DNA from: Trileptium ribeirensis
Lineage: Eukaryota; Nematoda; Enoplea; Enoplida; Thoracostomopsidae
Reading direction: 5' to 3'
Length of the DNA stretch: 64,000 bases
NCBI GenBank assembly: GCA_030248225.1
Contig: JASANE010000610.1
Span: 1-64,000 of the forward strand
Part shown: positions 1 to 64,000 of the stretch, piece by piece
Layout of the letters: the number at the start of each line of letters is the position of its first letter
Numbering within the stretch: position 1 is the first letter of the stretch
Translations under genes and position numbers: made by a program
The notes under the pieces: generated by a model
Seen by the model: only the letters and a program-made list of their open reading frames with translations
Told to the model about the DNA's origin: nothing
Databases searched by the model: none

Positions 1-765
1 AATTGTGCAAATTAATATTTGACCAACATTAATATATCATGACATATTATAATAACGGCAAATAACACAACGAATTAAACACAAATATATGATATATACC
101 TGTAAATAAAAGCTTGACACATATTTATAGAGGTATATGAATGAAAAACGGGATATCTCTCGGTAATTTTTGTTATAATTTTTTCTCATAACTCCGAAAT
201 AATTACGATGTGAAAATTAGTAAGTTCAGGCAAATTTCACATTAAATTAAAAAAAAAATTATGAGTTTAAATTTTGTATTAGTCAAAATTCCGTATCTCA
301 CATTGAATGGAAATTCGGTTTTTATTTTTCCCAAAGCGGAAACCGGCACGTTCCAGCTTTAGGCTATTTTGAAAAAGAAAAGATTCAACCGATTTTCCCG
401 GATAAGGGGAAATTGTTACCGAATCTCCGTTTTAAAAATTTAAGTTCACGTAGGCTTTACGCATCATATTTCCTACAGTATATTTATACCGATTTATAGA
501 CTACGACAATATATCCGTCACAACCATATAAGAAAATAGGCAATGTTAACAATGACTATAAAAAAATATAAAACCACAAGTAATGTTCACATTCTTCATT
601 CTTCTTTTGCACACCGTGAAAAATAAATGTTTATGGCACATTGTTTTTATTATCCGTATAAAAAAGCAAATCGTCACAATCTCAATATGGCGGGAAAGTT
701 ATATTCCTAAGAATAGTTCTGAATAGTTATAAATTATTATTGCTATCTAGGAATTTTATCATTTT
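1..765 (-). repeat. Outer noncoding part of left arm
   Basis: This segment matches, in reverse complement, the sequence after the stop codon of the right-arm gene (10738-11519). It is AT-rich with no gene. The match runs from the outermost AATTGTGCAAATT to the gene end, with small indels. It is probably the 3' untranslated and terminal sequence of the element. Confidence 0.75.
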
Positions 766-3700
766 ATTGACGACAACGCCCATTCAACATTGGGTATACT
801 GGTGAGCGGTTGGACAACAAAAACGAGGACGCGAAATCGTCTTGATCGAGGACGCTGAACCTGCTCGGGGGTAGATAACTATTGCCGGTAGATATGTTCA
901 CGCGCGCAATAGGCACCGAGCTCGATAAGCAAGATCCATATCCCGCATGGGCGACGCATAGCGATTGTCCGCACCATCGAATTGTGCCGCAAAGAAGCGA
1001 TGAATTTGGCGTTCTCACCTGGCCGCCAGAATGGCCTCAGTTGAGCACGGCGATCGGGATATCCAACCACCCACCGCTCCGGGACTACTCATGCCCACGG
1101 GGTTCCTGCAAAAGGTGAACTGAAATGTCCTCCAGTTTCTCCAATGTGCACAAACGGCTTCCGAGTACCGGATTGCCGGTCGAAATCGTTCATACCAAGC
1201 TCAAACTTTTCGTCGAACTCGCCGGAACCATACACGTTCTTTGGGCGCCTCGTCCCAGTATCGCCATTTTTCGATTCATTTCGCTGATACTTGAACAGCA
1301 ATAAAAATCGAAAAACGGTGTACGATGCATGATTTTAATAATGTTCAACGTTCTTTGATAAAAGTTGAACTGACTCCACCTCGCTAACGCTTGCAAAATG
1401 ACTTGGTAGATTTGGATTTGCTCCGACTTAATTTCGTTTGAAAAAGTATTGAAACGCCGTAAGTCCCACACGTTCAACACACAGAAATCAATGGTTCTGA
1501 CCGGTTGTTGTAATTCCGCTAGTAATTGATAGAAATGTATCCGGAGCCAGGAAAAATTTCCTTCTCCGTCCGTACGACAACAGGCATTAGGCGCAGGTTG
1601 CCACTGCATTAGCACGTGGAGTAGCGGGTCGGTGTCGTAATTCCTCCATGCCAGGTTGGGTCCCGCATAATCGATAACCACGTGTCCGCAGCTGCAACTT
1701 GGCCCTGCATTTTAGCCCGTACCCCTCTTCATCCCGCCACGATGCGGGCAAAGTGCCGGATGTCGAAGGGACGACGCAGGACACGCTCGCAGTTGTGTTA
1801 CGGGAGACGTAACCTTTCCAAGTTCGAACCTGCAGCCGGTGGGAAAGGTTCTTGCGTAGCGGAATGGTTGCGTACTTCGAGAAACTTGTGAACCTTCGCG
1901 TATAATCGTTCGTTCTCGTTTCGTTCGGCAGTTGGCTTGGGCCTGCGTTCCTTCTACACGTGCAAGAGTTCGCTTAGCGGCTCGTTCCACCGGATCAGTT
2001 GTTTTGCCGACTATCATCATATTTCGGGACTTGCTGGCTGTTTGCCTGAAGCTAAGGAGAATCGGCAGACGTCCATCCGAAGTGGAAGTCTCGATTCATC
2101 TTGAGATTCCGGAAGAGAACTACATCGCCGTCTTGACTTCTCTAGGTCGTCTTTGCTTTCGGCTTCCAGCTATCAGCGGAAGTTCACTGTCACCACTTCA
2201 CCCGGCGGTGACAGGTCGCCTTTTCAGAGTGGGAAATCTGCGTCGTTTGAGTTGAATACCCTCTTCCAGTGTCTATGCGAGCGCGATATTGTATATGGTT
2301 TCTGATCACGCCTTTTGGCGTTGCGCGTCGTTTTTGTTGAGATTGAGTATTTCGTTCTGTGAATCGCGTAAAGCTTGTTGCAACTCCGCGTTACGAGCTC
2401 TTTACAGCATTGACTTGCTGTAGTTGAACAATTCGGCTTGTAACGTATGATCTGTTCCTCATCACTGCGACACACAGTTGGTACATTCAATGGCATTATC
2501 AGGCATAGTTCTCCATGTAGTAGGTCTTGTGCAATTCCCCGGATATCGGAATCGAAAATTTGAAAACCTTGTTGTCGCGTAATCTCGGCAAACTGTACGA
2601 CTGATCGGTATATCAATGTTGTTTCCCAATTCCGGGAGTTCCTGCATAATTTCCGGATGACCATCAAAAAATCGTTTAAGACGAGGCGTTCCGCCGAATA
2701 AATAATTCCAACGCAGTTGAACACCCGGTATGATGAGACCCCTGTTCGCTCATAGCACCCTGTGGTAGCGTGATCTGGGCATAACAGCTTGTGACAATGT
2801 AAACACTGTACGGAGATGGCACAGCCACGCAGATATCACGCAAAATTGTGCTTCGCTTTAATCCATACCATCGTTCCACAAACAATGTCCAATCGCTTTT
2901 TTGGGCGGGTATCGCATCCGTTCAGTGATATACCCACCACAAAAAAAGTTCCACCACAATGTGCACAAGTGAATATAGACATTCGTTGGGGAGTTACGTT
3001 TGACACTCACGTTGGCTCCGGGAGGAGTTGGCTGCCGTCTGATAACCAACAGAGGTTCGTATTGAGCAAGGTCGCCAATAAAGTCTTGCAATCCACTCCG
3101 TTGGAAATTCATATAAATGTTCGATGACTGGCTAACAATGATATCCTCCATCCGAATTTGGCCAGAAACCATAGGCGCGATGAGGTACTGGAATGGTACT
3201 GACCCGATCCGTTGTAGACAATGCTCCGCTCCACGTGAAGCACTGGAATTGCTGCCCGTTGAGACGATGGAAGCTGCCATCCGCAATCGCAAAACTGACG
3301 AATAAGTAGTTCGTGCACAAAGTGGTGTTATCCAATCCGAAGCTACAGTTAGGAGCGTCATTGTCTAATGTATTCCAAAGTATGCCGCGGTAGTGAATCA
3401 TAAACGCCACGGTCGTACCCAATGGGTGCCCCTACTATCGAAGGCCCCAATGTAGCAGCATCAGCCCCCAGTAACGCACGGTTGTAGCACCGATATGGTA
3501 AGGGACCCAAATTGGATTCAATTGTTCGGGTTGAGTGCTGGTTGTTATCACCGATTCCAAACCGAGACCATAGCCAATGCGGAGCTGCCGTCGCCGGTTC
3601 CAAATACGTTTGGGTCTGCAGCCAGCGTTTCTGTTTCAAACCATTCGACTCAATGTAAGCTGGTGAATACCATCGCGCCGGGACAGACGTTTTCGGTGTT

Positions 3701-5480
3701 GTATCCTTTGCTGAAAATAGGCCATATGGCCCAGCTGTTGCGGTGGTGGCACCATTTGAGATCGGGTTGACTTTGAGTAACCTCAGGCTCTGTACTGTGC
3801 ATGGTACCCGGGCGTCTTGTAATTGCTCAGTTCCACCATGGGCTTTCCATCCACAACTGCGGCTGAGCAGTACAGTCGCTTGGCCGTTCAGCGATCGAGG
3901 TGCAACCGACAACCGTGTGATAGCTGGAAGCTCCAATGGAGTCGGCTGGGGTGGCAGCAGATGTACTTTCCCGGGCCGAAACTGCTGCCCTATCACTTCA
4001 TTCACAATCTCCACGTCAGGACTAGATTCCTTTCCGAGTTTTCCTGCTGTGCTCGCTGCTGCACTCTTTCTCGTTGCTCTTCCACATGGTAGGCATAATC
4101 AGATAGTATTATTGGTGTTCCGCACCATTGCGTCGTCGTTGATCCTCAGGAACTCCCTGTCGTAGCGATGCGCTGATGACTTTGCTTTTTCCCTCGTTAG
4201 GCGAATACCGTGCAAATTAATGTCAGGTCGCGGTAACTCCCAAGCGCGTTGATATTTGGCAGCGACTGTGCTCCAACGTACCCGTTCCGAAGTATCCAAT
4301 GCCGGATACATATGCTTCATGTCCAGTTCATCTGGATCGCGGACATAAATCATCGGATAAGGGTTGATGGAAATGAAAAATCCTTGCATGTTCGCTGACA
4401 CAGCTCGAAAAACTTCGGCATAAACTCTGCTTCCACTTTTGGATATTGTTTCGCCTTTTGAAAACTGAATTCGATTTGCGGAATTTTCGATAATCCCATC
4501 GGCAAAAATGTCCACAGCAAATCTTTCATCCATTCCTGTACATCTTCCATCGTTTTTATCCCTCCATCCATGGTTGAACGCTCTTCAGCTGCCATGATTG
4601 CTAAGGTCAGGATTATAGGCATCCATTGCGGCGTATATTACGATTTCACGGTACGATTCCCCCTTTCGTGGAGCTGTCTTGTTAGATTCCTTCTTGTATC
4701 CCTTAGGCGGCGGTGGAATAGTTGTAGACAGTCCGCCAAACGCTCGCATTACTATCTCACCCCATGGTGTCATTGCAGGTCGTACTTGGTATAACGTTTG
4801 TCGAAACTGTTCATCCAGTCGGTTGCTTTTTGGCGCATTTTGCTCGGTGTTCGTACTCCATCTTCAAAGCCTGAAGATAGTCAGTTATGCGCTTTAAGTG
4901 GTGGTTTTCCACGCAACACCTCAAGACGTGATAAATAAATGCCGATCGCAATGGCCAGCCCACGTAATAATATACGATGTCTCATCCTCCAGAAACTGAC
5001 GCAAATTGTCCGATATCGTGAGATAGAAGGCAAGCAAATCAATAAAGACAACTAAGCCTTCCATTGTAGCTAACTGGATCTTCGCAGCAAAACCTTGCTT
5101 CACTCCCAGCCGAGTCATATTCCGGACATTAAACCAGGACTTGGATAAAAATGGTGCCACACGTCCATAACGCGTGTGTCGTGGATAACGTGTCTGCTAC
5201 GTTAACTCCGATACGAGGTCATCTTGGCTTGCAACCCCGTGCTTTCATCCTTCAACCATTGCGGTACTCGAAACGCTTCACTGTCTAGACCAAAAACATT
5301 CCAGCTGGACTCCCTCAGCAGTGCCAATGCCATTTCCAACTGAGGTTGGGTTCGCACACATGACCATCCTCAAACCAAGTCGACGATAGAAAATCGAGCT
5401 ATGCGATATCTCGATTTGACTTTTGGTGCGTTTCTCTTGATTGTCGTATCCACCAACTCCCGGCGTCTAAGAACAATTAG
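766..5480 (-). pseudogene. Decayed left-arm copy of the exonuclease/zinc-finger gene
   Basis: Read on the minus strand, this segment aligns along its whole length with the right-arm gene. The exonuclease region lies at about 4585-5300, the Ser/Thr/Pro-rich middle at about 3360-4090, the zinc-finger region at about 2740-3010, the coiled coil at about 2250-2480 and the C-terminal helical part at about 770-1680. Single-base and short indels break the frame many times, so only fragments of up to 218 codons remain open. Substitutions and indels are both common, for example around 880-980. The ends of the gene and about 0.77 kb beyond it are also shared. It cannot make the full protein. Old divergence is the simplest reading, but poor base calling in one arm of a palindrome would look similar. 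Confidence 0.85.
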
Positions 5481-5510
5481 ATATATTTTATCATTACACA
5501 AATTATTGGT

Positions 5511-5904
5511 CCGTGTACAGCATACATGACACAAAACAAAACAAAATAAAATATTACTCCAAACATTCTAGTATATATCAGTTTATGCAGAACATCACAA
5601 ATTTTAATGCAGAAGGCTTTGAAACAAGTTATAATAGTTTCCAGGTTTAGAGGATTTGACAAATTTTGTGTAAAGACTCTTCAATATAACATTAAAATTT
5701 TTGAATTATGGGGCCAGTATTTCTCTCATAATAGTTTGCCTCAAATTGCTGATTTGATTAATTTAAATTTTAGTCGAAAGGGATATTAGTTATTGGGTCA
5801 TGATATCAGATATTAGAAGATGTGATATAGAAAAAACCAAAAAAAATAAACAAACAAAAAAAAAAACAACAAACAAACCAACAACAGCCACAATATAGCA
5901 ACTT
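5511..5904. other. Central spacer of the palindrome
   Basis: This sequence between the two arms has no counterpart in the opposite arm. It holds a short open frame (5607-5789, +) without recognisable similarity and an A-rich tract at about 5828-5880. Both genes read away from it, so it is the natural place for a divergent promoter and for any first exon. That is inference from position only. Confidence 0.5.
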
Positions 5905-5934
5905 TGAGCTTCACAATAATTTGTGTAATGATAA

Positions 5935-8900
5935 ATATATAATTGTTCTAGACCGCCGGAGTTGGTGGATACGACAATTAAAGAGCGCACTAAAAGTCAA
6001 CTCGAGATCATCGCGTACGCTCGATTGTTTTATCGTCGACTTGGTTTGGCACGAATGGTTATTTGTGTACGAACCCAACCTCAGTTGGAAATGGCATTGG
6101 CACTGCTGAGGGAGTCCAGCTGGAATGTTTTTGGTCTAGACAGTGAAGCGTTTCAAATACCGCAATGGTTGAAGGATGAAAACGCACGGGATTTGCTAAG
6201 CCAAGATGACCTCGGTATCGGAGTAACGTTAGCAACACGTTATCCACGGCACACGCGTTGTGGACGTGTGGCACCGTTTTTATCCAAGTCCTGGTTTAAT
6301 GTCCGAAATATGACTCGGCTAGGAGTAAAACAAGGGTTTGCTGCAACGATCCAGTTAGCGACAATGGAAGGCGTAGTTGTCTTCATTGACTTGCTTGCCT
6401 TCTATCTCACCATATCGGACATTTTGCGTCAGTTTCTGGAAGATGAAACATTATACATTATTACGTGGGCTGGCCATTGCGATCGGCATTATTTATCACG
6501 TCTCGAGGTGTTGCGTGGAAAACCACCACTTAAAGCGGATCACTGGCTCGATCTTCAGGCTTTGAAGATGGAGTACGAACACGAGCAATATGCGCCAAAA
6601 AGCAACCGACTGGATGAACAGTTTCGACAAACGTTATACCAAGTACGACCTGCAATGACACCATGGGGTGAGATAGCAATGCGAGCGTTTGTCGAAACTA
6701 TCTACGACTATTTTCCACCACCACCTAAGGAATACAAGAAGAAGGTAAAGGAATATCGACAGACTGCTCCACGAAAGCGGGTATCGTACCGTGAATTCGT
6801 AATATACGCCGCAATGGATGCCTTAGTACCTGATTTAGCGATCATGGCAGCTGAGGAGCGTTCAACCATGGATGGAGGAATAAAAACGATCGAAGATGTA
6901 CAGGAATGGATGAAAGATTTGCTGTGGACATTTTTGCCGATGGATTATCTGAAAATTCCGCAAATCGAATTTAGTTTTCAAAAGGCGAAACAATATCCAA
7001 AAGTGGAAGCAGAGTTGATGCCGAAGTTCTTCGAGCTGTGCCAGCGAACATGCAAGGATTTTCATTTCCATCAACCTTATCCGATGATTTACGTCCGCGA
7101 TCCAGATGAACTGGACATCAAGCATATGTATCCGGCATTGGATACTTCGGAACGGATACGTTGGAGCACAGTCGCTGCCAAATATCAACGCGCTTGGGAG
7201 TTACCGCGACCTGACATTAATTTGCACGGTATTCGCCTAACGAGGGAAAAAAGCAAAGTCATCAGCGCATTGCTACGACAGGGAGTTACTGAGGATCAAC
7301 GACGACGCAATGGTGTCGTACCAATAATCTTATCTGATTATGCCTATCATGTGGAAGAGCAACGAGAAAGAGTGCAGCAGCGAGCACAGCAGAAAACCTT
7401 TTCGGAGGAATCTAGTCCTGACGTGGAGATTGTGAATGAGGTGATAGGGCAGGAAGTTTCGGCCCGGGAAAGTACATCTGCTGCCACCCAGCCGACTCCA
7501 TTGGAGCTTCCAGCTACTCACACGTTGTCGGTTGCACCTTCGATGAATATACAGCCAAGCGATGTGACTGCTCAGCCGCAGTTGGCGGATCCAATGGAAA
7601 CTACCATCGTTGGAACTGAGCAATTACAAGACGCCCTTGCGGCAGTATGTATTACTGCACAGCGTACAGAGCCTGAGGTTACTCAAAGTCAACCCATACC
7701 TCAAATGGTGCCACCACCGCAACAGCTGGGCCATATCATCTCAGCAAAGGATACAACACCGACGTCTGTCAGCGCGATGGATTCACCAGCTTACATTGAT
7801 CGATGGTTTGAAACAGAAACGCTGGCTGCAGACTACCAAACGTATTTGGAACCGGCGACTAGCTCCGCATCCGGCTACACTGTCTCGGTTAAGGAATCGG
7901 TGATAACAACCAGCACTCAACCCGAACAATTGAATCCAATCTGGGAACCTTTAACGATATCGGTGCTACAACCGTCGTTACCTTCAGCTGATGCTGCTAC
8001 ATTGGTACCTTCGATAGTAGCACCATTGGGTACTACCGTGGCGTTTACGGTTCCACCACCCGTGCATACTTGGACACATTCGACAGCAACGACGTGCCTC
8101 ACTGTAGCTTCGGATTGGATAACACCACTTTGTGCACCAACTACTTATTCGTCAGTTTTGCGATTGCCGATGGCACCTTCCATCGTCTCAACGGCACAAA
8201 TTTTTTCGAGTGCTGCACTTGGAGCGGAAGCATTGTCTACAACGGCATCGGGCTCAAGTACCATTCCATATGTAATGGCGCCTATGGTTTCTGGCCAAAT
8301 TCGGATGGAGGATATCATTGTTAGCCAGTCATCGAACATTTATATGAATTTCCAACGGAGTGGATTGCAAGACTTTATTGGCGACCTTGCTCAATACGAA
8401 CCTCTGTTCGTTATTAGACGGCAACCAACTTGGCCGCCGGAAACCAACGTGAGATGTCAAACGATAACTTGCCAACGAATGTCTATATTCACTTGTGCAC
8501 ATTGTCGGTTGAACTTTTGTCGTGGGCATATCACAGAACATGGATGCCATACCCAGCCAACAGCGATTGGACATTGTGCTTTTGGACGATGGGTATGGAG
8601 TAAAGCGAAGCACATTTTGCGTGATATCTGCGTGGCTGTGCCATACGTACAGTGTTTACATTGTCACAAGCTGTTATGCCCAGATCACGCTACCACAGAT
8701 TGCTATGGCGAACAAGATTATCATACCGGGTGTTCAACTGCGTTGGAATTATCTATTCCGGTACGACGCATGTTAAACGATGATGGTCATCCGGAAATTC
8801 ATGCAGGAACTCCGGAATTGGACAACATTGATATACCGATCAGTCGTACATTTCGATTACGGCGACAACAAGGTTTTGCAAAATTTCGATTCCAAGCGGA

Positions 8901-10737
8901 TATGCCGGATTGCACAAGACCTACTACATGGACTATGCCTGATAATGCCATTCGAATAGTACCAACAGTGTGTCGCAGTGATGAGGAACAGATCATACGT
9001 ATACAAGCCGAATTGGTTCAACTACAGCAAGTCAATGCTGTAAATGAGCGTCGTAACGCGGAGTTGGAACAAGCTTTACGCGATTCACAAACGGAAAATA
9101 CTCAATCTCAACAAGAAACGACGCGTTTGCAACGTCAAAACGAGGTGATGCAAGAAAGCATATATCAATATCGCGCTCGCATCACAACACTGGAAGAGCG
9201 AATTCAAGATCAAACGACGCAGATTTCCACTCTGCAAACGCGACCTGTCACCGCGGATATGATGGTGCAGTGCGGTGAAACTTCGGCTACTATCGAAGCC
9301 GAAAAGCAAAGACGACCTAGAGAAGTCAAGCGGCGACGTCAGTCTTCTTCGGAATCTCAAGATGAATCGACTTCTACTTCGGATGAACGTGCTGCCGATG
9401 CTCCTTTAGCTTCAGGCAAACAGCCAGCACATCCGAATATGATGATAGTCGGCAAAACAACTGATCCGGTGGAACGAGCTAAGCGAATTCTTGCACGTGT
9501 GGAATCAACGCAGCAACCAACTGCGAAACGAGAACGACGAACGACTATACGCGAAGGTTCACAAGTTTCTCGAAGTACGCAACCATTCACTACGCAAGAA
9601 CCTTTCCCACAGCTGCAGGTTCAACTTGGAAAGGTTACGTCTCCCCGAACGGCAACGCAACTGGGGGCACGAGAGCGTGTATATAGTTTCTACGGTCCTT
9701 CGACATCGGCACCTTGCGCGTCACCGGAGGAACAGATAAGGGAATTTCCACTTGAAGAGGATTCAGGTACAGATGTAGTTCAAGTTGCAGCTGCGGATGC
9801 CACGTGGTTATCGGATTATGCGGAACAACCTGGCATGGAGGAATTACGACACCAACCACTGCTACCACATCTAATGCAGTGGCGACCAATGTATACACCT
9901 AATGCCTTCGTACGGACGGAGAAGGAGTACCTGAATCAGCTCCGGATACATTTCTATCAATTAGTAGCGGAATTACAACAACCGGTCAGGACCATTGACT
10001 ACATCTGTGTGATTGAACGTGTGGGACTTACGGCGTTTCAATACTTTCAAACGAAATTAACGAGACCGGGAGCAAATCAAATCTACCAAGTCATTTTGCA
10101 AGCGTTAGCGAGTCAAATTCGGTTCAACTTTTATCAAAGAACGTTGAACATTACTAAAATCATGCATCGTACACCGTTTCCGATTCTATTGCTGTTCAAT
10201 CTCAGCGAAATGAATCGACAAATGGCGATATTAGAACAACACCCAAAGAACGTGTATGGTTCTCGCATTCGACGAAAGGTTCGAGCTTGGTATGAACGAT
10301 TTGGACCACAACTCGGGGATGCTTTGGAAACCGTTTGTAGCACATTGGAGAAACTGGACATTCAGATTCGCCTTTTGCAGGAACCCGTGATGCATAATCA
10401 TCCGGAGCGGAATCAATGGTTGAATACTGCCAATCGTCGACGTGCTCGACTAGAGCCATTCTGGCAGCAGCATCAACGCCAAATTCATCGCTTCTTTGCG
10501 GCACAAGTCGATGGTGCGGACAATCGTATGCGTCGCCTATATGCGGGATATCGATCTTGCTTATCAAGCTTCGGTGCCCCACCCTATTTGGCGCCTGAAC
10601 ATTATCTACGGCCAATTAGTTATCTACCCGAGCAGGTTCAGCGTATCAATCAAGACGATTTCAGCATATTCGCATCTGTTTGTCAACCGCTACCAGATAT
10701 GCCCAATGCTGAATGGGGCGTTTACAATCATCAATAA
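5935..10737 (+). CDS. Large protein: DEDDy 3'-5' exonuclease domain, AN1-like zinc fingers, coiled coil
   Basis: The frame is open from 5935 to a TAA at 10735-10737. Residues here are counted from the TTG at 5962; the first ATG is codon 32 (6055). Residues about 45-295 look like an RNase D/WRN-type exonuclease: Exo I is FGLDSEA (D60, E62), followed by an IQLAT strand; Exo II is D174 in GHCDRHYLSRL; Exo III is YAAMD (Y282, D286). All four acidic residues and the Tyr are present, so an active 3'-5' exonuclease is plausible. Residues about 470-800 are low-complexity Ser/Thr/Pro/Gln. Residues 832-863 fit an AN1-type finger (CAHCRLNFCRGH core), and a second C-x2-C-x4-C-x2-H-x4-C unit lies at 898-914. 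Residues about 1008-1093 are a coiled coil, followed by a basic patch (KRRR) and a helical C-terminus I do not recognise. No transposase, polymerase or integrase motif is seen. The role in the element is unknown. Confidence 0.85.
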   Translation: MYNCSRPPELVDTTIKERTKSQLEIIAYARLFYRRLGLARMVICVRTQPQLEMALALLRESSWNVFGLDSEAFQIPQWLKDENARDLLSQDDLGIGVTLATRYPRHTRCGRVAPFLSKSWFNVRNMTRLGVKQGFAATIQLATMEGVVVFIDLLAFYLTISDILRQFLEDETLYIITWAGHCDRHYLSRLEVLRGKPPLKADHWLDLQALKMEYEHEQYAPKSNRLDEQFRQTLYQVRPAMTPWGEIAMRAFVETIYDYFPPPPKEYKKKVKEYRQTAPRKRVSYREFVIYAAMDALVPDLAIMAAEERSTMDGGIKTIEDVQEWMKDLLWTFLPMDYLKIPQIEFSFQKAKQYPKVEAELMPKFFELCQRTCKDFHFHQPYPMIYVRDPDELDIKHMYPALDTSERIRWSTVAAKYQRAWELPRPDINLHGIRLTREKSKVISALLRQGVTEDQRRRNGVVPIILSDYAYHVEEQRERVQQRAQQKTFSEESSPDVEIVNEVIGQEVSARESTSAATQPTPLELPATHTLSVAPSMNIQPSDVTAQPQLADPMETTIVGTEQLQDALAAVCITAQRTEPEVTQSQPIPQMVPPPQQLGHIISAKDTTPTSVSAMDSPAYIDRWFETETLAADYQTYLEPATSSASGYTVSVKESVITTSTQPEQLNPIWEPLTISVLQPSLPSADAATLVPSIVAPLGTTVAFTVPPPVHTWTHSTATTCLTVASDWITPLCAPTTYSSVLRLPMAPSIVSTAQIFSSAALGAEALSTTASGSSTIPYVMAPMVSGQIRMEDIIVSQSSNIYMNFQRSGLQDFIGDLAQYEPLFVIRRQPTWPPETNVRCQTITCQRMSIFTCAHCRLNFCRGHITEHGCHTQPTAIGHCAFGRWVWSKAKHILRDICVAVPYVQCLHCHKLLCPDHATTDCYGEQDYHTGCSTALELSIPVRRMLNDDGHPEIHAGTPELDNIDIPISRTFRLRRQQGFAKFRFQADMPDCTRPTTWTMPDNAIRIVPTVCRSDEEQIIRIQAELVQLQQVNAVNERRNAELEQALRDSQTENTQSQQETTRLQRQNEVMQESIYQYRARITTLEERIQDQTTQISTLQTRPVTADMMVQCGETSATIEAEKQRRPREVKRRRQSSSESQDESTSTSDERAADAPLASGKQPAHPNMMIVGKTTDPVERAKRILARVESTQQPTAKRERRTTIREGSQVSRSTQPFTTQEPFPQLQVQLGKVTSPRTATQLGARERVYSFYGPSTSAPCASPEEQIREFPLEEDSGTDVVQVAAADATWLSDYAEQPGMEELRHQPLLPHLMQWRPMYTPNAFVRTEKEYLNQLRIHFYQLVAELQQPVRTIDYICVIERVGLTAFQYFQTKLTRPGANQIYQVILQALASQIRFNFYQRTLNITKIMHRTPFPILLLFNLSEMNRQMAILEQHPKNVYGSRIRRKVRAWYERFGPQLGDALETVCSTLEKLDIQIRLLQEPVMHNHPERNQWLNTANRRRARLEPFWQQHQRQIHRFFAAQVDGADNRMRRLYAGYRSCLSSFGAPPYLAPEHYLRPISYLPEQVQRINQDDFSIFASVCQPLPDMPNAEWGVYNHQ

Positions 10738-11519
10738 ATGATAAAATTCTAATAGCAATAATAATTTATAACTATTAGTGATTATCTTCCGGATCTGACT
10801 TTCGCCATATTGACAATTATTGACAATTTGCTTTATACGGATAATGAACAATGTGCCATTAACATTTTATTTTTTCACGGTGTGCCAAAAGAAGAATGAA
10901 GAATGTGAACATTACTTGTGATGGATCAAGCTTATATTTTTTTATAGTCATTGTTAACATTGCCTATGTTTCCTTTATATGGTTGTGACGGATATATATA
11001 ATCTGGTAATTATATGATGGTATGAATATGCTTGTTAGGAAATCATATATATAACTCATGGTATAAGACCTACATAAAACTAAATTTTTAAAACGGGATT
11101 CGTAACAAATTTCATTTTACTTATCAGGGAAATCATTGAATCTTTTCTTTATCTCAAAATAGCCTAAAGCTAAACATCCGGTTCCGCTTTGGGGGAAATA
11201 AAAACCGAATTTCCATTCAATATAATACGGAATTTTAACTTAATACAGACTTAGACTAATTAATTTTTTTTTTTAATTTTAATGTTGAAATTTGCCTGAA
11301 CTTACTAATTTTCACATCGTAATTCCTTCGGAGTTATAGAATTTATAAAAATTTACAATATACTCATGGTAAATTTCATTAAGTATCTACCTCCATAATA
11401 TTGTGTCGAGCTTGGTTACAGGGATATGTCATATCTTGTGTTTAATTCGTTGTGTTATTTGCGTTCTATATTATAATATGTCATGATATAATGTTGGTTA
11501 AATATTAATTTGCACAATT
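10738..11519 (+). repeat. Outer noncoding part of right arm
   Basis: About 780 bases lie between the stop codon and the end of the inverted repeat, matched base for base with small gaps by 1-765 in reverse complement. The segment is AT-rich with no open frame of note. The last shared bases read AATTTGCACAATT at about 11507-11519, and the sequence beyond (TTCGGACTTAAC) is outside the repeat as far as can be seen. Confidence 0.75.
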
Positions 11520-12540
11520 TTCGGACTTAACAGAGCAACTCTCATCCAGTGATAAAGCGTATCTCCGACCGCTGGTAGACCGGTCCATCCCCTTTGGTGG
11601 CTCCTGTCCCCTTATTCTTGATTTTCTTTATCTTTTTGGGTAACACTCGGACTCGCTCTATACCTTTCCCCTTTCCCTTTGGCCACCATTGGAGATGTCG
11701 GTTACGTTATGGTAAGAAACGTGCCGCGGAGAAGGCCGATAAACTCACAGCACATTCAAGTTGACGCATCATACGCAAGGGTGTATAGTGAAAGCCTTTT
11801 TTGCATTAGGTGTTCAAAAACCGACATATTGATCGATAAATAAACATTAGCTTCCTCAGTTTCTTTAAAGTTTGAGAAAGGCAATAATGCCATCGCAATA
11901 CATCAAGTTTATTGTAAAAGTAGTTTTTAATGCATTTTAAATCCACTATACTATCATTCCTTCCTTCATCTAGTTTGCAATATATATATATAAATTTCGG
12001 TTTCGGATCCGGTTTAAATGGACGGTTCCGGTTATTCGCTGTTACCTAGCTATAGTATTGTTTTCGATTTCTGTTTTATTATGGGTTTGTGTGTTGGCAG
12101 AAAGAGAGTATTGAGGCCTTCTTGTCCGATTATAGTGCGGTAGCTGTCCAACTGGAAAGGTGCTTACACTCGGCCCTTAGCCCAGTGGTCGAGCAATTCT
12201 AAATCAGGAAACGCCTATACTCGGGTTTCCTTGCTAGGTTTCGTTACGTAATCGTTTTTATTACTGAGCTTAAAGAATACGCGGAATAGTGGCTCGATTT
12301 TTGCAGGAGACAGTGAAACAAGGAGCCAGTTTATCGGAGAGCTGCGAGCAACGACACAATTAAGTATCCTTATCCAGCTATTATTTATTTAATAATACTA
12401 CTTTGTCAAGAAAAACTGCGAACAGTGGCAATAAGGCTTACAATAGAAAATACTAGGGTTAGTAATAGCTTACAAATTTCGGCCCCTATGTCGAGTGAGA
12501 AACATTCCAGGACGAGAGTGAAGGTGGGTTCAGAATTAAT
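11520..12540. other. No gene seen; contains one dispersed repeat
   Basis: No credible coding frame. Bases about 11800-12045 resemble 30020-30270 (listed separately). The rest is unique within this window. Confidence 0.5.
11800..12045 (+). repeat. Dispersed repeat, copy 1 (pair with 30020-30270)
   Basis: Shares with 30020-30270 an ordered series of blocks: TTAGCTTCCTCA, GGCAATAATG, CATCGCAATACAT, TTCCTTCCTTCA, and a CCGGTT-rich end. Divergence is moderate. The family is not recognised. Confidence 0.55.
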
Positions 12541-13335
12541 TAGTAGTACTACTGGTGCCCTGTGGCAACCGTCCGGACCCTAGTATCAGTAGTATATACT
12601 ATTTTTGAGAAGACCGGGTGAGTTAGGGGCGACGATTTGACTACCTCCTCGAGCCACCGTAGTGCCCAATTGCGATTGTTTCTGGACCGGTGTCCATCGG
12701 GAAGGAATCTCCCTATACGATTCCCCGTCCGGTAGGACGTATGGAGTGAGAAACTTCAACTGCAAAGTAGTTGACCGCTACCGTACAGTTTTAGTAACTG
12801 TAACATAACTGACACTACTAGTGTAAATCTAAGGCTTAGGTCCAGGTACTCAGATAATCGCATAGTGGCTACCGTCCGGTGTCGCTGTGTCAATTCACAA
12901 GGGCTGTAATAACGTAACAAGTAACCTAAATCGAAACCACTATCGCCCAAGCATACCCTTTAAACATTAGCTGTGATAACTTATGGTTAAGGGATAGGCT
13001 AATACTTGCTAGCTTTAAATAAACTTAAAGGATCAAAGTACTAGATAGGGATTGTCACGAACACCGAAATCAGTGGCCGAAGGGCATCGTGAAAGTGAAC
13101 GTCAGACTGTGCAAATTGAGTGTCGGACTGTACAATAATTGGAGGCAGACTGTGCAAGGAAACCGGTGAAGTACTAGCGTGAGCTGAAATTAATCTGGTA
13201 CGAAAAAAGGTACTGCCGTTTTTGGTTACGAGACCTCGAACCGCACAATCCTTCGGTGACGAATCCCGTCCCCTTTTTAATTCCGATAGACGACATAAGA
13301 AAAATTCCCTACCAACCCTTACCCCCAACAAAACA
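12541..13335 (+). repeat. Upstream flanking block of Gag-like element (LTR-like)
   Basis: The block contains modules with ACCGTCCGG and GTGTAAATCTAAGG that recur downstream at 16840-17170. Its last ~200 bases (about 13136-13335) closely match 15540-15610 plus 15965-16075, including the shared sequences GACTGTGCAAG, TACTAGCGTGAGCTGAAAT and CCTTCGGTGACGAATCCCGT. The downstream copy has about 340 extra bases. Direct repeats flanking a Gag-like frame suggest LTRs, but the order of modules is not that of a simple LTR pair, so a rearranged or nested element is likely. Confidence 0.45.
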
Positions 13336-13547
13336 ACCTAATATAACATGTTGACCACGATGTTATGTAAAAGTGGGACAGTCTAAAAATAAAATATAGT
13401 GGTCAGTATTTTCGAAATTCGAAAATCAACCCCCAACCCTAAATAAGGCAAAAGCCAAAGTATAAGTTAGTTATACCATAGTAGCAATTAGTAGTCCAGA
13501 TAACCAGGACGTTTTTACGCAAGCCTGTTTAAATTTTAAAGTATTAA

Positions 13548-15561
13548 ATGCCACTACGGAGAACGCCACCTAGCGCAACAACCCCGAAAGAATCAACGAT
13601 GGAAGAAAAGAACGTCGAAATCGGAAAACCGACAGCGACAAATCAGAGCACAATGGAAGTACCAAAAGAAATAACTCAAGAACAACACCAAAGTACAATC
13701 GAGCCAGAACGCCAAGAGCAACAACAAAATGTACACCGCAACGTTTCAAGAAGAAACGAGTATTGACGAACTATTCACAACAATGGAAGAATGGGAAAAA
13801 GAAACCGAAAAGTGATGCAATTACTCCAACAACAAAAAGAAAGATAATTGCAGTTCATAAAGAAGCATGCAACTTTGACTAAAGAACTGCAACAATTATG
13901 CCAGAGCTTCGACCAAAACGAATTGAAGATTCCACCGGCACAATCAAGAAAACAATCACAAAATACCGATGAGGATGAAGGAATCGAAATGTGGCAAGAC
14001 AGTGTAAGTCAACGAAGACCCTTCAACCGAGGCCAAGTATGGACGGTACCGTACAACGAAAAAGAATCGGAGAAAGAACAACCGATAACAATTATGGACA
14101 ACGATCAAGAAACTATCGGGGCAATAAGATGCACAGTCGATGTCTACGAGCAACAACCGAACAAAAACGATAAGGATAGACTAACAATCGACGAATATCG
14201 AACGCAACTCGGCGCAATCGGTGCAAGTCAAAAGCAACCCAACATAAGCCGAGACAAACGCAATACAAACGACGACTAATTCGGTGCAATCATGGAACGA
14301 ACCGGTGCAAAACCAATGCGACCTAACGCAAACCAAGATCAATTCGACCTTAATTACGACTCATTCGGTGCAATAAATGACCAACCTAGAGCAACTCAAA
14401 CACGATTCATTGGAAACCGAGATCAAAATAACACGAACCACGTTCCATTCGGTGCAAATAACAATCAATTCAGTGCAAAGAAAGACCAATTCCGTGCAAC
14501 CCTAACACGACTCAACGCGAACCGAGATCAAGTCGAGAGAAAGAACGATCAAACCGGCGCGAATAAAGAACACACCGGTGCAAGTCAAAAACGACGCCAA
14601 CGGTGATCAAACCGACATAGATTGCGGTCAATTCGGTGCAATTCAAATGCAAACCAACGCAAACTCGGAACAATTCGTGCAAACCAATATCGAATTGGCA
14701 CGAATCAAATGCGGTACAACACTAACCGAGATCAAGTCGACATAGATTATGATCAATTCGGTGCAATCCCAATGCAACCCAACGTAAACCCGGAACAATT
14801 CGGTGCAAACTGCAATGAAATCGGTGCAAACCAATATCGAGTGAACACGAACCAAATGCGACACAACACAAGCCAAGGCCAAGCTGACCCGAACCACGAA
14901 AAATTTGGCACAAATCAAGAACAAACCGGTGAATCTCAAACGGTGAACACATGGAACCAAATACAAGTTCCGAGTGCGACAACAAATTTCGGTGCAACCC
15001 AAAGCATAAATGGATACAACCGAATCCAAACACCGTATATAACGACGAACTGCGGTGCGTTTCAAACCATGAGCACATGGAATCAAGTACAACCAATAGC
15101 AACCGGTGTAGTACAAAGCAACCAATAGCAACCGGTGTAGTACAAAGCGACGTGTACGGATATTACGGTGCAACACCCATGGTACCGCAGTAAAGTCAAA
15201 TTCCACTCGCGGGAAGCAACACAATGATTCATCCTGGAGCACCTTTGGCAACAGCAACACCTTATGTATGCCAGTACCATCAACCACAACGAGCCAAACC
15301 ATGAATCAAGTACAAAAAGTACAACAGGACGACTTGATGACGAAAAGGATCGAAGCATTGATCAAGGTGGCAACCAAGGAAACGCCACAAGTTCCGAGCA
15401 CGACACAACAAACAATCGGTCAAGCAATCATGGTCAAAATTGAGAATGAAGTTCGAAATTTACAACCGTACAAGGGCGATTCAAGCTTCGATAAATTTCG
15501 AAAACAACTTGAGAAAGCGTTGGCCGAAAGAGAAAGAATTGGAGTCAGACTGTGCAAGTAA
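13548..15561 (+). pseudogene. Degenerate Gag-like Asn/Gln-rich repeat protein of a retroelement
   Basis: Open segments 13548-13766, 13848-14279, 14292-14606 and 14622-15128 lie in one frame, separated by stops or short shifts. The TAA at 14277-14279 is followed directly in frame by FGAI, a repeat motif, so it interrupts a formerly continuous protein. From 14292 the product is built on degenerate repeats with FGA(N/I), (N/D)xDQ and NxNQ motifs; the DNA echo is TTCGGTGCAA, seen more than ten times. A base missing from TTCGTGCAAACC near 14672 shifts the frame. A last segment (15268-15561, another frame) ends with LQPYKGDSSFDKFRKQLEKA, which resembles the start of a Gag capsid region, and then runs into the downstream flanking repeat. 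No protease, RT or integrase is present. It is dead, or at most a non-autonomous element. Confidence 0.5.
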
Positions 15562-16080
15562 ACCGGTGAAGTACTAGCGTGAGCTGAAATAAATCTGGTG
15601 CGAAAGAAGGCACTGCCGTTATTGGTTACGAGAGCTCAAGTAGTCGTTATTGAAAAACCCTGTGTGAGCTAAAATACGGTACTAGGGAATAGTGCCGAGG
15701 CTTTTCGAACGAGCGCTGAGAAGAGTACGCTATTTTGATTCGGTAATCAAAGCAGTGCCGCAAGTGATCTACGGGCGTGATAACAGTACTATCATATTTT
15801 ATCGTGCGTTGCAATAAACTTTATATATCCGTGTCTGTTGCTCAATTATCTGGAACTCGAGCAGTACAGCCGAGCAAGGATAACGCCGCATCGCGAAATA
15901 TAGGGCACTAGTACCGCTCACGAAAGAAAGACGCGCGCCATACCAAGCGTCTCACCGGCATTCTACTGGCCACAGCTCGAACTATACAATCCTTCGGTGA
16001 CGAATCCCGTCCCCGTTTTAATTTCGATAGCCGACAGAAGAAAAATCACCTGCCAACCCTTACCCCCCACAAAACAAAAT
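15540..16080 (+). repeat. Downstream flanking block of Gag-like element (LTR-like)
   Basis: Direct counterpart of 13136-13335, sharing CAGACTGTGCAAG, AAACCGGTGAAGTACTAGCG and, after about 340 extra bases, AATCCTTCGGTGACGAATCC to the C-rich CAACCCTTACCCCC end. After both copies come A-rich bases and then unlike sequence: CCTAATATAACATG upstream, AACAGTTGGGGGCCAG downstream. The latter could be a primer-binding site, but I cannot assign a tRNA. Confidence 0.5.
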
Positions 16081-17300
16081 AACAGTTGGGGGCCAGTAGG
16101 CTACCGGGTGTTAGGGGTTTACCAGACTACCAGGGGGTTTCCGGTCCAAACCCGCCCCAAAACCACAAAAATTTCTAAAAACCTGTTTTCTTTTCTTCTT
16201 GGTTTCCTTTGTTTTCGTGTTTTATTATAGTACTAATTTGCATAAATTAGCACTTGTTGTTTTTATTAGCTAACCAATGTTAGCTTCAGTTTTTATTTCT
16301 TTCTTCAGTTTCGAGCCAGCCGTCTTGGAGTGAGGTGAGCACGCTTAATATCCAGTCCGCTTCTCAAATAGGTTTGTTTTCTACATTCATCAGGCGTTTG
16401 ACACAGCATTTCTTAACTTCGATAGTATTAGATTTTATTTTACGATTTCTTTTGAATGGATTACTTGGTTGGATTACCTAGCTACATTTAATGTTATAAT
16501 CGAATTCTAAACTGAATGTTAACGAACTATGATTCTTGCTGGACTTAATCACGGGTCAACGGATTTATTGCTTTACATATAATCGCGGATCTGTAAGGGA
16601 TATCCCACATAATCTTTTGGTTCAATGAAATAGCAACCGATTTTCACGAAACCTAACGCCGAGCCTTATCAAAAATTATCGTTGAGCCAAAAGTACACTA
16701 CAAAAATAGGTACTTATTCAGTTATTAACTTACTTTACTCTTATTAATATTCCTAAATAAAATCTAAGCCAGCACGAGCGTAAATCAACTATAACCATAT
16801 TGGAAATAACACGCGCCTAGCTCATCCGTCCGGGAGCTGGAACGTTAACATAAGGAACTAATTAGCGTAAATCTAAGAAAAAGGATTAGGTAATTAAATT
16901 AACGTACGAGTCCAACCGTCCGGTGACTACGTACCAGCCCGCAAGGAAAAGTAATAGATATTACTTACTCAGAATCCATCAGTAAACCGTCCGGCCGCTG
17001 TTAACTCTAAGGAAATTATAGGGAACTACTAGTGCAAATCTAAGGAAGATGTTAAGAAACTTAAGTAAACGTGCGGGTCCAACCGTCCGGCAACCTCGTA
17101 CAAGCCTCACAAGAGGACTTAATACATACCCTGACTTCAAGTAGCAGATAACTTACTCAGAATAATAGTGCGCTCAACTATGAGTTTGAGAAAATAGCAA
17201 CAAGGCTCACTCAACAAAAATCAAAGGAAAACGAATCCAAATCTAAGAAAAATCACAACGGTGCATTTAATTAGTTAATTTTCTGTGCAAATTGTAATCT
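16081..17300 (+). repeat. Modules shared with upstream block, ~165-base tandem arrangement
   Basis: From about 16840 to 17170, modules of about 165 bases recur with CGTCCGG, (G/A)TGCAAATCTAAG(G/A), a GGTCCAACCGTCCGG stretch and CCTCACAAGAGG-like ends. Related modules stand at 12560-12960. Bases 16081-16840 hold nothing coding that I can support. Probably noncoding retroelement sequence. Confidence 0.4.
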
Positions 17301-17859
17301 CAGACCAAATTGCTCCGCTCTCTTTTGTAATTATTACGTTTACTAGTTGGTAAGCAAATATCAAAACAACGTGAGAAGGTAACATTCAAAATCTTTGAAA
17401 TAATAGCTTCAAGGAAATAATTGTTACGTTGTAACGCCACAAAACTTGCCCAATTGTCTGCTTTGACTTAAGCACAATTATATATACATTAATCTTATCC
17501 AGCTACAAAACTTCTATGGAAAAATCTATAGCGCATCAAGCCATAAACGTAGTACTGGATAAAAAATGCCAAAAGTCCGAAATGTTGGTGTCAAAATTTA
17601 GCATTTATAGCACTATCCAGCACCTCAAAGAGATAGCGACACACCCAGCTTACTTTTGAAACAATGAAACCAGCGTATTTAACATGTAAAAACCCTATAT
17701 GCCTATAATTCATCCCGACAAAAAAGATGTTAGGTAGTAGGTCTTCGTATTTTACCTTATGGCAAAAACAGGTTCTGTTTCCGGCAAAAAAATTGAAGTT
17801 CCGGTTCCGGCTAATTTTGATTTGCGTTACCCACTGCTATATTAAAAAAGTGGCGACAT

Positions 17860-18300
17860 TTGACTATTTTCGTTGCCAAAATTTACCAGATTTTGTTCCG
17901 GCACCTTCCCATAAGGTTCATAACACTGTCAATGTGGTGTTGAAACCGTGAAATGAACCTGTTTAATGGGTTTAATATTAACGCTATAATCATATAGTTC
18001 ATCCCAACAAGGAAAAACTTGTTTTGTAAAAATTTCAAAATTTTCATATTTGGTAATATTTTTCAAACGTTGGATCATACGGTCGAAAACATCAGCTCTG
18101 ACAAAAAAGCATGGCAGTAAATTTGTAGTTCTCGAAGAGGGGGTTCCAGTTTTGGATGACCAAATTTCAAACAATGTGACCTTTAACTCTTTTGGGGCCC
18201 ATTTTGACCCAGAAAACGTGATTGGCGCGTTTAGCGTCTGTAAAGAAAAAAATATGTATAAAAGATAAAATAATTTGGGATGACCCATCCATCCGGTGTT
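17860..18300 (-). repeat. Dispersed repeat, copy inverted relative to 39560-39990
   Basis: In reverse complement this matches 39560-39990, including GGGGCCCATTTTGACCC near 18195 and the GTGGTGTTGAAAC block near 17935. A partial copy in the same orientation as this one stands at 24240-24500. Confidence 0.55.
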
Positions 18301-18420
18301 GAGCTATGGTCTCAACAGACGGACAAGAACAAATTTTTGCTATTTTTGCCACTAGCAAAACTATTCGTGAAAACTCCACTCCTTTCGTTCGCTCCATTTC
18401 AAATATATAAATTAGAAACG

Positions 18421-18494
18421 TGCCCCCGCAGTGTAGTGGTGAGCTGGCTATACTGTAGCACAGAAGGTCGTTCGCTCGAGTCCCGGCAGGGGCA
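18421..18494 (+). tRNA. tRNA-like sequence (degenerate, Tyr-like loop)
   Basis: This 74-base segment begins TGCCCCC and ends AGGGGCA, giving six of seven acceptor pairs. It has an A-box-like GTGTAGTGGTGAG and a B-box-like CGCTCGAGTCC. The middle contains CTGTAG, as in tRNA-Tyr anticodon loops, but the anticodon and T stems do not pair well. It is more likely a tRNA pseudogene or a SINE head than a working tRNA. Confidence 0.35.
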
Positions 18495-18822
18495 TGGAGT
18501 TTTCACTTTTATTTACATGATGACCACAAGAAATATATAAGTGAATTCTATTTCCACGTGATGAATTTATATTTGTTATATTAAATGATTTGTGTTCGAG
18601 TTCTTGACCTTATATGTTAATTTCTGTTGTTCACAGAATGTACGCGTGTATTGTTTCAGTATTCAGAGTTTTATTTATGATTTATGGAGATTATGAAATG
18701 GTATGTATTTATTAATCTACGCTTGTTTATGTGAACTTTAATGCGTAGGTAATGTATGTAGAAACATTGCCTGCAAACATATTTGGTTAAATATATTATA
18801 TTTACGACATTCTCGGGTAAAA

Positions 18823-18942
18823 ATGTCGTCGGCTACCAATCCACGCAAATTTAGCGAAAAGATTGCGATTCATCAACGGAAGCTCGATGAAGAGCAGAGA
18901 GCGTTCGATCAAATTATGGCGGAGGTGACGTCGATACGTCCG
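18823..18942 (+). CDS. CRTC: CRTC exon 1: N-terminal CREB-binding domain
   Basis: ATG at 18823 opens 40 codons ending at the donor CCG|GTAAGT (phase 0). The product contains NPRKFSEKIAIHQRK and an acidic EEQRAFDQIM helix. This is the signature N-terminus of CREB-regulated transcription coactivators (CRTC/TORC), in which this coiled-coil segment tetramerises and binds the bZIP domain of CREB. The start is chosen because family members begin a few residues before NPRKFSEKI. The gene continues for at least 45 kb on this strand. CRTCs shuttle from cytoplasm to nucleus when dephosphorylated and activate CREB target genes. Confidence 0.92.
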
Positions 18943-19059
18943 GTAAGTATTCGGCACATGATGCGTCCTCACGAGCGGTGTGTTTTCTGATGGTAGATTT
19001 TGAAACGACTTACAAAGATGTAGCTAGCTAGCTATGAATACATATTTATATATTGAAAT

Positions 19060-19400
19060 TTAGTGAACATGGCGAGCTGAGTTTCTATAAATAGCGCAAA
19101 ATTGTGCAAAAGTTATTTTTGTAGCTCTACCTTTTCAGTATGTAGATCAATTTTCGCAACCTTTTTGTATGATGGGTAATAAAATATAGTTATGCATCTA
19201 GATTTGTGTTTACACTGCTCCATTGATTTCCTACCCACATTCTCAAAATACAATATGAATTGGAGGCTTTTTGATTTTGGCCTTTTGTGGTCACCAACAT
19301 TTATGCTTTAACCGGCATCGAGAGTTACACCTTTGTTATGTATTTATCTTTTGTCAGAGCAACCGTTTTCTAGCTACGATGAACAGGAATTTAAAACGTA
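19060..19400 (+). repeat. Dispersed repeat related to 31653-31800
   Basis: Shares with 31653-31800 the sequence GCGAGCTGAGTTTCT, then a GTGCAAAA/GTGTAAAA stretch, a TTTTCAG/TTTTCAC block and GGGTAATAAAAT/CGTGTAATAAAAT, in the same order. Both begin at a GCGAGCTGAG-type end. Confidence 0.5.
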
Positions 19401-19435
19401 CCCCTAAGAAGTAAAATATTTGCTTATGATACATG

Positions 19436-19452
19436 TAGTGATGTTCGCGGAC
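19436..19452 (+). mobile_element. hAT-like terminal inverted repeat (one end)
   Basis: TAGTGATGTTCGCGGAC here is matched by the reverse complement at 62707-62723. The sequence resembles hAT terminal repeats. The other end of this copy was not identified. Confidence 0.4.
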
Positions 19453-19572
19453 CTGTCTGAACCGACGTTAACGTTTGTCGATCCGGACTCGCGGGACTCG
19501 TCCGGGCCGTTGAAATTAACCTGATCAGAACAGTAAAGTCTCAAAATTTTTTCCAAAATTAAATTTGGCTGG

Positions 19573-19782
19573 CTAGTCCAAAATTTGGAAATTATAGCCG
19601 GGGGCCCACAGGCTCACCTGCCGGAGGGTGCCGGGTGACCAATTTTTTTGCCGGATTCTGTTGCGTTTAGATGTCAATTTTTCTCAGCATGTGCTCTGAG
19701 CCGGGGGTACCCGAATTTCTTGGGTAGGAGCCGAGGGGTACCTCTGTTTTGCCAGCCCCCCGCCCGCACCACTTTGGACTAG
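19573..19782. mobile_element. Small MITE-like element with 10-bp perfect inverted ends
   Basis: CTAGTCCAAA at 19573-19582 is mirrored by TTTGGACTAG at 19773-19782. The ~190 bases between are far more G/C-rich than the surroundings, with several GCCGGGGG-type runs. Size and ends fit a MITE. No clear target duplication is visible and the family is not recognised. Confidence 0.45.
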
Positions 19783-21289
19783 TTAGTTTGGTCGTCCGAG
19801 TTGTGTAATTACTTAGCATATGTTATGATAACATTTCTTAAGCCAAAACTGCCTTTGAAAATTTGGTCACTGTAGGGACAAAATTTGTCTATTAGCTGAA
19901 AATAGATTTTGTACTGAATCGGTACGGTTCAAAAAATGCGTTGGTTGTGTTACAAAATTGAATACATATGATTTCTTGATCCTATACGTAGCTGGATTGT
20001 GTAAGTCTTGCGGGGACCATTTCATTCGCAGTTTCTTTTCTCAGGCGCACGTGCTTGAATCATCGTAGCAGTGGGACAGTTGCTTTGAGTTTCACGATAT
20101 TCAGACAACAGCTGCTCAGGCGCATGTGTGAAGATCTTCATCAAGAGGATACTCGAAGCACACAGTGAATAACCTGTTGAGACGCGGCTCGAATTGAACA
20201 GCTTTGAAGTGTTCACGGACGCTAATTTCGCGTGTCGTTTGTACCCGCAGCAGCACTTGCGGTTGGGGACGTAGAATGCTGCAGCTTCGACCAGATCTTA
20301 TGTTGTACGTAATCACGAGCCCCCAATCTCTATCGGGGCGAAATTTGAACGATACTTGTTAATGTTTTTCAGACAAACAGTAATTTGTCGTTCACTTCGT
20401 TTTTCGAGGGAGCCAAGGTTCAACAGCTTTATCCTCTAGGCGTAAGAGTTGTCATGTATCGCGGCATTACGTTTAGTTTATGATGCCGGAATATCTTCCA
20501 AGACTAGGATGTTTTAAAGATTATCCACATTGCTCATTTGTGAACAACATTGTAATCAGCAGAGGACTAAACCGCATCGTGACGCGATAAGCACACAGAG
20601 TGTGATTGCTAAACTTTGCGGAGTGTGCATGAGAACAACGCGGTTAGTTTGTCCAGTGGTGACAAGACACTGACAAATACCTGATTGGTCAAGTCGATAT
20701 TTCCTCCATATTTCAACTCTGGTATAGTTTTTGCAGGCCGTTCATATACAAGGTAGAGATGAGATTGTTTTGAAGTAGCTCATTGAATTAACCATGTGTG
20801 TCCACATGTGTATCGTCAGCGCATAATGACGCGGTCACATTTGTGGTAAGTAATAATATAGGTGCAAGTACATTACTTGTGGGAATCTGCTTCTTGCCAC
20901 TCACTTTGTAACCGGTTGCCATTTCCGACGACTTATAGTGTTGTGTTGTTCAGAAGATCGGGCAACCATATCTTTAATTTGAAGGAGATACCAAAAGATT
21001 TGATTTATGACATCAATATGTTAGCATTAACTAACGGGTCAAACGTCTTTTGCGAAATCGGAGTATAACACGTTGGCATTGATTACAGATTTGATAGCCC
21101 GAATGCCGCGATCGTGATATTCCAGGTACTGTAGAAAGCGGAGACTGGCTCGACGTGATAGCGTGTTGCTCATAGTTATTTGCCTCTGGACACTTATGTG
21201 TTTATGATTTATTATCAACGGCTTTGTTATGTGGGATGTTAGTACAACCGGACAGCAGGTCTTAGCTTCAAAATTTTCGGATTTTTGCT

Positions 21290-21700
21290 ATAGCAAGTTC
21301 CTTGAATGTTGGAGTTGAACAACGAGCTTTACAGGTTTAATTATTCGCTAACCTTCATTTATTTGTTTGAAGCCACGTGGAACGCTGCAAAAGCAAAAAT
21401 GCTAGGTTTTGGGGTAAAAATAGTCAAATTTTGCCGAATTTTGTTATACGTAGAGTGTTTGAATGTGTCTAAAAAGTTTCGAGGTTGCTGATAAAGCAGT
21501 GTATGCATCAAATAGGTCAACTGCTAGGGGCCCAAAGCGTGAATTCAAAGATTATAATTTTCCTAAATGTTGTGATTTATAAATTTCAAGACATGGAGTT
21601 TTTGGTCATTAGAGAAAGAAATTGGTTCGAAACAGAAGTCGTACTGTTTTTATATGTTATGAAAATGACCTTTTAGCGTTGCCCTTACTGCATTACAGAT
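21290..21700 (+). repeat. Dispersed repeat, same family as 39990-40310
   Basis: Matches 39990-40310 in order and orientation: GTCAAATTTTGCC, TCGAAGTTGCT-like, ATGCATCAAATA, GGGGCCCAAAG-like, and the TTTTTGGTCATT block followed by a GAAA-rich stretch. It has no coding capacity. Confidence 0.55.
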
Positions 21701-22676
21701 ATTTGCTTGGATTTTAAAGGACGCTAAATAAGCTCAATGTGTAACCGTGTAGTATTCACTGGACGCAGACTGACCTTATTGCGGTCCTGTCTAGTGATGT
21801 ATATATAGTCATTACGGGTAAGAACCGAATTTTGTGTATTTACCGCTTTTCTAACGAATCGCTAGAAAGGCCGAATATTACAGACATGTATTGGGTATTT
21901 ATACACAAGCTCATATTGGAGGATACGAACCACAGTTGCAGCTTTCTGTGACTATATGGTTTGTACGTGACTTCTAAACAAATGGTGAAAACCCAATATG
22001 GGTAAAAACCCAAGCGTAAACGTTTATTATAAATACTTAAAAGCTTATTTGGCGTCCAAGCTGCGTTAATAAATACAAAAAAACCAAACGATCAGTGGTG
22101 CTATAATCGTGAAATCACTAGGAGGTCCAAATCTTAATATTCATTTTAGCATTTTATTGACATTGAGTGTTTCATTTCATGCTTACGGCGCTGGAACCTC
22201 GTACAGTGTGCTGTCCCTCGCTAACGCTAAAGTAAACTGAAACTGATACCGGACCTTACTACTACCATGCTTAAGCAGACAATTTCTGGCTTTTTGAAAC
22301 TGTACACCCGGATAAAAGAGAGGAATTTTTATGGTTGAGATTTTTGAAAGCATAATAACTTCATTTCGCTTGAACACCAAACAGCGTTAAACCATGCAAC
22401 TGATTATTAAACATATATATCTAAAAATACTACTACTACTACATCATTTTTAGCGAGACAATACCCATAGCTTTGAAACTCAGTTTGGGTATTTTATCCG
22501 TGCAGATATAATGGTTTTAACTCGTTACACCAACGACGTACTAAAAATTTTATGAAAATTGCTAGTAATCTGTGAAGTGAGTGGAAACTTAATGAAACTG
22601 CTCTGCGCCTGGTGACCATTTCGGCGTTTCAAATTCAGCTCTCTAAGTCATTATAAAGTTCCACGATGGCAATTAT

Positions 22677-23990
22677 CAGAACGTAGTGGAGATTGTGTGT
22701 TGCAGGGGTGAAATCTTTTAAATTCCGTCTGTGGTGTGTGTATGTGACCGGCCATAAGTCGAGAACGCCTAAACCGATGTTCATGATCTTGGGCTCATTG
22801 GAACCGCCATTTAAAGTGTACGTCCCCGAGCGTTTTTTGGCTTGGGGTCTGGTGTTAAAATGTGGGGTTTTTGTCCCATTTTAGTACCCTTAACGGAAGC
22901 AAGGTTATTTTTATCTTAATTAGCGAATTTTTTTCTCTGGATGGTTTTATTTTATAGTAAAATGATAAATGTCGATGCCTCTTTTTGTTTTTCGATTAAG
23001 GCTCCGGTTCTGGATTTTGGGGTTTGGGGTACGGGGGTGTGGTGCCCAAATGGTTCCTCGACCCAAAATTTGAAAATTTGTTCCGATATCTTGGGCGGCT
23101 GATAAGTTGTGCCTGGGGGTTTTCGGGCATGGGAAACTCAATGCCGGTGCCGGTTTTGCTCTGCGACCCATGGTTCTATGGTACCTCTGTTTTTTGCCCC
23201 CATGGTTCGGGGTCAGAGGTCAAAATGAGTGTTTTTAGTACCCTTCACGGAAGCAAGGTTATTTTTATCTTAGCATTTGAATTTATTTCTCTGGTTAGTT
23301 TTATTTCATAGTAAAATGATAAATGCCGATGCCTCTTTTTTGTTTTTTCGATTAAGGCTCCGGTTTTGGAGTTATGGGGTTTGACGTCACCCGGCACCCT
23401 CATGGTTCCTCGTCCCAAAATTAGAAAATTTCTGACGTCCTGGGCGGCTAAAAAGTTTAACTTTTGGGTTTTCGGGCATGGGAAACTTATTGACGGTATT
23501 GGTTTTACTCTGCGACCCATGGTTCCATGAGTACGTGGCATGGCTCCCCTTTGGTTCGGGGTCATAGGTTAAAATGGGGTCGATTTAGTATCCTTCACGG
23601 AAGCAAGATTATTTTTATCTTATATAACTTGATTTTTTTTCTCGTTGGTTTTATTTCATAGTAAAATGATAAATGCCGATGCCTCTTTTTTGTTTTACGA
23701 TTAAGGCTCTGGTTCATTGGTTTTGAGGTATTGCACCCTCGTGATTGCTGGGCCCAAAATTCGAAAATTTGTTCTGACGTCCTGGGAGGCTGATAGCTTG
23801 CACTTGGGTGGTTTTCGGGCATGGGAAACTTATTGCCGGCGTTCGTTTTGGACTAAGTTTTGCGGTATTGTGTGATATCCACATATGGTATATCTACGAA
23901 TGCTATCGATAGCTAGTTGGCTCTGCATGTAAAAGGCATAGGTGTGCCTATGCTTCACTACGTTCTGCAATCTCGAAGAAGTTACTAGTT
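22677..23990 (+). mobile_element. CAGAACGTAGTG element, copy 1, with ~350-bp internal tandem repeats
   Basis: Begins CAGAACGTAGTGGAG at 22677; the inverted motif CACTACGTTCTG is at 23956-23967. Similarity to the other copies continues about 25 bases further, to TTACTAGT. Inside, a unit recurs at 22886, 23243 and 23592 (about 350 bases). It carries CACGGAAGCAAGGTTATT, GATAAATGCCGATGCCTC, GATTAAGGCTCCGGTT, AATTTGTTCTGACGTCCTGG and TTTTCGGGCATGGGAAACT. The short open frames on both strands are by-products of these repeats. Other copies are at 57368-59795 and, inverted, 61205-61961. Confidence 0.7.
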
Positions 23991-24239
23991 ATACTACCAT
24001 GACAGCACTAAAGTTGTTTTAATCAGATATAAAAACCGTGCAACGCTTTATTTCTTTCTCCAAGGACCAAAAATACGAAAAGTGTTGAAGGAAATTTATT
24101 ATTTAAGTAGCTATGTCTACGTTGTAAGGCCCCAAAACTTGTTTTATTTGATGCATACTACGCTGATGCATTAGGTTTTATCGTATTCAGCAGCCCGAAA
24201 GCTTATACACATGTTCTCATGAACTACATGCATCTATAT

Positions 24240-24720
24240 TTGAAAAATGGCCAAATTTACCAAATTTTGGCATGATGCCATACCGCAGGGTTAATAACAC
24301 ACTCAGTGTGGGGTAAAACAATAAAACCAATGAGTTTAACGGATTTAATAACACTGTAATCTCATAGTTCACCTATAACATACTATAAACTTGCGTTGTA
24401 AAAATTTTGAAAATTTCACTTTTGGATGGTATTTTTTTTATTTTGGCTCATAGCTTGAAAACAGTTTCTCTGATAGAAAATGCATAACAGCAAAATTTAT
24501 TCTGTTGCAATGGTTTGTATTGCTATTCATTTTGCAATATGATTTTGCATGGATAAAATTATCTTGTAGAAAGGGAACAGTGTTTTTAACTCATTTCGTC
24601 GTAAAATTTAATCAGAAATGTGTTTCTCACACTACTTTTGAAAAGGTGGCAAAATTCGGCCATACCATGCGCGAAATTGCGTTGCACTCCGGAGACAGTA
24701 CCACTGTTGCTAAGCATTTA
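24240..24720 (-). repeat. Dispersed repeat, partial copy (family of 17860-18300)
   Basis: Matches 17870-18090 in the same orientation and 39780-39990 in reverse complement: CAGTGTGGGGTAAAAC, a TAAAAATTTTGAAAATTTCACTT-like block, and GGCTCATAGC followed by a GACAGAAA/GATAGAAA-type end. No coding capacity is supported. Confidence 0.5.
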
Positions 24721-24851
24721 AACATCATTCTACGGTTTTTGATGCTCACGGCTGTGTATTAAACTGCTAGCTTGTCTTATCACCAAGACGGTGATCTCTG
24801 AATGTTGATTATATATACCTACGAAATAAGCCACAGAATGTAAGCAATTTA

Positions 24852-25959
24852 TTGATGATTATTTCCAATAAGAATTATGCTGTCGCATGTCCGAACAGTC
24901 TCAGACCACGGACTGCTATCATGATATCTAAGAACATAGATTACTTATTTATTAATGAGTTGTCTGATATGGATTGTACTGCGATACGCACGCGACTGGC
25001 AGGAACCACCACATGGTGTGAACATGTGAACAGTGGTCATAGCGTCTCTTTATATCCCCTACGATGGTGTGAACCTGCCTCCAACTCAGCAGATTTGTCA
25101 TCTCGTGCGTTATTGTATGACTCATAAGATATCTCTTCTGATAGGGTGTGATTCCAACTCTCATCACACACTTTGGGGCAGCACTAATGATAACGCCAGG
25201 GGTAAAGCTCTCCTGGACTTTATTATTGGCAATGATCTCATGATCTTGAATGTTGGCAACACCCCGACATTCATGAATCGAGTAAGAGAGGAGGTTATAG
25301 ACCTCACGTTGTGCTCACTGGACATTAGTGACGTTATCAGCTATTGGAGAGTATCACCTGATCCCTCCTATTCAGACCACCGCTACATCGACATTGGAGT
25401 GAGTGGGATCATGAACCACGCTGTCAATTCTGATGTAGTGAATATCAGAACTATTAATGAGCAATCATTCTGTTCTAAGTTAAAGGAAAGCCTGGGAAAT
25501 GACCCACGCAGCATAAGCAATACCTATGATCTTGAAGCTGAGGTAACGTGCCTGTGTACTGCTATAGATGAGGCATCATCAGGCTCTTGTAAGCCCAAAA
25601 GGATACATGATAGCACGAAACCACGCTGGAGGAGCGCTACCGTAGAAACTCTACGCGCTGGATCTCGACGGCTCTTTCACAGAGCTAGCAGATCTAAGAA
25701 GCCGAGTGACTGGGAACGATATAAGAACTCGCTAAAAGAATATAAGTCGGCCATTAAAAGAGCCAAGACGGCTAGCTGGAGGGCCTTCTGCTCCGACGTC
25801 AACGGATGCAAGGAAACCACACGGCTTAAGAAAATTATTGCGAATACCGGGAGTCATAAAATAGGAACCCTTGTCGCACCTGGATCGAGCTACACGGGTA
25901 ACGAAAAAGAAACACTTGAGTTACTTCTATCGGCTCCATTGACACAAATGACCAGGTGA
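24852..25959 (+). pseudogene. LINE endonuclease domain remnant
   Basis: Two overlapping frames (24852-25127 and 25033-25959) encode an APE-like endonuclease lacking its start. GCDSNSHHTLWGS corresponds to the usual GDFNAHH..WGS motif, with Cys in place of the expected Asp-Phe pattern. YSDHRYI supplies the SDH motif. The rest of the second frame is the linker towards RT and ends with a TGA at 25957-25959. It is non-functional because of the frame change. Confidence 0.75.
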
Positions 25960-27284
25960 TGGCTAATGGATTCTGTAGGTACTCTGGTATGGTTAGAGTA
26001 CTTTGCAACAAAATATTTTCTAATGAAAATATTAAATGGGCAATATCTACTTTTGAACCATATAAGTCACCTGGCCCGGACGGTGTCTACCCTATACATC
26101 TCCAAATGAGTTGTGACGTATTAGTTGAGAGGCTGTATCTTTTCAGCTTCCCTAGTCAGTGGATTCGTACCACATGCCTGGAGGTCAGCGAAAGTAGTGT
26201 TTATCCCAAAACCTGGGAAAGATAGGTATGATATTCCAAAATCTTTCAGACCTATCTGTCTCTCATCGTACGTCCTGAAAACCATGGAACGTCTGATTGA
26301 CAGATATCTGCAGAAGGGCGAGGGAGTTGTTGGCAGGCTTCATCCGAAGCAGCATGCCTATCTTTTTGGCAAATCCACTACCACGGCTTTGCATGAGCTA
26401 GTTGGCACTGTTGAAGATAAAATCTACAGTGGTAGAATAGTTCTAGGATGCTTCCTTCACATAGGAGGCGCTTTTGATAACACGAATCTATCATCGTTTG
26501 AGAAAGCGTTTAAGAACTTTGGGTTATCCAAGATATTAAATAACTGGCTCAGAAATTTACTTTTAAGCAGAAAAGCTACTGCCAGTATGGGCGGAACATC
26601 TGTTACAGTTAATGTGCAGAGAGGAAGCCCTCAGGGTGGCGTCTTGTCACCGTTGCTCTGGTGTATGGTGATAAATAGCCTCCTTGATGAATTGAACGTA
26701 AGAAATACTCACGCACAAGCATACTCGGATGACGTGGCAATATTATGTAATGGGCCTGATGTTTCATCAGCTAAACGTCTGATGAACTCAGCCCTAAAGA
26801 AGGTTAGCCGCTGGTGTCTTAAAAATGGGCTAAATGTGAATGCCAGTAAGTGTGGACTTATTGTGTTCCACAACAGCCGTACAGTACCAGATTTTTCTGG
26901 ACTGTCACTTGGAGGGAACAGATCCCATTAGTGACTGAAATAAAGTACGTACCTTGGGGTTATGATTGACTCCAAGCTTAGCTGGAAGTCTCATTTAGAC
27001 TCATTGTGGCGAAAGCGAAGAAAGCCGCTATGACATGCAGAAACTGTGTTGGAAGGTCATGGGGCCTAAAGCCCAGCTCCCAACTGTGGCTTTACAATGC
27101 AGTGGTTCTGCCTATACTTCAATATGGGGTTATAGTCTGGTGGCATAGAATCAAGATTGGCTTCTTTACGAACGAGGTGACGCGTCATAATTTGCTCATG
27201 GCAACTGGGACAATGAGATCTACCCCAACCCTGGGCTTACAAGCAGCGCGATGCGTGCCACCCGCTGAGACATCCCTAATATAG
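25956..27284 (+). pseudogene. LINE reverse transcriptase domain remnant
   Basis: The frames 25956-26225, 26125-26931 and 27006-27284 together cover an RT. SPGPDGVYP starts the domain, KSFRPICLSSYVLKTMERL and FGKSTTTALHELV follow, then GGAFDNT (motif A, where the first Asp of the usual DI-GAFD is not seen), GSPQGGVLSPLLW (motif B) and AYSDDVAIL (motif C, SDD rather than ADD). The thumb region holds LYNAVVLPILQYGVIVWW. At least two frameshifts and the altered motif A make it inactive. Confidence 0.8.
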
Positions 27285-27290
27285 GAGGTT

Positions 27291-27902
27291 ATGGTCTGCT
27301 ACCACAGGTTGGTCACCACAAGCCATTGGAGCATGGGATTTAACAATTGCAAGAGAAGACATTTAAATGTGGACCGCCTGGTACAGTTAGTGCCAAGCAT
27401 TCAGTTACCATGCGATCGCCTGGCTAAAGAACTGGTTGACTCACCAGAGTGGAGAGACATCATTCCGAAACGTGAAGAGTGGGATATGGCCACGATCATT
27501 GAAGAACAGAACACCATCAACTGTTACACAGATGGTTCTAGATTGGAGCTGCCTGACGGACCATATGTCGGTGCTGGCATCTTCATAGAAGGCATGCTAA
27601 GACACTCCTGGCCACTTGGTAGCGCTGGCTCAGTGTTTCACGCTGAAGTCTATGCTATCATGGATTGTTGTAACAAGCTACAACAGAATAAATTAAGGAA
27701 TAAATCTACATGTATTAATTCAGATAGCCAGGCGGCTATTCAGGCAATTTCAGGCAGGTATGTACGCTCCAGACTAGTCCTTGATTGTATTAACAGTCTT
27801 AGGTTACTATGTCAAAATAATAGCGTTACGTTGAGATGGATTCCTGGACATGAAGAATATATAGGAAATGAGATAGCAGACGAACTGGCCAAACGGGGAT
27901 AA
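27291..27902 (+). pseudogene. LINE RNase H domain remnant
   Basis: RNase HI motifs are present in order: CYTDGSRL (catalytic Asp), FHAEVYAIMDCC (Glu), INSDSQAAIQAI (Asp) and WIPGHEEYIGNEIADELAKRG, the last a typical C-terminal handle. The domain itself is open and has its key residues, but it is cut off from the RT by a stop at 27282-27284 and ends at 27900-27902. Confidence 0.8.
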
Positions 27903-28094
27903 CGGAAGAAGCACAAGCCTGAACCCGTTCTTCCTATCCCGGCCAGCAACATCCGTCTTGAAAGCAAGCAATGGGCATTCTCCTCTCTTCAGGGGCTATG
28001 GGAATCGGAAAAGGGATGTAGGCAGACAAAACTCTTTCTACCGACCCTATGTAGGAGATATAGCAAATATCTTAGAAAGCTGAACAAGATAAAA

Positions 28095-28352
28095 TTGAGG
28101 TGGGCCGTAAATCTTATTACAGGCCATAACACGCTGAATTACTATATGTACAATCTGAAGCTCGCAGATTCTCAGCAATGCAGCATATGCAATGAAAGGG
28201 ATACGGCAGAACACCTTATACTGCGGTGTCCAGGCGAGGATCAGCTACGATCCAAGATCTATGGAAAGACTAGGATAGAATTTGAAAACATCCACTCTGG
28301 GGGAATTATGAGGATAGTCAGGTTTTCGACAGAATGTCGGAGACTTGAGTGA
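28095..28352 (+). pseudogene. LINE C-terminal CCHC segment
   Basis: The open segment contains LRWAVNLITGHNTLNYY and CSICNERDTAEHLILRC, a C-x2-C-x7-H-x4-C motif found after the RNase H domain in this LINE group. The stop at 28350-28352 is probably the original end of ORF2. About 110 bases of 3' tail follow. Confidence 0.7.
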
Positions 28353-28444
28353 AGTGGTTCTGATCGAGGCGGTGTAATGGACACTATTTTATAGTATAAA
28401 CACGGGTCGGGCAGTCCCTTCCTTGAGTCTCTTTCTCTGTCAAT

Positions 28445-28462
28445 CTATCTATCTATCTATAT
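28445..28462 (+). repeat. (CTAT)n microsatellite at LINE 3' end
   Basis: About four tandem CTAT units directly after the LINE tail. Simple 3' repeats of this kind mark the ends of many non-LTR retrotransposons. Confidence 0.7.
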
Positions 28463-28539
28463 AAGCAATTTTGCTCGAATATTTGAGAATATATAATTAT
28501 TGTGCTCATAACGTTAAGATACATACAGCATAATTACTC

Positions 28540-28910
28540 TGCAAAATGAGACCAAAGACACCCGAATAGCTCGAGCGGTTGCGGAATATATACTACCATT
28601 TTCGTGTATTTAGTGTCCCAGGAGCCCTTTGAAAAGCGCGTTTTGACGAAACCTGGCAGTGGCAATAATGGCAGCAACAGCATACCATTTGCAGTTGTCT
28701 AATGAATAATTGCTTGACAAAATGAGACCAAAACGCCAAAGTAGCACAGGCTGTTGCGGAGATATTATTTTCGTCTATTGTGGGTCCTGTGGGCCCATTA
28801 AAACAAGTTTTGAGTCAACATTGGGGTATAAATAAAGGCAATAGCGGCACACTGTTTGTAGATATATAGAAAATGAATAGCCCTACAAAATGAGACCAAA
28901 AAACTTATAT
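28540..28910 (+). repeat. ~170-bp tandem repeats
   Basis: The motif AAAATGAGACCAAA recurs at about 28543, 28719 and 28887, giving units of about 170-176 bases that also share GGTTGCGGA and a TTTTCGT-TATT block. Related sequence stands at 31780-32020. Confidence 0.6.
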
Positions 28911-30019
28911 ATTTCTTGCTATGCATAAACAGCGATAAAGTTCTAATACAGTCAATCAAACGAATACATTAACACGGCAAATCGCAATGTGAAACGTTAA
29001 GTAGGGCACATAATTTCAATAGGAACATTTCATCTTGACCGACAGAACTGCGTTAAGAAAACAAAGCCAAATGGACGCTTGTAGCATCTGTTTTATGCCA
29101 TTCAGATATGTGTGGTGTATGTTTGATTCGAACTGAACCAGTCCAATTTGATATGCATAACAGAGTATGAATTGTGTAAATACACTTAGCTCTAACCTTG
29201 GACAATACAAACTGCGTCCAGTATATACGAACCAGTACGCTTGTAAATTTTGTAAATCTCTCTACATTGAAGTAAATTAACATATTTGCAACATAACCAG
29301 AAACTGCGTTCTTGTTAATGTAAATTTTAACTGTATTTATCAAAACTGTGCGGAACGGTATCACAGTTGTCTCATATCATCATCTAGCTGACGGATACTA
29401 GTTGCCCAACGCTACGCTGAACAACATATCTGACAACTGGTCAGAAAATTATAGTATTCATTTTTTTATTTTCTCATGCAAACCAATAACTTCAAGTTTC
29501 CTGCGGAATAGCATTTAACAACTGTACTCTAGTAAATCTAAGCGATTTGAGATAATGCGAAATTATCTAGTTACACGCACATTCAGTTTGGCGCAGCTTA
29601 TCCAAAGATGTATATATAATGGAAGCTAGGTTTTTTTGGGTCGACAGGTGATTCTGGACCCCAAAAAAATTTTGCTGGACCCAAGCTAGACCCAGGGCAG
29701 TTTCGGCTTTGGAGACATAGGATTTGCAAATTAATTGTATTACACAGTGCAAGTTTTTAGCCGTTCGTGCTTACATGTGTACATAGTTGCTTACTGTTGG
29801 TTTCATGGATGGCCCTCGTCCTTTATCCTGTCTTGAGACAGGCAGAGAATAATTTATGTATTTGTAATAATATAAAATTGCGTTTGGTAATTACGTTTCG
29901 TTGCGTAAAAATTCGTGAAATTCACTAGCCAAAAATTGTAAATCTGGGCCCAGAGTTTAAGGTCCAGAAAATTTGCTGGACCCAACCTAGACCCGGGGTC
30001 CGTTTTGAAAAAACCCCAT

Positions 30020-30270
30020 TTGTTTGGCGCGAAACTGACATTTTGGCGACAAAAACATTAATAGCTTCCTCAAGCTTTTCAAAGTTACAGAGAGGCAATA
30101 ATGTCATAGCAATACATTAAGCCTGATGTAAATTTTTTGCAATATATACATTTTAAATGCACAGTAGCTTCATTTCTTCCTTCAATTGTTTTACGATATA
30201 TAAGTTTCGAAGAATTGTACTGATCCGGTTTTAAGAGACGATTCCGGTTGCTGGTTACGGTTCCGGTTAT
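30020..30270 (+). repeat. Dispersed repeat, copy 2 (pair with 11800-12045)
   Basis: Same block order as 11800-12045: TTAATAGCTTCCTCA, GGCAATAATG, ATAGCAATACATTAAG, TTTCTTCCTTCA, then GATCCGGTTTTAAGAGACG and a TTCCGGTTAT end. Confidence 0.55.
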
Positions 30271-30349
30271 ACCTTCTTGAATGATTAAGACAATATTACC
30301 ATTTTAGTGCACGTTTTGAAACAAATCCTAGATTCTAAGCGAACCGCGT

Positions 30350-30690
30350 AGCAAAGTCTTCGAGAAGCTTATTTGTTCTGCAAAAGAAAACCAGTTTAAC
30401 GTAGTTATCTGCGCTTATTGTCGAGTTACAATACGTAATATGATTTTTGGGGCTATTCGGGGGCCCACTTATACGGCCGGAAGGAGTTGGAATCCGTTTT
30501 CGCGTCTAAGTAAAGATCATAAATATAAATTTCAAGCCTTTAAATAAGATATCGCGCGAATCAATCCGCTCTGTTACAGTTGAGTTATCTGTGTAAGCCT
30601 AAAACACAATAACAGACATTGCCAAATTTTACCACTATCACGATTAGTAAGAATTCTTCGCTTAGCTCGTTTCACTCACTACACTCAGAA
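30350..30690 (+). repeat. Dispersed repeat ending GCTCGTTTCAC, related to 32050-32400
   Basis: Shares with 32050-32400: TTGTTCTGCAAAA/TTGCTCTGCAAAA, TCGAGTTACAATA/CCAGTTACAATATA, GCTATTCGGGGGCC-like, ATCGCGCGAATCA, ATTGCCAAATTTTACC and TTTCACTCACTA-ACTCAGA-TTCAG. The right end contains GCTCGTTTCAC, the reverse complement of the GTGAAACG-GC end seen in the 43.8-kb element. Confidence 0.6.
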
Positions 30691-30730
30691 TTCAGTTACA
30701 TTTAGCTATCAGTCAGCTTTAGCATTTAGC

Positions 30731-30935
30731 TGCATTTATCTGTCATCGCGGCGTGAATGCTTGGAACAAATTGCCCCCTCCTGTTGTTGGAGCCAAAAAT
30801 CTTGCGTCATTCAAATGTTTGCTCCACGCTTCTGGCTCATTGCCTGAGCTATAAGGCTTTTCCTGCAGTGTTGTCTGTATTTATTTCAGGCCCTACCAAA
30901 CGGGCCTCAACGCCTTATGGATCGACTATCCTGAA
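30731..30935 (+). pseudogene. LINE ORF2 C-terminal fragment
   Basis: One frame reads VNAWNKLPPPVVGAKNLASF followed by a KCLLHA segment, a pattern (WN-LP...V......SFK..L) found at the end of ORF2 in many LINEs. After a stop near 30849 the frame continues to about 30930 as ordinary 3' sequence. It is a short dead fragment separate from the 24.8-28.5 kb LINE. Confidence 0.55.
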
Positions 30936-31058
30936 AGTGTTGTCAGTAACTCAATGTGAATATGAGCGTGCAGGTGAATTATCAGTAGTGTTATCTCTTA
31001 TTCAACTATACTGTTGCGTTTTCCTATAAAAATTGAATGGCATTTTTGTATTTTTCAG

Positions 31059-31232
31059 GACGTTTCGCCATCTAGTCGCAGCCCAGCGATGGGACAACAG
31101 CCATACATTGGCGAACAAGCGCCGTCTGCTTCGGCGGGGATGTCAAACGTTGCAATATCGTCGTCGAGTCAGCCGCAGTCGGCGATGTGCTTGGATTTAT
31201 CGATGCAGCAATCGTCTAGTGGCGACGCTTTT
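31059..31232 (+). CDS. CRTC: CRTC exon 2 (Ser/Gln-rich)
   Basis: Acceptor TTTTTCAG|GAC and donor TTT|GTAACC enclose 58 codons (phase 0 to 0), so the exon joins exon 1 and the next exon in frame. The product begins DVSPSSRSPAM and is rich in Ser, Gln and Met. Family assignment rests on phase, order, strand and composition rather than on a conserved motif. The SRSP-type serines could be phosphorylated, which is inference. Further in-frame translation past 31232 is intron. Confidence 0.62.
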
Positions 31233-31652
31233 GTAACCTTAGATGTTGGTTTTGTATTTTGTTTTTATATTAGTATGATTATTCCAGTGTTGGGCGCCCC
31301 TCGGAAAAGCCGCCGACCAACTTTGTTTCACCTCGGTTTTCACTTCACTCCTGTCTTCTGGGATCCAAGTGTAGTGAGTGGATATTAATAAGCGTGTGAC
31401 CATTTAGCATCCAGAACTAGCAATAAAAAGTTCGTGAATAATCAGCATAGAAATTTAATAGCATTTAAAAATATAACAAAAGATTTTTACAAAACTAATT
31501 TTGGAGAGATCTTCATCCGCACTACTGTTGAATACTAGATGCCGACTCAAAGATTTCAATTCCTTTCCTGTGCCCAACACTAGTTTATCAACCGAATAAT
31601 TTGTCCAGACAACGGTGCACATCCTCATATGTGTGTAATTTAAACGGAGCGA

Positions 31653-32400
31653 GCTGAGTTTCTTCAAATACTGTTAAATTGTGTAAAAAGAGTTTTTGCT
31701 CCACTGTGGCATTCTTAACTTTTCACTAAAACGATGGATTTTCGCATTTTTACATGTCGTGTAATAAAATGTCGCTGTGCATCCAGCTTTGTCCTTACGC
31801 AGGTCTAATAATTTCATTTACAAATAACCGCAAAAACGACACTTGCCCAGCCAATAAATAATAACAATAGCTGCACACAGTCGCAGCTCCGTAAAAAATG
31901 ATTTGCTCTACAAAATTAACCCAAAAACAAATGTATACCTCGATTGGTTGTGGAGATATTACTATCTTCATATAGTTCAAGTTCCATGAGCCTATTTTAA
32001 AGCCGAAATCCACCATTCTAAGAGAACCACATGGAAAAGCGTTATTTACAGTCTTACAGAGGTTTAATTGCTCTGCAAAACGAACCGAATTTGATTCAGA
32101 TATCTACACCGACCGTCCAGTTACAATATATAAGTAACATGGTTTTTTGATCTATTCGGGGCCTGACATTTCGGAGGAGGATGTCGAAATCGAGCTTCGT
32201 GTCAAACTTATGGCATGAATGAATATATCAGTTTCAAGCTTTCACAAGAGCTATCGCGCGAATCAGTCAGCCCAGCCATGGTTGATTCGTGCGTGAAACG
32301 CTAAAAACCCAATACAGGACATTGTCAAATTTTACCTTTGGCACAGTTAATAAAAATTCTTTCTTTCACTCACTATACTCAGAGTTCAGCAATATTTTTA
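31653..32400 (+). mobile_element. GAAACGGAGCGAGC-family element, copy 1
   Basis: Starts TAAACGGAGCGAGCTGAG at about 31653. Its right half (32050-32400) matches 30350-30690 and its middle (31780-32020) the 28540-28910 repeats. The right end carries TTTCACTCACTA. No coding capacity. The inverted-end relation to the other copies (36.5, 39.4, 43.8 kb) is clear for the left end and weaker for the right. Confidence 0.5.
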
Positions 32401-35400
32401 TACATATTACGTTCGGATTGGATTTGCCCCCGTTTTAAATTTTTAGATTATGCTTAGCCGATATAGAGATATGCCCGAAAAACGGCAGTAATTTCTCAAT
32501 TTTCGAACTTATTTCGCTGAATTCTAAGCACTTTAATGGTTGAAACATTGTTTTATGGTCCATTGGAACACAGTCACCATAGTTTTTCGAGGTATCGTAA
32601 GTTTGTGCCTCCAGGTAAAGTTTGGCATCCCTATCTCGTGCACCAAGTACTTTATTGTGGGACTAAAATTTGCTAATTTTATGGGTTAACACTGCTGAGA
32701 TTTTCATACGAACTGAGGCAATCGCTCTTCCCTGTGTTATTTTCAGGTCTTACAGTTGCAAACTTGCTTATTTTCTGAAGCATAATTTATTTTGTTTGTT
32801 TGGAGAAATCAGAAAGTATTTGTATATGGTATAGCCTGATTCCAGGACGTGTTTCTGTTGCAATGTGAGTCCCTAAATAAAGTACGAAAACTTGGAATTC
32901 AATGAAACTGCGTGGACATGCATGACTACGCATGGCCTTAGTGAAAAAGCTGTTACAGGACTCGCAACGTCACTATGGTTTGGGATATATTACTTTTGAT
33001 TGATTTTACGTCAGTTGACATTGCTGGCTCCTTTGTAGTAAATGAGATCACAATAATTGTCCAATTCAAGAACCATTGTCGAAAGTAAATAGATTGGTTT
33101 TAATTTAATATTAGTGATATATGATTTATGTCCGGAATACCGTCACCCTCAAAATACAAATTATCTATATCTGATAAATGTGATATCTTAATAAAGTAAA
33201 TCCCCATCGATGCTTTGACACCTTACTTAATCTGTTTTCATATACACTTTGCTTTGTAAGGTAGATTTTCTAAAACAACCTTATATTCTTATTATCTAGA
33301 TTTATGTTTACTAAAACTTGTACAATTGATTTACCGGCCTGTTGAACTGATTATATGTATATAGAGTTAGCCTATAGCTAAGTAGTTATATATTTGCAGC
33401 ATAGATAAAGAAATCTTGTTTTGCCTCTAAGTATCTAAATTGTCGCAGGGGCCCACAAGGAGAGAATTTTTTTCTGGGTGGTGTCCGTTGGATTCTTTTC
33501 GGTTTTTCGAGGATGCTTCGTTTGGAAAAAGCTCCGTTCGCCGATTGTTCAATAAGAAAAATCTGTAGTCTCATGGTTATAAATGTGCTGATGGAATCTT
33601 GCTCAATATGATCTACCATGCCTTTTGGCCATATCTATTCTATTTTTCATAATTTCTGTACCTTGAGCTAAAATATTTTGCGATCTAGGAAATATTTGTT
33701 ACATTTGGCACAAGACGTCCTGAGAAATATATCGTAGTATCAACAGAAGGTTTGAAGCGCATTGTAACGTTGTATGATTCAAATAGTCAAAATTCATATG
33801 ATCCAAAATTTTATTTCTGGTTTAATTGAGGTGTTTAGACCCGACTCTGGAGTTTCAATATAGATGAATAGCTGACCCCTCATATTGGCTACCTTCCCCT
33901 CAAAAGTTTGACCCTTTAAATTTTTGATTCTTACCCCGAGACTCGTGCAATTTTAGCGAATTCTGGCATTTTTTGCCTATTTATGCCACATAATACATAA
34001 TACTAACGCATAAATGTATATAACACGACACATACCTGCAAATATATACATAATATATATACATACATAATACATTATTTTAATATATAATATATATATA
34101 TGTATTTAATATATAATTAATTAAATATTTGGTCCCCCATTGACTTTCTTTCTCTTTGCCTAAAACTTGGGATTAGGTCTAACCCCGACAATCCCCTGTT
34201 GCCAGGGGCCGCCGGAACCACTTTAGGCTTAATTTTGGGCAACCCCAGTTTCTGGTGTCTTTTTGGCTTAAAGTGGCTCTCTGGTACTTTCGTGAGCGCA
34301 ATTAATACTACAAAATTCCGCTTTGTACTGAATGAAGTAGTGTTCACTATAAAATGAAATAGTACGCACCCACTGTAAGTATATAAGTTATATACTGTGC
34401 AATTATACAGACTTAGTTGCTTAGTCGTTGACTTATTGTAAGTGACGCCGTAAATATATATCGATACATAATGAAAGAACCTCTTTGTTTACGCTTAAAC
34501 ACTCAATACGTCAACTGTAATAATGAATTGTAAAGTCTAGCATACAGGTTTTGAAGTTTAAATAAGGCTTTGGGTTTGTAGGATATGGTAGTAAATATCC
34601 TAATATCAGGTTAAATTTTGGCCGGATAGCCGGAATGGTAAACCATATCTCTGCCCAATACTAATTGAAATAGACGATTAGCGCAGAATAATTACGGTAC
34701 CTCCGTTTCCCCTCACAGTGTAAGTAACTTGCATATTGAATATCTAAATCTCACTCGCAAAATAGACTAAAAATTGTTAGGTTATATAAATAGTGTAAAC
34801 TATATAGGTTGCGTATATATACGTCAAAAACAAGGCGAACAGTTTCACCTGATTATTTCCAGTTGTTGTTTGATAATAATTTGCTGCAATGGATGCTGCA
34901 AATTATGTAGATAAGATTTTGCATTGCCACTTGACAAACAAGATTTAAAAAAATTTATTATACTATTATTATTATTATTATATACTTATATAATTATACG
35001 ATTTTCGGAGCGCTCAGATTAGTTTATTTGAACTGAATATTGAACATCATTGTTTCATCTATGACGACTTTCAAATATGAATTTGCTAATGATTAATAAT
35101 TAATGCCAAATTTGAGCCAGCGTCGGTAAGATTGATTTGCAACGTAAAATACGACCACCGATGATTAATTACTTTAACAAACTTGAATAAAATGTAATGG
35201 ATCCGTATAAAACTGGACAGCTTAAACTTAGGAAGGCCTCTTGCATAACTTAAGTAAAAATATTAGGGTTTTTGGTTTGTTTGTTTATTCATAGGATGAG
35301 AGCCTACAGCTTGATCAGTCATTCTGCATTGTTGTAGAGTCTAGGATTGCATTTCTGTATGTCACTGGTATATTCTTAATGTAGTACTATTATTGCTTTA

Positions 35401-35401
35401 G
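32400..35401 (+). other. CRTC intron 2 remainder, no gene seen
   Basis: AT-rich sequence with an AT/ATAC microsatellite-like tract at about 33990-34125. I find no exon, RNA gene or recognisable element apart from the copy at 31653-32400 just before it. Confidence 0.5.
33990..34125. repeat. AT-rich ATATAC/TATATA simple repeat tract
   Basis: A run of ATACATAATATATATACATACATA-type sequence and TATATATATATG-like stretches. Simple sequence without other features. Confidence 0.7.
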
Positions 35402-35750
35402 AGCAGTTGTGGCGGAAGTGGCGACGGATACGTCGTACCACATAATACCGGAAACACGGCTGCTGCAATGACCGCTGCAAGTCCCGTGTACAACTTCGGA
35501 GCGGTGGGACCGTCTGGTGTGGGAGCTAGCGCTAGTTTTTCACGGCCAAATGCTGGTGGAAGTGGTGGTGCTAGTCCAGGCGGCAGCGGAAGTTTTATTA
35601 TTGGCAGCAGTGGAATGGTATCTCCGATTGCTGGCTCTACAGTGTCATCTGGTAGTTGCATGACCGCTGTCGATGTGACTCAATTGCAACAACAGATTGT
35701 GAATACGCCGGCATTTCCGATACCTGCAAGTGGAATGAGTCCTACTACAG
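35402..35750 (+). CDS. CRTC: CRTC exon 3 (Gly/Ser-rich)
   Basis: Acceptor TTGCTTTAG|AGC and donor ACAG|GTTAGT enclose 349 bases (phase 0 to 1). The product is Gly/Ser/Ala-rich, with ASPVYNFGAVGPSG and ending FPIPASGMSPTTG. The final G pairs with GC at the start of exon 4 to make Gly, which supports the junction. The disordered composition fits the central regulatory part of a CRTC, but I cannot point to a conserved family motif in it. No other gene competes here. Confidence 0.68.
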
Positions 35751-36542
35751 GTTAGTAACGATAACTAATGAGCTATATGATCGAAGCCAAAAGCTGTTCT
35801 TTTGTATTTTTGAATTCAAAGCTGTTTCTCAAACAGCCTTTAGTTTAAGCCTTAAATCATTGCTAAATTAAGCGCCAGAAATGGCTGTCGCATTTCGAGC
35901 GTGCGAGCTATGCGCAATTAGCGCGCTCAATATTTCGAAACTATTTAAATTAATAAATTCTAGATCGAGTCTATAGTGAGCTTCAGTCATTTTTGGCGAG
36001 TACTGTATAATGTTTGATTCATTTGGACCCCGCGCACGAAAAATTTTATTGGTGTAAACGGATTATTAACACATCATCTTAAACTAAACCTTAAGATTGT
36101 TCCTTCTTGCACAAACTTTTGCCGCAACTGCGGATTGAGCATAAATCGTTTGGCGCCGATACTTGTACTCTGAACACTACAGTGTTTATGAGCGATCGAA
36201 TAAGAACACGCGGTCAAACGGACAACGCACGACCAACCCGGTACGTGGCCCGTAACGCAGCGCGTTCCGTGACAAATTTGACACTTTTGCGCAAATTTAT
36301 TAACAGTAACACTTGTGCCACTGTGGAGAATAATTCTATTGGTAAATTATTTCTGTTGAGAGACCTATTTGTTTGATTTAGCGCCAACGTTTCAGGGAGT
36401 ACAAATTTCCATAGAATAGATTTAAAACTGTTTTGGTTTTGGCGAGACGTTTTTAAGGCTATTAGGAGAAATACTGAGAACTAAATTTCGTTGCTATACA
36501 ACGGTGCAAGTCAGAACATTTCGACTTAGTAATTTACGTAAT

Positions 36543-37727
36543 TAAAATCGGACGAGCGGAGCATTCACTGAGTGCGATAGGAGGAGAAATCGTGAAAATT
36601 TCTATTTTTTTTGTCTGCTTCTGTCATTCATAACTCATCTACGGATTGATGAATTTCGGTAATTTTTTTATTCGATAGCAAAAGGGACGAGCATGTCCCC
36701 TTTAGTTGTACGCGAACAGCTCCGACCCCATCTGCGGGGTGAAAATGGAAAAATCTGGTTTTTAAATGTTCGTTAGCAAGTCTGGCCATTAGCAATTCTT
36801 CATGTTTCGCCGAGGTATTGCTTGTTTTTACCTTACAATGAGTGCCTATTAGTTTATCAAACACGTTGGATACGACGGTTTTGCTATCTAAAGTCCAGCT
36901 TAAATATATTATATATCTTCATGGGTTTTCAAAAGTTTTACGGTCGACGAATCAAATTTCTAAAATGTGCGTTTTCATGTGTCGGATTATATATTGCGTG
37001 CGGGGCATTAAGAATGGTCTTTACATAGGTATTTCTTAAAGCTGAATACAATGATTTGGTTATCTTGAATCTAGCATGTATATTTAAAACCTTTTCATGG
37101 GTTTAGGTCAATGAACTCTATTTCCAGAGTATACCCTCTCTTCTGTTATTTGGTTACGTATATATTGCGTAACGGTCATCAAGAATTATGTATATATATA
37201 GGTTTTCCGGTATTTTGAATACGATGGCTTGGTTATCTTGAGTCCAGCACGACTATCTTATGTTTTTTCAGACATTTTCATTCGGTTTAGGGTCAATGCA
37301 CTCGATCTCCATGTCTTTAGTAGTTTTGTACATGGCATCAAAAATAAATTATATAGACGTTTCTCGGTATGCGAAATACAGTGATTCGGTTATTTAGAGT
37401 TCAGCGGGTCTAGTGTCAATGAGCAACTTATTCAGAATATAGTCTGTCCTCTGTTCAAAATATATGGTTATGTACGGCGTACAGGTTATCAAGAATGGCC
37501 TATATAGGTTTGCCGGTAGGATGAATACGATGGTTTGGTTATCTACAGACTATCACAAATACTCGATGCGTTGTCAGTTGTTTTCTATGGGTTTAGGGTC
37601 GACAAGGTTCATTCAAAGTATTCAGGGTTCAAGAGATTTTAAGTTGGCATATACACCAAATACAGTCTGATAAAGGTGATTAAACCAATGATAACTTAAA
37701 AATGAAACCATTCTAGCTCCGTTTCAC
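36543..37727 (+). mobile_element. GAAACGGAGCGAGC-family element, copy 2, with tandem repeats
   Basis: Left end AAATCGGACGAGCGGAGC at 36545; right end GCTCCGTTTCAC at 37716-37727. After a head that resembles 39446-39560 and, inverted, 44870-44972, the element holds five tandem units starting near 36863, 37044, 37217, 37373 and 37521 (about 150-180 bases). Each has GAATACGATGGTTTGGTTATC and a GGGTTTAGGGTC block. The same satellite is inverted in the 43.8-kb element. No coding capacity. Confidence 0.65.
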
Positions 37728-37971
37728 CCTCGCTTGTCTAAACAATCTTGTCAGACTTTAAACTAAATGCTTAGTGTTACAGCAAAATGTTGTCTGATAT
37801 TTTGGTCGATGGAAAGAGGAAACATAATACCCAGTGTCGGTTTAAATGTTATGAGAATTCGTTAGCTTCTTATATTTGTGATAATGTGTCATTTTTGCCC
37901 GATTTTATTTTGACGATTTGATCAGTATGTCCGCAAATATTGTAACCGACCTTATGCTTTATTATTGTTAG

Positions 37972-38147
37972 GCGGCCCAATCCATGCCACTCGGGGTCGA
38001 AGTCCTGGTGGTAGCGCCGTTTACCACCACCATCCCTACCGTGGTCAGTCACCGGCTAGTGTCAGTGGAGGTCATTCGTCTAGTCAGGTGTCACCGTCCA
38101 CGTCGCCGCAACAGTTGGGTGGCACATGGACGCAAATGGAACAACAG
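37972..38147 (+). CDS. CRTC: CRTC exon 4 (Ser/Arg/His-rich)
   Basis: Acceptor TTATTGTTAG|GC and donor CAACAG|GTTGGC enclose 176 bases (phase 1 to 0). Entered with the G of exon 3, it reads GPIHATRGRSPGGSAVYHHH, PYRGQSPASVSGGHSSSQVS and ends QMEQQ. The RGRSP and YRGQSP segments resemble the basic, serine-rich region that precedes the SIK/AMPK site in CRTCs (inference). Phase agreement on both sides is the main evidence. Confidence 0.75.
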
Positions 38148-39445
38148 GTTGGCCGAGCCTATTAGTCGATATTTTGTTAAGATAATTTTACAAATTGCAT
38201 TAAGTAAATATTTTTGATAAAGAAGAGATACAAAGGGGCTTTGTTTAGACTAAAAATGTTGTACATTCAATATTGCACACAATGTATCCGGGGTGAATAT
38301 TATCGAAATCTGTACATTATAGATTGTGCAGTACTACATTTGTGTTTCCAAGCCCTAGCCATATTTGTGTTATCACTGCTAAAATTGCTGACTCCTTCAA
38401 ATATTTTTCTTCCTTCAGAAAAACGCACCCGTTTACACAAGAGATAATTAAAATTCTATTTGGTATTTAAAATTTAATGAAAACGAGTAAGAAGTAGATA
38501 AAAAATTACTAGCCTTAATCATGGTCGTATTCGCAACTTTTCTGAGGCAAATTATTATATGTTTTAGCATTTCATATTGAAAATACAGAATTTTGTCCTT
38601 TACATGAATTAAAGGGCGTGCCTGTTTAACTGTTTAATATTCCCCAGGCAAAGTTTAAGCGTTTGAACAAGCTATTTATAAAACAATTTCGTTATAACTA
38701 TACCTCACTCTAACTGTGCACTTTATCATACGCAATGCCCTGATTCTGTACAGTTACGCCGGGACAGGTATGAAATGGTTATGGCTTGATTTGCTCATGT
38801 GTAACTATAACATTGCGTCATTGTTTGATCACAAAATTGCGATTATTAATTCTTGGTCTGAATGGTTAGGTTTAGGAAACTTTGCAGTGTATACAGACTA
38901 TTGGATAGTACCACAGCTGCGGCCTTTCACTGTCGCGGTATTTCGTGGTTTTCCTTTTGCTCGTGCATTCAGGTTTTTTCAAAAATTCATATGGCTTCAC
39001 ATATATATCTGTCATACGAATTTTTAGGTATACTTAAACATTCTTGATTACTGCTTACGAAAGATTCTATATGCATGGACGTACTCCGCATCTATCTGAC
39101 TATAATCCTGAAAATGTAGGGGGAAAGGGAGGGACTTAGATATTGCATGAAGCGCGATAAGTTTGAGTACTGTTTTACCGTAAATAAATGTTGCATTTGT
39201 AAAATAAGTTTTAACAGGAACTTCGGTAGTCAGCCGAGATGATTTCGCTATGCTAAGACTCGAACCAAAACATAAATTCATACCAGTCGAGTACTCTGCT
39301 AGAGTTACAAGTTTCTAATATGTACGTCTAAATTTGGATGAAAGACAAAATCATTTTTCGATCAGAACTACACAAAATTTCGTAACAAGGTTATTATATG
39401 CATAATTTACTATCTCCAATCGTTGACTAATCTTGCGCTATTGAA

Positions 39446-40424
39446 ACGGAGCGAGCGAAGCGACCGGAATTTCCATCAATAATTTAGCTAGCGGCAAAAA
39501 TCGTAACAATTTCATCTTTTGTCCGTCTTTAGATATCACAACTCATCACGGGATGGATGGATCATCACAAAAAAATTTTATGTAATCACAAATTCAGGTC
39601 ACTTGTGCATTGTAATGGACGGCAAATCCGCCGACCACGTCTTCCGGGTGAAAATGGGCCCCATTTTTTAATTTGCTCATCTGGGTGCCTATAGGCTTCG
39701 CAGGTAAAAACAGAGACCATGAGCAGAATTCTCTGGCCGAGAGCTACAATATGGATGTTCTGCATTTTTGTCAGAGCTGCTTTTTTCGCGCTATGAGCCG
39801 AAGTTTAAAAACACCCCAAAAGTAAAAATTTCAAATTTTTTACAAAACAAGTTTTTTGGTGGTTGGGGTGAACCATGGGATTATAGGGTTATTTAACTTG
39901 TTAAACAAGTTAGTTTCATTGTTTTAACACCATATCGGCCTTGTTAGTATCTCTGCGAGACTGTGCCTGAGTAAAATTTGGTGTATAGATTTTCGCACAA
40001 AAACAGTCAATTTTGCCACTTTTTCTATATAGATTTATGTAGGTCAATCTAACGTTTCTATAAGTTTTCGAAGTTGCTAAATACATTGAAAGCAATTGTA
40101 TTTTCGTGCTATGCATCAAATAAGGCAAGTTTTAGGGTAAGGGCCCTACTACTTAAAGTTCACTCTTTAAATAATAATTTTTCTTAAAATGTGTGACTTG
40201 TGAATTTCAAATTTTTTGTCTTTTTGGTCATTCTAAGAAAAAATGAAGAGTTTGTCGGTTTTGATATATGATTAAAATTACCGTAGCATTGCCATTGAAG
40301 TATTTACTATGTACAATTGATATCATGGGACTTTAAGCGGGCTTAGGAACATGAATTTGGAACGAAAAAATGGTCAATAAGGGTAGAGTCGATCGCTTCG
40401 TCTCTTCTCGCTTTGCGAGTATCT
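39446..40424 (+). mobile_element. GAAACGGAGCGAGC-family element, copy 3
   Basis: Left end GAAACGGAGCGAGCGAAGCG at 39446. The right end at about 40387-40424 reads, in reverse complement, CGCAAAGCGAGA then GACGAAGCGATCG, an imperfect inverted match. The body matches 17860-18300 and 24240-24500 (inverted) and 21290-21700 (direct), so those are partial copies of the same element. Confidence 0.6.
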
Positions 40425-40703
40425 AGTATTATTTTTTAAATGTTTATCATTCTGTGAATTTTGAGAAGTTTCACTTTCTGCCACACATTCCAGAACGCAA
40501 CATTTCAGCGAGAATATAATTACATGAGCGGACCGATTCAAGCCGTTGGGGGTTTAAATCGATCGTGTAATCCATAAACAGTCCCAAACCGGGGAGGAGA
40601 ACTATACTGCTTTACCATTGGTGGAAAGCGAACAAGTTTGCGGTGTATCCACTGTGTCGAAACGAGATGGGGTCGCTAAAATAATACGGTGGGTGTATGA
40701 ATT

Positions 40704-40925
40704 CTGGATCGTGGTGCTTTGGTTAGAGCTCAGGTCTCAGTCATGAAGTCGCGCGTTCGACCCCTTTTATAATCTTGGGCAAGAGACAAAGGTCATTGTA
40801 CTCAGGGGTACCTATCTGTAAAATGGACATGAGCTAGCTCTGAAGGTAAATAACGTTTACTCTCGCTGAGATTGCCACGAAATGGTAAATTAGCACTCGC
40901 AGCCTACGTATAACTTCGGCACCTT
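40704..40925 (+). mobile_element. tRNA-derived SINE-like sequence with MIR-like tail
   Basis: The head reads GTGGTGCTTTGGTTAGAGCT (A-box-like) and, 30 bases on, GCGCGTTCGACCCC (B box) at 40751-40764. The body then contains TTGGGCAAGA and, near 40810-40830, CTATCTGTAAAATGGAC, which resembles the conserved end of MIR/L2-type SINEs and LINEs (CATCTGTAAAATGGG). Order and spacing fit a tRNA-derived SINE. No poly-A or flanking duplication was identified. Confidence 0.55.
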
Positions 40926-42490
40926 TAAAGAACCGGGGATAGTCATCACAAACCGTCGCGTCACATCACAAACCGTAACATCCTGAACCGCCGTAAGATC
41001 ACGTATGGTGGCATTCTCCTTCAACCACCACGGGAAGTCAGATGTAACAAGTAGTTTGGACATATTATTACTTAAACTTTTGTAGTTATTTGGTATATTT
41101 TACACGAAAACTAAATACATTTGGATCACGAAATGACCGCGTTAATGCATTCTCGTTCGCGTCGGGAGGAGAGGTAATAGATCTAGTGAGGTTAAAGCCG
41201 TAAAATCTCTGTCCAGAGATTTGTTCAGATACAAATTTGCCGAGGTTTTCAGATTTGAAAATATGGATCGAGCGCAGCTGTGTCGCCTCCTACCAATTTT
41301 TGCAACAATTCAAAATTTGTAGCTGCAAAATATACATACTTTGTAAATTTGTTGGGCTAACACCTGGTCAGTTTCAAATCGTTTTGGTTAAAAAATTAGG
41401 CTTTCGGAAAGTAAAAACAAAAAACACTTAGCAGTTAAGAGTTTGAGTCTGTTTAAAAATCAGCTAATGTTTTATATTATTGCGGATTCCACAAACGACG
41501 TGAATGAGAATTTATTTTGTCTCACATCACCGTAAAATGATAGTTTTGAATTTTCTTTTAACATATTCTCAACTGGATCGATAAAGAACTGGTCTGCCAT
41601 TGTGCTTAATCTGTGTAAACTATCTTAATAAAGTGGCTCTGTTAATATTTGATTTAAGAAAGTGGTTTTAGATTTTTAAGAATCATAAATATCGTTTTTA
41701 ATGTGAATAATTTTAGAAAAAATAAAGGTTTGAAAAGTTGGCTTTTTATTGTTTTATTGTAAAATATGTTTTCATTATGCGCTGACAACGTCGATTTTTT
41801 CAAAATTTATACTGTATAAGCAAGTTGTCTGCGTTGTAACACCTCAGTCTTAACCATTCATGAAATATAAAATAACCATATGGTTGGCCTACGAATCTTA
41901 CTACTGGTGGGAATCCACAGAAGGCTAGACAGTTAAAAGCCGTGTAGCTGCTTGTAACACACCCTGACAGCGCTACTTTAGCAAACCTGTATTCAGCATA
42001 TCAACAAACACATCTGTGTAACAATCACCTAAACACCCATCTTTTCATACTGGCAATGACTCAAAACATCCTGTGTGAAATTTTCAATGTGAAAAAGCTT
42101 CACAACACGTTGGCCTCAACTGTACAATGTCACCGAAGTTGGGAAAATATGCAGTCGAGATCTTTTGGACACACTACATTATTTTACCTCCAAAAAATTT
42201 ATTTCACGATCTGTATTTCAAAAATTATTACACCGAGTAGGACTAGGAGCAATGCTATTTTTTTTATTTTCACAGTAACGCTATACAGTACACTTGCAGG
42301 TTGAATTAGATTTGTGCTTTTGCGCTCTGTGCGTTGCCATCACTGTCATAGAATCCTTTGTTGCGTTAGATGCGCATTGACGGTTACCGTCATTTGCAGC
42401 TGTTAAGACTCTTGTTTTAGGCGTTGACTTCGTATTTTATTTTGAATGCACTGGGTGAACCTTTCTTGATTATGACCGATTACATTTTAG

Positions 42491-42665
42491 CCAGGCGTCG
42501 ACAACACTCACCGAGCATCAACAGGCAGTCAACACGCAACATTGCTGGTGCCACCGCAAGACGCTGCTGCGTGGCGCCGCACTCATTCGGATCCTTGCGT
42601 TCGTGCCAGCCTCACCGGTTCAGGAAGTCCCACCCGCCTTTCGTCGCCCAATCGCCAGGGCCAAG
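42491..42665 (+). CDS. CRTC: CRTC exon 5: SIK/AMPK phosphorylation site, 14-3-3 region
   Basis: Acceptor ACATTTTAG|CCA and donor CCAAG|GTACAT enclose 175 bases (phase 0 to 1). The product contains PPQDAAAWRRTHSDPCVRAS followed by LTGSGSPTRLSSPNRQGQ. WRRTHSDP matches the CRTC motif WRRTNSDSAL. The serine encoded at 42587-42589 corresponds to the main SIK/AMPK target (Ser171 of human CRTC2), which when phosphorylated binds 14-3-3 and holds the protein in the cytoplasm. Pro replaces the usual Ser after the Asp. This exon and exon 1 are the firmest identifications in the gene. Confidence 0.9.
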
Positions 42666-43206
42666 GTACATGATATATTATTTTTGGTGCAGTGTTTTTA
42701 TAATAATTAATGTCACATATAACCCATGAGACAACATTTGCAAAATGATGATTTCTATCACAAAACTGTCGGTGTTTATTATGATTTCCTATAAATTTTC
42801 ATTTTTAAACACACGTAATATATTTTGTATAGCGTATTTCTCTTTGTATTCAAACTCTATTGCTGTGCATTTGTTAGTGTACGAATTATTGTAAACTATG
42901 CATTTTTGAGCATATACTAAACAGAGTATCTATATGATAATGTAAACGAGTCATTCAGATTTATAGCTAATCATGCACAGTTGAAATGTTCAGCCGTGGC
43001 GTATCATATTTTATGGTATATTGTACACCGGTTGTGTATGCTACATACCTATGACATTGTAGAGGCTATCCTCAATAATCATGACGCTTGTCTGGTGCTA
43101 AGTAAACTGAATCACAAGTTTAGGATTTACATTAGCTAGCCATATTGTGGTTGTGTACAGTTTCTAATCAGTAAACGTATAACACACTATATCTTTGTTG
43201 TTAAAG

Positions 43207-43754
43207 GAAATATAAGCCCTAGTTCTGATATTGGTATGTTCAATATGAGTGGTTCCGGTTCCGGAGGATCGGGCGGCTCGGGCAGCGGTACCTGCGCTAA
43301 CTATTATAGTGGCGGCGCTGGCCTGCCGGCGGCAGCTGGAACTTATGCTGTTGGCCACGGCGGACCTAGCGGTTCCCACCACCAAACCCCATCATCGTCG
43401 CACCAAACACAGCACTTGCCGACGAACTTCCACCAACAACGTCATTCGGTTCAACTACCGGTGTCCGAGTTGTACCCTGGAAGTTGTGCACCACCTGGGT
43501 CATCGCACTTGGCAGGTGGTCCGCCGTACCATCACCACAGCGCGACGCCGTTGACACTTAAACAGTTACCGCCCGATTATATAGCAATGTCGATGAATAA
43601 AATGGCGACCGGTCAAAGTAGACTGCAGTACATGACACAACAATCACAACAACAACAACAATTTGTCTACGGGACTGCTACCGCCCTGCAACAACAGCCA
43701 CACCATCAGCCGTTGTATTCCAGCCAAAGCGTTAGCGGAGCTACTACTATTATG
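43207..43754 (+). CDS. CRTC: CRTC exon 6 (Gly/Ser, His, Gln-rich)
   Basis: Acceptor GTTAAAG|GA and donor ATTATG|GTTAGT enclose 548 bases (phase 1 to 0). Two bases complete the Gly codon begun in exon 5. The product starts NISPSSDIGMFNMSGSGSGG, has a GSHHQTPSSSHQTQH stretch, LPVSELYPGSCAPPG, YHHHSATPLTLKQLPPDYIA and a Q-rich end. Gln/His-rich disordered sequence is usual for the central part of CRTCs. The frame is open over its whole length, which is long for non-coding sequence here. Confidence 0.82.
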
Positions 43755-43799
43755 GTTAGTGTTACACTGCTAATAGGGTATTAGTATCTCGCATGTGAC

Positions 43800-44972
43800 A
43801 GTGAAACGGAGCAAGCCTGGTTTCATATTTAAGTTATTTCGTGTAATCGCCTGTAACAGGCTGTGTTTGACGTATATACCAACCTAAATCGCCTGAAAAT
43901 ACTGAACCCATTAAAAACCGAAAAACTCGTAACTAAAACAATCGATAACATCTGGCAACGCATCTACTATTTATGCTGGTCATTAATTTATTAACCAAAC
44001 TTTCGTATGCAGGGTACCAGAAACCCATATATAGACTATTCTTGTGTCCTGTACGCAATACTTAACCAAAGTAAACTCACGACAGACTATATTCTGAAAA
44101 TAAGATTCATTTTCCCTAAATTCATTAAAACCCGATGAAAATGCATCATCTATTCGCGCTGGTTTCTGTATAACCAAACTATTGTATTTAGCATACCGAA
44201 AAACCCATACAGATATTTCTTTTTGCCCTGTACGCAGTACGTAACTAAACAAGTGAAGGTAGCCTCTATTCTGGAAATCACGTTCAGTGATCCTAAACTC
44301 AATGAAAACCCATGAAAGGAAATGAAGCATGCACGTTGGACTCTACATCAAACAATTGCACTCAGTGTTCAGAAAAACATATGCATAGATCATTCTTTAT
44401 TCCCTGCCCGCAATACATAACAAAACAGATGAATACACACTACATTTTGGAAATTGGATTCGTCGACCTTAACACCTTTGAAACCTCAAGAAAAGGAATA
44501 ACATAGTCCAATTGAATTCTATATAGCAAAACCATCGTATCCAGCGTGCTTGGTAACCTAATAGTCAATCATAAGGCGGAACACACAGTAACATTCCAAA
44601 ATTTGAAAAATCGCTATATCTGGCAAATGGTCGACAAACCATATTCGGGCCCACAAAAAACGTGGTTAGCACAGTTGCAACTGATATTGCGCGATGGTTT
44701 CCATTTTTCGATGCGAAGTCTGTGTCGCGAGATATTGGCGAAGTATGGTCATATTTGGCAAAGAAGCCTTAAAGCTTTTTTTTTAATTTGAATGCGTTCC
44801 TAAAGAGCATATCGTCATCGGTTATGTTATCGAACAAAAAAATTTTATCGACATCCATCCATCCGAAGATGAGTTATGAATGACATGGATAGACAAAAAA
44901 GAAATTTTCACAATTTGCCCCTAGTGCCCTCAGTGGAAACGCTCGCACCGTTTCAATAATACAATCAACCTT
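43800..44972 (-). mobile_element. GAAACGGAGCGAGC-family element, copy 4, with ~176-bp tandem repeats
   Basis: Left end GTGAAACGGAGCAAGC at 43800; right end GCTCGCACCGTTTCAATA at about 44949-44966, its imperfect reverse complement. Four tandem units start near 43992, 44171, 44346 and 44522 (about 176 bases). These are the reverse complement of the 36.9-37.7 kb satellite. The right head (44810-44972) is the reverse complement of 36545-36660. It is therefore inverted relative to copy 2. No coding capacity. Confidence 0.65.
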
Positions 44973-47005
44973 TAATTTATTCAAGATTCATTTATATTTT
45001 TAGGGAATATCCGGTAGGTCAGCCATCTTGATACCCATAATTAGTGTTGAAATTTACGTTTTAATTAAGTATTATATTATTACGATTATACGAATTATAC
45101 CTCGAGCCAGCAGCTATTAATAGTAGTTTATCTGTTGTTCTGCAAATTCGCTGTAGCCGCAAATGTCACTGTAGAAATTTGGATATTATATTTTAACTTT
45201 CATAATCCATGACTCTCCAAAACCATTCAATTCTATAGTTTTTAACTGTTTCAGTCAATGAAACCATGGTTACTGGCCCTTTCACACGATTGGCGTTTCG
45301 GGGTGGACAGCAAAAAATTGAACACACATTCGAACACAGGGGAATACACTATGTATCAAATAAATAAAATTATGATGGTATAGGGATAGATATGATTGTG
45401 TATGAGACAAAGCAAAATATGTATAGGCAAGAATATTCCACAAGACTCCCACGCTAATTACGTCATTCGAGCCGAAACTGATACGTGAGGAAACTTAATG
45501 TGATACCACCAATCGTCCTATTTTGTTATAACCGATATCGAATCGCAAACCCTTGTTACTGAAAAATGGTGAATATCAATGGGTTTTTGCTAACCACAAT
45601 TTGGCAAAATCAAATTCAAGTGCCAGAAATTATGCGGTGAGCATGAACAGAATTTTGGCGTTTTTCACTTTGCGAAATGCCATTTACTGGTGCCTATCAA
45701 GTTTGAGTGCTGATTATTCAGTGTCAGCGAAGATATATGTGCAATGGTGACGATACAAACAAATCGATTTTGTTGCTAGGCTCTTGAAGTTCCTGATCAA
45801 AACCCGCTTATTTCAAGTTCCAAATATATTCGGGTGTCAAAAATGTCGGTACTTTTGTTTGAACTTCGCGAACGCAAAATAAATAGATTTTAACAATTTA
45901 GTAGTGTGTTCTTGTACAGTTATATGCTGAATTCCGTGATAATGTTTATGCTGAATTACTAAAAGGATGGTTGGTGGGGATAGATACTAAAAGGATGGTG
46001 GAAGCATACTAAGTTTGCTCTATCATGACTATTTTCTTGATTCTTCATTGGTAGAAAGTAGTAAGGTCCAAAGGATCGCCATTATAAATATGTTTCCTAA
46101 CTTGAGCCACAATGTTAATGTGGAGAGAAAAGTGCCAAATTTTTTCGGTATTGCAAGTCTTACAAGACTGCTCGACATTATCGCAAAGCCAGTATGCACC
46201 TGTATATATATATGTGTTATATATATACAGTTACATATAGCTGTCGTGTTACTGTTCTGTTATATGTATATATAACATGTCATCGTCCTATGTACTATAT
46301 TAAAACAGCATATAATGCTTTGTTCCACTTTATGGGAAACAAAAATTTTTGTTTTCCGAATTTGCTCTTTCGCAAATATATTGATAATTTTTTCATTGAA
46401 ACATATGGATAATAAAAATCGAATGGGGACAATTTCCAGGGTCTGGATTGGTTTAATTTTTTGACTGAACATTATGGGTATGTTGAAAGTGAATTCATTG
46501 ATCTAGTAAAGACAATTTCCAGGATCCGGATCGGTTTAGGGGTCCGGACATTTTATAGCGGATCCGGTCCATCACTGGTGTGCCTTTATATAATTTTGTG
46601 GCAATAAAATGTTTGTGCTATGTGTTGATTTGAAACTGCGTTCAAAATATTTTAAACTTTTGCCAACAGATATTAATTTGTGACAGTTCGATGTAATGTT
46701 CGTAGTCTTCAAACAATGTGTAATTTACGGTTTCTCACTATAGTATGGTTCGTGCGTTAAAGGCTGGTGTAATTGTACTTCATTGTTACTACCTACGCGT
46801 ACTATAGTACCGAAAGACTTATTGACCAGGTTGGGAGCGAACAATCGCTACTGTAGTGGAATCAGTCAACTCTTTTCATGTCCGTATTTCTGTGCATTGG
46901 ATTTTGATTGTTATTCGTAGTCGTTCAGTGAATAATGTGTTCCACCTTTCATTCTACTAAACGTTTAACGACTTAATTAGATTATTTATATTTTTAGAAT
47001 ACAAT
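44973..47005 (+). other. CRTC intron 6 segment, no gene seen; one hAT-like end
   Basis: Unnamed AT-rich sequence. Near 46560-46578, GATCCGGTCCATCACTGG reads in reverse complement as CCAGTGATGGACCGGATC, which looks like a hAT transposon end. The partner end was not found. Microsatellite-like TATATA sequence lies at about 46200-46275. Confidence 0.4.
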
Positions 47006-47480
47006 TGAGCGGCGCGAGGCGAAGCCGAGCGAAGCGTTTTTATTTTCTGTCTGTGACCAAAAAAGTCGATGTCCGTCCGTTCGTTAGTTCGTTCGTTCTG
47101 TTCGACGGATCTCAAGAACCACTGAACCTATTTTAAAAAAACTTTTTTTTCGTTTGAAAGCCTATCATGTCAGAGTGTGCACCTGATATTTGGGATTTAA
47201 AAATTTTGAGTGGTTAATTAGTAATTAGCTAATTAGTTAAGCTTATGCAGCTATAATAGAGAATTTTGCAATATTTGTGTTATTTATTGAAATAGAATCG
47301 TTTCGATCAAACCATTATAGGGTTTTTGGGTCGAAGAATTCAAATATAATATGTTTACCAATGATAAAGCCCTATGCCCTACGCAAAGTAGTTATTTGAA
47401 GAACATAAAATCTAGTACATTCGTAATGCCACAGCCCAAGCTCCGCTCACAAATGTAGTTCCACTACCGACTAGTTTACA
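47006..47480 (+). mobile_element. GAGCG...CGCTC repeat element, copy 1
   Basis: Almost the whole segment is repeated at 57541-57990: GTCCGTCCGTTCGTTAGTTC, GACGGATCTCAAGAACCAC, GAAAGCCTATCATGTCAGAG, TTAATTAGTAATTAGCTAAT and a GCCACAGCCCAAGCTCCGCT end. Ends are TGAGCGGCGCGAGG and AGCTCCGCTCA, short imperfect inverted repeats. It lies just before CRTC exon 7; its last bases reach ACCGACTAGTTT, 25 bases upstream of the acceptor. Confidence 0.75.
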
Positions 47481-47505
47481 TTGTTGTTATGCAAATTGGT
47501 TTTAG

Positions 47506-47748
47506 TATCAGAACGAAGCGGCTGCAGGATGTCCGTCTGGTATAGCACAATTCTCAGCAGAAGCTCAATCGGCGCCGGTCAGTCCAGCTGGTACAACAAC
47601 GACAACCGGGAGCAATCCTGGTGATTCGCCTGCACCGTCGCCAACCACAACTGCCAACGGCAGGCAGCAACAACAGCCAGCAACAGCTACTGTATCGCCA
47701 GGATCTCCGTATTCGTATCTGCAGCAGCAAATGCAAAGTTTTTGTGTT
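47506..47748 (+). CDS. CRTC: CRTC exon 7 (Thr/Ser/Pro/Gln-rich)
   Basis: Acceptor GGTTTTAG|TAT (or TATCAG|AAC six bases later, same phase) and donor TGTGTT|GTAGGT enclose up to 243 bases (phase 0 to 0). The product has EAQSAPVSPAGTTTTTG, SPAPSPTTTANGRQQQQP and SPGSPYSYLQQQMQSF. The donor was chosen because only a phase-0 exit joins the next exon in frame; other GTs nearby (47738, 47744) would not. Pro-directed serines (VSPAG, PSPTT, SPGSP) are common in the central part of CRTCs. Confidence 0.72.
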
Positions 47749-48379
47749 GTAGGTGTTCGTAATCTTTACGTTATTGTTGAACCTGCTGGAGCAAGTTCTC
47801 TCAAATGGCGTCCAATTGACCCAACAGTTATGAGCAGATTGGTGGATTCTCGCAAATATTTTTATTTGACGCGTCGTGAAATCTAATTGCTGACCCAACA
47901 TTGTATTTGTGGTGCTCCCGTGATTTCCTGGCAATTGCTAACCGCCATGATTTGGCTACTTGCGGTGTCCCAACATTTGCCAGAGGCATTAGCAAAAATA
48001 GAGATCGCTCAATCTTGTCATCAAAAGCTATATTTTTGCTCATATGCATTTTTCACATAGCTATTGTCGAGCTACTGGCCAACTAAAACTCGTCCCGCTA
48101 TTTTTATTCAACAATTACTGAATGTGTTTGTGTACTTAACTTTGTATTTGCGTTTTTCATACGATTTCAGTAACATAAATTCTCACAAAACCGAAATGAA
48201 TTAAAAATTTTTGGATTTTGATAACGGGGATCACTCAACATTTTAGGTTATAACTCTAATCCAGACGATTCAATCCAGAAGTGTACACGCTATAAATTCA
48301 ATAAATTAGTATGTAATTTTATTATTGTTTATAATTTAATATGCGTCTGCTGCTTTGTTTATGTAATATCGACGTGACG

Positions 48380-51300
48380 CTGCTGCATTACGCACTTCCC
48401 AGACGTAATGCCCATACGACCCCGGCTATCGTGACTTCAAGGGTGGACCTATTGGGAAAATTTTCTTTTATTTGGGTCAGGCCCAAGAAATTACGGAGCT
48501 TAGCAAGCCGCAGGAGCGCTTCACAGGATGTGTTCTGATCCTTCCGGACGGGTTGCGCACGTAGTCTACGAGGTACTACCTTTGAGATCCCTAGGGAGGT
48601 TGGCTCCGTCACCTGCTCACAGGCCAAAGAGACCAAACCGCTATTCCCTATCTACGTTTAACCCGGGAAGTGTAAAATTCATGTTATTTCGGCTCAATCG
48701 AAATTGATTCTAACTTCCTCGAAACGGTTGATTTATTTAGTTTAGCCAGTGGCCCTCACTAGGGTCCGACAAATCCCTAGGCGTTTAACGTCGGATTCGT
48801 GCGTCTAAGTTTCCTATTTTGGGTGCTCAGCGTGAGCTTACAATTTAGCGGTAACTTTCTCTTAGGAGTCGCACTAGTCGTACCTCTACAACAATCATAA
48901 TTAACAAACCTAGTTGTAATCGGCGAGTCACGCTAAGGTTTGCTTCTTCGAAGCGCGTGTCAAACCTGAACGTAGGTCGTCGATCGGGGTGACGGATTTC
49001 AAACCCCTTTAGTTCCTATCGCTACTACGGGTCAACAAAACACTTGAACAATTTGGGTTTCCATTGAGCTTTTATTGATGAGTCACAAGAATTTATGAGC
49101 ATATGGACAGATACGTATTGTACGGGCGAATACAATAAGCGTTATGTCACAGGTATGGTGCGCTAATACAAAAATGAGCAGAGCATCAATTGGGGCGGGT
49201 TGCGGAGTCATCGCCTTTTTCACTGAACTCTCACAGCTGGGTCAAATCGCGGCATATACTGTGAAGCCTTATCTTATGACAGCTGCGCTTACCTTACTCA
49301 TGAAAAACAGTGGGTCCGGCTAAAAATCAGTACCGCTAAGTGCTACGGTTAGTTATCGATAAAATAAAGGCGCCATCGAACTAACTACTTGCTCGGTACT
49401 ACGTTTGCTAACAGGAAGGGTACTCCGACACAACAATAGGTTCAGGTAAGCGAAAGGCGGAAGCAAAACAGGCTATGCGGGGTAGAGCGTACAACGGGAC
49501 GTTTGCGAGACTTCATCTGGCTCATTCTAATCACGAGACTATAGTACATAATAATCGGTTATCAATACTCGCAATTAGTAGCAACGAGGTTAGCCTATGA
49601 CAACATAATACAACAACGATACAAAGATACTTGTTAATACCATGACAGGATTATGAAATGCTCCTCGGTACGACTCCTGAATTCTTTTCTAAAGGTGTGA
49701 CAACGGTACAAAATTAATTTTGTCCTACTCGCATACATACATGTACATACGTACTTAGAATGACCATATAAAATTTGTTATGGAGCATCCAAATATGCTG
49801 ACTAATTTCGGCACTTTTCTCTATCAAATTACTCCACAAACACAATGGAATTGAGTCCCTATTTGCAATTAATCCTTGATCTAGGTCACTACAAAAGACA
49901 GACATTTCGAATACACCAACGTGAGTTATAACAACATTAAAAGGAACGATCGGGCGGACTTGTCTTTAGCACAGCTTGCGAGCCGCGGTTGACTAAGGTT
50001 GGGACTGAATTTCGAGCCTTTCCTAATCTAAATTTTTTGCCAAAAATCGATACGCGCGTCGTACTCTGACTGTGTTTTATCGACGCTAGAAATATACGCT
50101 TCTGCTTAGCTTGCTGTCTGCACAAAGTTTTAGCGGCTGCGAGATCGAGCCATATGCCGAGAAAGTTGATAAATTGTTAAGTTTAAGTATAATTTGGGGA
50201 TCTACCTAAGACTTACTGCTGCGCGGGAGCTGAACAGAATACCATCCTATATCCTATCAAAAAGAACGACTATACGGTACACGATAGAGACGAAGGCTAC
50301 TAAGCTTTGAACTACATGGGTATTGTCATGAGAAAAATTGAGCCATGCGCTATTGTTGGGACTTGAAGGCATAAACGAGTAATAAGGGACGGGCTTGAGC
50401 GAGTCCTCCAAACATTTGTCCTGGATTCGATAAATTAGTGCCGAACGATAACTGTGCGAGAGCATTATGCAAAGTTTTGTCAACCTTGAGGCGTACAGGC
50501 AGAGTCAAAAACCATGTCACGGTGCCTATAAATTTTCCTTAAAACGAGTACTACTGGAGGCGATGACTCGCAGGTCATCGGCACAGTCGGAAAGGTGCCC
50601 AAACTTGAGGTAATTTGGCTTGAAAAACTCTCAAAAACAAGCTCTGTTCGGTACTAAAGTTTAACTGTTATTTCGAGCAATTTCTGCTCGACGAAGCGAT
50701 GCAGTAAACGGAGGCCCCGGTTATCAGGACAACCGTAGCATATTTTCTAGCTTAATCCTACTCGATTTGCTTCCTTAAATTGTTCGGTTCGCAAATTTTC
50801 GAGACACATTTTGAGCCCAGTTCGGTTGGATCTAAGGGAGTCTTTTGACTTCCAATGACTCCTCGATTTGGCGGTATTTCTCAGCGCAATTTTGCACAGG
50901 GGCTGGACTCGACCTTACGTATCGATTTTCTAGGACCGGGTCAACGGTCCTCACAAAAATGGTCCGTGGGGCCAAGGCCCGATAGACTCATTTAGCGACA
51001 TCGATAACCTTGAAATTTGAAATGTTTTCACTGGTAATATAACTTATCAACACTGGGGAAGATAATATTTTCCTTTCCTCAGCTAAAATACGTGTAAAAA
51101 CAAGACCGAAACAGACTTGCGAAAATAGTCTAATTTGTGAATTTTGAACTGCTATCCGTACGACGATTGTGCGGTTCGGGTTTGAACTGCCTATAACTTT
51201 TGAACAAGGCTTTGCCGGGCTCAATAGCTTAATCGAAAGGCCTATAGGGCCTCTATATATACGAGAAAAATCATTAAAATTCCTGGGGTGAATATCAAGT

Positions 51301-54300
51301 TATAAAGTTTGGGTAGGGGCGGACCGGGACCGACTTGTTAACACTGAGTTTTAAAGTGGTGTCCGGTAGCGGACATTCCTACGAAGAAACAGCGAAAGTT
51401 TCAGCAAAATTCCTGGAGAGGATCTTGGGATATTTTAATTTTAATCTTGAATTTACATTTTTGGTGGGGTTAGGCCACTTCAAGGCCGTCGGGTTTGGGG
51501 TTCTGACTCGAAAGCGACACGTTTTACAATCCTATTCGTGGGCAGACAGTCCTACGAAGGAACTGCCAAAGTTTTAGCAAGATTCCTAGAGTAGACCCTA
51601 CGATATTTCAGTTTTCCTGTTTTGATCGGGGCGAGCCCTTTCAAGGTCGTCGGGTTTATGATCCCGACGTAATATTTGAGCGTTTTAAGTGCTAAATCGA
51701 TGACTCGTACCCTCCTCGAGATACGGATAAAATTTGAATCAAATCATTTCGGTAATTCCTAACATATAACAATTTTCGACTTAGGCGAGATTTCTCATTC
51801 GCGGGACGTTAAATCAGTTAGGTCGGCTGGGGATGCTAATACGAAATATTCGCAGGCGGACGCTATAATCTCATTACCAAAATTTAACTGCGTTCCAGCG
51901 ATAACTTTGGATCTCTCCGATAAACAATTTCGACCTATGTTATTCACACAAAATAGCAGAAACAGCGGGCAACTTGTGCCCAACGAAAACGAGAAAACGA
52001 AGAAAATATAGAGCAACAATCTTTGAAAAACACCTGGCAAAATCTAATACGACATGACTTCGGATGATTCGGAGTCCAACTGATGATTTCCATTCAAAAT
52101 AGTGTTTGTTTAACCTCGGTCAGCTCAATACTCAAACTTTTCGATCATAACTCAGCTCAGGGAATCATGTAAAATTACTTTTCGACGTGTCGCGTTTGTT
52201 TGTACCCTAACTCATTGACCGAGGGAGGTCCAGTACGACTTTGGCTACCGAATTAATATGTTTGAGTCTTCGAGTCGGCGGGACATGCTAGGACGAACAG
52301 GGTTATCATGTAAACGGGAGTGCGGACTGGGAGGCCGTGGAGTCTTAGGCTAAAAGTTGATCAATGCGAACTATTCACTTCTACCTTAACTGCTCTCAGG
52401 ACTAATCCTATCTCATATCGGTACTGTTCCGTGGTTAACCTACGCCTCCTCGTCCACACTTACATCTTGGTATCCTTTGACTCGGCGTCCATCGTGGGTG
52501 TCCGTCCAACCATAGAAACAACCAACGAAAACCATATGAAAAGAAAGCGCGCTTGAACAAACTGTCGTGATAGTAAAAGCGACAGAGCCGGTCTGCAAAA
52601 CGACCAAACTGCGCTGCCGCAGTCGAACTGAACTCTGTCGAATTAGTGCGGTTCTGCTTTTATACCAAAATTAAAATTTTTGAAATTTTAAACGTCTTGG
52701 ACGGTTAAAGTGCTTATTCAGCACTTTTGGGGCGATCTGACCCCAATTTCTGAGCTTAAATGTAAATACTCTTATCTCCTTAAATTCCTATCATATTTGG
52801 ACCATTTTAATATCAAAATTTTCGTAATTTAATTTGATTTATAGCTTTACTTGCAGCAGCTTCATATACAACTCTTTTAAATTATAAGGAATTTTCTAGA
52901 AATTATCCGTTAAATGAAGCAAACCAAACTTTATATTAAACAAACAACTCAATTCGGTGGGCCAACTATCACCTTTACCACTTACATTAAACTTCCATCA
53001 ATCCTCACATTCTTTTGCTATACAGTTCATCACTACCAAACAGAGTCCACCAACGCTCGGACCATCAAAATATTAAGTTCGTCGCTTTGATATGAAGTCC
53101 CTCAAACGTTATTGAAACTTCTTTTTTTGCTTAATAAGACTACCAAGTTTATATAGAAACAGGTACCCAGCCAAATACAGTCTTCTTCAGATTGATAAGA
53201 AACTTTGTATAAATTTTGTACTAATTTAGTAACGGTATGTACCCGCTTTATATACAAATAATACTTAGAAACGGCTTCAATCAGAGCGACGCGGCTTAAG
53301 TAAACAAGGAAAGATGAAAGAAGGCAAGGGGTAAAAAGAGGCTGGGGGTCAATGGGGGGTGGCCTGAGCGCCAAACGAGGTTCGTATTCGGGCTCAGCAA
53401 GTCCGACCAAACAAAATGACATGTAACAGGACCGTATTCGTTCTCCAAAGGGGGGAAATAGACTCTCGGGGGGAGGGTCCATGTCAAATTTTTCAAAAAC
53501 GAGGGTGTTTTAAACGGTTCCCCTGGGTTCGGGGTACACTTTTCTGTGGTGTTTTATACATATTCGGGTTAGTCTCACCAAGGGGAATCCAATGATGGGT
53601 TACACGCCAGCCGTGGCGTTATTTCATGTTTTCCATGGGAGAGGGTACCTAAAAGTGGGCACAGCGGGACCGGTCCGGGCTCAACTTAAAGCCTCGGCTC
53701 TAAGGATGACGATGGTACTACACATACTTTTATTACCCGTTAAGTTATTTAATTAATTGTATCTTACCTATCCGCGTACATACTAATTTACTCATAGGTC
53801 AGTGGCTCCGGGTCGGATCTCCACGAAACCGGTCTCATTCGAGAGGCCGTCAAATTTCCTCTAATAAATGTTAAGTACAAAATTTCGGAATTCCCAACGG
53901 TTCCGGAATTATGGACCGCAGCCGATATTTTCGGTGCCAAATTTTCTAATTTTATTTCTTATCTTCACCAGCGAGTTTGAACGCTGGTAAATAATATTTC
54001 GTAAAGTTGTACAAGTTACCAGTGTGACGATAACTAGCGAGCACTGGTGAATTTTATACTTTCGGTTTTCTCTTATAATTTTCAGGGAATTCTCTCAATT
54101 GCTGTTCGCTTTCGAGCGAGCAGCCATATTTTTTGTGGTCCTCATTCGTGAGGACAGTCGTGACGGGTGTCCGTCACGGCCAATCTGTCCTATCAAGATC
54201 TTTAACAACTTTCGTGGTCCTACCATTCGGGGTAGGGCAATTCCGACGTATATATTTATACTGGCTTCAGCGGGGAGAGTCGTACCGTTCTATTTTCCTA

Positions 54301-54340
54301 CGAAATCGCGTATGGCAAGGGCTCGCCATACTCACGTTCT
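48380..54340. other. Unidentified ~6-kb insertion-like segment with odd composition
   Basis: This stretch is visibly richer in CG dinucleotides and poorer in long A/T runs than the flanking intron. The longest open frames are about 80-126 codons and none resembles a known protein. A ~175-base repeat with CCTACGAA-AA(A/C), AAGTTT-AGCAA(A/G)ATTCCT and CAAGG(C/T)CGTCGGGTTT occurs at 51380 and 51550, with a weaker copy before. I found no terminal repeats, so the limits are approximate. Confidence 0.35.
51340..51670. repeat. Two ~175-bp tandem units
   Basis: The series CATTCCTACGAAGAAACAGC / CAGTCCTACGAAGGAACTGC, AGTTT(C/T)AGCAA, then ATTCCT-GAG, GATATTT-AGTTTT and GGCCGTCGGGTTT / GGTCGTCGGGTTT recurs once. 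The divergence is too high to be recent. Confidence 0.55.
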
Positions 54341-54494
54341 GTACCAATGAAATACCAATTTGCATGCGAAAAAATTCTTGACTTTTCTTCTAAAATCACC
54401 CCAAATAAATTATGCTCAATCAGTCGTACTTCTAACCTAGAAATTACAAAGATACAACAAAATATGACAAACATGGTACATTATAACATCGTAA

Positions 54495-54930
54495 AATGCA
54501 GGCGCTTTTATGGCCTGATCAACCCAATAAAGAGTACAATTATAGCACGACATGATCATAAAACGGTACACAATGGCAACAATACGGCGGCGCTTTTATG
54601 GCCTCACATATATATAATGACAACGAACAGTATAAATACAGTACAATAATTATATATAACTGGTTAACAATTTATGTCCCAATCAATTTGCTGGATCATG
54701 TACCTGAAAATACACACACGAGCAACAACATCGGTTCTACGGTATACAATTACATGTTACGATAAAGATAATAGATATTGAACACGTGCCTTTATGGCCA
54801 TCAAAAACAAGAACGATGATACTGATACATAATTCAAATAAATATATGCTAATGATGCCTTTATGGCCAACGATAGTACAGTAAAATCATGACAATACCA
54901 ATATATTTACCAAGGCGTGCCTTTAAGGCA
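54495..54930. repeat. Degenerate repeat array around GCCTTTATGGCC
   Basis: The short motif (G)C(G/C)(C/T)TTTATGGCC recurs at about 54506, 54590, 54788 and 54858, and as GTGCCTTTAAGGCAC at about 54916, each time in otherwise A/T/C-rich sequence with ACAAT and ACGAT words. Most repeats are spaced 60-90 bases; one gap is near 200. Confidence 0.5.
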
Positions 54931-55534
54931 CTACAATCAATATGTATATAGATGGATATAGATATCTGTAAATACGGTTACAATTCTTTAACAAATATCC
55001 ATCCCTGAAATAACGATACCTATCTTGATCAAGACGATGTCGGCGGTGCAGGCCGAAATACTGAAGATGCAAGTCGGTTACATAGCGGAACTCTTTGAAC
55101 CTAATTATTCCGGACTCATGTCGTTTACCTATATATAGATATATGGTGCTATTGAATTTGTTCCGAGTACGTACATATATACGTTGGTTTCAGTTCTGTT
55201 TCAATTATCTACATATATACCCGGTGATTCCTGATTTGTTGTAATTATGTACTTACATAACTGTATTGATCTGGCGAGTGTTTCGATTACTGGTTTACGT
55301 ATATAGGGTGGTTCCTGGTTTGTGCCAGTTAGGCAGTCTACTTATGAGGTGACAACAGGGCTCCGCAGTCGATGGGTACATATAGAGGAACGCAGTTTAT
55401 ATATTTGCTCACGTTAAGAGGCAATTAATTGGTTCTACTTACATAAATGCACGTATTGCAATGCGACGGTGGGTTCCGTACCCTTTTGGGCTATTCCCGT
55501 CGGGTGTACCAGGCTGGAGAGACTCTGGTGGCTC

Positions 55535-55865
55535 AATTCGGAAATGTTGGCCACTATACATGTGGTCATGATTATTGGGGAACTCGACTAAATGTTGACC
55601 ATTACACTATGGACAGGATTTTTGGTATTCGGTAAAATGGTGACCATTACACTGTGGACGGGATTTTTTGTCCCTTATACTGTGGACAGGATTTTTGGTA
55701 TTCGGTAAAATGTTGACCATTACACTGTGGACGGGATTTTTGGTATTCGAAAAAATGATGACCACTACCCTGTGGTCAGGTTTATTGTAAATGTTGACCA
55801 TTATCGTGTGGTCAAGATTATGGGTTTTCAATAACAGTTTGCCGTTAGGCTGTGGTCAGGATTAT
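55535..55865 (+). repeat. Minisatellite, ~50-bp unit, about eight copies
   Basis: Units follow the pattern ATGTTGACCATTACACTGTGG, CAGGATTTTTGGTATTCGG (shorter or longer by a few bases), with motif starts near 55540, 55593, 55640, 55673 (partial), 55709, 55756, 55790 and 55835. The short open frames in it come from the repetition. Confidence 0.8.
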
Positions 55866-55961
55866 CCACCCCGTAACGATCCGTATGGATCTGTTATATT
55901 TACATTTTAATGTGTGTTTGTTGCTTTGTCGACTATTGGCATGTTGCCTTATTTTATCTAG

Positions 55962-56362
55962 AGTAACTCAGGGAGCGTCAATGCCAATACCTCAGTCGCC
56001 TACCCAGCAACAGGTCACGATCAGCAGCTGGTAAATATTTGTAACATTAGTCCAAATACTGCATGCACGACTGGTTGCAGCAATTTCGTTTCTGGAGTGG
56101 CTGCAGGCAGTGGAAACACAGACGTTGCAGCTATGTCCACCGCCGTTGGTATTTGCTCCGTGCCATCATCGTCAGCGTCAGCATCAGCTTTGCATCATAA
56201 TCAGCAACAGCAACTACAACAACCAGCGCAACAGCAGCAGCAGTCGCATCATGCAATGTTGACAGGACAATTGTCTGCTCCTGTTGTTGGATCTTATTCG
56301 TCGTCAGATACAACAGATGGAGTTGGTAGGGCCGTACAGATACAGCAGGGCTCGCCATCGAA
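55962..56362 (+). CDS. CRTC: CRTC exon 8 (Asn/Ser, then Gln-rich)
   Basis: Acceptor TTTTATCTAG|AGT and donor TCGAA|GTAAGC enclose 401 bases (phase 0 to 2). The product starts SNSGSVNANTSVAYPATGHD, continues through ACTTGCSNFVSGVAAGSGN and a QQQQLQQPAQQQQQ tract and ends near GVGRAVQIQQGSPS. The in-frame TAA just after is part of the strong donor GTAAGC, so I read on rather than stop. The two trailing bases AA join C of exon 9 as Asn. Glutamine-rich stretches before the C-terminal domain are usual in CRTCs. Confidence 0.78.
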
Positions 56363-57367
56363 GTAAGCTGTTTTAGGTGGTATTTGTATTAAGTTTGGTT
56401 TACATCTTTCTTCAATAGATTGATATGCTTGGTTAATTTGGAGCAGTCCCAGACTAGGATTGAGAATTTAGGCTCGAGCCCGGGTCGATCCGAGCCGGCA
56501 TCTATTTTTTCGAGCCGAATCAAGCCTGAACTTCAACTTCCGAGCCGACCTTCGTAAAAAAAGTTCGAGCCGGTTGGTACACAACACGATGTATATTTGG
56601 ATGATTTTTACCTGTATAGCAACCCCATCGAAGAACACCCTTACTGCGGAAAAACCAAGTGTGTCCATCCATCACGAAAGTTGCAATGACAACAGCAAAC
56701 TTTACTTTTCTCAATAATTTGTATGTATTTTTGTAGAATATGTATCAAAGTTCTGTTTTCGTGAAAACGCCTTTACCATTGCTTTCTGTGTATACCATAT
56801 GAATCTTCTTGAAGTCAACGATGTGTTATTCATATGCTGTGGAAAGAAATAAGTACTATGGACGTACCCGGAACGATATTCAGACCGATTATTAAATGCC
56901 CAGACAAGAAATAAATATATCCATGAATGTTTTCTAAAGCTATTTTCAACGACGAAGTGTTTGTAATATTTGTTATGGAGGATTGGTCGTTCATAACCTT
57001 AGTTAAAAACGACCGATTTGCTATATATATCAAATATTCAAGCACTTAATTGTTTGTAATTTTGTTACGATCAAATGGTCATATATAACATTTGCGGACG
57101 GACGACTGAGCGTTTATAAAAAGCCACGGACGACAAATCGCTTGTAACGCAAATTTTCGAGTCGGTGTACCCACTATTCTGTGAACGCCCATAAGGTATC
57201 TTCTAGTGACATAAAAACAATTCCAAACTCCTCAAATACGCCAATTCAAAAATAAGAAATGGAGCAAACAATAATTACTTATATTAAAATGTAAAATATA
57301 GATTATAACCGCTGCAAATTTAGATTTCAATCGTCGTTTTCATAGCACGTCTACAAGTAAATGTTGT
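56363..57367 (+). other. CRTC intron 8, first part; GAGCCG-rich element end
   Basis: No gene. Bases about 56470-56575 are crowded with GAGCCG words in a short GC-rich stretch, in style like a hAT-type element end, but no partner end was found. Bases 56,600-57,350 hold nothing I can name. Confidence 0.4.
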
Positions 57368-59795
57368 CAGAACGTAGTGAAACGTAGTGGAGATTGTATG
57401 TTGCAGGGGATTTTCCGTCTGTGTGTATGTATGTGTGTGATCGACCATAACTCGGCAAAGCCTTAACCGATTTTCATGATCTTGGGATCTTGAGCTCATT
57501 CCAATCGGCATAATCGATTTACCATGTACATCCCCAAGCGTTTTTGACCGGAGCGAGGCGAAGCCATTTTCTGTCTGGGATTAAAATGGTCGATGTCCGT
57601 CCGTTCGTTAGTTCGTTCGTTCGGTCCGACGGATCTCAAGAACCACGGAACCGATTTTAAAAAACTTTTTTGTTTGAAAGCCTATCATGTCAGAGTGTGC
57701 ACCTGATATTTGGGATTAAAAATTTTGAGTGGTTAATTAGTAATTAGCTAATTAGTTAAGCTTATGCAGCTAAAATAAAGAATTTTGCAGTATTTGTGTT
57801 ATTTATTGAAATAGAATCGTGTCGGTCAAACTATTATAGGGTTTTTTGGGTCGAAGAATTCAAATATAATATTTTTTCCAATGATAAAGCCCTATGCAAT
57901 GTAGTTATTTGAAGAACATAAAATTGAGTACATTCGTAATGCCACAGCCCAAGCTCCGCTCACAAATGTAGTTCTACTACCGACTAGTTCGATTTGGGTT
58001 CTGGTTCCGGGGTTAGGGGTCAAAATGTGGGGTTTTTACCCCATTGTAGTACCCTTCACGGAAGCAAGGTTATTTTTATCGTAACTTTCGATTTTTGTCT
58101 CGATGGTTTTATTTCATACTAAAATAATAAATGCCGATGCCACTTTTTTGTTTTTCGATTACGGCTCCGGTCCTGGTTCTGGGAAACTCATTGCCGGTGC
58201 TGGTTTTTCTCTGTGACCCATGGTTCCATAGGTACGGGGGTATGACGCCCCATGGTTCGGGTCAGAGGTCAAAATGATGGTTTTTCACGCCATTTCAGCA
58301 ACCTTCACGGAAGCAAACTTATTTTTATCTTAACTTTCAAATATTTATCTCTGGTTGGTTTTATTTCATAGTAAAATGATAAATGCCGATGCCACTTTTT
58401 TTGTTTTTCGGTTAAGGCTCCGGTTCTAGAATTACGGGGTTTGAGGTATATGGGGTAAGGGTAACCCGGACCCAAAATTCAAAAATTTGTTCTGACGTCC
58501 TGGGCGGCAGAAAGGTTCTACTTGGGGGTTTTCGGGCATGGGAAGCTCATTGATTGTATTGGTTGTGCTCTGTGAAACATGGTTCTACGGGTACGGGGTA
58601 AGGAACCCCGAAGGTTCGGGGTTAGAGGTCAAAATGGGGGTTTTTCAGTTTATTTTTATCTCAACTATCGAATTTTTTGGCTGGTTGGTTTTATTTCATA
58701 GTAAAATGATAAGTGCCGATGCCTCTTTTTTGTTTTTCGATTAAGACTCTGGTTCTAGAATTATGGGGTTTGAGGCATGGTGCCCCAATGGTTCCCCGAC
58801 CCAAAATTCGAAAATTTGTTCTGACGTCGTGGGCGGCTGAAAAGTAAGTTTTACTTGGGTTTTTTTCACCCCATTTTAGTACACTTCACGGAAGCAAGCT
58901 TATTTTTATCTTAACTTTCGAATTTTTTCTCTGGTTGGTTTTATTTCATAGCGAAATGATAAGTGCCGATTCTCTTTTTTTTTGTTTTTCGATTAAGGCT
59001 GCTGTTTTAGTGTTACGGAGTTTGAGGTATGGTGCCCCAATTGTATGGAACCCCAAAATTCGAAAATTTGTTTTGATGTCCTGGGCAGCTGAAAAGTTTC
59101 ACTTGGGGGTGTTCGGGCATGGGAAACTCATTGCCGGTGTTGGTTTTGCTCTATGACCCATGGTTCCATGGGTACGGGGGTATGGCGCCCCCAAGGTTCG
59201 GAATCAGAGAGCGAAATAAAGGTTTTTTTACCTCTTTTAGTACCCGTGACGAAAGCAAGATTATTTTTATCTTAACTTTCGAATTTTTTTCTCTGGTTGG
59301 GTTTATTTCATAGTAAAACGATGAATGCCGATGCTTCTTTTTTGTTTTTCAATTACGGCACCGGTTCATATGGTTTGAGGCGTGGCACCCCCTTGGTTCA
59401 TCGACCCAAAATTCGAAAATTTGTTCTGACGTCCTGGGCGGCTGAAAAGTTTTACTTGGGTGTTTTGGGCGTGGCAAACTCATTGTTGGTGTTTATTTTG
59501 CTCTGCGATCCATGGTTGTATAGGTACGGGAGTATGGCGCCGCCATGGTTCATCGATCCAAAGCTCCTAATTTTACTGTTACGTCCTTGGAGGCTGATAG
59601 CTTGCACGTGAGGTTTTGGGGTATGGGAAACTTATTGCCGGTGTTAGTTTTGTTCTAACTTGTGCGGTATTATGTGATATCGACATATAGCGTATGGACG
59701 TATGTTATCGAGAGCTGATTGGCTGTGCACGCAAAAGGCATGGGTGTACCTATGCTTCACTACGTTCTGCGATCTCGATACAGTGACTAGTATCA
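57368..59795 (+). mobile_element. CAGAACGTAGTG element, copy 2, with nested insertion
   Basis: CAGAACGTAGTG starts at 57368 (followed by a partial duplicate AACGTAGTGG) and CACTACGTTCTG ends at 59769; similarity to copy 1 goes on to GTGACTAGT. The internal unit recurs at 58053, 58311, 58884 and 59243 with an incomplete copy near 58630. The CCATAACTCGGCAAAG...GATTTTCATGATCTTGGG head matches 22740-22790. At 57541-57990 it is interrupted by the GAGCG repeat element also found at 47006. Confidence 0.7.
57541..57990 (+). mobile_element. GAGCG...CGCTC repeat element, copy 2, nested
   Basis: Same sequence as 47006-47480 with few differences, including the GTTCGTTAGTTCGTTCGTTC run and the ending GCTCCGCTCACAAATGTAGTT. 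It lies inside the CAGAACGTAGTG element, so it inserted later than that element. Confidence 0.75.
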
Positions 59796-61204
59796 TATAC
59801 TCTGCCGGGTAGCAATAGAGATAACAATTGCACAGATGTGTGCTTTAGCTAATGGTGTGACATTTTACTGTCTACGGTTGGCACCATTGCGCGGCGACAG
59901 CATCAGATGTGTCCCGTGCACGCTAATCGAGCTTCGTGCATTTGTGTCTACCATACTGGCTTCAGCGTGCAGTAAGTGCTCACAAATGAACGTGAAGCAC
60001 GCATAATATCATGCAAAAGTAAGAATTGGGATTATCACGTGAATTTACGACGTTTGTACCTGCATTTGGGCGACTGTCGACAACACGTTACACTAACACG
60101 GCTTTGACCATCACTTACGTAGTCGACTTATGGTTTAACATATACATTTCTATCCGACGTGGAGATAACTTCTCCCGACTATGTTCTCAACGCTTATAGT
60201 ATGAAAATTCTTATAACTTATTCTTGTCAAATGCGCATGCACCACTCATGTGATAGTTACCGCATTAAGCCCTTTTTAGATGAAAATGTAAGCATCTATT
60301 AAAATATTGCTATGTTTTAACACGGAAACTTGTGTCTGATCATATTTTTGGAGACTGTACTATGTCGCTAGATACTCTGGTGTAGCTCCTATCCTAATAT
60401 GTTGTTTCAAGAAATAGTACAGCGAAAATTTGATCGATTTGGTATCGAAATTGAATGTGATAAAACAACAAAGCGATATTTTACAAATTTTGACAAAACA
60501 TGCATCCTTCAGCTTAATTACTTGATGGATCTTTGCTCTCGAGAACAACTTAATATAGAAGGTACAGTCACGACCAGTAATAAGTGTACAATATAATCTA
60601 TCGACATTTCGACCGATTTCAATGAAACGAAGTTTCTATAGATTTAGAGTATATAAACGAAATTGTGATTGATCTAATGCAGTTAAATTTCAATTTTTTT
60701 AAAATTACTATTATTTTCGAAATTTATATTTATTGCGATTAGGCGAAATTTCGATCGATAGAGATTTCTGTCGAAAATTTTACATTCAGTCGTTTCTTTA
60801 CCGGTGTGTTGGTGGTACACAGGTTTATTATTTGGCGTTGGTATTTCCAATCGAGTTAGTTTGAGTTTACTATTGTAGTCAATGATTGATTCCATAGACC
60901 CAGGCATATGGAATTTGTTGTCTCTCACAGTTTCACACTTTCTGAAATATTAAGGGTAAATAGCACGGTGTGGAACGGCTTTTACGTCTTCGGTGTTGTA
61001 CATATTTAAGTAAAAGTATCAAAATACCTCAATGCCTGCTTGTTTTGCTGGTTGGCTATAGCGGTTTAGTTGGCTATAATACAATGCAAAATTAAAGAAG
61101 CTTCGAATCTTGTACACCTACCAAGCCCAGATACGAAAGTACGGCGGATTATGCATATACATTTATATTATTTAGCAACGCCCCGTACGTGCAACGTACG
61201 TATT
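59796..61204 (+). other. CRTC intron 8 segment, nothing recognised
   Basis: No exon, RNA gene or repeat with another copy in this window was recognised. Short open frames only. Confidence 0.45.
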
Positions 61205-61961
61205 CTATCACTAGTAACTCTATCGACATTGCTGAACGTAGTGAAGCCTAGGTACACCTACTCCTTTTGCGTGTGCAGCGAATTAGCGCTGGATAGCATA
61301 GGTCGATATGCAATATGTAGATATCACACAATACCACACAAATTAGAACAAAATTAACGCCGGAAATAAATTTCCCATGCCCGAAAATGCCCAAAGTGCA
61401 AGCTATAAGCCTCCCTGGACGTTACAATAAAATTAGGAATTTTCAGTCGGTCAACCATGAGGGAGCCATATCCCCGTACCCATGGAACCATGGGCCGCAG
61501 AACAAAATCAACACCTGCAATGGATTTCTCATGCCCGAAAACCTTAAAGTGAAACTTTTCAGCCGCCAAGAAATTTTCGAATTTTGGGTCGATAATCCAC
61601 GAGGGTGGCATACCTCAAACTCCAGCACCGGAGCCTTAATCGAAAAACAAAAAAGAGGCATCGGCATTTATCATTTTCCTATGAAATAAAACCAACAGAG
61701 AAAAAAATTCCAAAGTTGAGATAAAAATAATTTTGCTTTCGTGAAGTTTGCTAATTTGGGGCAAAAAACCCACATTTTGATCCCTGATCCAGACCATAAA
61801 TCAAAAACGCTCGGTAAATCGACTATTCCGGTTCGAATCAGCCCAAGATCATGAAAATCGGTTAAGTCGTTCCCGAGTTATGGCCGATCAAACACTTAGA
61901 CGGAATTTAAAAGCTTTCTCCCCTGCAACACACAATCTCCACTACGTTACATTAGGTTCTG
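61205..61961 (-). mobile_element. CAGAACGTAGTG element, copy 3 (inverted, short)
   Basis: Read on the minus strand it begins CAGAACCTAATGTAACGTAG at 61961, passes TGTGTGTTGCAGGGGAGA and one internal tandem unit, and ends with CACTACGTTCAG at about 61232, then GTTACTAGT. It is about 730-760 bases, holding one unit of the ~350-base repeat where the other copies hold three to five. Confidence 0.7.
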
Positions 61962-62965
61962 ATTAAGCAATGTACGGCGGCTACATCAAACCTTTTCAAT
62001 ATTGTCACCATATAGTAATGATCTTTTTCTTAATTACATCTCCGCGGCATGTAGCAACGAACACTGCTTAGCTGATGCTGTCGCCACTTTATTATAGATC
62101 AAACATTTGCGTACGCTTACGCGCCACAGGTATTACACAAAGATTTTTGAGCTGTCATTCAAAACTTTATAACCTTACGCCATTTTAGAAATACTATTTT
62201 CTTACTTATATTAGAGAACAAGGGAATTTTCGATTCATGCTAGGTAGAATTTTACGTTTTACTTCGACATCTGGTTAGCTGTCCTACCGTCAATTCTATC
62301 CAGCCTTCAACAGCGAAACGCAAGAGTTTACCCATGAAGTCCTGTGTGCTATATACATTATATGATATCGTACATTTTTATGTTCGTTTCATATTATAAA
62401 CTTCCTCGTGGTATGCATACGACTGCGCAAAAATTCCAAGAATTAGTCATTCGACTATTGTTCACACCGATTAAGTCAAAAATCTTTTTTCGACTAGCAA
62501 ACACGATTTTTTGATCAACAATGCACCAAATTTGATGAGGATTGCTTTTCGAGGCAGTTTTCAGTTACATAATAATTAGTTAAATGTTATTGTAACATAA
62601 TTATACAGCAACTCTGAGTGTTAAATGTGATTTGAGAAAAATTGTGCATTTGATCAAAAGAATTTTAATGGTCTGCACCGACAAGTTATAAAATTGGCTC
62701 GGACCCGTCCGCGGACATCACTACGATTTATAAATAAATTACAAATGATTGCTATTTAGCTGGAAAATTCTACCTGTACCCGTTTGTTGCTTGGTTGGGT
62801 CGCGTCACAGTAACAACGTAGCTATTAATTCTCGCTCTGGTGGTCACCGTTAGTAAACATTAAGGTTTTATTGCGGTAGAGTTTGACCTTTCTAGAATGG
62901 GATTGTATAACGGGCATATTTTTGTCTACACAATTAACTTGTCCGTATCCTAAAGTGTTATCTAT
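61962..62965 (+). other. CRTC intron 8 segment; hAT-like end at 62707-62723
   Basis: GTCCGCGGACATCACTA at 62707-62723 is, in reverse complement, TAGTGATGTCCGCGGAC, nearly the same as TAGTGATGTTCGCGGAC at 19436. Both look like hAT-type transposon ends (TAGTGATG...). Otherwise nothing recognised. Confidence 0.4.
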
Positions 62966-63238
62966 TTAACCCTTTCATGCCCGAACTAATTTGTATATCG
63001 TGCAATGTTTGACAAACTCAAGCCTGCGCCAGTGATCGAACCCGAAACGTACGGGTGAAACTTGTGTACGCAAACCACTGGGCTGTCTGATAGCTGTTGC
63101 TTCGTTCCTTAAGGAACCTCACAATGCGAGCGCATAACAACGCACGTTCAAACGTACGATATACGACACACTCAGTAAACACAACGAGTCGCAACGTGCG
63201 TTGGGTCCATTTGGACCTTATGGGCATGAGAGGATTAA
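62966..63238. mobile_element. piggyBac-like MITE, 273 bp, TTAA borders
   Basis: The ends are TTAA|CCCTTTCATGCCC (62966-62982) and GGGCATGAGAGGA|TTAA (63222-63238), imperfect inverted repeats flanked by TTAA on both sides. TTAA target duplication and CCC(T)TT-type ends are hallmarks of piggyBac transposons. The interior has no transposase. On the minus strand it contains CGGGTTCGATCAC (B-box-like) near 63030-63045 and AGCCCAGTGGTTTGCG (A-box-like) near 63075-63095, so it may have captured or contain a tRNA-like segment. Confidence 0.65.
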
Positions 63239-63394
63239 ACGGCGATAATTTTTTGTCTTTGGACGTTAATTCCTAAACCTATGTGTTTGTAATTATTCTT
63301 AAACACGATAATTCTATGGCTGTGAGTACGTTTTGAGTAAGGTAAGGTTATTTCTATTGTGGAAAAAGTTTTATTACTCTGATTATAATTTTAG

Positions 63395-63489
63395 CAGTTA
63401 TGCTGTACAGCAAAACTTTAGCGGAAGCAGTAGTCATATACCACTGTCGCCTCGAGATAGCCAGACGATACCAAACATTCTTGTTACAG
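63395..63489 (+). CDS. CRTC: CRTC exon 9: conserved PNI-L-T segment
   Basis: Acceptor TAATTTTAG|C and donor TTACAG|GTAACG enclose 95 bases (phase 2 to 1). Joined to AA from exon 8, it reads NSYAVQQNFSGSSSHIPLSP and then RDSQTIPNILVT. The last part corresponds to the conserved SLPNIILTG segment just before the C-terminal transactivation domain of CRTCs. The transactivation domain itself must lie in exon 10 or later, beyond 64000. Confidence 0.87.
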
Positions 63490-64000
63490 GTAACGTTTAT
63501 AGCTAAATAACAACTTTATACAGTCTAAATGATTGACTAGCAACACTGCTAAATTGCATACGAGTCTTAAAGAACTACGAATATTTTGGCATCACTGCAT
63601 TTCAGCTAAATACTATCGCATTTTGTCGAGAGATGGTGAAGTTAAAAGTTACATCTGATTGGGTGTAGATGTTAATACTGAATAATTGTAGAACGTGGCG
63701 GTACAAATGTTCAGCTTATGTGGTTGGGCACTGCAATACTGCAGCGCAAAATTTCAATTATTCTATTCTAATACACTCAACATTTGGAAATTATAAGCTG
63801 TCACTCATCCTGGATGAGCAGTTATACTAGTTGTGTTACCGCTATTGTATGAATTGATGTCTTTACCCAGTTCTAATCAGATGGAACTTTTAACTCCGCC
63901 AGCTCAAAATTCAGCGCTACAGTATATGTGGGCATAAACCAAAACGTAAACACTCAATATATATATGTCATTACAGTAATCAACGAGTGTGCGTGTACCA
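63490..64000 (+). other. CRTC intron 9, start
   Basis: AT-rich sequence after the GTAACG donor up to the edge of the window. No further exon found. Confidence 0.6.

Follow-up and report, generated by a model that had tools for sequence, protein, structure and literature searches.

Contig C402 of Trileptium ribeirensis opens with a large inverted repeat, and the question is whether this palindrome is a biological structure, such as the new class of mobile element that was among the readings first proposed, or a product of sequencing and assembly. In the window (the whole stretch of 64,000 nucleotides that was analyzed), positions 1-5508 are repeated in reverse complement at 5914-11519, with a loop of ~0.4 kb between the arms. 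Self-comparison of the window gave two inverted matches, 1802-5508 against 9645-5914 (88.5%) and 1-1701 against 11519-9781 (81.9%), both far beyond chance, so the predicted ~5.5-kb reverse-complement arms and ~0.4-kb spacer are there. The arms had also been said to carry the same gene, here called ORF3, reading outward; this holds for the right arm, which is open from 5962 to 10737, but the left arm does not hold the gene in working form: read in sense, it is free of stops over at most 246 codons. Nor do the arm ends mark the ends of an element. The first base of the contig is base 1 of the window, where the left arm starts, and the homology of the right arm to 20 other copies of the family, which begins at 5912-5918 in 13 of them, passes 11519 and reaches 11521-11538 in 14. 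The region is laid out as follows.

1-5508, minus strand: left arm, a probable artefact, noisy antisense second reading of 5914-11519 (inverted match, contig start, indel spectrum, private bases).
5509-5830, minus strand: noisy antisense copy of sequence upstream of ORF3, matched over 5537-5830 (alignment to natural copies).
5831-5911, no strand: A-rich stretch holding the turn of the palindrome (between the match ends; A-rich tandem repeats).
5912-11538, plus strand: genuine LTR retrotransposon stretch with the end of the ORF3 leader, ORF3 and part of the 3' non-coding region (homology to copies).
11545-11749, plus strand: terminal 205 bases of the LTR, with CACA at the end (comparison with the complete copy).

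The spacer is not independent DNA: over 5537-5830 it repeats, in antisense and with many errors, the sequence found just before the gene elsewhere in the family. In 8 of 10 natural copies compared, the match covers almost this whole stretch, starting at 5537-5542 and ending at 5818-5833; it contains 42-54 mismatches and 17-23 indel events. The head-to-head junction itself was sought in the fetched stretches of the family, and none of the 20 contained an inverted self-match of 150 bp. In twelve of them the sequence extends 1.6 kb or more upstream of ORF3, into the region where a second arm would begin.

The differences between the arms were compared with those of natural copies. Left and right arms are separated by 300 indel events and 326 substitutions. 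By comparison, 11 of the 20 fetched copies (the nine partial or interrupted ones being excluded) each show 10-33 indel events and 399-692 substitutions, or 212 to 6151 when pooled. In twelve other repeat pairs of the window, some of them overlapping, the ratio of indel events to substitutions is 0.12-0.17, and between the arms it is 0.56-0.92, across four scorings. Substitutions in the natural copies fall mostly at third codon positions (pooled 1074:800:3139, n = 11), while those in the left arm are spread almost evenly (72:95:104), and 266 of its 300 indel events would shift a reading frame, in a count over 5918-11505 that takes in ~0.8 kb of non-coding sequence. A/G exchanges between the arms are 2.5-3.4 times as frequent as a transversion type, and PMC8486125 describes exchanges of this kind at 3-5 times in nanopore reads. 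Two observations speak against read errors: homopolymers are not enriched for one-base deletions (39 of 105, compared with 46% of bases lying in runs), and the A>G excess is in part natural (77:35 versus 1284:1012 in natural copies, p 0.008). A PacBio-type error was set aside, since substitutions are as common as indel events. Overall, the differences between the arms are error-like rather than evolution-like and are confined to the left arm.

Bases private to one copy provide a second line of evidence. In this test, and in that for shared substitutions, all 20 copies were used, and five of them doubled as controls. At 53 sites the right arm has a base absent from all 20 other copies, and the left arm shares it at 36, whereas the five controls share such bases at 21 of 286. 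From 7000 outward the agreement is 34 of 43. Other counts point the opposite way. The inner part, 5918-6999, has fewer indels, and of its 10 private sites the left arm shows the family base at 7 and that of the right arm at 2; 116 of the 326 left-arm substitutions are also present in another copy, where 77 would be expected at random. Correction with reads of other copies may account for the family bases and the fewer indels of the inner part. Given the indel spectrum, the codon positions and the shared private bases, it is very likely that the left arm comes from the molecule that gave the right arm, read a second time and hardly corrected.

These data favor a model in which the palindrome is a foldback sequencing or assembly artefact at a contig end, lying over the ORF3 (a predicted DEDDy 3'-5' exonuclease gene) of a Ty3/gypsy-type LTR retrotransposon; we put its probability at about 0.88, and the inverted repeat is probably not biological. 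During library preparation, one antisense strand would have switched to its own complement ~0.4 kb past the ORF3 start, and the switched strand, once read through, would have entered the assembly at the end of a contig, where further reads to correct it were lacking. Foldback reads are known in long-read data, and PMC12870357 warns of the assembly tangles that they cause. In the reads described there, as in our case, both strands of one locus are read in succession, with the center of the palindrome near the turn. Those reads are near-perfect, often with nothing between the arms and with no signal noise at the turn, whereas the C402 palindrome has a 0.4-kb loop and one noisy arm and is known from a contig end, not from reads.

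The alternative that survives best is a real, very recent inverted duplication of the same retrotransposon copy, in which the left arm was base-called badly as palindromes fold in the pore and could not be corrected by the assembly. Such a duplicate would likewise share the private bases of the right arm, and PMC7229812 describes real inverted duplicates that nanopores read at low accuracy, with quality dropping at the junction. Against it, the arm ends precisely where the contig begins, and all 20 other stretches lack a palindrome; moreover, a palindrome present in the genome would be expected to draw many reads and to be corrected in both arms. We regard this explanation as unlikely. Considerably less probable is that two independent family copies meet head to head, either in the genome or through a chimeric read, and that the left copy was corrected poorly. 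Such a junction would account for the inner part, where 7 of 10 private sites show the family base, but outside 5918-6999 it is contradicted by the private-base sharing, 34 of 43 as opposed to 21 of 286 in the controls. If the inverted gene duplication among the options first proposed were old, decay would have left one arm open and the other broken, as observed, yet the probability of this is negligible given a ratio of indels to substitutions of 300:326, compared with 212:6151 pooled in diverged copies of the family. A palindromic or foldback element of a new class, with an exonuclease gene as cargo, could claim the inverted repeat and the dispersed copies in its favor but is just as improbable: none of the 20 stretches is palindromic, including the 12 that extend at least 1.6 kb upstream of ORF3, homology passes the arm end, and the one complete copy examined carries gag and pol between LTRs. 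The element is an LTR retrotransposon and not a foldback or DNA element, and the palindrome has no place in a catalogue of new mobile elements. The indel/substitution ratio, the codon-position pattern and the sharing of private bases between arms together offer a sequence-only test for foldback contig ends.

The proposal that the gene is part of a mobile element dispersed through the genome was borne out. Searches of the genome returned at least 53 DNA matches, two of them the window itself, and at least 40 protein matches, of which 8 were full length without stops. One complete copy, on contig C8427, was examined. It spans 22,796 bp, is bounded by LTRs of 3684 and 3674 bp (TG...CA, K2P 2.25%) and is flanked on both sides by a 5-bp target-site duplication, CGACT. 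The expected short target duplication was thus found at the complete copy, but the ends that it flanks are LTR ends and not the ends of palindrome arms. TGG directly follows the 5' LTR, and upstream of ORF3 lie gag, protease, reverse transcriptase (RT), RNase H, integrase and a PHD finger; the order protease, RT, RNase H, integrase was found in this copy and in pol pieces of other copies. RT, RNase H, the integrase zinc domain and PHD exceeded the Pfam cut-offs, and the protease and integrase core fell below them. A CCHC knuckle motif of gag is visible in the frames (Pfam zf-CCHC E 0.04, below the cut-off). In a PDB search, RT was nearest to Ty3 (best E values of 7e-34 and 4e-33, the second match being named Ty3-G Gag-Pol). 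Judged by its LTRs, target-site duplication, domain order and RT, the family is a large Ty3/gypsy-type LTR retrotransposon with many copies in the same genome. The absence of a recognizable transposase is explained by the RT and integrase that sit upstream of ORF3 in other copies. Contig C402 keeps only the 3' part of the retrotransposon; ~4.0 kb of the 3' non-coding region and LTR is absent between 11538 and 11545, and the true right end of this copy is 11749.

ORF3, the third gene of the element, is predicted to encode a 3'-5' exonuclease with the following parts.

5962-10737, plus strand: ORF3, 1591 codons (open frame, protein matches in copies).
6139-6819, plus strand: predicted DEDDy exonuclease part, from D60/E62 over D174 to Y282/D286 (invariant residues, weak PF01612 match).
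8455-8733, plus strand: two Cys/His-rich, AN1- or Tc5-C-like zinc-finger stretches, C832 to C924 (invariant Cys/His, weak Pfam matches).
8968-9240, plus strand: predicted coiled coil, residues 1003-1093 (coiled-coil Pfam models, below the cut-off).

The listed start is a TTG and the first ATG is codon 32, so the start codon is provisional. D60, E62, D174, Y282 and D286, which we take to be the DEDDy catalytic motif, are invariant in all four aligned ORF3 copies, as are 22 Cys/His residues between residues 820 and 930. The DEDDy exonuclease, AN1-like fingers and coiled coil originally proposed fit these residues, but every Pfam match lies below the cut-off: PF01612 matches the exonuclease part in 4/4 copies (best E 0.017), and the zinc-finger stretch is matched by PF04236 in 4/4 (best E 0.073) and by zf-AN1 in 1/4 (E 0.44). 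NCBIfam gave weak matches only, also below the cut-off, in the coiled coil and beside it. Searches with the whole ORF3, the exonuclease piece and the four-copy alignment found no significant homologue among 7274, 7997 and 7990 candidates, respectively, and sequence searches of the PDB returned two weak, unrelated chains in one case and none in a second. A fold model of residues 1-460, built without an alignment, had a pLDDT of 34. The exonuclease call rests on the motif residues, because the Pfam matches are below the cut-off, homologues were not found in these searches and the fold model is of low confidence. A viral-contig scan, and Rfam and tRNA scans of the window, led nowhere.

Selection on ORF3 was estimated from three copies, only open ones being included; the second subfamily (L035) was excluded, since its dS was saturated or undefined in most parts. 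The dN/dS was 0.04-0.05 in residues 1-330 and 0.04-0.07 in the exonuclease and zinc-finger parts. The very low value for the exonuclease part indicates that selection on active copies keeps the exonuclease working. The ORF3 product would be synthesized together with the rest of the element. Through its zinc fingers and coiled coil it would stay bound to RNA or inside the particle, and its exonuclease part would shorten the RNA or cDNA of the element from the 3' end. With strong purifying selection on both the exonuclease and the zinc fingers, it is plausible that the DEDDy exonuclease is an indispensable third gene of this 22.8-kb Ty3/gypsy element and takes part in its replication, either by maturing the 3' ends of RNA or cDNA or by destroying host guide RNAs that would silence the element.

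DEDDy-type exonucleases have been described in other transposable elements. Dada DNA transposons carry one, as reported in PMC3706591, but inside the DDE transposase, whereas here it forms a separate ORF of an LTR retrotransposon. Going by the published description (Rodriguez, Kenefick, Arkhipova 2017, PMC5408684), the closest known counterpart is the DEDDy-type ORF3 of the bdelloid rotifer LTR retrotransposons Juno and Vesta. In both cases, a third ORF downstream of pol encodes a predicted DEDDy-type exonuclease, and those authors also point to a zinc-coordinating motif in Vesta2 and Vesta5. The nematode family differs in its size of 22.8 kb, its 3.7-kb LTRs and its PHD finger after the integrase, where the bdelloid lineages are described without a chromodomain, and in a predicted coiled coil of ORF3, which is not part of the bdelloid DEDDy ORFs as described. 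A dUTPase lies between protease and RT in Juno, Vesta and TelKA; at this place, the two L029 frames scanned gave no Pfam match at E 0.05. The bdelloid ORFs are reported to show no significant departure from neutrality, and thus no evidence of selective upkeep, in contrast to the strong constraint on the ORF3 studied here. With such constraint on the DEDDy domain in a larger Ty3/gypsy family, the purpose of these accessory enzymes becomes testable.

The palindrome at the start of the window is imperfect, its inverted pairing reaching 88.5% over 1802-5508 (with 9645-5914) and 81.9% over 1-1701 (with 11519-9781) when the window is compared with itself. The parts referred to below are as follows, on the forward strand unless stated.

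1-5508: left arm, inverted relative to the right arm
5537-5830: spacer, antisense to the gene
5831-5911: A-rich stretch
5914-11519: right arm
5962-10737: open frame of 1591 codons (listed start TTG; the first ATG is codon 32)
11545-11749: end of an LTR, and the true end of the window copy of the element

The window is C402:1-64000, from an assembly of 687 Mb in 20,229 contigs. Since its first base is also the first base of the contig, the outer limit of the left arm is a contig end. The original prediction placed the same gene in each arm; this holds for the right arm but not for the left, which has no equivalent frame: none of its three sense frames stays open for more than 246 codons.

The differences between the arms look like sequencing error. 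An alignment of the two arms gives 326 substitutions and 300 indel events (202 involve a single base), whereas 12 other repeat pairs in the window, several of which overlap and are therefore not independent, together show 634 substitutions and 110 indel events. Under four scoring schemes, the ratio of indel events to substitutions was 0.56-0.92 for the arms and 0.12-0.17 for these controls. The contrast is sharper still for 11 dispersed family copies, which differ from the right arm by 399-692 substitutions but only 10-33 indel events each (pooled, 6151 and 212; Fisher p ~3e-205 against the left arm). Substitutions by codon position are 1074:800:3139 in the pooled family copies, with third positions predominating, and 72:95:104 in the left arm, without such predominance. 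With this indel ratio and flat codon-position pattern, the left arm does not resemble an evolved copy, whether conserved or decaying. As to the kind of error, the left arm has 2.5-3.4 A/G exchanges for each exchange of a transversion type, depending on scoring, and an excess of three to five times has been described for nanopore reads (PMC8486125). Two observations count against this reading: the A>G excess is partly found in natural copies too, and deletions of a single base show no enrichment in homopolymers (39/105).

The left arm also shares the individual peculiarities of the right. At 53 private sites, where the right-arm base is absent from all 20 copies of the family fetched from the same genome and at least 10 copies have data, the left arm carries the right-arm base 36 times, the commonest family base 13 times, another base twice and a gap twice. 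When five natural copies were substituted for the left arm, the right-arm base was found at 2/55, 2/55, 2/55, 12/65 and 3/56 sites (left arm against pooled controls, p ~4e-21). Of the 43 private sites from 7000 outward, 34 have the right-arm base in the left arm; of the 10 within 5918-6999, 2 do so and 7 have the family base, and indels are fewer there than elsewhere in the arm. Of the 326 left-arm substitutions, 116 are also seen in at least one other copy, where chance would give 77. We read the inner left arm as corrected with reads from other copies; this reading is unproved, and no other observation is as poorly explained.

The simplest account is that the left arm is the second pass of a foldback read: one strand would have been read, followed by its own complement, and the second reading would have stayed almost uncorrected at the contig end. 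The spacer carries the region that precedes the gene elsewhere in the family, copied in antisense and with noise; 8 of 10 tested copies align to nearly the whole of it, with 17-23 indel events against 42-54 mismatches (for four natural pairs compared across this region, 7-13 against 44-100). Sense-strand family homology starts at 5912-5918 in 13 of the 20 copies, and the turn thus lies within the A-rich stretch. Judging from the spacer, the strand would have passed the gene start by ~0.4 kb before switching to its complement. Nanopore accuracy is described as lowered on inverted duplicates (PMC7229812), and foldback reads as usually near-perfect with no noise at the turn (PMC12870357), unlike the noisy left arm here.

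A palindromic mobile element, one of the readings first proposed, finds no counterpart among the 20 other copies compared. None of the 20 stretches contains an inverted self-match of at least 150 bp, and 12 of them extend 1.6 kb or more beyond the ORF3 start on its upstream side, into the region in which a second arm would be expected to begin. Nor do the arms end where an element ends: besides the contig end on the left, homology continues beyond 11519 in 14 of the 20 copies, ending at 11521-11538. Some pairs of copies are alike across the full 9.9 kb fetched.

In other copies the gene is preceded by coding sequence for RNase H and integrase, with a PHD finger closing pol (Pfam 24.8 bits; cut-off 24.0). 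Still further upstream, the frames contain a CCHC knuckle, an aspartic protease motif and a reverse transcriptase that, among solved structures, is nearest to Ty3. RNase H-integrase substitutions favor third codon positions in 8 of 8 pairs. A complete copy of 22,796 bp lies on contig C8427 (12656-35451), with CGACT on either side; its LTRs (3684 and 3674 bp) start with TG, end with CA and are 2.25% apart (K2P). This identifies the gene as ORF3 of an LTR retrotransposon of Ty3/gypsy type. Relative to this copy, the window copy lacks ~4.0 kb between 11538 and 11545, and its 5' part is not on its contig. In the stretch fetched from contig C8948, an LTR-end fragment (L019 1-202, gene orientation) lies inside another copy, upstream, at the expected position of pol, which suggests a nested insertion.

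A protein search of the same genome gave at least 40 match rows, a lower bound because 29 of 678 candidates were scored; at least eight, including the window copy, cover the full length and contain no stop. At least seven loci (contigs C5112, C3554, C15442, C4029, C15190, C9316 and C8547) belong to a second subfamily, which is 61-65% identical and has frames of 1646-1662 aa; four of the seven are free of stops in both match rows. Four copies were aligned, one of them belonging to the second subfamily; D60, E62, D174, Y282 and D286 are invariant among them, and so are 22 Cys/His at residues 820-930. Pfam exonuclease, Tc5-C finger and coiled-coil models match repeatedly, all below cut-off. Among three first-subfamily copies, dN/dS, computed from open copies only, is 0.13-0.14 for the whole ORF3, 0.04-0.05 for residues 1-330, 0.05-0.07 for 790-990 and 0.24-0.38 for the linkers 500-780 and 1110-1270. 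Low dN/dS, open full-length copies and invariant residues make it very likely that selection keeps ORF3 working in active lineages; its substrate is something that we infer.

Elsewhere the window holds other repeats and open frames.

14292-15128: Asn- and Gln-rich open frames with a recurring GANRDQ-type peptide; the neighboring frames 13848-14276 and 15115-15558 have no Pfam match
22838-23993, 58002-59791 and 61206-61962: dispersed family based on a ~349-bp tandem repeat, in both orientations
25030-28352: frameshifted non-LTR retrotransposon with domains in separate frames (endonuclease PF14529, 1e-19; reverse transcriptase PF00078, 3e-28; RNase H PF00075, 9e-12)
47042-47476 and 57566-57989: direct repeat, 92% identity

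DEDDy-type ORF3 genes are known from the bdelloid LTR retrotransposons Juno and Vesta (PMC5408684), and another source mentions polyproteins of LTR retrotransposons with a DnaQ-like exonuclease domain (PMC6338049). Our literature search found no LTR element with such an ORF3 besides the bdelloid ones. The gene type is thus already known in LTR retrotransposons, and the present family is a variant that, set against the bdelloid elements as described, differs in size, PHD finger, ORF3 architecture, evident constraint and the lack of a dUTPase match.
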